Source: Bryum argenteum
Taxonomy: Eukaryota; Streptophyta; Bryopsida; Bryales; Bryaceae
Direction of reading: 5' to 3'
Assembly (NCBI GenBank): GCA_037043015.1
Contig: CM073327.1
Location: 5,066,727-5,130,726 of the forward strand
Length of the DNA: 64,000 bases
Shown: positions 1-64,000 of the stretch, in pieces
Position numbering within the stretch: the stretch's first letter is position 1
How the letters are laid out: every line of letters starts with the position of its first letter
Notes under the pieces: model-generated
Seen by the model: the letters and a program-made list of their open reading frames with translations, nothing else
The model's database searches: none
What the model was told of the DNA's origin: nothing
Made by a program: the position numbers and the translations under genes

Positions 1-600
1 TGGAGTATGCACCGACGGAGGAAGAAGTGAGTAAGCATTGAGTACGAAACTCAGGTCAGAATCATTCTTGATTGCCTTACGGGGAGTATAGATCATTACC
101 CCAGCAGAAGCCTTTCAAATGTAATTATGATATACTAAAACACATCAAGTGAACGTTCTGTACAGTCGCATGCAATACCTGCACAAAATATTCGGTGGGA
201 CCGAATGGATTTTGTGTGTGTGATGTCTAGCTCTCAGAAATATAATACAAGAACTAACTTCATCCGGAATCAATGGGTCCGTGGAAGCCTCGAACCTGCG
301 GTACTTAGTGAAGAACATACAGCCGTTGGAATGTACGGCCGACATTACCATGGCCGGAACAAGAACCCCAACAGGAATTGGGCAAACGAGGAGAACCCCA
401 CACGAGGAATTGGGCAAACGAGGAGAACTCCACAGTCACGAGGAATTGGTCGTAATTAGAGAAGAATAAACAGGAATCCAGTGAGGAATGAGGCAGCGTT
501 CGTAAACTTATATCTCTTATTATTGTCATACCCTCGGTGGAACTTCTTTTTAATATCATACAGTCTTTGGACTGTGATATATGAACAATGGTCAAATAGA
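1..600. repeat. Partial extra unit of the tandem array
   Basis: This stretch matches 3,270-3,720 (copy A) and 13,320-13,790 (copy B). All three share the same order of landmarks: a GTGAGTAAGCATTGAGTA-like start, the CATTCTTGATTG..CTTAC block, the CAGCAGAAGC block and the CTCTAGCTCTCAGAAAT block. The window therefore opens inside another copy of the unit, so the array probably extends to the left. No coding frame in it is convincing. The match is seen directly; the size of the array beyond the window is unknown. Confidence 0.7.
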
Positions 601-1261
601 ATGCCCATCTTAGCCTTAATTTGTTATATACACCTGAAATGTAAATATAATCAAATGTGACTTGAGAAGAATTTGAGCATATTGTTTATATGATCAAGGA
701 TACACTCACTCACATTTTTCTCTCACCTTACAATCCTTACATATTTATATTTTGAGTATATTTCAAGAAATATGATTATCATGAGCAATTTGAATTGCCC
801 ACTTTCTACATGTCACATGTCACATTCCAAGCATGTGATGTCATAGAGGGTATGTTAGCCTAGTGGGTAGGTTAGCCAAGTCTGTGGGTATGTTAGCCAC
901 TTAGCCTAGTAAGTGTAACAATAAGAGGGTTTGAATTGTATTTCAAAGAACCCATAATCAAGATTTTGAACTCAAAAGAAATATCAAATATAATTATAAT
1001 GGAGGTAGTTAAGGATAAATGCCCATATCTAGACTCTAGAGTGGATGGTTTCTTACGAAAAGACTTAATTAATAAATAAATAGAATTGTTCATGAAAAAC
1101 GGAGACACAGATACACTCTAATAAATCTTACCAAATATATATTACCAAACTAAATCCTTTTGTCAGAATTCAACTTAATATACTTTATGATGATATGATT
1201 CAAGAAACCAAAGTTAACCTCATGTATAGAGATTTAAATTATTTGGACAACAAGTTTTAAT

Positions 1262-2170
1262 GTCGCCAAAGCATGGTCCGATACGGACTACGTGATCCAA
1301 AAGAGCAGGAATGTTACGGCAGATAGCCTTTTGTGTACCTGCCTGCTTCCGAGTTGGCGAGGACGAGGTGCCAAGTGGGTACACACAAGGCTGTCAGCTG
1401 CAACATTCCGGCTCTTTCCCATTACCGGACGTAAGCCCATAGCAGAGGGGTTTTCATCCATCACATTTGCATGTAATTCAATCGGATAGTTTTCCGTCAG
1501 ATTCGGATGTTTTCAAGCGCATTCAAAAATTCTGGGTGCATGATCGTTACACTTTATGAACCATCCTGCACCTAGCATGGGCGGATATACTTGAATTTCT
1601 TCGGGGGGTGGATTGTCCATTAGCTATTATAGAACCAGAAGCTTGAGTGCATAAGTGCATCGCCCATTTCAATGATGACATATGTGGACGACGCATCCTG
1701 ACACAGTTGAAGAAGCCATCATTTCAATGATGACAAATGTAGTCGACGCATCCTGATACAGTAAAGAAGCTATCGCGGCCTGGACCAAGAAAAAATCACT
1801 ACAGGAACAGGAGTCTCCCCGTCGTCTCTAGGAGATTGGGTCCAGAATCCGGATTCTGTATCTTCCATCCTCAGGTATAGGATCCTAGATGTATATCATC
1901 ACTTCTGAATATCTTTTCGGCTTTGGTATTGGAGTAGGCTGTTGCTTCTTCACGGCTGTTTCAAGATTACCAGTGATATAGAGAGTGCTAGGTCTCAGAG
2001 AGTGCCCTTGTTCTCTTACGTTTGATTTTCTAAGGCACTTGCAAGTTGCAAGCCACTCATGGTATCAAGTTTACTTGATGAGGAATTGAAGTGGAAAATT
2101 ACATGAAACAAAAACCTCATGAAACTAATAGCATCTGTATACATTCAAACGTAACTGAAACCGAAACTGC
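1262..2170. other. Copy A stretch matching 11,098-12,100; decayed frame
   Basis: This aligns by eye with 11,098-12,100, where a 200-codon plus-strand ORF is open. Here the equivalent frame is broken after the first 65 codons (1,292-1,489) by indels, and part of the sequence (TTTCAATGATGACA..GACGCATCCTGA) is locally duplicated at about 1,665-1,760. If the ORF in copy B is real, this is its pseudogene. If not, both are non-coding. Confidence 0.5.
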
Positions 2171-2304
2171 AACTTAAGGCTGAGCCACGAAACGGTCCCA
2201 GCAAGTTCGAATGCCGCTTAGGCAGGCTTCGATAGGCAGCCAGGCTTCGATGTCGAAGTTCGATGTTGAGAAGAAAAACTGAGCGGCCTCCTCTGGAGAC
2301 ATCT

Positions 2305-2853
2305 CTAGACCGAGCGATATGAAAGAGAATCTATTTCCGATTGGAGCAGTGGTGACGGTGAATCGAATGGGAATATTGGCTCAGAAGGTTCTACAATCAC
2401 CGGAGTCTCGAGCACCGAGGTTGGTTCCGGGATCCCGCATCTGGCATAGTCAGGTATAGGATCACCCGCCTCAATCATCTTCTCTGGAAATCTTATCGGG
2501 GGAGGCTCTTCTTTCTCCACCGAAGTAGGACCTTCATTCTCTACAGAAGTAGACTCATCATTATCCACCGAACTAGGCTCTTCATTTTCCATTGGGATAG
2601 GCTCTTTACTCTCCACAGAATCTTGATTCTCCACAGAAGTAGACGCTTGATATTCCACCGAAGTAGGCTCGTGATTCTGCACCTGGGTAGGCTCGTGATT
2701 CTGCACCGAAGTGGGCTCTTGATTTTCCACCTGCCTTCCAAGATTTCGAGTGGCAGAGAGGGTGGTAGAGAGGGTGCTCTCAATCTCAGAGATTTTCCTC
2801 ATTTTTGTCCTCTTACCTTTGTCTCCCCAACCTGGTACCTGCAAGTTACTCAT
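2305..2853 (-). CDS. EPTSV-repeat hypothetical protein, copy A (182 aa)
   Basis: I recognise no family. The ATG at 2,853 opens a frame that starts MSNLQVPGWGDKGKRTKMRK, followed by a short segment rich in Ser and Thr. About ten degenerate repeats of 8 residues follow, of the type QNHEPTSV / VENEEPTS, at residues 45-120. After them comes a Pro- and Glu-rich tail ending SLSYRSV. The repeat region is acidic and probably disordered. A second frame just upstream (2,868-3,068, beginning MILPVVIFLLDVYATLSG, signal-peptide-like) may be an earlier exon. The gap of about 30 bp is too short for a normal plant intron, so I keep them apart. Copy B has a related frame without this ATG. Confidence 0.45.
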   Translation of the reverse strand: MSNLQVPGWGDKGKRTKMRKISEIESTLSTTLSATRNLGRQVENQEPTSVQNHEPTQVQNHEPTSVEYQASTSVENQDSVESKEPIPMENEEPSSVDNDESTSVENEGPTSVEKEEPPPIRFPEKMIEAGDPIPDYARCGIPEPTSVLETPVIVEPSEPIFPFDSPSPLLQSEIDSLSYRSV

Positions 2854-3068
2854 AATGCCACGTTTACCAAATCGGCAAGTTCAGTGGAAAACAACAAAAT
2901 ACATGAAACCAAGATTTCTAACTCAAAAACTCCACGTCGGGATCGACGCACGTGTTCAATGGCCAAAAAGAATTGACCGGTACTTGTTTCATTCGGAATG
3001 GAATTACAGTAGTGTCCAGAAAGAGTTGCATACACATCCAGCAAGAAGATCACAACAGGAAGAATCAT
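2850..3068 (-). CDS. Small ORF with hydrophobic N terminus, copy A (72 aa)
   Basis: The frame from the ATG at 3,068 encodes MILPVVIFLLDVYATLSG, a hydrophobic stretch that could be a signal peptide or anchor. It is followed by a polar segment with FFLAIEHVRRSRRGV and a second hydrophobic patch. The paralog in copy B (12,944-13,132) keeps the same N terminus but has one extra base in the run equivalent to copy A 2,888-2,895, which changes its C terminus. A third diverged relative of the VRRSRCGV segment lies at 12,000-12,227. Its persistence in three places suggests descent from a real exon. The function is unknown. Confidence 0.35.
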   Translation of the reverse strand: MILPVVIFLLDVYATLSGHYCNSIPNETSTGQFFLAIEHVRRSRRGVFELEILVSCILLFSTELADLVNVAL

Positions 3069-3289
3069 GTTGTTGATTGTCGGTAGCTTGGGTTTCTACG
3101 TTCTTCTGCTTGGACTTCAACGGTTTCGTCATTCTCTATTCACTTCATACGAGATTATCCTCGTCGAATATACTGTCCTTGAACATTAATAGGTCGAGTT
3201 GTTCAAATAGAGGAATCTTGCTAGCATTGTCCTCGAAAGTTTTAAATCTGCAACAAGAACGAGGTGAGTTAGTGAGTAAGCATTGAGTA

Positions 3290-3729
3290 TAGAACTCAGG
3301 TGACCAAAATCATTCTTGATTGTCTTACAGGAAGTATAAATCATCATCCAGCAGAAGCTTTTCATATGACTGTATATGTATGATGAAGTAAAATACAACT
3401 ATGGTTTCCACTGTAACATGCAATACCTGCTAAGATTGCTCGGTGGACCGAACGAATTTCGTGTGCATGATCTCTAGCTCTCAGAAATGTGATACACCAA
3501 GTCTTATTGGGGATCAATCCCCGGAAGCTTTGAAATTACGATTGAAGAAGAGTCAAGTGCAGAGTGCCATTGAAATGCAGGGCCACCATTACTATGGCCC
3601 GGAGACTACGATGGTCGGAACACGAACCCCCAAACGAGGAAAACCCTCGAACGAGGAACTGAATGAAGTGGAAAAAAATAAGAATCTAGTGAAGTATTGT
3701 TTGCACGTTAATAATCCCTAGGAATGTCC

Positions 3730-3730
<1 letters not shown>
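3290..3730. repeat. Recurrent block shared by three units
   Basis: This block occurs at 1-460, here and at 13,340-13,800. On the plus strand it contains an open frame (3,443-3,721, 92 aa, with SSSQKCDTPSLIGDQ and KSQVQSAIEMQG) that is kept in part at 13,581-13,808 (75 aa) and is altered at 205-459. On the minus strand it could be the first exon and intron of the EPTSV-repeat gene. I cannot tell which strand, if either, codes. Confidence 0.4.
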
Positions 3731-5599
<1,869 letters not shown>

Positions 5600-5600
<1 letters not shown>

Positions 5601-6200
5601 CAACTAGTAAGTGTAGCACGGAACGTTAACTTTGAAGCTCGACCTGGACAACGAGCTTGGTAATGTAGTGAAATACTTGGTTGAATGGTGGTTGCGAATC
5701 ACTGGAGGTTGTTCTTTGAATTGTATGCAGCACCAGCCATGCTCAAGATTGGCGGAGCCAATACTGCAAGTGACAACAGATATATGCAGGGGTATTTTGC
5801 CGTTGTCCACCTGCCCCTGGCCGTTTCAAACGCATCCCCTTCTCATCACGGAGACACGGACCACATGGAGCATTAATTCACGTGGAACTTTCAGGAAGAC
5901 ATCTCCGCCAAAAGTCTAAATCACATATTAATCATAGCAATCCATCCAGGACACGGGGAAATGGGGTGCATCGTCCAGACAAAGAGCCTCTTGCACTGCA
6001 AGATTGGCCAGTCATAGCAACCGACATAAGGAAAGATTGATGTCATTCCCGACGGTAAGTCTGCTCAGAGGTCTCATTTGCATTCGGTCGTCCTAAATGT
6101 TGCAGCCAAACACCTCGAGGCGGGGATGTGCGCTGACTGGTCAGGCACGTCAATATGAATCTTGACAAGTTCACATTCCCATCAGTTCCTCACTGAAACA
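5600..6200. other. Shared block of higher GC, coding potential uncertain
   Basis: This matches 15,560-16,150. In copy B a plus-strand frame of 117 codons (15,634-15,987) includes YAAPAMLKIGGANTASDNN. Copy A shares the DNA but lacks AAC triplets and carries further indels, so the long frame is not kept. Higher GC and conservation between copies hint at an old exon or at the 3' region of the zinc-finger gene. I recognise no family. Confidence 0.3.
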
Positions 6201-6815
6201 CCCTCAAGTTTTATCACAACTTGACATCACGGACGAAGCCGCGCACAAAGACTAAGAAGAAATGGATGCCACCAACAACTAGGATACGTTGAAAGCGGGC
6301 ACCCCTCGTCATTACAACGTGTCTCAACACCCTCGACCCCAGTCGGTAAAACCTACAAGTCGTCCAGATGAATCTGAAACGGTTCGTAATATGAAGCATT
6401 GACCTCTTTGAACGGTGTGCATCCACTTGAGGAGAGCCAACCTCGACTTGGAGGCTCTCAGTTGACGTTGACCTGATTATCCCTATCTGAAATGTGACAT
6501 AACGCTGCACCCAAACGTGAACATGTAATGCTAATACAGACACATCCTTCAATCAAGATCCCAAACTTCAGGCAACTTCAAACCCAAATACATCGAGATC
6601 GGAACACCAAAACATCTCCACAACGAAGTGATATATGTAAACATGGCCCAATATCACGCAAAGTAAGGTTTGGTAGTGTCCTTGACATGCAAATGCTGAA
6701 ACTCATGTATCACATAAGTTCTAATCTCATAAAGAATCGCAAGATCCTGATCTTCCACTAACAGAATGTGATGCTGATCGGGGACAACACTGATTTCACT
6801 GCATAACTCATTTCC
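6200..6815. other. Region downstream of zinc-finger copy A
   Basis: This matches 16,150-16,780 in copy B. A minus-strand frame (6,214-6,552, 112 codons) has a counterpart at 16,161-16,511 (116 codons). The two proteins share segments such as SRVLRHVVMTRGARFQRILVV but differ elsewhere through indels. It may be 3' UTR of the zinc-finger gene or a separate small gene. I see no known motif. Confidence 0.3.
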
Positions 6816-8343
6816 CTAACCGTGCTTGTAAAACGAGGTTTCTGTTGGCTCGTTCTCAACTGCACTTTCAGCTAGCGCTACATTTAAATCTATGTCCTCA
6901 TCCTCATCCCAACACCAATTGCCTAATACCTGTTCCATGTGATTGCCGGAGTTGAACTGTATCATGGAGTTGAGGTTCTGCGAGGGCGGGACGAGAGTCT
7001 CCGAAGGCGGGACGAGAGTCTCCGAAGGCGGGACGAGAGTCTCCGAAGGCAGGACGAGAGTCTCCGAATGCGGGACGAGATTCCGTGAGGATGGGACAAG
7101 ATTCTCCGAGGGCTGGATGCAATTCTGCAAGGGCGGGATGAGATTCTGGGAGGGCAGGACGAGATTCTCCGAGGGCTGGATGCGATTCTCCAAGGGCAGA
7201 ACGAGATTCTCCGAGGGCGGGATGAGATTTTGCGAGGGCGGGACTGATATGTTGAAGTAAGGTAGTCCCGTCTAGTGGTCGTAGTAGTAGGCGTTTGGGT
7301 TATCAAACGGCCAAGCACCATATGCAAACATTGGAAAAGGTATCCACATCGGTGCAGATGGATTCTGAGCGATATGTTGTGCAGCTGCAGCAGAATGTGT
7401 CGAAAGTCCGCCTCCAAAGCTGTTGCAAAACCGTCACAAAAATGCAGAGGGAATGAAAAAGAAAACTATGAGGACATGCATGCGAATCTCATAATTTCCT
7501 ATCACTTCTCCAAAAGCAAGCTAACTAAGGGTGTTGATCGAACTTACAGGTTTGAGCTGTGCAAGATCGAGAGCTGCTGTTGCTTGTGCTTTTTCACCAA
7601 TTCACGTGCTTTTTGGACTTCCTCTTCCTGACGATCTGCAAAGCGTTGAGAAGTTAGTGAAAAGCTCAATGTGGGCAGATACGAGCACTCACCGAATTGA
7701 AAAAGCAATTAGAAGATAAAACTGAAGGATAGGAGAGAAAGGAACCTTGGCTGTGCGTATGCATGTGGCCTCCAAGAGCTTGTGCCTTGTCGAAGACCTT
7801 TCCGCAGAAGCGACATGGGAAAGTCTTACCCAGCTTCGTATTCGGCTCATCGTTGGGATTTTCATTCTTACGCTTCCTCGACTTGGTTGGCTCCGATTCA
7901 TCTTGCCGCTGATCGCCGGGTGCTGCAAGCGTTCCAGCATGTACCTGATCGCCGGGTGCTGCAAGCGTTACATCATGTAGCTGATCGCCGGGTGCTGCAT
8001 GCGTTCTATCATGTCGCTGATAGCGAGGTGCTGCAAGCGCTCCACCATGTCGCTGATAGCTGGGTGCTGCAAGCGCTCCACCATGTCGCTGATAGCGGGG
8101 TGCTGCAAGGGCTCCACCATGAAGCTGATAGCGGGGTGCTGCAAGCGCTCCACCATGTCGCTGATAGCCGGGTGCTGCAAGCGTTCCACCATGTCGCTGA
8201 TCGTCGGGTGCTGCTGGCTCCGCTTCATCTTGTACCTGACCGCCGGGTGCTGGTGGCTCCGCTTCAACTTGTAGTTGATCGCCAGGTGCTGGAAGCATTC
8301 CATCGTGGAGCTGATCGCCGGGTGCTCCATTCGCTCCTGACAT
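6816..8343 (-). pseudogene. QALGGH C2H2 zinc-finger protein, copy A, with internal stop
   Basis: Exons are 8,343-7,746, 7,635-7,548 and 7,419-6,816. All joins keep frame, giving 430 codons from ATG to the final TAG. Exon 1 encodes about nine 12-residue repeats of the type AAPRYQRHGGAL, then a basic SRKRKNENP stretch. One C2H2 finger follows (FPCRFCGKVFDKAQALGGHMHTH), with the plant QALGGH core. Exon 2 encodes a charged helix (RQEEEVQKARELVKKHKQQQ). Exon 3 encodes a second repeat region of SENLVPP units and an acidic tail with DIDLNVAL, an EAR-like repressor motif. A TAG at 7,274-7,272 replaces the Gln codon of copy B, so a normal product would be 277 aa and lack the second repeat region and tail. 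The first intron would use a weak GTTCCT donor. Single-finger proteins of this type are nuclear DNA-binding regulators. Confidence 0.75.
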
Positions 8344-8469
8344 GACGACTGTTGTTAAACTCTAGCGATCCAAGAGGGACGCTCAGGTACAAGTTCACGG
8401 GCGATTCCCTCTTGTTCCTGGCTACGACGCTGAGAGCAGAGAGCAGACACACAAGTCTCCAACATAAGC

Positions 8470-8500
8470 CCTGCCTCCATGTCTATTTATGTGTTTCGAA
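8470..8500 (-). promoter_or_regulatory. TATA-like element upstream of zinc-finger copy A
   Basis: On the minus strand ATAAATAGAC lies about 145 bases upstream of the start codon. The same element and spacing are kept upstream of copy B (about 18,289-18,302). Conservation while nearby bases differ supports a core promoter. This is inference from sequence only. Confidence 0.4.
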
Positions 8501-8813
8501 TGTAAATATCTTCCATTTTCATATTATTGACTGTGTGAGTTTACCTGTTGGTCGCTTTCTATGAAGAGTTTAATTGGCCACAAAAATTCCTCTTAATATG
8601 TGATTGGTCATTTTTTTTAATCTCTTGAATGTATGATCATATGAAAAAAAAAAATTGCCCTTTCAGGATCCCATGGTCATCTCAACTCCCTTAACCCCTT
8701 ATCATCCTCACAGATTTTTACTGTATTTTTCTCAGACATACATTGTTCAATCAAACTTGCTTCAACAACGTCCTCAAGAAAATAAGTAAGGTAATTGATA
8801 TAGTAGGTAGAAT

Positions 8814-9241
8814 CCTCAAATCCGTTAAAATGGCGTTATTCCGGTAATGGCCCTTTTTTGGGGTGCTTAAAATGAAAAAATATCGTTGGTTTTCGTCGAG
8901 ATTTTACATGATAGGGTAAATATTTCTAACCACATTTCAAAAACAACTATGTTTTTGAACGGCCGCTCAGAAATATTGCCTTTGACTATGTCCAAAGGTC
9001 AAAAACCATAAACAATGTGTGATATTATGGAAATATTGGTGATATTACAGAAATCACTTGATATTACGGAGTACTGTGTGATATTATCTAATAAACATGC
9101 GATTTTGCAAGCATAAATACTTTTGAACTACAGTTCAAAAATATGCTTGTAAAGTGGCGCGTTTTAGAATGCGAGCAAAATGGCTCACAAGGGATTAGGC
9201 AAAATGGCACATGGAATACTGCCATTTTAAGGAAATTGAGG
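8814..9241. mobile_element. AT-rich MITE family, member 1 (428 bp)
   Basis: It is bounded by inverted copies of CCTCAATTCCGTTAAAATGGC-like termini. Inside are an inverted run of the GGGGTGCTTAAAATGAAAAA block, a GAACGGCCGTTCAG palindrome, TGTGATATTAC modules and an AAAATGGC sequence repeated near the right end. Other members are 18,730-19,158, 36,644-36,897 and 62,329-62,755. This one lies just after copy A of the tandem unit and is inverted relative to members 2 and 4. No coding capacity is visible. Confidence 0.8.
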
Positions 9242-9685
9242 TTTAGACCAATTCAATAGTTTGATAAAAGATACTATGTTTGAGATTTTTAAACATGAGT
9301 TTTTATTTCACACATTCATTACAACAAGTCTTAGAATCCTATGTAGGTATCCGGAATTTTATGAACTTGAGTTTAAAAATATTTACCTTTGACCGGTTTT
9401 GAAGGTTTTTAAAGGTCAAAAAATGTCAAAAGTTTGATGTAAGGAGTCTTGGTGATCATACTTAAGAAATCAATTGATACTATGAAAAGCATGCAGAGTG
9501 TACTTAAAAAACGTATCATTTTAGAGGAATAACTAGATATAAATGGCATATTATACAATGTGGGCAAACATGGCAATTCCATTTACGAATGGCATAGGGA
9601 ATAACGCAATCTCAACGTGCAATTGGTGAACTATGCATTGCCATTATTTTGCCATTTGGTGCCAATCTAGAAGAAGAAGAAAAAA

Positions 9686-10172
<487 letters not shown>

Positions 10173-10726
10173 ACTAAAATAAATCAATTTGTTAAATTGA
10201 AACTAGGTTTATGTAGAATTTTAAAGTATGAGCGTTATATGTGCAAATTATTCTTGTATACAAAATAACTTTGGACCAAAATATCCTCCACAATGATTTT
10301 TAAACTAAGAATGCCTTCCTCTCTTCCAATTATTTATAGGATTTTTAAAATATTAGTGTTTAGAAAATAATTACATAGTATTGTCACATTTCTATACAAT
10401 TGAGAGAAGTGAGGACAAAATTACTTTAATTTAGACTTTTGGTAGGTCTACCGTCTATCCTTACAATTGTCACTAGTTTACAAATGTTTACTTATGCCCA
10501 TAGAGTGGATGGTTTCTTGTCAAAAAACCCAAATTAATAAATAAATAGAATTGTTCATGAAAAACGGAGACACTGATACACTCTAATAAATCTTACCAAA
10601 TATATATTACCGAACTAAATCCTTCAAAATGCAACTTAATATACTTTATGATAATATGATTCAAGAAACCAAAGTTTAACGTCACAGATAAAAAATTTAA
10701 ATTATTTGGACAACAAGTTTTAATGT

Positions 10727-11097
10727 ATAGCAGGAGCCCCCGACGGGAGGGTATTCCGCCGGGGGAGATACCCGACGCGGAGGGCGGTAGACCGACGCGG
10801 AGGGTATTTCCCGGCGGAATAATACCCGACCGCTGGGGGCTCTCTTCAAGCTCTTCACACTCGTCCGGGTTTCGGCCACTATTTGTCAAGTTCCAAGGTT
10901 TGTATTTGCGTTGCTTATGTAATATAATGTTCATCATACAATTTTTATAATTTTTTTTGTGTTGCCCGGGTTTTTTTCTGTAAGGTGAGAATTGGAGAGG
11001 ACGTTATGTCGTAATGCCCTCTCTGGAGAGGGCAGAGGGCATTACGGGAGGGGAGCTCCCTTCAAGTGAAGGGGCCCGAAACCAGACAGTGTGTTAC
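10727..11097. other. Copy-B-specific insertion with GC-rich hairpin
   Basis: In copy A the sequence reads directly from GTTTTAATGT into CGCCAAAGCATGG (about 1,255-1,265). In copy B about 370 bases lie between the same flanks. Its left part, 10,732-10,839, is a GC-rich inverted repeat: GAGCCCCCGACGG..GGGTATTCCGCCGGG pairs with CCCGGCGGAATAATACCC..GGGGGCTC. A second set of small GC-rich palindromes (CCCTCTCTGGAGAGGG, GGGGAGCTCCC) follows at about 11,018-11,065. No clear target duplication was found. Confidence 0.6.
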
Positions 11098-11616
11098 GTC
11101 GCCAAAGCATGGTCCGATACGGACTACGTGATCCAAAAGAGCAGGAATGTTACGGCTGATAGCCTTTTGTGTACCTGCCTGCCTCAGCGGCCGTTTTCAT
11201 CCATCACGTATCCATCACATTTGGATGTAATTCAATCGGGTTTGTATAATCGGATGAGGATGATCTCAGTCGGATTTGGATTGTTTTCCGTCAGATTCGG
11301 ATGTTTTCAAGCGCATTCAAAAATTCTGGATGTGCCTGATAGTTACACATTATCAACCATCCTGCACCTAGCACGCGCGAATATACTTGAATTTCTTGGA
11401 GAGCAGGATGCCAGGATTGTCCATTATATATTATGGAAGCAGATGCTTGAGTGCATAAGTGCATCACCCATTTCAATGATGACGCATCCTGACACAGTTG
11501 AAGAAGCCATCGCGGCCTGGACCATGGAGAAATCGCAAGAGGAACAAGGAGAAACCGCTAGAGGAACAGGAGTCTCCCCGTCGTCTGTAGGAGATTATAA
11601 GAATCTCAGAAAATGA
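11014..11616 (+). CDS. Hypothetical ORF, 200 aa (copy B only)
   Basis: I do not recognise this protein. A 200-codon frame is open here and broken in the matching stretch of copy A. The first 25 or so residues lie in the block found only in copy B. The C-terminal half is charged, with a motif HPDTVEEAIAAWTMEKSQ that looks helical. No signal peptide or membrane segment is evident. The GC content (about half) is higher than the flanks, which favours long chance ORFs. It may be a real small protein, an exon, or a chance frame. A search of relatives for the VEEAIAAW region would decide. Confidence 0.25.
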   Translation: MPSLERAEGITGGELPSSEGARNQTVCYVAKAWSDTDYVIQKSRNVTADSLLCTCLPQRPFSSITYPSHLDVIQSGLYNRMRMISVGFGLFSVRFGCFQAHSKILDVPDSYTLSTILHLARANILEFLGEQDARIVHYILWKQMLECISASPISMMTHPDTVEEAIAAWTMEKSQEEQGETARGTGVSPSSVGDYKNLRK

Positions 11617-11999
11617 GTAGGTAGTAGATTATGGAGAACGCAAAGGCCACTGGCGGATCAGAACTCACCACATCACCAAAACTCCTAGGCCAGGCTGGGG
11701 TTTACAAAAGTTCCTGTTACGAACCCAACGGTTGCCTCGGAAGACATCTTTTGATACCTTGTGCTTCGAGAAGCTCTGTCATCGGATACGCTGAGAATTC
11801 ATATATTTCTTCGGGACCGAGGCTCTTCACCAACCGCAGTTGAGAGCACCCAGGTTGGGTCCGGAATCCCGATTCCGTATCTTCCATACTCAGGTGTAGG
11901 ATCCTAGATGTATATCATCACTTCTGAATATCTTTACGACTTTGGTATCGGTGCTCCTTCACGGCTGTTTCAAGATTTCCAGTGATATAGAGAGTGCTA

Positions 12000-12240
12000 C
12001 TAGGTCTCAGAGAGTGCCCTTGTTCTCTTACATTCGATTTTCCAAGGCACCTGCAAGTCACTCATGGTGTGGAGTTTACTAGACGAGGAATTGAAGTGGA
12101 ACGTAACCGAAATACATGAAACAAAGACCCCAGGCTTAATAACTCCACATTGGGATCGACGCACATATTCAATGTCCAAAAAATATGGACCGGTACATAT
12201 TTCATTCAAATTGGAATTGTAGTGCAAAGAGTTGCAAATA
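12000..12240 (-). pseudogene. Third, diverged relative of the signal-like exon
   Basis: This segment encodes CTGPYFLDIEYVRRSQCGVI, recognisably like the QFFLAIEYVRRSRCGVI segment of 12,944-13,132. The DNA around it (CTCCACATTGGGATCGACGCACATATTCAATG) is also similar. It belongs to the part of copy B that matches 2,000-2,170 of copy A. It indicates an older duplication inside the unit. No complete frame is present. Confidence 0.4.
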
Positions 12241-12424
12241 CATCCAGTAAGAGATATTTACTAAAGAAATACAATGATGTCTTTAGAGGCAAAATACCTC
12301 CAAGAATTTAGTGGTTAACATAAGAATTTTTGAGTAGTTATGTGGAGATTGAAGCCATAGACATGTAATAAGTCAGATGGGAGAACATTACAGAAATAAA
12401 TTACCATCCAACTGTGAAGTGAAC

Positions 12425-12907
12425 CTAGAATGCAATTGCAAAACTAAAATTAGGAAAGAAAACTTCATATTTTAGGGGGAGGCACTTCATTTTCTCTGGA
12501 AATCTTTTAGGGGGAGGCACTTCATTTTCCACCGAAATAGGATCTTCATTCTCTACAGAAGTAGACTCTTCATTATCCACCGTACTAGGCTCTTCATTCT
12601 CCACTGGGGTAGGCTCTTTATTCTCCACAGAAGTAGACTCTTGATTCTCCACCGAAGTAGGCTCTTCATTCTCCACCGGGGTAGGCTCGTGATTCTGCAC
12701 CTGGGTAGGCTCGTGATTCTGCACCGAAGTAGGCTCTTGATTCTGCATCGAAGTAGGCTCATGATTCTGCACCACCGAATCAGGCTCGTGATTCTCCACC
12801 TCCACCGGCCTTTCAAGATTTTCAGTGGTAGCTAGGGTGCTCTCGATCTCAGAGAGTTTCCTCATTTTTGTCCTCTTACATTTGTCTCCCCAACTTGATA
12901 CCTGCAA
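12425..12907 (-). pseudogene. EPTSV-repeat protein, copy B, without its start
   Basis: This is the paralog of 2,305-2,853. The frame beginning SSWGDKCKRTKMRK is open and has more 8-residue repeats than copy A (roughly twelve, e.g. QNHEPTSM, ENEEPTSV). The ATG used in copy A is ATA here, and the C terminus differs after PEKM. The local sequence GGCACTTCATTTTC is duplicated at about 12,480-12,525. The linked upstream frame (12,944-13,132) carries a one-base insertion. It may still be an exon of a spliced gene, but as a single ORF it lacks a proper start. Confidence 0.4.
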
Positions 12908-13809
12908 GTAACTTATATTGCCACGTTTACCAAATCAGCAAATTCAGTGGAAAACTAACAAAATACATGAAATCAAAATTTCTAACTCAATAACTCCACA
13001 TCGGGATCGACGCACGTATTCAATGGCCAAAAAGAATTGACCGGTACTTGTTTCATTCGGAATGGAATCACAGTAGTGTCTAGAAAGAGTTGCATACACA
13101 TCCAGCAAGACGATCACAACAGGAAGAATCATGTTTCTGTTGATTGTCGGTAGCTTGGGTTTCTACGTTCTCCTGCTCGGACCTCAACGGTTTCGTCATT
13201 CTCGATTCACTTCGTAGAACTTTATCCCTCGTCGAATATACTGTCCTTGAACATTAATAGGTCGAGTTAATCAAATAGAGGAATCTTGCCAGTATTGTCC
13301 TCGAAAGTTTTGAATCTGCAACAAGAACAAGGTGGTTATGCATTGAGTATGGAACTCAGGTGACCGAAATCATTCTTGATTGTCTTACAAGAAGTATAAA
13401 TCATCGTCCAGCAGAAGCTTTTCACATGACTTGTATATGTATGATGAATTAAAACACAACTATGGTTTCCACTGTAACATGCAATACCTGCTAAGATTAC
13501 TCGGTGGACCGAACGAATTTCGTGTGCATGATCTCTAGCTCTCAGAAATATGCTACAGCAAGTCTTACGCGGGATCAATTGTGGAAGCTTCGAAATTACG
13601 ATTGAAGAAGAGTCAAGTGCAGAGTGCCATTGAAATGCAGGGCCGCCATTACCATGGTACGGAGACTACGATGGCCGGAACACGAACCCCCAGACGAGGA
13701 GAACCCTCAAACGAGGAATTGAGCCTATCAACTGAAGTAGAAAATAATAAGAATCTAGTGAAGTATTGTTTGCACGTTAATAATCCTCTTGTAATATTTG
13801 CACGTTAAT

Positions 13810-15560
13810 AATCCCTACAAATATCCAAAGACCAATTTTTATATTATCAAGAAGATTGGGATGCATTGTAAATATGACCATAATTTGGCCTATCTGGTCT
13901 ACTTGTCAATGATAAAGGGACCTCTTCCTGTCATGCTTGAGTGGAATGCCCTCTTAAAATCACACCATCTAGCCATGAAAGTGTCATATACTCATGTATG
14001 AACAATAATGAATTGAAGATTCTATTAAAATTTCTCGAATAACGACTATGGTGGGAAATTTGACTATGCCACTTTTCATGTTAAGGTCATAATATTTTCA
14101 GCGAGAAGTTTTACTTTCATGCATCCCATTAATACCATTCATAGCAACATTTTAATTTTTTGGAAGATTTGCTTTCTTAAGACATTTATTAAGAATGTGT
14201 CATGTTACATTTTCCATCACAACCTTTCATATCCTACATACAGTATAGTCTTATGAAGACTTTAGTTAGTGCAATCTTATGCTTTAAGATTGTGATATGC
14301 CAACCTAAAAATCTCAAGAATAATAGTTCGTGAAAAATTTTACAAACTTGTTGTAATATATCATAGTACATAAGGTTTAGAAATCTGGAAGATGAAATGT
14401 ATGTAACTTTGGGATATGAAAGGTCAAGGTATATAGGATTTTAAAAACTGCAAAATATGTGATTTGGAAATGAATTCTTTTTTATGGCATGTGGCCAGCT
14501 TATTAATAATTTTGAGAAATTCTAAGTCAAAACATGAAATCTATTAGTAAGACTCTTAGAAGAGGTTGGTGCAATTGAATTTTATATTCATATTATTATT
14601 ATTATTACATATAGGTCAAATTAAAAAAACACCTTCTTCTTAAACTTCACAAAATAGACATGAATTTTAATTTGTTAGTACTTACTGCATGTGTAAATTC
14701 CAATATCAAAAAAAAAAATTAAAGAGTGAACTTTGATATAATCCCACCAAGAACTTCTAACAATCAACACAATTTAACACCTAATTGACTATTTGGTTGT
14801 AGTCAACTATTATAGTGAAAACCTTAAGAAGGAGAAACTTACAAGTCAACTAAAAATCAACATAAAACTCATCATTCAATAATAAGATTGAAGTGTTACC
14901 ACATTCAAAAGTTCCCATCAATGTGCTTATAAATTTTTTTATTTTTATTTTATTTTATTTTTTTGAAGTATCATATTTATATCTAGACAAATTCCGATTT
15001 CTAAGTGTAGGCTTTTTTCAATGCATACTCAAAAAATCTCAAACAACTCATTTTCATAAAATTAGGGCTATCCTTAACTTCATCTCCAATCACTCCAAGA
15101 GTGTTTCATATAGACTAATAAATGAATAAATTGAAGCCATTTCCTACACATTAACACACATCATTGTTTTTCTTCCTCACTTGGTCACTTAATTTATATA
15201 CCCAAATATATTACCCATTTGTATGCCAAACAAGACGAGTTGGTTACATAACCATGGCAAAATATCGAGAAAGAGATGAGGGTGGTACCATATATAGATG
15301 ATTGTGATGATGTGTTTCTTTGTATTTAATATCACAAATTCTGTTTCAAAGTGCTTGTGCCAAGACATTAAGTTATCGTCATGTTATTACAAGAATTGTT
15401 GCAGATTTGAGATCTGTAGATTGCAGGCTCATACTCATACCTTTTCAGTGGTTTCCTTTTTATGACATATGGCATGTCTGTGTGTGTCCCAAGAGCGAAA
15501 AGCACATTGACCTAAGTACATTCAATATTATTTAACATGAATCCGGTGTATTACATCCAA
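13810..15560. other. AT-rich stretch of copy B without a supported gene
   Basis: This is the counterpart of 3,730-5,600, conserved in order but with many substitutions and indels. Short ORFs are not shared between the two copies and are treated as chance. No RNA gene or repeat array was seen apart from short homopolymers. Confidence 0.55.
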
Positions 15561-15633
15561 CTAGTAAGTGTAGCAAGGAACGTTAACTTTGAAGCTCTGG
15601 ACAGCGAGCTTGGTAATGTAGTGAAATACTTGG

Positions 15634-15987
15634 TTGATGGTGGTTGCGAATCACTCGAGGTTGTGGTTTGAAGCAACATCCGGACTGTATGCAGCACCAG
15701 CCATGCTCAAGATTGGCGGAGCCAATACTGCAAGCGACAACAACAGATATATGCAGGGGTATTTTGCCGCTGTCCACCTGCCCCTGGCCGTTTCAAACGC
15801 ATCCCCTTCTCATCACGGACCACGTCGAGCATTCACGTGGAACTTTCAGGAAGATATCTCCGCCAAAAGTCTAAATCACATTATCATAGCATCCAGGACA
15901 CGGGGAAATGGGGTGCATCGTCCAGACAAAGAGCCTCTTGCACTGCAAGATTGCCCAGTCATAGCCCCCGACGTAAGGAAAGATTGA
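15634..15987 (+). CDS. Hypothetical 117-aa ORF, copy B
   Basis: The protein is unrecognised. It contains GLYAAPAMLKIGGANTASDNN, GYFAAVHLPLAVSNASPSHH and a basic C terminus. The start lies inside a block matched in copy A, where indels interrupt the frame. Codon use cannot be judged from one short frame. It is listed because the block is of higher GC and conserved between the copies, but it may be non-coding. Confidence 0.2.
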   Translation: MMVVANHSRLWFEATSGLYAAPAMLKIGGANTASDNNRYMQGYFAAVHLPLAVSNASPSHHGPRRAFTWNFQEDISAKSLNHIIIASRTRGNGVHRPDKEPLALQDCPVIAPDVRKD

Positions 15988-16782
15988 TGTCATTCCCGAT
16001 GGTAAGTCTGTTCAGAGGTCTCATTTGCATTCGGTCGTCCAAAATGTTGCAGCCAAACATCTCGAGGCGGGGATGTGCGTTGACTGGTCAGGCACGTCGA
16101 TATGAATCTTGACCAGTTCACATTCCCATCAGTTCCTCACTAGAGCACCCTAAAGTTTTATCAGAACTTGACATCACCGACATCAGGCGGACAAAAACGC
16201 TGACAACGACTAAGAAGAAATGGATGCCACCAACAACTAGCAACAACTAGGATACGTTGAAAGCGGGCACCCCTCGTCATTACCACGTGTCTCAACACCC
16301 TCGAACACCGACCGTCTACTACTAGTCGTCCAGATGAATCTGAAACGGTTCGTAATATGAAGCATTGACCTCTTTGAACGGTGTGCATCCACTTGAGGAG
16401 AGCCAACGTCGATTTGGAGGCTCTCAGTTGACGTTGACCTGATTGTCCCTTTTTAAAATGTGCCATAACGCTGCACCCGAACGTGAACATGTAATGGTGA
16501 TATAGACACATCCTTCACCCAAGATCCCAATTGAAACTTCATGCAACTTCAAACCCAAATACATTGAGATCGGAACACCAAAACCATCTTCACAATGAAG
16601 TGATATTTGTAAACATGGCCCAATATCATGCCAAGTAAAGTTTTGGTAGTGTCTTTGACATGCAAATGCTGAAACACATGTATCACATAAGTTCTAATCT
16701 CATAAAGATTCGCAAGATCCTGATCTTCTACCAACAGAAATTGATGCTGATCAAGGACGACACTGATTTCACTGCAAAAGCC

Positions 16783-18151
16783 CTAACCGTGGTTGAAAAA
16801 CGAGGTTTCTGATGGCTCGTTCTCAACTGCACTTTCAGCTAGTGCTACATTTAAATCTATGTCCTCATCCTCATCCCAACTCCAATTGCCTAACACCTGT
16901 TCCATGGAATTGAGGTTCTACGAGGGCGGGACGAGAGTCTCCGAGGGCGGGACGAGATTCTGTGAGGACGGGACAAGATTCTCCGAGGGCTGGATGAGAT
17001 TCTGGAAGGGCGGGACGAGATTCTCCGAGGGCGGGACGAGATTCTCCGAGGGCTGGACGAGATTCTCCGAGGGCTGGACGAGTTTCTCCGAGGGCGGGAT
17101 GAGATTCTGCGAGGGCGGGACTGATATGTTGAAGTAAGGTAGTCCCGTCTGGTGGCCGTAGTAGGGGGCGGGTGGGTTATTCAACGTCGGCCACGCACCA
17201 TGTGCAGGCATCGGAAAAAGTATCCACATCGGTGCAGATGGATTCTGAGCGATATGTTGTGCAGCTGCAGCAGACTGTGTCGCTAGTCCCCCTCCAAAGC
17301 TGTTGCAAAACCGTCACAAAAATGCAGAGGGAATGAAAAAGAAAACTATGAGGACATGCATGCGAATCTCATAATTTCCTATCACTTCTCCAAAAGCAAG
17401 ATCACTAAGGGTGTTGATCGAACTTACAGGTTTGAGCTGTGCAAGATCGAGAGCTGCTGTTGCTTGTGCTTTTCCACCAATTCATGTGCTTTTTGGACTT
17501 CCTCTTCCTGACGATCTGCAAAGCGTTGAGAAGTTAGTGAAAAGCTCAATGTGGGCAGATACGAGCACTCACCGAATTGAAAAAGCAATTAGAAGATAAA
17601 ACTGAAGGATAGGAGAGAAAGGAACCTTGGCTGTGCGTATGCATGTGGCCTCCAAGAGCTTGCGCCTTGTCGAAGACCTTTCCGCAGAAGCGACATGGGA
17701 AAGTCTTACCCAGCTTCGTATTCGGCTCATCGTTGGGATTTTCATTCTTACGCTTCCTCGACTTGGTTGGCTCCGCTTCATCTTGCCGCTGATCGCCGGG
17801 TGCTGCAAGCGTGTCATCACGTAGCTGATCGCCGGGTGCTGCATGCGTTCCACCATGTCGCTGATAGCCGGGTGCTGCAAGCGCTCCAGCATGAAGCTGA
17901 TAGCGGGGTGCTGCAAGCGCTCCACCATGTCGCTGATAGCGGGGTGCTGCAAGCGCTCCACCATGTCGCTGATAACAGGGTGCTGCAAGCGCTCCACCAT
18001 GTCGCGGATCGTCGGGTGCTGCTGGCTCCGCTTCATCTTGTACCTGACCGCCGGGTGCTGGTGGCTCCAATTCAACTTGTAGTTGATCGCCAGGTGCTGG
18101 AAGCATTCCATCGTGGAGCTGATCGCCGGGTGCTCCATTCGCTCCTGACAT
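16783..18151 (-). pseudogene. QALGGH C2H2 zinc-finger protein, copy B, with late stop
   Basis: Exons are 18,151-17,626, 17,515-17,428 and 17,299-16,783. The frame runs 377 codons from ATG to the ancestral TAG at 16,785-16,783, broken only by a TAG at 16,920-16,918 where copy A has CAG. The likely product is 331 aa. It keeps the AAPxYQRHGGAL repeats (fewer than copy A), the basic stretch, the QALGGH finger and the SENLVPP repeats. It loses the acidic tail with the EAR-like DIDLNVAL. The Gln that is a stop in copy A is intact here (GHQTGLPYF). It could still be expressed as a form lacking the repressor motif, so 'pseudogene' is a cautious label. Confidence 0.75.
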
Positions 18152-18499
18152 GACGACTGTTGTCAAACTCTAGCGATCCAAGAGGGACGCTCAGGTACAA
18201 GTTCACGGGCGATTTCCTCTTGTTCCTGGCTACGACGCTGAGAGCAGAGAGCAGACACACAAGTCTCCAACATAAGCCCTGCCTCCATGTCTATTTATGT
18301 GTTTCGAATGTAAATATCTTCCATTTTCGTATTATTGATTGTGTAAGTTTACCTTTTGGTTGCTTTCTATTGAGAGTTTAATTGGCCAAAAAAATTCCTC
18401 TTAATATGTGATTGGTCCATTTTTTTGAATCTCTTGAATGTATGATCATATGAAAAAAAAATTGCCCTTTCAAGATCCCATGGTCATCTTATCTCCCTT

Positions 18500-19624
18500 C
18501 TCCTGTTATCATCCTTGCGTTTTTTTACGTTTTTTTCTCAAAGGAGATAAGCTATTCAGATCTCAAGAGTACAAACTTGTTATAGAACTTTTGTAGATTA
18601 TGAGACCAAGACTTGACTCATGGGACCTTATAGATTGCATAATGTTTTATGGCGCAAAACAAATTACAAAAAACCATCATTTTGAACACTTTAAAGTGAA
18701 AATATTACCAACATGAAATTTGCAATAAACCTTAATTCCGTTAAAATGGCGGTATTCTATGTGCCATTTTGCCAAGTCCCCTATGAGCCATTGATATTGC
18801 TCGCATTCTAAAACGTGTCATTTTACAAGCATATTTTTGAATTGTAGTTCATAAGTGTTTATGCCTACAAACTGGCATGTTCATTCATATCACACATTTA
18901 CTCTGTAATATCAAGTGATTTTTGTAATATCACCAAAATTTCCATAGTATCACACTTTTATGGTTTTTGACCTTTGGACATGTATAGTCAAAGGGCAATA
19001 ATTTTGACCGTTGAGAAACATTCTTGTTTTCGAAATGCGGTTAGAAGTATTTTCCCTATCGTGTCAAAACTGGACGAAAACCAACGGTATTTTTTTCATT
19101 TTAAGCACCCCAAGAAGCGCCATTTTACTGAAAAATCGCCATTTTAACGGAATTAAGGATTTACCCTTTTAATGCAACAATGTAAAACAATTGACGCAAG
19201 AGGTGATGGCGGGAAGTCGCTAGTATTACAGTCTACTTTTGGGCTTGTTGGCCCCATGATTGATAATTCCTATCATTTACTTATATGATGTTACACTTTG
19301 GTTTTTGAATCATAATCTTTCGTTGATTGAATTTAGTATTTCTTGTCTTTGGTTTATTGGATTTCGTATTTCTTGTCAATAACTTTGTTCATTTATATTT
19401 GATAACGTTGAGCATGTTTGCTTCTACATGAGGAAATATTTGGATTGGGCCTTTTGATGAGAAACCATCCAATCTATCGGCGTAAGAAAATATAAGTAAG
19501 AAGAGAAAAGAGAAGACTACCAAAACTTTGCATCTAACTTGCTTTCACTCCTCCCTTCTTATAAACATATGATAGATGCATTGATTCACAAATTGAGATT
19601 CTCGGCCCAGGACTCCCCTCATTA

Positions 19625-19656
<32 letters not shown>

Positions 19657-21400
19657 CCTCCAGGTTATTATACAAGGACGTTGTCTGTCCGAGAATGTAT
19701 ACCTAGGGAGTATGCTAGTTCACGCTAGGCGTCAATTGCTGAGGAGTCACAATGCAGAGCCATGAAATCCTAGGAACTGTACAATTAAAATGAGACTGCA
19801 GATTGTCTCAATATTACGAATTTGCCCTTATGGATATTATTTCTCTATTGACTTAGACTTGGAAATCCAATGAATATTTGCAAGTCCCAAGAACATCTTT
19901 TAATCAAGATTCTTTGTGGAAGGTATTTTTGGTCCATAAGAGATACTCTCAGTATAAGAATATTTATGTACACACAATGCTTATAGTTAAGAAGACTACC
20001 AAAAGTTCCTTTAAACAGTAAAAATAAACCTTAGTTTTTTCTCTTTTTTTCACATAATTGGGCAATTCATTGGATTTGTTTCATTTGGTTAAATTTCAAA
20101 TTGATCAATATGTAAAACTGCATATGAAATATGAAGTAAAGGTGTCCAAATTTGTGAATATTTTAAGAATCTATTTGAGGATAAACAAAACATACCACAA
20201 AAAATGACTTGTTCAAGAAAATAGCTTCCATTTATGACAAAGTTTACTATCGTACTTCAAGGCTAGATCTGAGAAAATATATTTAAATTAAGGTAGTAAA
20301 AATAGAAATTTAGTGTGTGGTTGTCGAAATTCTGAGAAATACTCTTTTATTTTGATCATCGAAGGCGAGAGTTGTTATCTCCACTGATTCTGTTGTTACC
20401 TCCACTAATTCTAACCAAAGGAAGAGGCATTTTTTTATTGGCTGTGTTTTCATTGCTGACTCACTAACCAGTATGTAACCAATGTAGACAAGTGTTGAAA
20501 TTATGGAAATTAGAAGTCTTCATACCGAAGGGCTCATTTATCATTGTCCCTCCTACACACCGAAAATTTGTAGCCCAGCACAAGATTCTACTCGAGGTTT
20601 CTGAAATTCCCTAAATGAATATTGAAGGTAAATGGACGGATACAAGGCTTCAAGTTCAAGGGCTCAAGTGAGGAGGTGCTTCGGTGCACTGAGACACAAT
20701 ATCTCCCTTCTCTTACTATACGTCCCCTTCCCGTCCCGTCCCTCAAGCGTCGAAATAATTGGGGGTAGCAGATGCCAAATCTCAGAATACATTGCGGTTT
20801 TTGATAATGTCGAAGTCACCGAAGTTTAACAAATAACTCATGTATCGAATGAATAAATGAATGAATTTTTAGTACCTGAAGAAAACACTGCTTTTATAAA
20901 ATGAAAGCAATGATATTTGCAGTTTCCTACATTTCAGTACAATTACAGCTTATCTCACTGCATCAACAACCACGTTCTTGTCATAGACTGCAGACGGCAA
21001 TGCACTTCCCATACAATTATCGAGATATGGTAAGAAAACAAAGAGATTGAGCTGAAACTAAAACAGACAGTCCACACGTAAAGAAATGAGACCACAAGCG
21101 GTCCAATATCAAACAAGATCTCATTGATTGTGCTATTAACACTCAAATGGGATTCTTATGCTTGCAACAGTCAAGAAAGACGGGAGTAGATAGCGCAGAT
21201 AATCCTCTCAGAGGCTTATTAACTCATGCAAGCATAGAGACTTTCACCGGAATACTCTGCTGCTGAAATGAACAATGGTGCCAATTTTCGATCCAAAAGC
21301 TACAGTGAGCGATGTGTAGATACATCGAGAGGTAGACTCTACATGAATGGAACATGTGAGCGAAGGCAGCAGCATCCATCCATGAAAAAAACTCCAGTTG
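18500..21400. other. Gene-poor region
   Basis: It contains MITE member 2 (18,730-19,158) and a 30-base poly-T run (19,627-19,656). A 65-codon plus-strand ORF at 20,632-20,829 is not supported by anything else. The right end may be 3' flank of the complex I gene. No RNA gene is recognised. Confidence 0.5.
18730..19158. mobile_element. AT-rich MITE family, member 2 (429 bp)
   Basis: The termini read CCTTAATTCCGTTAAAATGGC, with an inverted copy ending at 19,158. The internal order (TGTGCCATTTTG, the ACAAGCATATTTTTGAATTG block, TAATATCACC modules, TTTTGACCTTTGGAC, TTTTCATTTTAAGCACCCC) is the same as in member 4 (62,329-62,755) and the reverse of member 1. It lies just after copy B of the tandem unit. 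Non-coding. Confidence 0.8.
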
Positions 21401-21463
21401 CTTGCTTACCTCCTCGTTCTTTTCCTAACCGAACATACTTTCCTAAACTACCATCTTACTTGT

Positions 21464-22902
21464 TTACTGGGTGCCCAAAAACTTGCGCTTCGGTTGCCCC
21501 GCATCCGTATCCTGCTTGTGCTGCATCACAGTCCCAGTCGTCGCTTTTAGTCACACAAACCTTAAACTCAAAGTCAGAGTGGAATACGACCATGCGCTAG
21601 TCTGCACTGTAAAGAACAAAATCAACACGATACAAGGTTCTAACACTCCGAAAAAGATACAATCAAGCCAGACGGCCATCAAGCCTGACGGAAGGGTTGC
21701 ACCTCGAACAAACTGAGACCGGAACTGCATGTACAAAGCCTTGCTAGTATCTATCTCAGGACTGTACGTACTGTGAACCATCATGGATAATTACGATGCG
21801 CTTATCACTCAAAACATATTGAGCACAGAAACTCGATTTCAACAAGTGCGACGCATTGATCCATTTATTTATAAACCGTCGCTTCTCAACCGAAGGAGAA
21901 CGTGGCAGATCCGTGACACATTACCATAGACGAATCCAGCATCCCATGCCTGCCTCGCGAACTCAATAGATTTCTTTCGTCCATTATGAACTCCTCATTA
22001 TTAGAAGACGATATTCGAATTTGTGAGATGTCGAACCAGGATAAATTCAGAGCCAGCTCATTAAGGTCAAACAGCGAATCGATTGATAAAATGCAATCCT
22101 TACGAGCGAGTGAAATCTGTGACAGATTGTATTACGTAGTATGAATCATCACGGATAAATACGATGTGCTTATTACATAATCAAAACATAATGAGCACAG
22201 ACACTCGACTTCATAAAGTGCGACTCATTTATCCATGTAAACATAAACCCTCGCCCCCCAAGCCGAGGGAGAATGTGACAAATCCGTAGCACATAGCCAT
22301 AAAGGAGCCAACGATTCCATGCCTACCTCGCAAACTCAATGAATTCATTCGACCATTATGGACTCCTTATTTTCAAAAAATCAATAGTCAGTTTTGTGAG
22401 GTTTCGCACCAAGAGAGATTCAGAGTCAGCTCAATTAGGTCAAACAGCGAATCGATTAACAAAGTTTTATTCTTACGAGCGTGTGGAATTTGTGAAAGAT
22501 TGCCAAAGAGGAGCCAATCGAATCCAACATTCCATGCCTACCTCGCAGCCTCAATAGATTTCTTTCGGCCATCACGAACTCCTCCTTATTTAAAAGCCAG
22601 TTTTGTGAAGTGTGGAACCAAGAGCTAGATCATAAGCTTCAACCGCGAATCAGTTCAATGAGTTCAATTCTTAGGAGCCCTGTGGCAGATTGTAAACCCT
22701 AAGTCGGAACTTTAAAAATGGAATAAGGACTTACAAATTCGCCGGTGACGCCCTGGTAGGTAAGCAAAGGAACGGCAATGCCGAAGATGAGCGCAATGGT
22801 GATGTTGCGGCGGGTGAAGCGGAACGTCTTCTCCAGATTCTCGCGCGCCGTGCCCCAATCCTCGATGTGCTTGTTTTTGTGAACGTCCATTCCGCCCGCC
22901 AT
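21464..22902 (-). CDS. NADH dehydrogenase (complex I) B15/NDUFB4-type subunit
   Basis: Exon 1 is 22,902-22,735 and exon 2 is 21,520-21,464. The join is in phase 0 with a GTAAGT donor and a TGCAG acceptor, giving 74 aa. The protein begins MAGGMDVHKNKHIEDW, then has a basic FRFTRRN stretch, one membrane segment (ITIALIFGIAVPLLTY) and the short tail DTDAGQPKRKFLGTQ. This matches the architecture of the plant B15-like accessory subunit of the mitochondrial complex I membrane arm: a short matrix-side N terminus, a single helix, and a QDEDAGRPYRKF-like tail. The ATG at 22,902 gives the family N terminus. The intron (21,521-22,734) carries direct repeats of about 370 bp. The family call is strong; the exact symbol is not certain. 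Confidence 0.9.
21765..22690. repeat. Direct repeats inside the B15 intron
   Basis: Two units of about 373 bp and a partial third lie head to tail. The anchor CCATGCC.ACCTCGC occurs at about 21,944, 22,317 and 22,532. A GTCAAACAGCGAATCGATT anchor occurs at about 22,065 and 22,439. The units are clearly diverged. They lie wholly within the intron. Confidence 0.8.
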
Positions 22903-23099
22903 TTTGAGCACTGATCAACAATGCGCCACAACACACAATTTGGGAATCACCCGCGCGTGGAGAAATATGTGTCGGATTCGGCAAACAAAGGCTTCGGAGA
23001 AGAGGTGTCGGGTCGGAGGGAGAGAAGAGGGACGTCTACGGTCCCCTAATTCCGTTGCTCCCTCTACTTTTCACTTTCACTTTTTCGTCTTCTTGAAAA

Positions 23100-24390
23100 A
23101 GTAAAAGTAATGTTTCCTATGTTGAGATTTTAGATTTTAGATCATCGGAAGAACTTTGCCATTAGCGCATATTTGGGATCTTTCAACTCTTAGGGCATTG
23201 AGCACCAGACCAAGCATAAGCACATGGTGCAAAAATGTAGTGTATCATTGAAGCTTCATATTGAAATGTGTAATAATTATTGTATAATGGGATATTACAA
23301 GTTCCATTCTCAAGGGGATTCAATTTTCAAGAATGTAACAATATTTTGGTGTTGGAATTAAATATTGTGGTGTATCATCTCTATGACTCTATAATATCAC
23401 CTCTATGACTTCTACAGTATTACCCCTATGACCTTCATAATATGACCTTCATCCTTTATAACCTACGAAATACGATCTTGAATAACCTTTGCTACATCAT
23501 CCTTTGACCTCTATAATGTCACCTTTCAAATATCACATCCTAACCTTCATATTTTTATCCCTCCTTCCTTTGTAATACCGACCATCCAACCTCTATATAA
23601 TCACTCCTCTTACCACCTAACCAATGTGGTCATGATCTTATTCTCCTGTGATACAATAGATGATACATTTGTGTACCACTAGCTCATTTTATGTTTTGCA
23701 ATCATCGATAGTTGGTCTTTGTTTTTTTTTTTTCTTACCACCTAACTAATGTGGTCATGATCATTTTCCACTGTGATACATTAGATGGCAAATATACATT
23801 TGTGTAAAAACCTTGACATGCTCAAAACTGTTATTGTTTGCCTCAAAAGGACCTCAGCTTTATTATTTAACGGTAGCCCCTTCTTGCGATTGCAATTGAT
23901 GAACAAGTATCATTATTTTTCAATCAAATGACACTCGAAAATTGTACTGAATCTACGCAAGGTAGATGTGGTATTCTATTAGGAGGTATCGTGTCGTTTG
24001 AATTTGAAATTTCTAGTGTTAGATCATATTTCTTCAAAGATTTTGCGACATCGCATTGCAAGTGTAAAAAAATTTTGCCATTTCGCAAACCTGAAGGATG
24101 CAAAAGTTATCCTACACAAATGACTCGGTCTCTCTATTCCACAAATTAAAGAAAAAAACAATGTAAGAAAGTGATCTCAGAGCTGCTACTTCGTAATTTC
24201 TGTAGAAAGACTGAGCACAAATTTTGCTCCATAGAACTCGGACAATGTATCAAAGAATCAAAACTACAACATTCGTGCACATTTCTAAAGAGTAAAATAC
24301 AGAAGCCTTCTCCGTATGTCATCACTTGTACAGATTTTTGCCATAATTCAGTGGCATATGCTTGTGAAAAGTCGTGGCTGTGTAACGCAA
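23100..24390. other. Intergenic region with minisatellite-like DNA
   Basis: From about 23,375 to 23,600 there are loose repeats of a CCTCTATGACCTNNATAATATCAC-like unit of 20-25 bases. A segment beginning CTTACCACCTAAC and ending ATACATTTGTGTA occurs twice, at about 23,608-23,676 and 23,734-23,797. No gene is supported. The right end may hold the 3' UTR of the hydrolase gene. Confidence 0.6.
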
Positions 24391-24392
24391 GC

Positions 24393-27300
24393 TTATGCAC
24401 CTGAGTCGACCTTAATCAGGTCGGACTTGATGAGGAAGTCGGTAATAACCGGGTAGACTTTTTCCTTAGCCTGTAAAGAAGTGTGAAAACATGCTTAATA
24501 CAAAGAGTCTGGAGAATATAAGCGCATTCAAAAGCAGATCAGCAGTACTGAGAATTCTTGCAAAGAGTGAAAGATTGGACACTAAGTTAAAGGCAAATAG
24601 AAACAGAAGAGGAAAGGAACATACGGTCCGAGAACAAAGAAGATCATAGTGGCCATAGTGTAGCTCATCTTCGCCACCGTATAGTTTGTATGTTACAGTG
24701 GATTTTGGAAAAGCTTTCAGAGTTTCTGTAAGTAATAAAACCGTAGATTAAACATAATACAGAAACCATCTTCATCCACACCACTAGTATTATCATAAGC
24801 AGAACGTATGAACACCGTCAGCTCATGTGACTGCCACACATATATAGAAACCAGACTTCTGCATCAATACTGGAACCAATCTGAAGTTTTAGGAAGGTAC
24901 ATACCAGTGACTGCAATAGGGGGACAGATGAGGTCTTCGTCACCAGCGATGGCAAGAACAGGAACTCTGCAGGTTTTAAGACGATTCATGTAGCTGACGG
25001 TGCCTTTCCTATTCTGCAAGCCTCCGGGCTTAAAGACTGTTGCGAGTTGCAGCAAAAGCTTCACAGGAACGGTACCTGAAGCACACATTAATCAATACAA
25101 TTTCTGAGAAACAGGTGAACATTATGCCTGTCATACTGTTCTCGAGAATCTGCACTATAAAAGCTCCTGCCGGCGGGTATAATGAAGCAGTATTACTTAC
25201 AGAAATTGTTACAAACTAGTCTTTGAAAAAGATCTGGCTCCATCATTTGACGAGCGGAGACCTGGTAGCCCAGATAGGCTAAAGCATACGGAGGACGTGA
25301 GGCAAGTGGATGGATGGCGCTCATCAGAGCGCCGAGAGGTACGACAGGCACATTTAAGTATTGTGCTGGATCCGTCTGCAATGTGATACAGCAATTAGAC
25401 GTTGCTTCATCGACACGATAAGAGAAAGGAACATGATAACGTTTTGCCTCGTAACGAACGCTCGGAATATGTGATTGCCCTTCCCCGAAGACCGAGACCA
25501 CGTCTCGATGAGCGAAGATGTCCAGTATTGGGAACTTACAAGAGGGAGAAGCATTTTCAGTGAGGTATCAGACACTCCATAATCCAGTGACGATGCCAAT
25601 GCTACAGCTCCTGCAAGCCCAGCTCTCTCCTCTGCCAACCACAAGCAGCAGGACATGTAAGAACATAATCCACAATAACGCTATGTTCACTGTTATAATT
25701 GCAGCAGTGTATATGATCATGATAATAAGAAAAGGAAAAGTTATGACCGTTTCTTACATCAAAGGTCCCAGTATAAGTGAATCCAAGAGAAACAACAGGG
25801 TCAAACTTTCCTCCGACCATCAAGAGAAATGGTCGCACCTACCACGTATAGCGAGCATTGCATACAGGAGAATACCACCCATAGAATGGCCAACACCTAG
25901 AACTTTTCCATCGGGGGGTGCAGTATGAGAAATAACGTACTCCATCTGCACATCCGATTCCATGGATCTGCACATAGTCAGCATCTATACATTGTGCAGT
26001 TTTAAAATGTTAAGATCAAATTGAAACTGCAGGAAGTTAAAAGTTTCGAGGCATTGTTACCTCTTAAAATCATCCTAAAATGCAAGCACACCAACGAACG
26101 TACAAATGTGGTGGAATAAATAATCTAATTGATGACTTTTGAGAAAACAAAGAGAGCGTAGGAAGATTGAATGCTGGAACTTACAGCAGCAGGAACATCC
26201 TCTTCAAGATAAGTATCAAAATCCCAATCATACTTCGCATATAAATCGAGAAGTTCCTGAAATTCGCTTATTGTCGTGGTTAATCTTTCCTGCACGCCCA
26301 CGTGTTTTGAAAGTGTCAGAATCCAGGTAACCAAGAAAGATAGAAACGATACGGAAACCCAACCTATTTTAAGCGACGACCTTGTGAAGATGTTCAGGCA
26401 TCATCAGTTATGCTGGGACGGAAGCTTTACTATCAAAAGATCTTTATGCTCCAATAAAGAGTGCCCGATTTAAACAAAATACATGCAAGTTCATATATGA
26501 TGATTTTCATACTTGCAAGCTGGTGACACTTGGAGAAACAGAGCGCTGTCCTTCTTCCAACACCTGCGCAACCCGTTTACTGAACTCCGTGACCTGGGAT
26601 GCCACAGAGTTCGTCTGTGGTCCCTCCAGCAGACCCGTCAGCCTCTCCCGAAGATCCCCAAGTCGCTCATTGAGAACTTTATCTTCCAGTAAAGAGGTGA
26701 CCTGCATAAACTTTGGCTGGTGATGTGAATAACTGAACTTAAGCTTGCATGTAGCTGAGCTAGTTACATCATTCTATAAGAAAATACTTCTGGTAACAAG
26801 AGCTCCGGAACATCAACATCGTGGATAACTGCAAAAGTCGTTCACCTGCTCTATGAATTTGGCGACCAAGATGCGCGATTGTCCTTCGCTGACCAAGCTT
26901 TTCAGGGTCTGTGATATCTGCGCAAGTCTATTTGCCAACCGTTGTGCTACTGTATCTTCTTCCGTCGAGGATTTGTCAGCTTTTACTAAACCGTTGGATT
27001 GCTTTACAAGTGCGTTCTCAGATTTGGGAGCGCCATTGTCCTTATTCCTAGCGGCCTTTGTGGCAGTCTTGATTGTCGCTTGAACGAATGCGTCTTCAAC
27101 AGCTCCAGGAAGAGCGCCATCAGTCCCACCGAGTTCACTGGACGTTGGTTCTCCTTCTCGCTTGCTTAGTCCTGCTCCCCGTACCTCTACAATCCATGTG
27201 TCAAATCCTGCCTCTGATAGGTGACGCGCCAATGAAACCTGTGGAGAAAGATCTGGGTGAAAACAGGAAAATCGATGCCCTCCGCATTCTACTGAGCTCA

Positions 27301-28371
27301 TCCTTCAAATCCTCACCTAAACTGATATTCCCATGCTCTCTGGTAATTTGACAACATTAATAAAAAACCTTACCACGTGACTTCAAAGATTATGTGATGG
27401 AGCTTCAAACCCTAATGGACCAAAAACCTGACATTTAAAACTTAAGCCCCATAAAACACCAGAACTCCAATAAAGATGGTATTTCTTCTATACATACCAG
27501 CTTCACTGACACATAGCATACACAAAGGACCGATGTCAACAATCTTCATACGATCATCATGCACCAACGAGTATTTGAACATTCACTCCAACAGGTACAG
27601 ACCATCCTCTGCATGGTGAACCTTAAATACTACTATCACTGGAGGGAGCTCTGTGTTTCAAGATTGACGCGTAAGACTCCGATCAATGATGAAGAAAGAA
27701 GAAGAAAACTCACACCAGGACCTAAGTCGAACCCGATTGCATTTGTGCCTATGCCAGAGAGCATCATCACGGGATGTTTCCTCTTCAGCGCCTGCGTCAA
27801 GAAGCACGTCCTACAGGTCAGAAAACTCCCGCAGGATGATAAATCTCTACCTTTTATTGTGATTAGGCGGGAAAAATCACGCATAAACATTCATATGTTT
27901 TCATGTGTAATCATATGTTTTTGTGGATTATGCTGAAGTAAAGCCACGCCTTACTGATTTTGAAGGTAAGTATCGCCACAGCGCGAGACGCCACGCAGTA
28001 TTAGGAACAGCAACATAATGCAATTCATCAGCCGTGCATGTCTCGGGCTTCCCAATGCGGTCCAAATCCCCGCCTGCAATAGACTCGAGCTCCTTCCCAA
28101 CCGAAGGCTTCTTCCCTGCCTCTTTCGCAGTTGCAAACGGCCTCACAGAACTCCAATTTCTTCTCCATTCGATTGGCTTGTCTCGATACAAGGCTTTCCC
28201 GCTGGAGATTCCAAATGAAGAAAGTTGAATGCTACGGAGAGGAAAGCTTATTTTCAGTGCAGTGGCCCTAAAAGTTAAATGCACAGGCGAAATAGGTCGC
28301 GTGCTTAGATAGCTCCGCGACACAATTCCCCGGCTACAGCTTATAGCTGACATTGATTTCGTATTCTGCAT
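24393..28371 (-). CDS. Alpha/beta hydrolase, UCP031088-type (633 aa)
   Basis: Eleven coding exons keep one frame: 28,371-27,955; 27,791-27,714; 27,238-26,846; 26,701-26,513; 26,289-26,185; 25,945-25,843; 25,631-25,540; 25,375-25,201; 25,075-24,905; 24,725-24,625; 24,470-24,393. The first 70 residues are rich in Ser and Arg and look like an organelle transit peptide. Then come RLALWRYLPS, HPVMMLSGIGTNAIGFDL and FDTWIVEVRGAG, typical of the plant family that includes Arabidopsis At1g15060 and At1g73750. Residues about 200-390 form a charged, helix-rich insertion. The catalytic set is visible: nucleophile Ser in GVGHSMGG (about residue 415), Asp in AGDEDLICPP (about 563-565) and His in LHYGHYD (about 597-600). 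The substrate is unknown. The family and exon chain are well supported; the localisation is inference. Confidence 0.92.
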
Positions 28372-28381
28372 CACTTGATAC

Positions 28382-29904
28382 CTGCTACCCTTTCAATACC
28401 GCAACCTCTCTCCTTTGTGCCAACTAACGATCGCTCCTTCAAGATCCACACTCCCGCAATATTCGATCAGTCACGTAGTCACAGCAACTCTTCCCGTCCC
28501 TCAGCTCCTGATGCCGTTCACTCTCCAACGCCGCCTAATGCCCATCTCTGCAACATTGACGCAATCCTTACGCCTCAAGAAATGATTTCCCTACTTCCGG
28601 TCGTCTCTCCACCGATTATGGAGAAGCTGTAAAGACATCCGGATTACTACAATCGCTCCTCCGCTCCTACTCAAGCTGTTAAGCCATCCATGTCCAAATC
28701 AATCGCTACTTCTCTCCTCCTGAACATTTCCTTTCAACAGACTCGAAAGCCCGTAACCACTACAACTCTTGCCGTCCCTCGCTTAATGATGCCATCCACT
28801 CTCCTGAAATCCAGCTTAGCAACATAAAAGCAATCAAAACTGTCCTTCCGCACGTCTCTCTTCAAGACTGGCCACCGATCACTAAAGGAGCTCAAAAGCC
28901 ACTGATATATCTACACTCTCCTAATCAACCGCTACTCCTCTCCTCCACAACGGTGCGAATTACGGACAGTCAAATGAAGCACGAATTCTCATTGCTTGTA
29001 AAAGCCGTAAAAAATACTTAGCCTAGAAATTTCAGTTTCTGTCTTCCAAATCAATTGCTACCCTCTCCCCCTCAACAGTTCCTCTCAGCCCGTAACCACA
29101 GCAACTCTTCCCGTCCCTAAGCTGATGATACCAATCACTCTCCTAAAATCCATCTCTGCAACATAAAAGCAATTACAACTGTACAAGACTGGCAACCGAT
29201 CACAGGAGTAACCATGAAGCCATTGAAACACCTACACTCAATCAATCGCTACTCCCCTCCTCCACAACGTTGCAAAATAGGAGCAATCAAAAAACCAGCA
29301 CAAACTCTCATTGCTCGGAAAAAGTCGTACAAAATGCTTAGCCTCTCCTCCTCTCTTCCTCAACATGTCCTCTCAGCCCGTAACCTTAAGTAGAAATTCT
29401 TCCAGCAATTCTTCCGGTCCCTCAGCTATTGATGCCATTCACTCTCCTACAATCCCTCTCTGCAACACATAAGTAATAAACACTGTCCTTCCGCACGTCT
29501 CTCTTCAAGGATCGGCCATTGATCACAAGAGAGGCTTTGAAGCCATTGTAATATCTACACTTCCCTAATCAATTGCTATAACTCGTATCCTCCGCAACGT
29601 TGCGAAATACGAGCACTCAAATCCAGTACAAACTCTCAGAGCCGTAAAAAATGCGTAGCTTAGAAATTTCATATTATGACTTCCACAAAGCGAAAATGAC
29701 AACGAGAAGAGTCGAATAAACTGTCCTTCCGCACGTTTCTCTTCGGAGGAACTGGTAAGCATCGAATTATCTACGCTCTCCTAATTAATTGCTACTCCTC
29801 TCCTTCGCAATCAAATCCAGCACAGATTCTCAACACTTGAAAAAGCGAAATTTCAGTTTCTATCTTCCGTAGAGCGGAAATTCCAATGAGAGGAGTCGAC
29901 TAAC
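28382..29904 (-). other. Probable 5' UTR intron of the hydrolase gene, with repeats
   Basis: On the minus strand a GTTAGT donor at 29,904 and a GGGTAGCAG acceptor ending at 28,382 would splice a leader exon (about 30,130-29,905) to the exon with the ATG at 28,371. Inside lie four degenerate direct repeats of about 280-340 bp. Their CCCGTCCCTCAGCT..GATGCC.TCACTCTCC anchor occurs near 28,493, 28,770, 29,109 and 29,416. The anchor ACTGTCCTTCCGCACGTCTC occurs near 28,839, 29,482 and 29,720. Splicing is inferred; the repeats are seen. Confidence 0.55.
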
Positions 29905-30134
29905 CTGCCAGAATGCTTCGGAGATCGATTGCTCACTCGTTGCTTCAGCTCCTGAGGTTTTGAAAATTGCGTGTAAGTGGCATTGGAGTGACGCATTCGG
30001 GCACGGGATGTGCTGGCGCATTGATCTCTGCTGCTACAGTGCGAATTGGTGAGGGACGGATTAACGAGAGTGACGACAGATGAAGGAAAAGAGCGCGGTG
30101 AAGGAAAGCTTGGCAGATGACAACATCTCAACAC
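29905..30134 (-). promoter_or_regulatory. Probable leader exon and core promoter of the hydrolase gene
   Basis: This is a stretch with higher GC ending in a good splice donor, upstream of the repeat-filled intron. A minus-strand frame of 93 codons is open through it, but it has no supported homology, so I treat it as leader. The transcription start cannot be placed from sequence. Confidence 0.35.
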
Positions 30135-30485
30135 CCTCCCCTAATTTTTTTCTTTTAAAAAATGGGGCATGCCGGTAATACCATCGAACTTGACTCTCCG
30201 GGTTCTCTCATTGGCTTGAAATGGAGTGGTACCCAAAATCAAATTATTGGCCAATATTTTGAGGGATGGATGCATTCATATTTAGTGTAGCCGTGAGCAT
30301 TGTGTTAGTACAAATGTGATGAAGAGATGACATTTATCAAACCGGAATATTTTTATGGCAACGTGGGGTCACAACAACAAGTTCGAATGTAGAACTCACT
30401 AATTGTGCAAGGAGGAGGATTGTAATCAAGTGTTGAAAATTCATATCTATTAAATGAGCAACACAATTAGCCATTGAATTAGCTA

Positions 30486-30695
30486 ATGTGTAAGCTATTT
30501 AGAATATGTGGCCTTATCAATGAGCAAGCCTTTAATATCACGCACAGAAGGTCCGATGACGACAAATGGATGGTATCCTATGCGCAAGGAGACGACGATG
30601 AATGGATAGTATTCAATAGGCAAGGGCATGACGACGTATGGATAGTATCTGATGTGCAAGGGCACGACGACGACTCAAGATTGGGTGTAACATAG
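30486..30695 (+). repeat. Three 45-bp repeats with an acidic 69-codon frame
   Basis: Units of 45 bp at about 30,550-30,690 read GACGACGANNNATGGATAGTATCN. The open frame encodes GDDDEWIVFNRQ and GHDDVWIVSDVQ, i.e. a 15-residue repeat. Because 45 is a multiple of three, a tandem array keeps any open frame open. Coding is possible but unsupported. Confidence 0.4.
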
Positions 30696-30699
30696 CTAT

Positions 30700-32300
30700 T
30701 TAAAGAAGTCCATCATGCTCCTTGTGGCTATGAGTTCAGCCGTTGTGTACGTGTCACTCATGGTCAGGGATGTACTTACCAAGATTTACCACAACACAAC
30801 GTACTTAAGCGATCCACTTGAAACTTTGCGCATGTAGTGGCCTTGCATGTAGGCATCTTCCATGTGGAGAAGCTAGATTAATGACTGCGAGCTATTATAG
30901 CGCTTCATTGAGTGCGCGATGATAGGGCTACATACCCTATATGTATTTAAAACATGGTTATTAGAGTATGAAAAGATTTCGATATGTATGTTGAGAATTT
31001 TTTATATACAAATACTTTTTATTGTATTTTTGAAGTATTGTGATCATGAGTGTTTGTAAGTACAAAAGTTAGTACTCAAACATGTTATTGAACAAACTAT
31101 TCTTATATTACACATGGTGTGACAAGATTCTCAACAAAGATGAGGTATTATAACCATGGAGATGTAGTTTACATTGCAGTTACTATGTGGAGGATAGAAA
31201 ATAAAGTCATTGATAACACGGAATCACGTATATCGATAATATGGAATCAAGTATATCGATAACATGGAATCAAGTATATCGATAACATGGAATCAAGTAT
31301 ATTGATAACATGGAATCAAGTATATCGATAACATGGAATCAAAAACATATTAATGACATGTACGGAAACAACTTGAAGCGGTTTCAACTCTAGAAGCGAT
31401 CGGTAATCAAGCTTCAAGAGCGTCGAAGTCTGAGGGCACAAAGAATAAAGATTATAAATGAAAATCGTCATTAAATATCACACACGATGAATTTTCTTCA
31501 GAATCAAAATGGTCTACAGATTTCATGAGCGAAAGATAGTTTTGTATGCAAAGTATTACGATATTGAGATAAGATGTAGTTAAAAATATATTGATAACAT
31601 GAATCAAAAATATATTGTTCAGGCTTCGATTTGCAAAAATGCACGAGAAGCTAAGGTTTTCTATCAAAATTTTGGTCTCAATACAAGAAGAGGCTCTAGC
31701 TCTATATACTTGATTCATGGAAAGCTTTGTTTTCTTTTGTCGAGTGATGCATATCATGAGTAAATTTACACTTCACATAACTTGTAAAGTTGCAAAGTAT
31801 GAACGTGAAGGAGTTTGACAATATTTTAATCTAGACTTCCAAAGTTGCTCTGTGTCACTGCCTTCGACAGTTACGAAGAAGATTCAATCATCATTAATTA
31901 ATTCATCAATTGAACAATTATCATGATAGAAACACAATTGAACACTCAGAATAGAAATTCTCAGAATCATACTCACCCCCACGGATGATTCTCTTGAGAA
32001 TTCTTAAATTTACAATCACAATCACATCCGTTTGTACGATGAAACAAACAAGTGAAACGACCAATTATACGAATGATCAATTACACGCAAGCCAGTATGT
32101 CGTTTAACCAGGCTTCCATGCATACCTCAGTCTATTCAACTACAGTAAAGGTTACGAGATACCAAAGTGGCCTTCAATGAAGAGACTTACAAGCCTTGAG
32201 TTCTACTCTGAGACATTCTGAACACCTCTTTCTACTTAAAAATGCATGGCTGCTGTCATTCTACAACTATCTAATAATTACCAAGTACTAAACAAGTCTG
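30700..32300. other. AT-rich intergenic region
   Basis: No gene is supported. It holds the 23-bp minisatellite at 31,212-31,342. A 101-codon minus-strand ORF at 31,452-31,757 has no recognisable motif and ordinary AT-rich composition. Confidence 0.5.
31212..31342. repeat. 23-bp minisatellite, about six units
   Basis: The unit GATAACATGGAATCAAGTAT plus ATC is repeated head to tail, with single-base variants in the first units and a broken last unit. Degraded relatives (TATTGATAACATGAATCAAAAATATATTG) appear at about 31,590-31,618. Confidence 0.9.
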
Positions 32301-32309
32301 TCAGAGCAT

Positions 32310-33443
32310 TCAACGTCCCTTCATACCACCTAAGAATTTGCTTGGGTCTGGTACATTTCCATTGAACTCTGCATTCGAGAAGTCGAAACCAGGATGCTGC
32401 ACACAGACATTCAAGGACTTCAGTCAGCCATCAAGCTCAAGATCAATCAACAAACAAACATCTACTCAAGCAGCAAACTGAAAAATAATCCTAGTACCTC
32501 CTCTTGAAATCTCTCCAGCATCATCCGCTGCTTCTCTTGTTCGTTCTTAACTGGATCGAGGGGAGCATGCCCAGCTATGGCTGACGGCCACGGTTGACCT
32601 TTCTCCCGCTTCTGAAGTGTCACATGCATTACATGGTCCGCTGCACAACAGGCAATCCTCGTCATAATATACCATACGTGAACCTCACATTCATACATAA
32701 TTGATTGAAGATGGGGCATGAAAACTACGGTTGTGTAATTTTGAGTTTAGTTTTGTGTTGAGAGCACTTCACTCGGGTCAAACACTATCATCATTTGGCA
32801 CCAAGGTATCGAAGTGCGGTTCATAGGTATCGAAGAAAGATTCTGTGCTGACATGCAAAAAATGAGACTGAGTTGAAACGTGGTGACTTACAAACTGTCC
32901 AGAATGAACAATCCGTTTTCACTGCACCTGCTAGATCATGCTGTAGAAAAGACAAACATGTTGTATATAAGCTCATTGACGATGTACAAGTCGTGTTACT
33001 GTTACTTCAAGTTCACTTGGTAAAACTGTGTCCAGTAGCTAAGTGATGACATTCATGAAAAGGAATGTGTCGGAGTAGCACTCATGGTGAGGCGATTCAT
33101 TGCCTACACGTACATTGAGATAAGGAGGGTTTCCTTTGATGCCGATTTCCAAGTGCTGTGGCTTGATAGTGCAATAGAGCAACTTTGCTGGTAGACTTTT
33201 AGGCAATGGTACGTACATGTTGACATCTTCCAGTTGCTGATCCCATTCGTAAATCAAGTCTCCTGCCAAACGGAACAACACCAATGCACACTTGGGTCAA
33301 GCTGCTGATCTCTAAAGCAGTATGATTCATCCACAACACTTGACCTAGAAAGTGAATCATGATACACACATTTGGTGTTCGATGTGCTCACCGTCTTGTT
33401 CGAAGCGATGACGCTCTGTAGGAGCAATCTTCTCTGCGGCCAT
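32310..33443 (-). CDS. NudC-like protein with p23/CS domain (159 aa)
   Basis: Five coding exons: 33,443-33,392; 33,262-33,114; 32,940-32,892; 32,640-32,498; 32,396-32,310. They join in frame to 159 aa. The protein starts MAAEKIAPTERHRFEQDGD. The CS/p23 fold follows: LIYEWDQQLEDVNMYVPLP, LLYCTIKPQHLEIGIKGNPP, DCSFWTVSDHVMHVTLQKRE. It ends with the conserved tail FQEEHPGFDFSNAEFNGNV and PDPSKFLGGMKGR. This matches the small plant NudC-domain protein typified by Arabidopsis At5g58740 along its length. Members act as HSP90-linked chaperones or scaffolds, in the cytosol and at microtubules. An intron in the 5' UTR is likely (a GTTGCAG acceptor near 33,476). A decayed copy with introns lies at 39,958-42,160. 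Confidence 0.93.
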
Positions 33444-34299
33444 CCGTGTGATGAGCTAGATTCAGAAATTAATCTGCAACAAATAGTGATACTCAGATCA
33501 AAGTAATGAGCACCATTTCGTGACTTCCAAGAAATTACTGCTTCTGATTCAAAAACAGAACTGAAACATTCAACACCTCTGGATATAAAGGACATAAGTA
33601 TTTCAAATCATTCCCCGGACGATTAAACTATCACCCAGAAAATCAGGTGTTGATCAAACAAAGCGAATTAATGGAATGTGCTTGAACTCGTTCCGAAGAC
33701 TACCACAAATGTCGATCACGAAAACCTACTGTGACCCAAAACCCTGCTCGAGGTTGTTAAGATGATCACAGGAACAGCAGCAGAAGAAAACTTACTGTGA
33801 GCCGAAACCCTGCTCGAGGCCGATAAATGATCACAGGATCAGCAGCCGATTAGCGCTTCTTCTACAATTTCAAGAAAAAGCAAAGCGGAGTCCGACCTAC
33901 AAAAACCCTGAGAATGAGAATGCCAAAAACCCTAAAATAAGGTGCTCGATTTCAGCTCGTTCCGATCAATCGTAATAGTTGGATTTTCAGCTCAGCAGCA
34001 AATTCTACCAAAATGGGGGGCTATCAACTTAAATTCTTCTTGGAATTTTTAGTGCTAAAACGTGCAGACTTGTTGAAGGGGTTTTTGTGCCGAAGAATTC
34101 AAGTGAGAAATGATCTACACGATGTGGTTTACCCCGTCACTCGCAGCAGAGGCGACTCGATACCGCGCGAAGTCGAGTAATTCAGTGAAGCACGATGAAG
34201 CGATGCCACAACACTACGGCAACCTTGCGAGGCTGAGAAATCTTTCAGTTACCTAGATGCTGAAGAAGGTTTGGTGGAACTTGAGGGAGGAATTCAGCA

Positions 34300-34900
34300 A
34301 TGGGCATCTGCCTGGCAAGTCATAAATTCTTCATCCGGGGTCTGTATTGGATGAAATTCCTTGATTTGGGTTCCATATTAATTCTTGTTTGTTTGGTAAA
34401 AATTGCAAACCTGCGCAATGGTGGCATGCATTTTAGAGAAGGTAGCTCTTCTTTTTGGGTCTTTGACCATGGGGTAAGTTTTACTATTGCAAACCTAATA
34501 ATATGTGAAATTTAATTTAGTTAATTTCGTAAATTTCTTTTTGCGTAAGTATGATCTCAAGATGTGACTCCGACAACTTTGTTACTAGAATTATTTGTTT
34601 TGAATTTATTTAGATGTTGGATTTGTAATAATGTTTCTATTTCGGAAGAACTCAAGAATCTACATGGTTTCTGAGAAGAAGTATCTCATTCATCTACTAT
34701 TGGTTTTCATATTTGAATTGTTGAGTTGGACTCCAATTTGAATTTAGTTATTGCAGCAGGAACCTTGATTCCATTCAATATGTGAGAAGGTTATGGCATT
34801 CATATTTATGCAAAAACGTTTAGTTTTGGAGATTTTTTCCTTTGTAGATTTGGGGCAATTTTCATCATTGCAAGGCCATTCCTTGCGCACAGAAAATTGT
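34300..34900. other. Intergenic region, nothing recognised
   Basis: AT-rich DNA upstream of the NudC-like gene. A 71-codon plus-strand ORF at 34,300-34,515 shows no motif. The stretch 33,960-34,290, just before it, is matched in the decayed copy at about 41,800-42,160, so the duplication took in the promoter. Confidence 0.5.
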
Positions 34901-34904
34901 CTCA

Positions 34905-35690
34905 TATATATAAACGAATAGGGTGATCGATCCGGCAATCCTTCCTACCCACCTACGTACCTACCCACCTATATACCTACCTCACCTACATACTTACCCA
35001 CCTAAGTACAAACCTACCTACCTTTTATAAAATTTTTATAAAAAAAAATTTAAAAAAGATAAAAAGAATAAACATAATACTATTTGAGAAAATGATACAG
35101 GGGATACTTTTTTAGCTTCTCCGTTGAGACGACGGGGACCTTATTAGTATATATATAACAGAATTGTGTTATCAATCCAATGATCCTTCCTACCTACCTA
35201 CGTACCTACCCACCTATGTACCAACCTACCAACATACATATGCTTTTTGGATTATGTATAAATAAAAAATAAGTTCTTTTTAAAAAAATATTAAAAAACA
35301 AACATGAGCAAACATAAAAATAATGAACATAGTACTCTCCGAGAAAATGGTAAGACACAAGATACTTTTTTAGCTTCTCCGTCGAGACGCCGGGACCTTA
35401 CTATATATATAACAGAACAGGGCGATCCTTCCTACCCACCAATGTACCAACCTGTCAACATACAAACCTACCAACTTACAAACTTACCAACCTACCTACC
35501 TACCTTCTTTTATGTTCTTTGGATTACATACTGAAAAATATGTATATATAAGGAAAAAAAAGGAAAAAAAGAAAAAAAAAAAAACACGGTTTGAGAAAAT
35601 GGTAAACACGGGATACTTTTTCAAAAGTACCGTGTAAATACCTCTCCCTTCGAGACAACAGGGACCTTTCTAGTATATATAGTAGTTGGT
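34905..35690. mobile_element. Three-unit tandem array, possibly Helitron-derived
   Basis: Each unit starts with a TATATATAA.AGAA.AGGG.GAT-like segment, has a (CCTACCTA)n-rich part, and ends with GAGAAAATG, GGATACTTTTTTAGCTTCTC, CGTCGAGACG..GGGACCTT. The units cover about 34,905-35,147, 35,148-35,400 and 35,401-35,672. The last ends ACCTTTCTAG before T. A palindromic GC-rich motif (CGTCGAGACG) a few bases before CTAG, and a TC-TATATATA start, resemble non-autonomous Helitron ends. Head-to-tail arrays are known for that group. The repeat is certain; the class is inference. Confidence 0.5.
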
Positions 35691-35699
35691 GATCTTTTC

Positions 35700-37080
35700 A
35701 TTGTAATAAGTTTATTGGTAGTATTTTCAATTCAAAGTAAAAATGTTGAGCTTTGTGATGTTTTTTGAGTACGAATATGTTATGATCTTGCAATCTATAA
35801 GGCCACTTGACTACATACGTGATTCACATGAATGATGTACAATATGTCCACTACGAAATTTTACCTTCAAGATCTCAAAAAGTTACCTTTGTTTCTATTA
35901 TAACACTTTTTTTGGAGATGATTTCACTTTGCTAAAAATAAGTCAAGCATTTCAAGGGTTAACAATATTGATGACAAATAATGGGAAGAACCAAGCATGA
36001 ACATTTTTTCTTTATATATACTCCTATTTCTTCTATGATCAAATCTATTTCTTTATATTCCTTTATTTGCATCGTCCATGAGCACTTTTGAGGCCATTGT
36101 ATGGATCAAATAATTTAAATAATTGGCATTCCATAAGTATCCCCTCAAAGTGCTTACCATCAAAATATTGAAATACATGCAACAAGTGTGAGAGGATCAC
36201 CATGAATCACTTTCTCAAACCACCGTAAAACTTCCAAAAAGGTATTCCTATCTTTACTTGTGGTTACTTTTTAGACTCCTACGTGTTAAGGTGCATATCA
36301 AACAAAGGTCCCTCGACGCAATTTCTTATTTTGAACTTACCCTAATCATCATTATATTCTTGATCGTTGTAGAAAGTGTTTACTTTTCGTTTACCTTTGC
36401 CCATTGCAAGCTTCTCAATGATTTTGTAAACCGTCAATGCTCGTAAGATAAATAGATAAAAGATAGGTAACTCTACTCAAAAAAATTAACTCCAGAACCG
36501 CAGGCCTTCTTTCTATCTCAGCATTAAGTTGTAATACCTTGTCAAAATATGTTCAATTTGAAATGCCTACTAAGTTCCAAAAAAAGTATTGAATATTTCT
36601 CAATCTATATGGTAAAACATTTGTGAAGCTTCACAAGATCCAACCCCAATTCCATTAAAATGGCACTATGCCATGTGCCATTTTGTCACACTAGATCTTA
36701 CAATTTGTGCTAATATAAAATGGTATATTCTGTAATATCACAATTTTTTTTGTGATATTACTTCTTTATATACGTTGTCACTCATTTTCCCTAATATCAT
36801 CTTAAAATTCTGTTATATCACATGGTTTTTGAACTACAATTCAGAAAGGTGAGGTGTGCCATTTTACCAGAATAATGCCATTTTAACGGAATTGGGGTTA
36901 ATCCGTTTCTATATTCCAAGAAACCTGAAAAGGTATTTATTGACTTGCCCATTCTGGAGATAAGGAGGGTTGCCACCTTCACACTGAGAGAATCAAGAAC
37001 TGTGAAGGTCGGCTACCATAAGAGAAGGCAGTAAAAAGCCATGCACATGAATCAATCCATGTGCAGGAAAAAATGCTCTA
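35700..37080. other. Intergenic region with a short MITE
   Basis: No gene is supported. The 62-codon ORF at 36,258-36,446 is hydrophobic but has no family signal. It contains MITE member 3. A GAGATAAGGAGGGTT piece at about 36,957-36,971, identical to part of the NudC-like exon 2, may be another small fragment of that gene. Confidence 0.45.
36644..36897. mobile_element. AT-rich MITE family, member 3 (short, 254 bp)
   Basis: The termini read CCCCAATTCCATTAAAATGGC, inverted at 36,875-36,897 (GCCATTTTAACGGAATTGGGG). It keeps the terminal blocks and the TAATATCAC modules but lacks most of the internal part found in members 1, 2 and 4. It is a deletion derivative or subfamily. Confidence 0.75.
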
Positions 37081-37269
37081 ATCACATTCCCTGTATCTAA
37101 TGACACCTAGTATAGCTACATCAATGCTGAGAACAGCATGCTATATGCACCTGTACCTAAGGAAATCAATTATAGTACAACATCTGCACATTCTATTGCG
37201 GAAGAATACACACGACCACCTCACAAGATCATGCCTCCGCGTTGTAGACGAGCAGGAAAAAATGAATGA

Positions 37270-37735
37270 GACTTTCCTTCGGGTGAATCCTCCTGGAAGT
37301 TGGCTGCTGTGCAGCTCGGAAAAAGTTGAAAGGCGGGTCTTGTATCACCAGGAGCTAGTCCTCGATCGCAAGATCATTGATAACTCCTTGAATTAGTGTA
37401 GTAGCTTCATAAAGTAACTGTACCTATGCAGCACATCTCGATTGAATTGAAAAACTCAAAATCGGCTGCACTTGAATACTCGAAAATCATCTCTGCCATG
37501 TACATATGCCTGGAAGTCGGTTGCAGTGCAACTGAGTAATAGATACATGGCGGGTCCTGCATCGCCAGGAGTCTTCGATTGCCGACTCCTTGAATTGGTG
37601 TAGTAGCTGTATAAAGTAACTGTTGTAGTAATGCACAGCAGATCTCGATTGAATTGAAAAACTCAAAATCGGCTCACTACTGACAATGCTGCATTTGGAA
37701 TGCTCAAAAAGCATCTCGGCCACTTACAGACAGAA
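37270..37735. repeat. Two diverged direct repeats of about 207 bp
   Basis: The anchors TCGATTGAATTGAAAAACTCAAAATCGGCT (start about 37,438 and 37,645) and CCTGGAAGT.GG.TGC..TGCA mark two head-to-tail units. The left unit overlaps a chance plus-strand ORF (37,100-37,396). They lie just downstream of the gene at 37,851-39,339 and could be part of its 3' region. Confidence 0.7.
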
Positions 37736-37850
37736 AAAAATGTACACGATGTTGAAGGATCCTGCAGCATGCGGTGTCTATACATCCAAGAGCCCGCAAC
37801 TTGCATGGTATCGGCGAGGCAAGGCTGTGCAGGGAGGTGAAGGAGGGTTC

Positions 37851-39339
37851 TCAGACAGCGGGTGTGAAGCCAAGGGAAGTAAAAATGGAGACAAGAACGT
37901 GGCGAACACCGGGTTCGTTGCCGCGGCCGACGATGAGTAGCCTCCCCTCAGCGTGCTGGAACGACTGGGCCTGGTGTCGATAGATACCGAGAACCTCTTC
38001 GAAGCCTCTAGAGTTCACGTAGCATTTGTAGTAAACGCGTTCCTTGTCCTTGACACCTTTGATGAACAAGTGCTGCAAGTCGGAGTCGACTCGACTAGAG
38101 CCCACAAGCTGGATGCTGATGCGGTACTTCTGGGCACTCATGGATTTCGGGGAGCTCGACATCGCCGTCGTCGCGCTTTTGTTGTGCGAGAGCAGACTGC
38201 CTGACTCGGCCGCGACGTTGGCCAGCATGAGATCGTCATATGTAATTAACACCGTGTCCTGCGCCTCTTCCCAGCCCCAGCTCCCCTTTTCAACTTTCAC
38301 ACGCCCTGCGTGTACCGTCTGCGAGAATCCCCGGTCACTACTCTCAATCTTTGCGTTCATCGCATCGTCCTTGGAAAACCAGGAACGGGGGTACGAGAGC
38401 TCCACATTGTAAGCAGATGTACCGTCCATGTCCGCCAACCGAATGTGCACGCGCTTCTTCTTGAGAAGCCGCTCCGACACGTTCCTTAACGGAATCACGT
38501 AGCTCGTCACCCCAAATGACAGCCGCTCTTTTCTCGGAGAGAATGTCCGCAGCGAATTATCACTCTACAAAGATCAAGATTTCAACGACAATAGTTCAGC
38601 AGAGAGGCAAGGTAGAGTTGATAAGTATAATTGATTGGTTGCAAGAGAGTCTCACCGTTTCATAGATTTCACAAAGCTTGACCGTCTGGTTGAAGAAACG
38701 GCATGCAAAGTCGCCCATTTTCAAGGCGGACTTGCGTAGTACGCCATGCGTGGAGACGTGGAGCAGCTTGAAGTACAATTTTTCCATGAACGCGTAAGCC
38801 TTGGTGGTGTACAACATTATGTCTTTCAGCACGTCCTGGTAGGGGTCCAGGCATGAGCATCCCACGATGATCTGCAGGATCTCACTTAAGCCCATGAGGG
38901 TGGTCAGAAGCTCCTGGCCCTCACTTTTGTACAGTGACGTAATGCCCTGGAACACTGTACATTTCTCGATTAAGGCGGTGACCATCTTCGCTGCCGTGAA
39001 GTCCATAGCAAGCTGATAGTCATGAAGCGAAGCCGGGCGCCTAGGCACGACAATTGAGAAGTCCTCGGGATTGAAGCCACTAGTTTCTTGCATTAGCTTG
39101 GGACTGTTAAGCGACTCTCGCCTCTGAAGCTCATTCTGTTGCAGCTGCTCGGCGTTAATGTAGCTGCACACACGCAAACGCTGTCAGCAAGGGTCTGATC
39201 TCACACATGTTGGCCATTGTCACAGTAGCACCGAATAGAGCGGCACTGATTCATGCACAGCTCTTGCTGCGTAGAGATGGAAAGAAACTGAATCAAAAGG
39301 TCACCTGAAGAGCTTCATCTCGGCGTGGGCCATTCGCAT
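37851..39339 (-). CDS. Unrecognised three-exon gene (416-418 aa)
   Basis: Exons are 39,339-39,305, 39,163-38,656 and 38,564-37,851, all in frame with GTGACC and GTGAGA donors. Two in-frame ATGs (39,339 and 39,333) can start it. The first half (residues about 45-180) is predicted helical, with FNPEDFSIVVPRRPASLHDY and DFACRFFNQTVKLCEIYETV. The second half holds SFGVTSYVIPLRNVSERLLK, a segment with VELSYPRSWF, then KYRISIQLVGSSR and YRHQAQSFQHAEGRLLIVG. There is no signal peptide or membrane segment. I do not recognise the family. The intact frame over 1,257 bases and good splice sites make it a real gene. Leu-rich helices in the N half could be a protein-interaction module. Confidence 0.75.
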
Positions 39340-39399
39340 GTTTCCTTCTCCTCAAGATCAGAGCTCTGAAGTCCGCTCATGCAAAGCGGTAAGCGGTCG

Positions 39400-39957
39400 G
39401 GTCTAGAGGATGCGTGAGAAAACTGGAGGGGCACACACAACTGATAAGACGAGTCTGGCAATGGACGGTCCTGTTCAATCTCGCAGGGAAGGCATGCGGC
39501 AACGGAGATTCAGATTCAACTCAATCATACCGACCACAATTCTAGAATATTCAAACCGCTGTACTGCACAGTCTTGCCGCCCGCTCAGCTCCTGGAAAAC
39601 CGCTCGGCTCCTCCTGGTTTTTAATGTCGATTTAATGCGTATTAAAACCAAGCACTTTCGACTTTAATTGGGACCACCACTGAGGGGCTTTTAGTAAGTG
39701 AAGAGCATTCATTTACTTCATTGTAGGTTGAGGGAGTGGAGCACGTTTTTTCCTAAAATAGGTGGTCTACTGCGGACAGTTGTATCGGCGCTGCCAGCCT
39801 ACACCTTTTGCCAACGAAGGCTGACCCACAGTATTAGTTGTTTATGAGTAAAAAGATTCACATGAATCTGGTGCATATTCACATGCCTCACATTTGTCAC
39901 AGTATGATTTGCATAAAGATTCACATCTTGATCTCGTGCATATTCACATACCCACAA
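39400..39957. other. Upstream region of the unrecognised gene
   Basis: This holds the probable 5' region of the gene ending at 37,851, and a local repeat: AAAGATTCACAT.AAT.TGGTGCATATTCACAT occurs at about 39,850 and, diverged, at about 39,915. No coding frame is supported. Confidence 0.4.
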
Positions 39958-40061
39958 ATGTACATTGAGATAAGGAGGGGTCAATTGCCCTTGACGACGA
40001 TTTCCACGCGCTGTGGCTTGATGGTGCCGCAATAGAGAAAATTTGCTGGCAATGGTATATA

Positions 40062-40418
40062 AGGTAGCGACACCCATTCCCGTGGCTTTAAGCTAATTAT
40101 CATACTTCTGAATGAGGAGTATGAGAAATTATTATACCAGGGGAAAGGCAATTAGATTTTAATCTGAAATGTATCGAAAAAGTCATGTAATTGGAAAATT
40201 TGTGTTCGTTCTTGATAATCAAAGTCAAAAATTGATTTGCACATTTTGACTGTGTCTAAATGGCCTTGATTCCGTGACTTGGAGAAGCAAATTCTGCCAC
40301 TATACCTTTACTGCATTTAGTAATATTTGTTCTCAACAAATGATCAAAGTCACTCAGATTGAGGTGCCCTGTATGCTGACGCAAATGGGTACAGTAACGG
40401 GAATGGGTGTCGCTACCT
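40062..40418. mobile_element. 357-bp MITE with 22-bp perfect TIRs and TA duplication
   Basis: The left end AGGTAGCGACACCCATTCCC plus GT (40,062-40,083) is exactly inverted at 40,397-40,418. Both ends are flanked by TA (40,060-40,061 and 40,419-40,420). The insertion splits sequence that is continuous in the functional NudC-like exon 2 (about 33,210). TA target duplication and short TIRs fit a Tc1/mariner (Stowaway-like) non-autonomous element. It has no coding capacity. Confidence 0.88.
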
Positions 40419-40649
40419 TAGATGTTGACATCTTCCAGTTGCTGCTCCTATTCGTAAATCAAGTCTCCTCTGCCGAACGAACTTTCAGTGCAAACTTTCA
40501 GTGCACACTTTAGGGTATGGACCAAGAGCCATGACTAAGGAAATTAAAATCATTTTCATCCCGCCAAGTGGCCAAGCTTAGGTTCATGATTGTATGTCTC
40601 TCAATCGACTGGTTCAAAATTGGTTCAAAAAATAAAAATAAAATTATTT

Positions 40650-40845
40650 TCATGGTCATGACTTTTGACCAAGAGCCGTGACCATGGTTGTCATATTGGA
40701 CAAATTACTATTCATTTCATGTCCTATAGGACGAGTTACCATTTATCAAATGTACCTTTCAAGTACATGTGATGAATAGTAACTCGTCATGTAGGACATG
40801 AAATTTGTATGACAACCATGGCCGTGACCATGATAAATCAAAAAC
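40650..40845. repeat. Imperfect long palindrome
   Basis: The left arm (about 40,651-40,750, with GCCGTGACCATGGTTGTCAT, TTTCATGTCCTATAGGACGAG and TTACCATTTATCA) pairs with the right arm (about 40,760-40,840, with TGATGAATAGTAACTCGTCA, TAGGACATGAAA and ATGACAACCATGGCCGTGAC). The arms differ by small indels. It may be a fold-back element or a decayed MITE. It lies inside the expanded intron of the NudC-like pseudogene. Confidence 0.75.
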
Positions 40846-42159
40846 AGAGTGACTTGGTCACTCGTGTAGTGTACAATTGATTTAGATCCAAAAACTTCAA
40901 GCTCGATTTTCTAATTTTAAATCCTCATCATTCTCTCTTTTACCCTCCCCTTTTTCCTCCATTCTTTTTAAATAATTAAACTCTAGTCAATCAATGGTTT
41001 CTAAGCCTCATGGTCTCCTTGATTGTAGTTGAGTCGAGGCATTTGCTTTGACTCAACTATGATTAGGGAGACAACGGAAACATTATCGATTATGGAAAAT
41101 TTAGCATACTTCGGGGACCTCAAGTTAGTGATCATTATTATTTTTTTAAAAGGTAGTGTAAACCCAAATGGGACCAATAGCACTTTACTCTCCAATCACA
41201 AATTTTAGAAGACCGTGGTCAACGTTCATGGTGCATAGTGTAAAGCGACCCTCACTAGTGGATGATATCTTAACTTTAGCAAGTAAAACTCATCCACAAC
41301 ATTCTTCTTTCAGGTGACCGAGAAAGTGAATGGCACCGTGTCGACGTTCTGTAGGAGCGATCTTCTCTGCGGCCATTCGTGTGATGAGGTAAATTCAGGA
41401 TCTGCAACAAGTGCGATATGCAGAACAAAGGGATAATATCATTTCGTGATTTCCAAGGACCGAGATTCTTACGAAGAGCTTCTACTTTGAAACATTGGAC
41501 ATTTCTAATATAATTATGACATATAAGTTTATCAATGTACAGAGTCGATCCATACCCCAGATGACGAGGCGAAGACTAGACAAAGCGAAATACTCGAATA
41601 CACTTTACTTCGTTGCGAACAATACCACATATCTCAATCACGAAAATCTATGGCGACCCAAACCATAGGCTCCAGCAAACGAGGCTGATAAGTGGATAAG
41701 CAGTCGGAGAGCCCTTCCTTTACAATTCCAAAGAGAGCGAAGCAAAGTCCGATCTACAAAAAGCCTGACATTGATGGCAATGCCAATAACCTCTGAAAAC
41801 GTGCTCGATGTGATCATTCAGTAACAGTTGGCACTACAGAAAGTGCCTGCAGCCAATGGCGGGTCTCAGAGGCTTTCAACCCATCGTCTACTTGGAAATT
41901 TAAAGTGCTAGGTTCTGCGAATAGCGTGCCCAAGGAAAGTTAAAGTGAGAGGCAATTTTGAATTACCTCGTTTCTCGCAACGAAAGCAAAGCGAAGCGTT
42001 GATCTGTGTATCGAAACCTCGCTATCAGGAATTGAGTTGAGCAATCCACTGAAGCACGATAGGCGATGGTTGGAATACTACAACATTGAATGGTCCTCTA
42101 ATCCTAATTCTGGAAAGTTATTTTCAAATAGCTGTCTATGTGTGAAGAAGGTTTGGATT

Positions 42160-43220
42160 TGAGAGGAATGGCCGTGCACGGGTGTTACAAGTGTTTATAT
42201 TGAAAGGACAAGGCTTCAACCAGACACTTGTTTCATGTGTAACTTAACTCGGACGTTAGAAATATGGAGAGATACAATAAGTTATGTTATCACTTAATTA
42301 CAACCTACTTCATTACTGGTGAAAGTGAATGATTGTATAATGCTATTACAAAGACTCTAGAATAATATTCAAATCAAAGTATGTCATAACCAAAACAATC
42401 TTTGTGAAATCAAGTCATGTGCATTAGAAAACCTCATTACACATCCTAAATAGTTACTAGCAATTCAAATGTTATTGGAGTTCGAGATTGAGATTAGGTC
42501 ATAGTCATCTTCGTATCTTCAACCTAACAACCCTCCACATATCCACGATTTGCTTCTCTCTCTCACTCCATCGCCTCCATCTTAACGTGCACAGAATACT
42601 GCTCCGGGAGTGCATCATGTTCGACATGATTCTTGCGCTGAGAATGTAGTAAACCTTACATATCTACTGAATGAAATCTCACACAATTACATAAAGAAAA
42701 ACTAAAAGTGAAAAACAACACACCAGACAGTTACCGTGGGCACATGAGCCATATGGCCCAGGCAATTTGCTTGGGCTTGTGGGCTGGCGGGCCCCCACCT
42801 CCCAATGAAATGGGGGCAAGTGGCAGTCTTGAGAGCCACTTTCCTTTTACTTAAGGTTAAACCTTGGGGCTCCTGGAATCCTCTTTTCTCTCCCACTGGA
42901 AGTTTCAGAGAGTCTCCGCACTGCGATTGGTTGAGCGATTCGGGTGAGAGGTAAACAAACGGGAGTGGCACCCAGTCGCACGTGAAATGCGGACTCTCCC
43001 GTCTGCCTGGGTTTGATCAAACCCGAAGAGTTCGGAGCCGCATATACGGTTTCAAACGGAAGCGTTTGCTTCATGTGCGCAGGGCAAGTGCCAACACAGC
43101 CCAACAAAGCATTCCGCTGGTACCAGCATGGATTATATTTACATGAAACATATTTACACATGCATTCATTTTCATCATCAGAAACTACGAGAGTATCGGT
43201 GAAAAACAATAAACTGTCCG
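42160..43220. other. Intergenic region with a GC-richer block
   Basis: 42,160-42,700 is AT-rich with no gene. At about 42,720-43,110 composition shifts to GC-rich and holds several short inverted repeats: GGGCCCCCACC..TGGGGGC, GGGTTTGATCAAACCC and GCCGCATATACGGT. No frame is convincing. It is the 3' flank of the split gene at 43,223. Confidence 0.4.
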
Positions 43221-43222
43221 TT

Positions 43223-44224
43223 CTAAGAATTACTGTCAGGATTCCAGAAAACAGATTTCCATGCATCGTCCGCTTCAATCTTGGGACGCTTCCCACTTCG
43301 ATCCTTAGTGCAGTCGAGTTCCCTCTTCTTCGTCACTTCCACATTCTCTTTAGGAGTGCAAGGCTGGAGATTGACAGCACCGAAAACGTCGAGTTGCCTC
43401 TTCTTTGACATCACTTCCACATCCCCTTCACGGATACAAGCCTTGAGATTGCCGGCGGCACCAAGAACTACACTAATTGGGGCGATGGTCGAGGCTTTGT
43501 TGTCGGCGGCGTCGATGCTGTAGGGGTGTGGTGGTGGAGCTCCACTGAAGAGGGAGTCGGGGATGGGGTCTAAGACAGCCTCCAACTGAAGATCCATGTC
43601 GCACCTCTCGTCGATGCACCGTTTCACGTCGCCTAGTGTGCTGCTCACACTGAGACCGATCCGATCCGTTCCTTCGTTGTTTGCGAGCTCGAAGCACCAG
43701 ATGTTATCTTCCTCCGTGATATATCCAAGCAGACGCGCATTCTTCTGCAAGAAAAACATGAGGTAGAATGCTAATCAATGCATCCTTTAGGGTTGCAATT
43801 CATTGTCCAACCATCTATCTTTTAGCCTTACAACGAAAGTCATCGTACTACTTTTTGCCTACACATTCACGGTACTACATTCAAGGTACTGCATTTGTTA
43901 CCTATGACGATGGAGAACTTGTCTAGAACCACAAGAGGTCTCTATTCATGAACATGTGTTCGAGCATCTTCCAAGTTTCAAAGCAATATACCTTGTGACA
44001 AAAAAAATCTAAGACATTACCTCGACGAAAGCACAAAACTCCGATAGCGGCATGTCCAATCGTTGGACTCCGCACCATGTATATTCCCCAATGTAAACTC
44101 TGAACACTTCGCACTTGCCTTTGGTAGCATCAGAAACATTGACACCATCCTTCACACCATCCTGAGAGCTCAGAGGTGGTGGAGGAGGAGGTGTTGGAGG
44201 AGATTGCAATACAGGAACATCGAT
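43223..44224 (-). pseudogene. Two-exon gene cut from its start by a CACTA element
   Basis: The coding body is the rest of exon 1 (44,224-44,021), an intron, and exon 2 (43,745-43,223, ending PDSNS). Joined across the element to 59,573-59,550, exon 1 is 228 bases and the protein 250 aa, with all phases correct. Visible parts: a short N terminus with a Pro run, then VFRVYIGEYTWCGVQRLDMP, RLLGYITEEDNIWCFELANN, DMDLQLEAVLDPIPDSLFSG and a basic C-terminal KKRELDCTKDRSGKRPKIEA that could be a nuclear signal. I do not recognise the family. A decayed paralog lies at 61,050-62,290. As it stands, the body has no start codon of its own. Confidence 0.75.
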
Positions 44225-45301
44225 CACTACTAGGTTACAGCACTGTGAACTACGGTAAAAACGTAGCTAAATACACTGGGCTCGGCCGAATTCGCTCCCC
44301 CGAAATCGTCGTTTTCGTAACAGGCGGTCGTAGCTATTAATTAACAAGCTACGTTGGGGTGTAGCATCCGTTACATTTTAGACCGGTGCCGGGTACTGCT
44401 CGTTCCCCAGCATTTGGAGTTCCCAAGCGCAAACGTTGCACGTGGCAGGGTGGTGGCCCACTTCTGTGGTTCTGCCAGATATGTACGTAAATCTCGCATT
44501 CTGAACTTTTCAGCTCGTGAGGAAATTAGTAAACAGTTACGGTAATAGATAACGGGGTGAATTACATTGACTGCCTGGTAAATATTAGAGTTTGCGGTAA
44601 GTACTCCTTTTGGTTAATAAATGGTGTAGTTGACTTTGTCAAAAGAATACGGGAATGTAACAGCCAGAAATAGATTTACTTAGGATAATAATAGAAATTT
44701 TGGGGGAATTTGGTTCATTCGATGATGTTTGTATGCGTTATATCTGCGAGTAACAAAGTGGCGTGATATTGAGACGTGGATGTGATTGAGTCACCGATTG
44801 GATTGTTAAATTAAGTAAGGATAACCATTCCCGATTGGAGGATCGGCATACCCGGCCTGTCGACATTTTCCACACAATGCACAGCATGTTCCTCAATTTC
44901 ATAATGAAATGTACATTGCATCCTAAAATACTCAGTTTTTGTACATCACCATAGAAATTAACACATGATAATTTAGATACTAATCCATAACACATTATAG
45001 GAGTCCGAAATTGCGTCCTCGGTAGGAGGACGTAAAACCTGCTGAGTTCAGAAAGGTCGAATGCCCCGCATTACTCTGCAGTACATTTTAGAGAATACAG
45101 TATGGTCTGCAAGAGTCATATATAAAAACATAATACCACATATATTGCCTCTGTCAATGGTCTCTATTGTATTCACAACATATACATGATTTACGTAGCA
45201 TGTCTGAGAATCTGCAAAAATGTCGAATTCCTCTACCAGATGATGCGTTAGTCGCGATCGTCAGCACTTGCATCCTCCGAAGATGACCCGACTTGCTCTT
45301 T

Positions 45302-48300
45302 CTAAGTTCCGTCCTCCTCCTCCGAATCGTTGGCCTTGAACTCAGCTTCTGCCTCGTTGACGTCCTCCTGTCCCTCTTCCTCACTGCTGGCCGATTTCGA
45401 AGAGCCTGATCCGCACGACTTCTCCTCCTTAGATGCCTCACCCTCCTCGTCATCATCTGATGAGGTTCTTGCACTATCCTCTTCGGTGTCAGCTGACTCC
45501 TGAGACTGCGTTTTTTTCTGGGCTGATTTCGGATTGGCCGCATGCTTTATTGCCAGCACTCTGTCCGGCTCCCCTGCCTTCCTGTTGTAGCGCCTGTGAG
45601 TCATCTCGAAGAGGCTCCAAATCCGATCGCGCTTCCCTATGGCCACCTCGTCCTCTGTGGGCACCCTCTTGAACTCATCCTCCTAAAACGGGTGTCATTA
45701 CAGCATATGTCAATGGTGAACTCAGCACTTGTGCATCCTAAGGATAAAAACATTAAAGTTCCAGTGTTAAACTAATTCGGTCACAGCACTTCATACTTCA
45801 GAAGTTCCCGCACTCTCTCTACCTTGTTACAAATGAACTCTATTGTACCTGGAATGGCAACAGTTTTCGGCAAACTTACAAATTTTGCAAAAGAAATTTA
45901 GAACTATAACTACCTATAAACATATGAGTCTGTCCTTGCCATTAACTTCTAGAAGTACAGGAAAGCACTGAGTCCTAGCGATGTGAAGATCGGAATTGGA
46001 ACATCTGATATTACAGATGTCGAGAAACATAATCAGGTGGAAGGTGGCAAATGGACTGAGGGAAGGGCTAGTTTCTACGGCGGCCACTCCTGCCAGCACG
46101 AGTTGAAACCTGCCGCCCCCGACAGTCATTGGGGCCCTGGTCAAGTCCATCTTCGCTGGGGTGGGATTCTCCACTGAGCTGCGACTGAAATACTGCCGCC
46201 CCCGACAGTCAGTGTGGCCCTTCTGAAGTAACCATCGCTGGGGTGGGCTTGTCCACGGATCAGATGTCACTCTCTCAGGTACGGATACTCAACGGCCCTC
46301 ATAGAAAGGCACGCATTGAGCTCAGAGAAAGGATCCAAAACGCAACAATCAACTGTAAATGGAATTGCAAGGAATATGGAATGGATACTTACAAATTTTT
46401 TGATCAAGCCTGCCACTCCCAGCGAACCGAGGCGGTGAGTGTATCCCATTCGCTCTGTCCTTGCATCCGCGGCCCTTTTGCATTTGTTAGATTTTTCCTG
46501 GTACGATCGGTTAGAAATGGAGGCCCAGATATTATTCCAGGCCTTGACGGTAAGACCATGAGCAATGGGGGTATACTTCTTCGAGTTATGTCTCTTCATA
46601 TGATTCCTAGTTCTCTGTCTCCTCTGCCTAATATTTGTCGCTACATCTTCTAGTACATAGTCTATATCATAGTTCCCCGGGTACAAGGACTGGACTCTAC
46701 TGGCAAATGCTCTTTTTAGTGCTTTGTCCTGATGAGGCCATGATACGTCCCATGGAAAAATCCAAGGAGCTCGTGCATGCGTGTAACTCTGCATATGTTT
46801 CCAGAAAGTCCCTATGGGTTGTCCCAACGCATTAACCTCGCATGGAGGGACATCCTTAACAAAGATCCCACATGCCTATGGAATGGACATCGCTAATGAC
46901 GTTGCTCTCGCTCGGCAAACTTACAGCTGAGGATTCTATGGAATGGGTATACATCCTCCCCGCGACTTGGCTTACCTGGCGGCCCTTTGATGCCTCCTTC
47001 GTATGCACAGACCGCTTTGACGCTTGTTCCTTGCTGCTCTCTCGAGGTGAGGGCACTTCCTCTCCTTTGCTTTTCTTCTTACCTTGACCTCCCAAAGGTC
47101 GCCTTTTTTTTTGCCAAGTCCCGCATTGCCTTCTCAATACTCTCCATTTCGGCCTGTTTCTCTGCCGCCCTCTTTTGGCGTCTTAACTCCTTCTTGGACA
47201 GCTCTGGACTTGCAGGCGGTGTTTCCTCTTCCGGCAACATCTCCTTCCTCTTACTCTTCGACTTATCTCCAATTTGACAACTGTCAGCACCGCCATCCTG
47301 CACTCTAGTTCCTCCTAGCTTTTCTTCGAGCATCTGCATGTGCAAAGACGGTAAATCGTTAGTGCGGAAGAATCGCATCTCTCTGGCGGTGATGTCGACT
47401 ACATGCACTGGCAGTTGAAATAGGAAAGAAATTAGCAGGGAAGTCACATACCTCCGCTTTGGCTCGCAGGTACTTCGCTTGCTCTGTCGGCGATAGCTTG
47501 CTGAGGATTGCGTCGAGGTAGAGTTTTGGCTCTTCCTTGCTCTTCCCCGCCGACGACTGTTTGCTGCTTGGGGACACCACAGCACTAATGCCATTGGTGG
47601 AGGAGAGGCCTTTCTCCGCGGCTTGTTCTGTCGTGGTGGCCGAGAGCTTGGAGTTACCTGCGGTTGAGAAAGGGGAATCGGAGATGGGCTACGGGATCTT
47701 CCTCTAAACTCTGCCAAGCACTCTGCTACTGTTAGGTGACATGCCTTTGGCTTCGTCTGAGGCTCAGGGCTGCGAATATAAGCATCAGTTTCGGGGAATT
47801 CAATCCCAACTGAGACCGGCGGTGTTCGATTCTGGCTTCCCGTCTCGGCATGAGGCGCTGCGGAAGGGCTTTCAATGATTGCATCAGTTGCTGCTTGTTG
47901 GCTTTCGAAGTCTTCCTGACGCGCTGCTGTCGACCTTCCTAGCTCTCCATCTGGCGCATCATTTGGGCTCCCGACCTCCACCAGAGGCGCTGCTAACGGG
48001 CTTCCCATGTCTTCATCTGCATGGGGGAACTCAATCGTACTTGAGGTGGGCGCTCCTTCAAGTAAAGGTTCAGAAAGCAAACCCAATTCCCCTGCGTGCA
48101 TCCTACCCACGTTAGTCACTTCGGAATTTTTAACCAATGATGCTGCAGGTGGAAGGTGAGGTGTGATTTCAGTGCTTGTAGCCGTTGTGCCGCAAACCAC
48201 TTCCTTTTCTCGCCTCCTCGGTGAGTCTTTGTCTTCGCCAAGCGATGCGCATTGGTGATCGGCATTGCGTTCGACAGACTTGCGTACAGATTCAGGGACG

Positions 48301-49325
48301 GCTCCTCCGAGGACGACACTTTGCATTGTACAGCACTCGGGGCACCCTTCAGAAGAGTTGCGTTGGTGACATCCCCGGCTGGTACTTCTCCTCTCTCTTG
48401 TGCATGTTGTGGAATCCCGCCATCTGCTTCGTGTGTGTTTTTGTCCACATGCTGCTCTTCACTCTGTGGGTGTAGACCTGGGAAGGTGAACCCTGCGTGT
48501 GGAACCAACGGAATTTTATATCACTCTAATTACATAAGCTCTGAAATGCACTTGGAATTCAGAATTTCTACGTGGTTGTATACCTTGGCCGTCTGCTGAA
48601 CAAGTACCGATTGGCGCATTCTCTTCTGGCTGCTTATCCGCATCCAGGTACTGCTGCAAACTCCTGCGTGCAATCTCGGTCCCCGACCTTTTCCCGCTGC
48701 TTTCCAGCAACTGCGTCCTTGCCGAGTTGTCAACGTTGTCGTCCAGCACATGAATGAGCATCTCCGGCTCCTTCTTCCTCGACCCTCCGGATTGCTGCAA
48801 CTTCTGCATAGTTTCGGAGGAACCTGTGCATTGTTCCGTGCCACCAGTTGATGGTCCAGTCGAGGTGGCAGAGACAGAGATTTTTGATTGGCGCCGGCTT
48901 GTTTTCTTCCTCTTCGCTGGCGATTTGATCGAGACATCGATCACAATATCCGCACTCCGCAGGTACATTGATATTGTCTCCTGCTCCTCAAAGGCTCCGT
49001 TCTTCTTGCGCAGGATTTTCTTCGTCCAGAGTTGCTGCTGCCCTCCTCCAATCTTCTTCCGCTTTCCTCGCTTCGTTTCCACACGGGCTTCGGTACCTCC
49101 TGACGCCCCCGTGTCCATTGCTCCTGGTGTAGGTTTGGGACTTCGCGTCGCATACGGTTGCTTCACAGGCATGGGAAGATCTGTTTTCTTGTACAAGGTA
49201 TCCACCTCTTTCACTCTCAGATCATCTCCCTCGCAATTGACACCAGTGTCATAAACACTCCTACACTGCTGTGACGGCGCATCCCCAGTACCTCCGCCAC
49301 TTGCGGCTATTTCTACCTCTCCCAT
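45302..49325 (-). CDS. CACTA-encoded Transposase_24-like gene
   Basis: A probable multi-exon gene reads leftward. Likely exons are 49,325-48,584 (start MGEVEIAASGGG, basic, low complexity), about 48,45x-47,656, 47,65x-47,452, 47,352-47,100, about 47,090-46,978, 46,854-46,393 and 45,682-45,302. The last two are best supported and join in phase 0. The first of these has DVPPCEVNALGQPIGTFWKH and an NHMKRHNSKKYTP-like stretch. The second has WSLFEMTHRRYNRKAGEPDR and an acidic tail. That pairing (GQPIG, then F..TH) is typical of the plant En/Spm-linked Transposase_24 family. The middle exons are a Ser/Pro/Glu-rich linker and a coiled coil (KKELRRQKRAAEKQAEMESI). An A9 run at 47,104-47,112 marks a change of frame between coding segments. 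Exon edges in the middle are uncertain. Confidence 0.6.
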
Positions 49326-49649
49326 TGAAGAGAGTACTGTAAGTGACAAGGACAAGACAGGTTGAGGCGGGGTATGAGAAGAACTACAGCAGAGCACGAA
49401 AACCTGTGTCTGTAGATAGAACAATGCGGGAACCGAAAAATGCTCAAACTAAGCCCACAAGAAGTAACAAGAATCAGAGAAGGAAATATGTCAACCAACA
49501 GTGTCACTGTACACCCGAGGGCATATCAACGACAAAGAACAACGTCTGCATCACGGCAAGAGGAATGCACTACGGGTTCTACATGCAATTGCAATGTTAG
49601 ATGAAGTTAGTAGCGCGAATTCTTGTCTTCAACTCTGCGACTAACCACC

Positions 49650-50430
49650 GCTCTCTGTATTCACAGGCCTGAGTACTCACTACACTCCCGACGCTCTAGA
49701 CTCAGCACTCTCTCACAGCACAGACAGATCACCCTCGACACAAACACTGCACCCTGGACACAGAGACAGACAGAGCACTCCCGACACAGAGACAGAAAGA
49801 GCACTCCGGACACCGACTAAGGACACAGGACTTAGCGACTCGATACCTCGGACGACTCCACCTCTATATACTCAAGACTTCACCGACTCCTTAGACGAGG
49901 ACGGACTACCGAGACTACACTTCGGAGACAGCACTCCTGCCGAGACAGAACTCCTGCCTTACAACACTCCTGCCGAGACAGTACTCCTGCCGCACTACCG
50001 AGACACCACTCCTGAGACAGCACGGATTACCGAGACAGCACGGACTACCGAGAAGGTGACCACTCCTCGACGCAAAAACCGAGCGACTCACCGCCTCTGC
50101 AGACAACGCTCCCGCCGAGACAAAGACTCTGCCGCACTTCAGAGACACCACTCCTGAGACACCACGGCTTACCGAGACAACACGGACTACCGAGAAGGTG
50201 ACCACTCCTCGACGCAGAAACCGAGCGACTCACCGCCTCTCCTGCCAGCCCTCAAAACTCACAGCAATTGCGATTCGCGACTCAGGACTCCGCGACTCAG
50301 CGACTCGAAGACTCCTGGACTCAGCGCTCAAAAGAATAATCGAGTCGACAACTCGCCGGAATCAAACACCTCGCGGGGTCCACACTCAAGACCCTCGGCG
50401 ACGCTCGCACTCGCATAGTGACCTCACTAC
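49650..50430. repeat. CACTA internal repeat region between divergent genes
   Basis: It is built from ACTC, GAGACAC and CCGAGACA motifs. A unit of 142 bp occurs twice: ACCACTCCTGAGACA at 50,005 and 50,147, with the following AAGGTGACCACTCCTCGACG block at about 50,054 and 50,196. Motif-rich DNA between divergent transposon genes is where promoter and transposase-binding sites would be expected. This role is inference. Confidence 0.65.
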
Positions 50431-51019
50431 TCCAGAATCAACAATGCTCTCCACTCGGACACACACTCTCCGTAATCTGCGTAATCTACGACGATGAGAA
50501 CAGAAGAATCGCTCGGAGCGTATGCAGGGGGGGAGGAAGCAAACTGAAGTGGGAAAAACGACCCCAGCAGGAGGAGGTGCGGCGTCGGTAACGGCCATTC
50601 AATGCAAGTCATCATTCACAGCACTCTGTACTTCCCATCACTCGCCGGCCCCTAGGTATGACTACTGTAATGAAGTGTGTAACGCTTGCTACTCGATTCG
50701 GAATCGTACCCACTCATGAAAATTGGATTAGCCTAATCTATTGTTTGAAAAACAAAATAATGTGGGTCAAACCGGTAATGCATTTAAAAAATCTAAGTAA
50801 TACGTACTGATTTGTATGAATATACATGTAAGCTTGGGATACGTATTTCTTTAAGTATGTATTATATGCTTTTAATATATTATATTAACCATAACTTTGT
50901 TTTGAATATTGAGGTAATGTTAATGAGATTATTTTTTTTGGTCAAATTATTTCCTTATTTTTGGTAATGTGTCACATTACGTATGTTTTGTATCATCGAC
51001 GTATTGTAGGTCTATAAGA

Positions 51020-54000
51020 ATGCCTCGCCGACACAAAGCTGTTGGGGTTTCTCAATTCACTCCTCCCACCCCAACACCTATACCCTCAAATACAGAGGAC
51101 ATTCCATCCTCGCCGCCCAGAACAACATACTCTAGAAAAAGAAGAAGACGGGAAGAAACAACATTGGAAGATGAACCCGATATACCAGAGTTCAAGGTCT
51201 ACTGCCCATGCTGTAAATGTGCACAATTGGATAAGCCAAGTATGAGATATATCTCCATTGTTGATAGTCATATTGATCGTTATAAGATGTCCGATAAGTA
51301 TCAGGTGAATCCTTCACAACTCTTATCTTCAATTCCTGAATAGTATGATTCTTGTAGTTACAGTATAAAAATATTATAATATATAAAAATGAAATTTGTA
51401 ATGACAAGGTAGGGTGTGCACTTGGTATTTCAAGGGGGTTGACAATAACTTCCAATAAACAAGGGTTTATGTCGAAATCGTCAAGTACTATTTCATGGAG
51501 TTTTGAAGATTTTTTGGATCGCAGATCAATTAATTTTAATTCTAAGGCAATACAACCCTAATTTTTTCCTCTGTCGCAGAGATTGTATGAGGCTCAACGG
51601 TTAAGTGTGGACCCTTCCAGTTTGGATCATAGTTTTGACGGCACAGAAGAAGTGGAAGGCAGTGAAGAATTATTTCAGGAGGATGATATATATCGAGACG
51701 ACAAGTTTGTATTAGAAGAATACATGGATCTTCTTCGTGATTTCGATGCACAGGGTCTTCAAGGAAATGACCAATTTCCTCAAGACATGAAGGCTAAACT
51801 TTCGGTACTTGAACAAGAAGCTTCCACCATGATTTTTGATGGGGCAACATCAAGTCGTTTATCAATTATCTTCTTGTTCCTAACCATCCAGGCTGATAAA
51901 CAGATCTCAAATGTTGCCATGGATGCCATTTTTAAAGCAATTTCAGAGAAAGTAATCCCTCTGAATCTAAACTCCAAAATGCCTACAACAAGAGCTGAAG
52001 CACGCAAAATTGTAAGTGATGTGGGTTTTGACTATATCGTCTATCATGCATGTCCTTGTGACCTAACCCTTTACTATGGCCCTATCAAGAAGGACTTGAA
52101 ATTCTGCCCCAAATGTAATCTTTCCCGGTATAGTGAAACAACACAAAGCAAAACAGTTCCACGTAAGGTATGTTTCTCGGAGCCTATTTAATGATTGTTT
52201 CTCATAGTTCTGTACATGTGACAAATTCTTCGTAATTCGTATTTAGCCCATATTAGATGACTTAATAAATACACATTATTTTTCAGCATGTAGTACAATT
52301 TAATTTGTGACAGAATTTGTTGGGATCAAAACATTGACCTGTATAGAATGTTGATAACAGTATCAGCTACTTCACATGCAGTACCTGTTATAAATTAGGT
52401 ATGGTGTATTGTTATTGTAATCACATCCTTCCCAAAATATGTGCAACAGCATGCGTCATGGATACTTCAGAGTCGTTTGTATTAGTAAATTGCCTAAATC
52501 CAATGCAGAATTGTTTATATTAGTATATTCCCGAAATTAAAGGCATGTATGAAATCGGCAAAGCTAAAGTTCTATAACGATGAGTATAGAATGTGGGGAA
52601 AATAAATAAAAATGAGATTCCAGGTTTTTTGTATTTCCAATTCGTACTGTACAGAGTGAGTTCAATCCCAGAGAATGAAAAATGTTTTTTAGAAGAACCA
52701 AAAGTCACACTCCAATTTTATAATAAACAAAGTCTGTTAGAATGCTGAAGTTCTCAGAGTGCTCGAGTATTATCCCAAGAATTAATTACATTTGTTGTTA
52801 CTGTGCAGAGAATGTGGTATTTCCCTATAATACCACGCCTTCTTGCTTATTACCGGAGCCCAAGTTTGTCTCCTCGCATGATATGGCATCGTGACAATAG
52901 AAGTCTTGATGAGGTTATGCGGATACCGGCTGATAGTCCAGCTTGGAAGGCAATGGAGGATAAGTACGACAAAATGAAGGATGCCCGAAGTGTTATGTTA
53001 CAAATTAGTACGGACGGTATCAACCCCGCTGGGTTGAATTCAACAAGCAATTCGCTATGGCCTATTACATGCACTTTGCTTAATTTGAACCCTAAGCTTG
53101 GAATGCATAAAGGACACATTCTTTTGTCGACTATCGTTCCAGGTAATACTCCGAACATTAAGTTTTTGTCCATCAGCTTTCATTTTTTTTCCAACCAACT
53201 GATATTTAACTAATTATGGACTTATTTCGAACTTATGGACTTTTTGCAACTACTGAAGAACCTTGGTTTTATCGGCGGCCAGCCGACACATCCCCATATC
53301 TGCGACTTTCAAAAGGTCACAACTCACTCAATTTTTGTCCAAATGAAACATATGAGGTGTTTTTTGACATCTACATTTTCTGTAGATATCAAAAAACACC
53401 TCATATGTTTCATTTGGACAAAAATTGACTGAGTTATGACCTTTCAAAGATTACGGATGGAGTCTCGAGGTTATATCGGCGGACAGCCGACATTATTTCT
53501 GGACTATGAATTTGTCCATAATTAGTTAAATATCAGATAACCTTATTTTTTCTTCAACACATTTGTTACTCACTACTATATGAGACTGCGTTGTGACTAT
53601 AGTCATAGAGTACCGATTTCAACAACACCTCTGTCACGGGGCATAATAGTTCCTTTGGGAACCTAGTAAGAGTACAAAGATTGAAGGTACTTATTATAAA
53701 GGCCGACGTTTAGAAAGAACCAAAATTCGGTTCAATAAGGAATAAAAGACTAATTGATTGTGACCTTTGTGCAGGGAAAAAAAAAGTTAAAAATTTTAAC
53801 ACATACATGGAGCCGTTGATAGATGAGCTTTTGAGGTTGTGGGTGGATGGAGTTGAGGCCTATGATGCGAACACTAAAGAAAATTTCAAACTTTATGCTA
53901 TGATGCTATGGTCATTGCATGACTTCCCGGGGTATGGAGTATTTTCTTCTTTACAAACTCAAGGGTTGAAAGCTTGCCCCCCTTGTGGCCCAAATGTGAT

Positions 54001-57000
54001 AGAGTCAAAATACTGTACGTACTTGAGAAAAGTAGTATATATAGGGCATAGGAAATACCTCCCTATGAAGCACAAGTACCGGGCAAATAGAAACCGACAC
54101 AAATTTGATGGTTCTTCATATAATAAAGTTCCTAAGCCGGAGAGAACAACAGGAAAATTTTGGCTCAAACAATGGAGGAAGGTTGAAAGAAATAAAGTTC
54201 TCCTCAAAGACTCAGGCATGAAGGAAAAGTCGATCTTATTCCGTCTTCCTTACTACAAGGTTAGTACTATGGAGTTATTTACCTTTTCCCTATTTGTCTC
54301 TTACGTGCAATGCTATAGTTACTTGTACAAAGTTCCTTCGTTTAAAGAGTAGTACACATCAGAATATGAGGAAACTAGGTCACTAGAAAATGCATGATAG
54401 AAGTAGTAGTGAGAGTTTGGAATCTTTACTAAGAAACGAGTTGATGGCCAATATATTTGGATGTTGTAATTCTCAGAACTTCTTCTAAATTGTATTATAA
54501 AGTTTTGATTACATAGTTAAACCGGTAGATATTTAGTAATGAGAGATGATATGAGTTTGTAATACCGTAGTAGTAGGCATAAAAGATGAAAGAATACCTC
54601 ACCAACAGATTACACAATCTTCACATAATCTTTTGTAGATGTAATATTTACAACTAAGATAAGGTGTCATAACATTGAATATACAAACATTTACCATTTG
54701 TTACGTAGATATCTAAAAAGTGTGTATAAAAGCAAGGGGCGTTTATAATATTCCAGATAACAGTCATATATATAATTCATCATTACTACACTTAATGCCC
54801 TATTGTTTCACCCGAAGTAGTATAATAGTTAAGTTCCGAAAATAAATTATTAGTAGAATTTCATGAAATTAAGGTTGAATTAGTTAGGAAATTTGTAGTG
54901 TATGAAATAAGACTCAGATACATAACATTGATGAAATTCAGTAATTTCACTGTGCTTCAATTTTCGTAATCATGTAAGCGACCATAAATATTGTTCACTA
55001 TGCATGACTCCTTAATTATTGTTTTCACATACTTCTAAGTTCGGCCTTTTTTTGTCTACCAGCACCTACTCGTCCCTCATTTGCTAGATGTGATGCATAC
55101 GGAGAAGAACGTTTCAGCTTCTTTGCTAAAAACATTCTCAAATTGTAAGGGGACGAAGTCCGATTCACTTGCATTACGCAAGTCTTTACAACAATTCAAT
55201 GTACTGCAACGATTTCACCCGGTAGAAGATGGAGTTGATGAGAAGGGCCTAACGAGATGGACATATACGCCAGCTGATTGGATTTGGAAGGCTCCAGAGT
55301 ACGATAATATCATCCACATGATATCATCAACGCGTACTCCTTTCGGCTATGGATCAAGCTTCCGCCACAAGTTCAACAATCGTAAGCTTGTAGGTTTCAA
55401 AACCCATGATTATCATAATGTGCTTCATGATTTACTACCCATTGCCGTTAGAGGTACTCTGACGCCCGGTATTCGAAGTATTGTATACCGGTTATCCGCC
55501 CTTTTCCGTTGGGTGTGCTCAAAAGAAATTAAGATATCGGATTGTCAAAATATGAAGAAGGAAGCGGCTGAGATATTGTGTGAAATGGAAATACATTTAC
55601 CTATTTCTATTTTTGACATACAAGTCCACAATATCTTGCATATAGTAGAAGAAGTAGAACTTGCGGGCCCAGTTTCTATAAGATGGATGTATCACATTGA
55701 GCGATACCTTAAAGTATTAAAAGACTTTGTAAGACAACGAGCTAGACCGGAAGGGTCGATCGCTGAAGGATACATATGTGCTGAATCTATGTTCCATGTG
55801 AATGAATATACTCAAAGGTTGGATAGGTTTGCAACCCGATTACAAAAACCAACAGAGGAGGATGTACGATCGAAAGGGATAGTATTGCCAAAGTTATCAT
55901 CTCCTAAACCTTTGGATCCAATTTTCAGGGAACAAGCACATAGGTTTTTATTACTTAATGCTCCATGCATGGAACCTTGGAGGGAGAGATATGACTTAGA
56001 GTGTGGGGACTTGGTACATAAACCTTCATTCAAGGATTGGGTTCAAGATACAGTTCGGAATGACATATCTAAAAATAAGGCAGTGTCCCAAATGGTTTTA
56101 GATATTATACTTGGTCCAGGAGACAAGGGCCATTTCTACAGTATGTGTTGGGCCTACGGAAGTCACTATCGCATAATGGCCAGGGATTTGACCAAAAAAA
56201 CTACCTTTGACAGTGGGGTATCGGTTCTATACGACATTGGAGGGGACAAAATAGAGTTTTATGGCTACATAGACAACATTGTGAAGTTGAATTTTGATAG
56301 CTTTGAATCAGTTTTGTTCCGTTGCGAATTTTGGGATTCTATCATTAGGCAACATGGCTCAAATGCCACTGTATTAGAGGATGAATGTGGTTTCGACCGT
56401 GTTAAGGCAGGGGAATTCCTAAGGTCATCGGGAGTTGAAGATGATCCCTTTATTTTTCCAAAGGATGTGAATCAGCTGTTTTACGTAGATGATCCTATGA
56501 ACCAAGGCTGGAAGTTAGCTATTAAAGTGAAGCCGCGATCAAATCTGGTAGTATACAAGAGGCCAGAGTTGTTGGCTACAGCATCGGAGGTTGAAAATGT
56601 AAACACTTTACCTTTTCAAGGAAATTTGCCAGGACCGGTCACTGGTGAAGGAGGTGCAGAATTGTTAATTCCGGATGCAACAGTATCGGAGTTGCTGACT
56701 GTTGAAGCTGATGATGATGCCGGGGAAGATCTGGGCGTCGACGAAGAAGATGAGGAAAACAACACAGTCCTTGCGGACATGACAGCAGAGGAATATTTTT
56801 CCGATCAAGAAGAAAGACCGGCTGCCTTCTTAGATGACCCAGAGGAATTCGAGCAATTTGCGAGTGAAGATGAGTTACTAGACATTGAAAGTGATGGCGA
56901 AATGGAGAATGACACACCACTGCATCGTCTGGGTACTGCGGCTTCCGTGTCGACTAAGGTACAATACCAAGAACTCATCAAAACTACCTCGTCTTGTTGT

Positions 57001-57063
57001 CTCTACAAAAATGTTTAATTTCTACGTTTTCATTCTTCTGTACATTAGGGACGCGAAAAGTGA
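51020..57063 (+). CDS. CACTA TNP2-like transposase
   Basis: Exons are 51,020-51,304, 51,580-52,167, 52,809-53,142, 53,775-54,259, 55,063-56,958 and a 15-base end 57,049-57,063. All joins keep frame, giving about 1,200 aa. The N terminus has a Cys pair motif (YCPCCKC), as in the transposase-associated domain. Then follow MPTTRAEARKI, HACPCDLTLYYG and FCPKCNLSRY, and the core DDE region of the TNP2 family: MIWHRDNRSLDEVMR, LWPITCTLLNLNPKLGM, FNTYMEPLIDELLRLWVDGV, LHDFPGYGVFSS, KACPPCG, HLLDVMHTEKNVSASLL. DUF4218-like sequence (GPVSIRWMYHIERYLKVLKD) and DUF4216-like sequence follow, then an acidic tail. It catalyses excision and insertion of CACTA ends. Intron 3 holds a fold-back element. No internal stop is seen. 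Confidence 0.9.
53199..53536. mobile_element. Fold-back element in TNP2 intron 3
   Basis: The ends are 23-base perfect inverted repeats (53,199-53,221 and 53,514-53,536, CTGATATTTAACTAATTATG plus GAC). Inside, ATCGGCGG.CAGCCGAC occurs on both sides in inverted order. The centre is a near-perfect hairpin of about 50-base arms (about 53,331-53,440, TTTGTCCAAATGAAACATAT..) around a loop of a few bases. It probably inserted into the transposase intron. No target duplication could be fixed. Confidence 0.8.
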
Positions 57064-57874
57064 GGACGTTGGGGCGACAAGTACACCGTATCTTTATTGG
57101 CTATGGTGGCGGCGTTTTCGACTGGAACGCCACTGTTTGTCGCTCCCAGCCTTGAAGTCAAGGAGCGGGACCACTCATGTGGCCAAGGAACAGCAGTTAC
57201 AGCACCGAAACCTCCACATGTAGCCGAAAAGGCTGCGAGCACGTCATCGGGAATATCCATCCTCCAATGAGGTTATTCCAGTAAGTAATCCTGTAAACCG
57301 TAATCGGGTAATCTTTCGAGTTACTAAGTATCACCGAGGCTTTCGTCATTCGGCATCTTTGCTTGTCTCTCTCGTTAAACAGCAAGGTTGTTGCAGAGCC
57401 ATACGAACAGGATGTGAAGATGTTGTCCCAGTTGCAGCGATTTGAGTTCTTGACTTAAGAAGCACAAGTGCAACGAGTAGGAGAGTAGCCAAAGACGGTG
57501 TACAGGGAACCGGAAATTGGCTGGCCTCATACCCAGATATCCAGGTAATACTGAATCACGCCTCCACTGGTGCAATCCGAATTTCTACATCACTCTGGAC
57601 TGTCTATCGGCAGATGTAATCAGATTTTGTGGGAACCTCTACGGTATGGTGTGCTGATGGATTGGAAGCTCGTTTTGTATCTCTACTGGTTTCATGTATA
57701 CACACAGGGAACGGAAACAGAAGGTGCCGCAGTTTTAAAAACATGCTCCTGTAGTTTTCTGGTACGGCAATCGCATTGCCTTGAAATATAGAGAGCAGAA
57801 GTTGATAGCATTGTGTCAAACATGAAGTGCATGAGTTCTGACGTGTACTCTGTCGTGTAGGGAGATCTCAACAT

Positions 57875-58303
57875 ATGGCGGCCCGTACGGATTCTGGTAT
57901 CCGTCATACACCGACTACTGGCAGAACGACAGTCCGTCACTTAGGAACTGAATACCAAATTCATGGTGGCAGCAAGACAGTAACCGTAGAGCAAACACTG
58001 AAGCGAGCGAGTGGGGACGTGGACTTTGTTCCGCATCATGGATTTGAAGGCAGTGAACTCCTTCCAGCAATCCCTAATGTCATTGTGGCTGAAGAAGTGT
58101 GGCCCAAGATCTGCGGCGATAACCATTCTAGTCAGATACAGAACATGTTTAAAATGAGATTAGTGTCTAAGTTTTGGTGCGCCTTCATTGACAATACGGA
58201 GCTCATGGACCGCCATCAAATGTCCAAGTATAATGCGGTTGGTCCATGGAGATATAAATATGCTCCAGGCATGTTTCAGATTTTTGCTCGCCTCTTAGAG
58301 TAG
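57875..58303 (+). CDS. CACTA-internal ORF with F-box-like motif (142 aa)
   Basis: It lies downstream of the TNP2-like gene and starts MAARTDSGIRHTPTTG. Residues about 70-115 read LPAIPNVIVAEEVWPKICGD, QIQNMFKMRLVSKFWCAFID. The spacing and the pattern LP..I..E.WPK..., R.VSK.W..FI resemble an F-box motif. F-box proteins bind SKP1 in SCF ubiquitin ligases. It could be a captured host exon, the last exon of a longer transposon gene (a GTGTAG acceptor lies at 57,860), or a chance likeness. No substrate-binding repeats follow. Confidence 0.4.
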   Translation: MAARTDSGIRHTPTTGRTTVRHLGTEYQIHGGSKTVTVEQTLKRASGDVDFVPHHGFEGSELLPAIPNVIVAEEVWPKICGDNHSSQIQNMFKMRLVSKFWCAFIDNTELMDRHQMSKYNAVGPWRYKYAPGMFQIFARLLE

Positions 58304-58309
58304 TGCAGA

Positions 58310-59546
58310 TTGATGTCTTATTTCGTGACAATGCATTAGTCTCCTGAATGCCAGTCCATGATGCAACTAGGACTCTTTTTTGAAAAGGTCAGGGCCAAGT
58401 TCAGAGGGGGCTCGTTCTGAGGAAGGCAATAAAAGCCGCAGTAAGCCTCACCCGATGTTAATCGTAGGTATTATAAAATTTTCATACCAGAAGAGCTGAC
58501 AGAGGCGATGATTTTCTCCCTATGTGGAGCAGTGGTGGTACATTCTGATAGTGTTATTGCGTTTGTTATATTTATTTTGAGTTCACCGGTTTTTTAAGAA
58601 TCATCGAGTTTAAATGAAAATGTTTTACCAGGGCCGTTAGTTTGGCAGATTTTCGGGACATTACTTACAATGAAAGTAAATCGGAGTTCTAAATACGGAT
58701 TGTAGAAGAACACAATACGATAATCAGACATTTAGCCTAAAAGTTGGCCGAAGTTTATATGTGAGAACGGCACCCCCTATCCTAAACGTATACTAAACGT
58801 AGACAAAATTACCTCTCCATAAATCAATTTTTACGGATGTGATGGGCAAACCTCGTTATTAGCATTGATCGGTTATCCCAGTTTTGTTACGTTTGGCAAG
58901 ATAACTTACATACCACCTTTTATCCCTAAACTTATGTTCAGTAATCTAAATTATGGATTTGCTAAAATTTCGCACAAATTATACAATGTCTCGCAATATG
59001 ATATCACAATATATGTATCTGAATAAAAGGGTAAAAGAATTCAAACTCAATTTCATCATTTACCTCTTCCTAGTAATACCCAATCATCTAGTTAAACAAC
59101 TAAGTGAAATCCGAATCTACATAGGAGGAGGGATTAAATTATTTTATTTTTGCAACTGTTGTCAAAGATCCAGGTTTAAATTACTGTAAGAACCCGCTTT
59201 CCGGATAAGCAGCTAGGTAAGACGGAGTTTACTCAGTTTAAAATGCTACGGTTAATGTATAATTGCACAATCTCAAGCTGTAGCCCGCTCAGTACTGGAC
59301 ACGTGTTTTGACAGTTCTCGTAAAGATGGCGACTACAGTACTATAGCCGCGCACGAAGGGAATCCCGTCGGAGGGAACGTCGCGTTCTCCGGAAATTGAG
59401 CAGTTCTCCACGAACGTAGTGCGAACGTAGCTCCGGACAGCCGGTTTTCGATATTTTTAAAAACGTAGCCCACATCATCCGTAACGTAGCGAGATCCGGA
59501 AACGTAGCATGAAAAACGTAGCTACCAGGGCAGTATTCTAGTAGTG
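58310..59546. other. CACTA right subterminal region
   Basis: No gene is seen. The last 140 bases hold repeated AACGTAGC motifs, nearly all in the same orientation, with GC-rich DNA between (TCCGGAAATTGAGC, TCCGGACAGCCGG). In CACTA elements such subterminal motifs are the binding sites of the element's DNA-binding protein. The match of motif to protein here is inference. Confidence 0.7.
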
Positions 59547-59549
59547 GAT

Positions 59550-59573
59550 AGGTTTTCTTGTAGAGTTTCCCAT
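59550..59573 (-). pseudogene. Severed first eight codons of the split gene
   Basis: The ATG at 59,573 opens MGNSTRKP. After removing the CACTA element and one GAT, the frame runs straight into IDVPVLQSPP at 44,224. The bases around the ATG (GCTATGGG) are an acceptable start context. The promoter must lie to the right (above 59,573). Transcription from it now enters the right end of the transposon. Confidence 0.75.
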
Positions 59574-59574
59574 A

Positions 59575-61045
59575 GCTATCAATCTAAGAGATACAACACA
59601 AGTTAGAGTATAATCTATGCCTCAAAACAAGATGGAAAATCAAATGCAAATGGTGCTTAAATGCTTTGAGGCATGTGCACTTGAAGCCGTACACTTGTCT
59701 CTTTATTTAAGCATGTAGGCCACATTTCATCGTGGAGTCTTGGAGACATCCAACGTGTCCTAACCTTTTAAGTCAAAGTGTTTAAGCATCTTGCAACCAT
59801 TCAAAAATCTATCTTCAAATATATGCGACATGCACAAGTGTAATTATGCTTTTAGGTGGATCTCTATTATGACTTTTTTTGGTCGTGTTTTCGGAACTTT
59901 TTTCGTACGTTCTCGATTGCTAACTTTTGTTCATAGTTTTGCTTCAGATTCTACACGAGGAATGATTTTATAGTTCTTTTCCCTCTTAATTACTAGCATA
60001 TCTTTTATGTGTTTTTTTTTCCCCAAATGAATCAGCAATCAAGTACTAGGCTACTTAGTTGGTGCATTATCTAATTTACCATCAAATCAAAGCCTAAAGG
60101 CGAGATCTCATGGTATTTGCGGCGAAGCACTCTATTCGTGTCGCGGCTCATTGTTGTGTCTGTTAGTCGCGCTTTTCTTTTTCTCTCGTCAAAGTTGATG
60201 ATTCTAGAATCATAATAGGATCAATAAGCTTATCACTTTCGATGGAAAAGGCTAGAAGATAAAATAATATGGGTGTTTTTGTAATAAAGATTAGGGGATT
60301 TCTACCTATTATGGCCATATTTGTTAGAATTCAAGATATTTTCAGTGAAACTAAAACATTCTTGAAGCAAAGATAAGTCTTCATTAATCCACCTTATATA
60401 ACACGCATCAACATGCAATTCATTGGGATATTCTTGGTCGAAAGCTTGACATGCACATGGAGCCATGTGTTAATGTGCAATTATCATAAAATATTATAGA
60501 TTTTGTATTTTTCAAGTGTCAAATTTTTATTTGGTAACCTTTAAGAATTCCCCTCTATATCAATGGTTTGTATCTACATGGTATATTAAATTGAATTAGA
60601 AAGTAAATAGGTACTTCACCAAACTAGATGCCTCTACCTTAAAAGTTGATGTTGGGTACACATTGATAATGTTCCTCATGCATTGAATGTCATCAATTAA
60701 TTTTTATTGAAATAGCAACCAACCGTATTTTAAAACTACAATGCATAATAAAAATTCATGTTTGATTCAAAACTTACATAATAAAATTATTAGTTTTAGG
60801 TCAATTTCAATTCAATTTAGTTTTTTGTTACAATAAGAAATTTTTTAGAGTGATCAATTTTAATACTGAACACTCACAAAATCCACTAGAAGTCAAGCTC
60901 ATCATAATAAAATAGTCACTAACTTGGTACATTAGAGCTTGAGCACTTACAAAGGAGGCAAAATTTAACATCTACATTAAGCTTTACAACGCACATTTAA
61001 TGAAAATGTGATTTTTAGATTCCAATATTGCTCACAAGGACTAGT
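59575..61045. other. AT-rich flank of the split gene
   Basis: This should contain the promoter of the split gene. A TAAGAGATACAACACAAGTTAGAG block at 59,584 is echoed near 63,033 (TAAGAGAGAGCAGCAACACAAG), upstream of the decayed paralog, which supports a tandem duplication. No other gene is supported. Confidence 0.45.
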
Positions 61046-61049
61046 ACTA

Positions 61050-62290
61050 CCATGTGTTGTGCAAGTGCCACATTTTGTCTACTCTCCATTCAGAAATTTT
61101 GACACATGTAGTGTAAGGACTAGAAGGTGCTGAGTAAGCTTGACGATGGGGAGGCTCCATGATTGAGTTGCAGTAGAGACTTAGAGGCTCGGAGAAAGTC
61201 ATATAAAAATATTTAGCTAATGTTTTGGTGATTGAAGGATTGGGAATTGTGGTGGTTTGTAAAACAGCCTCCAACTGAAGTTGCTTGTTGCCTATATGTT
61301 TAAACACCTCTCTCATGTGTTGCTCATGTTGAGACGAACCCGGTGCTTGCTATTAATGCTTACTAGCTCAAAGTACAAGATATGATCGTATTCCGTGATG
61401 TGACCCAAGGAGGCGGACGTCTTTCTGCAATGATGTAAAAACACTTAGAATACTAAGCATTGTTTTCTTCACATTTTCAGAATTTGCAATCACTAATTTA
61501 ATGTTTATACTCATTCTTAAAGGTTCCCGGTGATGTTTTTGGTACAATTTATTTGGATGCATATTATGACGAACAACATATCTTAATTGTTTTTTTCTTA
61601 TAGAAATATTGCTAGTAAGGTTTCTTTGCCTTGAACCCCATATTCGTTAAATTGGCCCAATCCCCTTTATATTTGGCCGCACACTATTCAAATAAATAGA
61701 GTAAAGTGAAACAAAAAAGTTTTAAGATGGGAAAATATATTAATAATTTATTTTAGTCCTCTCAATGCATGTTGATTTTAATGTAATTATCTGCATGGCA
61801 TTGTTTTCATTTGTGCTATATACACTATTTCAAGCGGCCAAAATAATAGGGATTGGCCAATTTAACGAATATGGCCTTCTTGACATCAACACAAGGGCTT
61901 ATATTAAGCCCTATACTTAATTCGCAACTTCTACTTCGTAAAACTTCTTTTCTACACTTGTTAAAAACATCATACGAAAAGAACAAATTAATATTACTTT
62001 ATTATAGAAAATTTGCTTGTGTTTGCTACTCTTACAACAAAAAAACAAATTAAAAACAACATATGTGATAAAACATACTAACCAAACTTATGAGTGCCTT
62101 ACAACTGCATTACTTCCCTTACATTGATTAGATGAACAACTTGAACTTATCTCATGCAAAAATGCTTGAATTTGTTATCTCAAATTATAACAGTTAAGTC
62201 TCAAAGGAACATATCTAGTCGTTGAACTCCAGACCATGAATATTCCCCAATTGAGACCTAAAGACTTGAGAAAAACCCTCCGCTACATCA
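61050..62290 (-). pseudogene. Decayed paralog of the CACTA-split gene
   Basis: An exon-1-like segment at about 62,213-62,290 reads ILDVAEGFSQVFRSQLGNIH against NVSDATKGKCEVFRVYIGEY. An exon-2-like segment at about 61,430-61,150 reads KDVRLLG, then after a one-base shift HITEYDHILYFELV against YITEEDNIWCFELA. It ends with KQLQLEAVL against MDLQLEAVL after an in-frame stop. The splice acceptor before exon 2 (TTGCAG) is kept. The frameshift and stops make it a pseudogene. Its order and strand match the split gene, so the two form an old tandem pair. Confidence 0.8.
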
Positions 62291-62328
62291 AGAATCTTGT
62301 TATCATCATACGACCTAAAAGCTTGAAA

Positions 62329-62755
62329 CCTCAATTCCGTTGAAATGGCACTATTCCATGTGCCATTTTAGCCGAGCTAAAGTGCCATATTGTGCAAATG
62401 TGCCATTTTACAAGCATATTTTTGAATTGAAGTTCAGAAGTATTTATGTCTACAAAATGGCATGTTTATTAACATCACACATGTACTCCGTAATATCACC
62501 AAAATTTCTGTAATATCACCAAAATTTCCATAATGTCACACTTTTATGGATTTTGACCTTTGAACACAATAAAAGGGCAATATTTCTGAACGGCCGTTCA
62601 AAAACATTGTTGTTTTTGAACGGTCGTTCAGAAATATTTACCATATTATGTCAAAACTCAACAAAAACTCGACAAAAACCAACATCAATTTTTCATTTTA
62701 AGCACCCCAAAAAGCGCCATTTTAGCGGAATAACGCCATTTTAACGGAATTGAGG
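62329..62755. mobile_element. AT-rich MITE family, member 4 (427 bp)
   Basis: The ends read CCTCAATTCCGTTGAAATGGC and its inverse GCCATTTTAACGGAATTGAGG, with AAA/TTTT outside that may be part of the terminal repeat. Inside are a GAACGGCCGTTCA palindrome twice (62,588 and 62,618, the second as GAACGGTCGTTCA) and three TAATATCACCAAAATTTC modules. It lies between the decayed paralog and its presumed upstream region. Confidence 0.82.
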
Positions 62756-62759
62756 TTTT

Positions 62760-64000
62760 GAGGACGTACGTTCACAGAATGAGCATGCATAAGGCAGACC
62801 TTGATAGGGCGAAAGCATACGATTTCCACAATGACAAACCTAAAAATCACAAAGCAAGCTATTGTAAGATTAGTCACTAGTGTGTGTATGAGAATCAAAG
62901 CCATAAATGCATGACTTGAGAGACTATCCTTATTCGCACAATACAAGCATTTATACTCACTTCTTTGTCTTCTAAGGATTTTAGCAATGCCCCGTAGTCT
63001 ACAACTCACTTTTGTGTTCTTTGGAGCCTCTTAAGTTAAGAGAGAGCAGCAACACAAGTTAACTCCTCCCTCTATGAATTTCTTTTGTATAGCTAAAAAC
63101 ACATGTTGGGTTAAGCTTTTTGTTTATCATATCCATCTGTTCTTCGCTAGAGACCATTCATCCTTGAGCTTTTTACTAAAATCTTTCATCCTTCAACTCC
63201 TTACTTCAACCATTCATTCATTTCTAAGCAATATCCGTCAAAAGACATACAAGTGGACTAGCAATGAACCTTGAGATTCATTCTTTATCGGAACGGGGTT
63301 GTTATGATTCATTTTCTAGGGTAGATTCTATGTCTATGAAGGTGTTTCGATCTTGTGTAATGAACAATCGAGAAAAACAATGACGCTTGAATTTCTGTGA
63401 AACACAAGAGAGCCAATGAAAGGTAATTCTTAAGAGTCCAAATGAATAGGCCATTTTGTGGTGATGCAAAACTTTCAAAGGTTGTAACACTAGAAATCAA
63501 ACTAGCAATAGACTTCAACTTTAGTGACTATTCTACCATACGAATAGAGCAAAATTTTGTTTTTTATGCAATTGGAACGCATTAATTTTAGCCAAATAAT
63601 GAGAGATGAGATTTAGAACATTTTTTTCATTAAATGATTGAATCCCTTAAACTGTTTGGTGGGAAAAATCTAAATATTCTTGTCTAACTTTTCACACTAG
63701 TATATGAAGAGACCCTTTGGTCACAAACCATTTTGTGAAAGGTTTGCAAAGATCTTGATTGACTTGCTCATGTTGAGGCAAAGTCTTAAATGCCAACCTT
63801 TTTAGGCCTTTACAAATCAAGTCAATTAATGAGTACAATGACAAATTGACAACCAATGAGCTTCAAGGGGGGATTCAGTAGATTATTGCCACCGTAGTAA
63901 GCACATGTTAAATGCATAAATTCCCCTGAGGCACTTCAAGTGGCTCAATAGAGGATTCATAAAAACCTCTAGTGAAGTCTTCCATTATTTTTTTATGCAT
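62760..64000. other. AT-rich region to the end of the window
   Basis: No gene is supported; the short minus-strand ORFs at 62,722-63,009 and 63,302-63,518 lack motifs. It may include the promoter side of the decayed paralog near 63,000-63,070. Confidence 0.45.

Follow-up and report, generated by a model that had tools for sequence, protein, structure and literature searches.

Among open-access reports, the closest counterparts of the element reported here are the soybean elements Tgmt* and TgmR* and maize Spm/dSpm, which resemble it in having CACTA ends, a 3-bp target site duplication (TSD) and subterminal motifs (PMC2613891, PMC4219821). The Spm/Tgm elements likewise encode a tnp2 transposase and interrupt a host gene, and those of soybean are 13-20 kb in size (PMC2613891, PMC4219821). 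Tgmt* is described as a 20.5-kb element in an intron of F3'H (PMC2613891). In lettuce an LsC1-like CACTA element is, like the present one, located within a first exon, that of LsKN1; LsC1 is without a transposase gene and the LsKN1 copy is near-identical to it (PMC8195511). Here, a stretch of 64,000 nucleotides of moss DNA (the window) was analyzed, in which a CACTA element separates the first eight codons of a two-exon gene from the remainder of its first exon.

Results

Borders and target site of the element

The element and the sequences that define its borders are as follows.

44225..59546, plus strand: CACTA (En/Spm-type) DNA transposon of 15,322 bp, ends read directly
44222..44224: left copy of the TSD GAT, equal to codon 9 (ATC/Ile) on the minus strand
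59547..59549: right copy of the TSD GAT, sequence read directly
59424..59522: right subterminal motifs AACGTAGC (plus-strand reading), five of the six occurrences in the window

Both termini carry the 9-bp terminal inverted repeat (TIR) CACTACTAG by which the CACTA superfamily is recognized; the left end of the element reads CACTACTAGG and the right end CTAGTAGTG. The 3-bp TSD of the superfamily is present at the split gene as GAT. A sixth AACGTAGC was found at 44260, near the left end, so that, as plain counts, all six plus-strand occurrences in the window are inside the element and five of them fall in its last 125 bp. By its ends, its TSD, its tnp2 transposase and its subterminal motifs the element is a member of the CACTA (En/Spm) superfamily.

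Coding regions and a nested insertion

Two gene regions and one smaller insertion were located within the element.

51562..57018, plus strand: TNPD-like transposase gene region, assigned with Pfam
45157..49448, minus strand: second element gene region, open frames, TNPA-like by position only
53197..53539: nested insertion of about 345 bp with inverted ends, absent from the closest copy on C10

In the transposase region Pfam identified Transposase_21 (tnp2) in two open frames (52803-53213, E = 1.9e-18; 53807-54352, E = 1.8e-30), which cover positions 1-82 and 92-210 of the 213 positions of the profile, and DUF4218 (E 3.9e-30) together with DUF4216 (E 1.1e-7) in a third frame at 55081-57018. For the frame 51562-52188 Pfam gave no match, and it was counted in this region by position only. 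The second gene region and the transposase gene are arranged divergently, and the former lies on the strand of the host gene and points at the host exon. Its DNA between 46267 and 49424 matches other copies of the element, and no Pfam family above the cut-off was obtained for it, the designation TNPA-like referring to position only.

The nested insertion contains an inner hairpin with 64-nt arms (53312-53444). The possibility that it breaks the transposase was set aside, since the insertion falls within the apparent transposase intron 53143-53774, the borders of which were inferred by eye.

Related copies in the genome

The closest copy found, C10:5391941-5406940, is 98.4% identical to the window element over 14,950 aligned columns when gaps are not counted. 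The two differ by 239 substitutions in these columns (1.6%) and by gaps in 422 columns, mostly one nested insertion, and the C10 copy carries a TSD of its own, AAT. A survey of TSDs started from 26 left-end matches, one of which was the window copy; 20 were used and five were dropped, either due to an incomplete right-end match (C6:3595876, C1:25840435, C2:8660398) or as no right end was listed nearby (C9:4446833, C5:18098176). A perfect 3-bp TSD was present in 19 of the 20 copies with both ends located, the exception being C5:13864600, and the left terminus was changed in two of the 20 (TACTA, CACAA). Copy numbers of the element from the genome searches are lower bounds. The family thus represents an ordinary CACTA lineage, of which the window element is an ordinary member. 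In some family copies the matching ends, flanked by perfect TSDs, lie 43-55 kb apart (C5:2162787-2217997, C9:4940397-4983496, C2:22821666-22867924), presumably due to nested insertions.

Structure of the split gene

The gene lies on the minus strand, with its parts on both sides of the element.

59550..59573, minus strand: first eight codons, MGNSTRKP; the alignment to four paralogs takes in the TAGCT that precedes the ATG
44021..44224, minus strand: remainder of exon 1 (IDVPVLQ...FCAFVE, 68 codons), ending at a GT donor
43223..43744, minus strand: exon 2 (KNARLLGY...NPDSNS, 173 codons and stop), following a 276-bp phase-0 intron

The start codon is the ATG at 59573 on the minus strand, with an in-frame stop 48 nt upstream. 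On the left flank, read on the minus strand, the TSD codon ATC is followed by GATGTTCCT. When the flanks are joined with one GAT, MGNSTRKPI-DVPVLQSPP is obtained in frame, and removal of the element together with one GAT gives the joined reading MGNSTRKPIDVPVLQSPPTPPPPPPLSSQ...FCAFVE. The joined exon 1 thus reads MGNSTRKPIDVPVLQSPP...FCAFVE and is followed by the GT-AG intron and by KNARLLGYITEEDN... up to the stop; exon 1 ends with GAG|GTAATG and exon 2 starts after CTTGCAG, which keeps phase 0. The matching ends, the GAT duplication, the in-frame join and the preserved frame at the next splice junction, all of which had been put forward in the sequence-only reading of this DNA, were each seen in the sequence. 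No match to Pfam was obtained for the joined protein at E<=1, and for three pieces of its core none above the cut-off at E<=10.

Paralogs establish the gene before insertion

A search of the joined protein against its own genome gave 13 matches: two from the gene itself, eight from two exons each of four paralogs, and three more distant ones (L018, L020, L026), in which the exon-2 half alone was matched in tblastn at 35-42% identity. The number of paralogs is a lower bound, as the best candidates alone were scored. The four are located on the same contig at C7:5133634 (-), 5139734 (-), 6669167 (+) and 6674169 (+), and start, in this order, with MGNARGKPLDATS, MGNAATKPVRASS, MGNAAAKPIGASS and MGNAGGKPLDATS. 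In all four, exon 1 is uninterrupted, the protein begins with MGNxxxKP[ILV], and the intron is at the same place and in the same phase as in the split gene, where uninterrupted refers to exon 1 and the core only. The window contains a single instance of the 14-mer TAGCTATGGGAAAC, which spans the start codon (59565-59578, minus strand), and all four paralogs, two in the cluster L022 and two in L024, have this 14-mer at their start.

Over a core of 90 residues, identity between the split gene and the four paralogs is 56-64%. The core dN/dS between the split gene and each of them (Nei-Gojobori) is 0.21-0.26, with dS of 0.89-1.34, which is near saturation for some pairs; this indicates that the core domain was under constraint over the history of the family. 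Over all aligned codons dN/dS is 0.46-0.57, a value that rests in part on poorly aligned tails. For the closest paralog pair, p5139/p6669, dN/dS is 0.72-0.79 on few changes, which is no demonstration of constraint on those two. Beyond the core, in exon 2, p5133 and p6674 no longer share a reading frame, and one of the two is probably frameshifted there.

Since the four paralogs are continuous through the site and share the 14-mer over the start, the flanks once formed a single exon, with its start codon at 59573. Judged by sequence homology, which is decisive here, this is a genuine exon-1 insertion. The proposals that a CACTA element splits the gene after codon 8 and that 59573 is its start codon are thereby borne out; the duplicated triplet is codon 9.

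Apart from the intact paralogs, one further relative was found in the window.

about 61100..62330, minus strand: decayed paralog in tandem with the split gene, recognized from two remnants (62257-62210 and 61423-61316), outer borders set by eye

It sits just upstream of the split gene, and a recognizable start of the TAGCTATGGGAAAC type was not found in it. A repeat at 62326-62758 lies directly before its exon-1 remnant and recurs at 8811-9244 and 18727-19162 with 77-80% identity. Elsewhere in the window, 2475-8734 and 12487-18540 match over several kilobases at 78-87% identity about 10 kb apart, looking like an old tandem duplication. On the contig, L022 (C7:5.13-5.14 Mb) and L024 (6.67 Mb) are two clusters of the gene family in opposite orientation, 1.5 Mb apart, in which p5133 pairs with p6674 and p5139 with p6669; this suggests an inverted segmental duplication.

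An open frame across the join is common

The sequence-only reading had argued that so exact a restoration of the frame is unlikely by chance. This was examined over 150 nt on either side of the join (a 297-nt test) as the longest open run in codons. The window join gave an open run of 74 codons, and at 19 other empty sites of the element family the runs were 33-99 codons, five of the 19 being 74 or longer. Openness of the join was consequently rejected as proof, and the argument from chance fails statistically; its conclusion is still right because of the paralogs. That open runs of this length are common would also be in line with a mere coincidence, in which the two flanks were never parts of one gene. 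This reading is refuted by the four paralogs, in which the two sides are contiguous and the start, the adjoining upstream bases and the intron phase are the same, and it retains next to no probability.

Consequences for the gene

The CACTA element moved into exon 1 of a two-exon gene and duplicated codon 9 (ATC, Ile) as the TSD. A transcript from the native ATG reads MGNSTRKPIHY and then stops at an in-frame TAG after codon 11 (nt 34-36). This TAG derives from the element terminus CACTACTAG, which is read CAC TAC TAG in the frame of the gene. Downstream of the ATG, GC first occurs at nt 43 and GT first at nt 49, both past the TAG, so no GT-AG or GC-AG intron that starts in the element removes the stop; AT-AC donors before the TAG were judged by eye only.

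It had been considered that the transposon might act as an intron, being spliced out of the transcript so that the full protein is restored. Precedents exist: in maize, splicing can make use of Spm ends, and a soybean MYB gene carries in one of its introns a 13-kb CACTA element that is spliced out together with this intron (PMC4219821). The soybean element, however, sits in a pre-existing intron, whereas the insertion here is in an exon, where the TIR introduces an in-frame TAG ahead of the first GT or GC. The option does not hold in the face of this stop codon: rescue by splicing from the native ATG is effectively excluded, and the transposon acting as an intron is highly improbable.

On the other side, only 14 codons of the element are open in the frame that leads into the exon remainder, and none of them is an ATG. 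The first in-frame ATG in the remainder is codon 66 (Met66), inside the conserved core. Any residual product would need a start at Met66 or a chimeric element transcript. Such a transcript is conceivable if the element drives the gene, from a promoter or from its leftward second gene, giving a chimeric or 5'-truncated transcript and altered rather than lost expression; translation would then begin at Met66 or at a start codon of the element that splicing brings into frame. The second gene region does lie on the strand of the host gene and point at the exon, seven AG dinucleotides occur, in the host sense, in the 60 bp nearest the left end, and up-regulation of lettuce LsKN1 has been linked to the LsC1-like insertion in its first exon (PMC8195511). 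But AGs are expected by chance, the 14 open element codons offer no ATG, and, from the alignment, a start at Met66 would drop the first part of the core domain. Driving of the gene by the element is unlikely on this evidence, and it is slightly less likely still that the gene was rewired rather than killed, with transcripts initiated in the leftward gene yielding a truncated or chimeric protein. If rewiring were true, a gene without a known family would now be under transposon control in a haploid-dominant plant. The remainder of exon 1 and exon 2 are still open and their splice sites intact, which would be equally expected were the gene still in use.

The best explanation, held with considerable confidence, is therefore an exon-1 insertion with inactivation of the gene. 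As far as can be judged from sequence, the insertion would have left a null or strongly reduced allele, and the diverged paralogs may or may not cover for the lost gene. Excision would be the simple way back: by arithmetic, precise excision would restore the frame and excision that keeps both TSD copies would add one Ile, both outcomes keeping the frame, given that the duplicated triplet is a whole codon. An element-free allele would read continuously MGNSTRKPIDVP at the site. Most likely, the present sequence represents a loss-of-function allele that could revert by excision.

Age of the insertion

That the interruption came while the frame was intact, as had been proposed, is supported by the paralogs. 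The intact remainder dates the insertion only weakly, because few disabling mutations are expected at about 1-2% divergence. Dating by element divergence was rejected, as the 1.6% relative to the C10 copy dates the separation of the two copies only and does not tell which of them moved.

Discussion

The locus provides a clean natural insertion allele, the sequence of which before insertion is backed by paralogs. The plastid contig C12 marks the host as a land plant: the best solved relatives of its PsaB are 7ksq, 6l35 and 8htu, with equal scores, and 7ksq and 6l35 are from the moss Physcomitrium. In a moss, a plant that is probably haploid-dominant, such a single insertion would show its effect directly. 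A rule of more general use follows from the TIR: the first nine bases of an element ending in CACTACTAG contain a stop codon in one of the three frames in which translation can enter, a fact of use in judging whether an exon insertion can be spliced around.

The differences from the described systems concern position and gene arrangement. Tgmt* and TgmR* are located in introns, whereas the window element is in exon 1, where the TAG of its TIR blocks rescue by splicing. In Spm, alternative splicing yields the tnpA and tnpD transcripts (PMC2613891), whereas the window element has a second gene region that diverges from its transposase gene. The insertion in lettuce LsKN1 shares the position in a first exon; it is about 3.9 kb in size, against 15.3 kb for the window element with its tnp2 transposase frames, and is associated with up-regulation of the host gene (PMC8195511). 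Otherwise nothing at the split gene departs from known CACTA insertions, and the locus is most likely an ordinary transposon knock-out.
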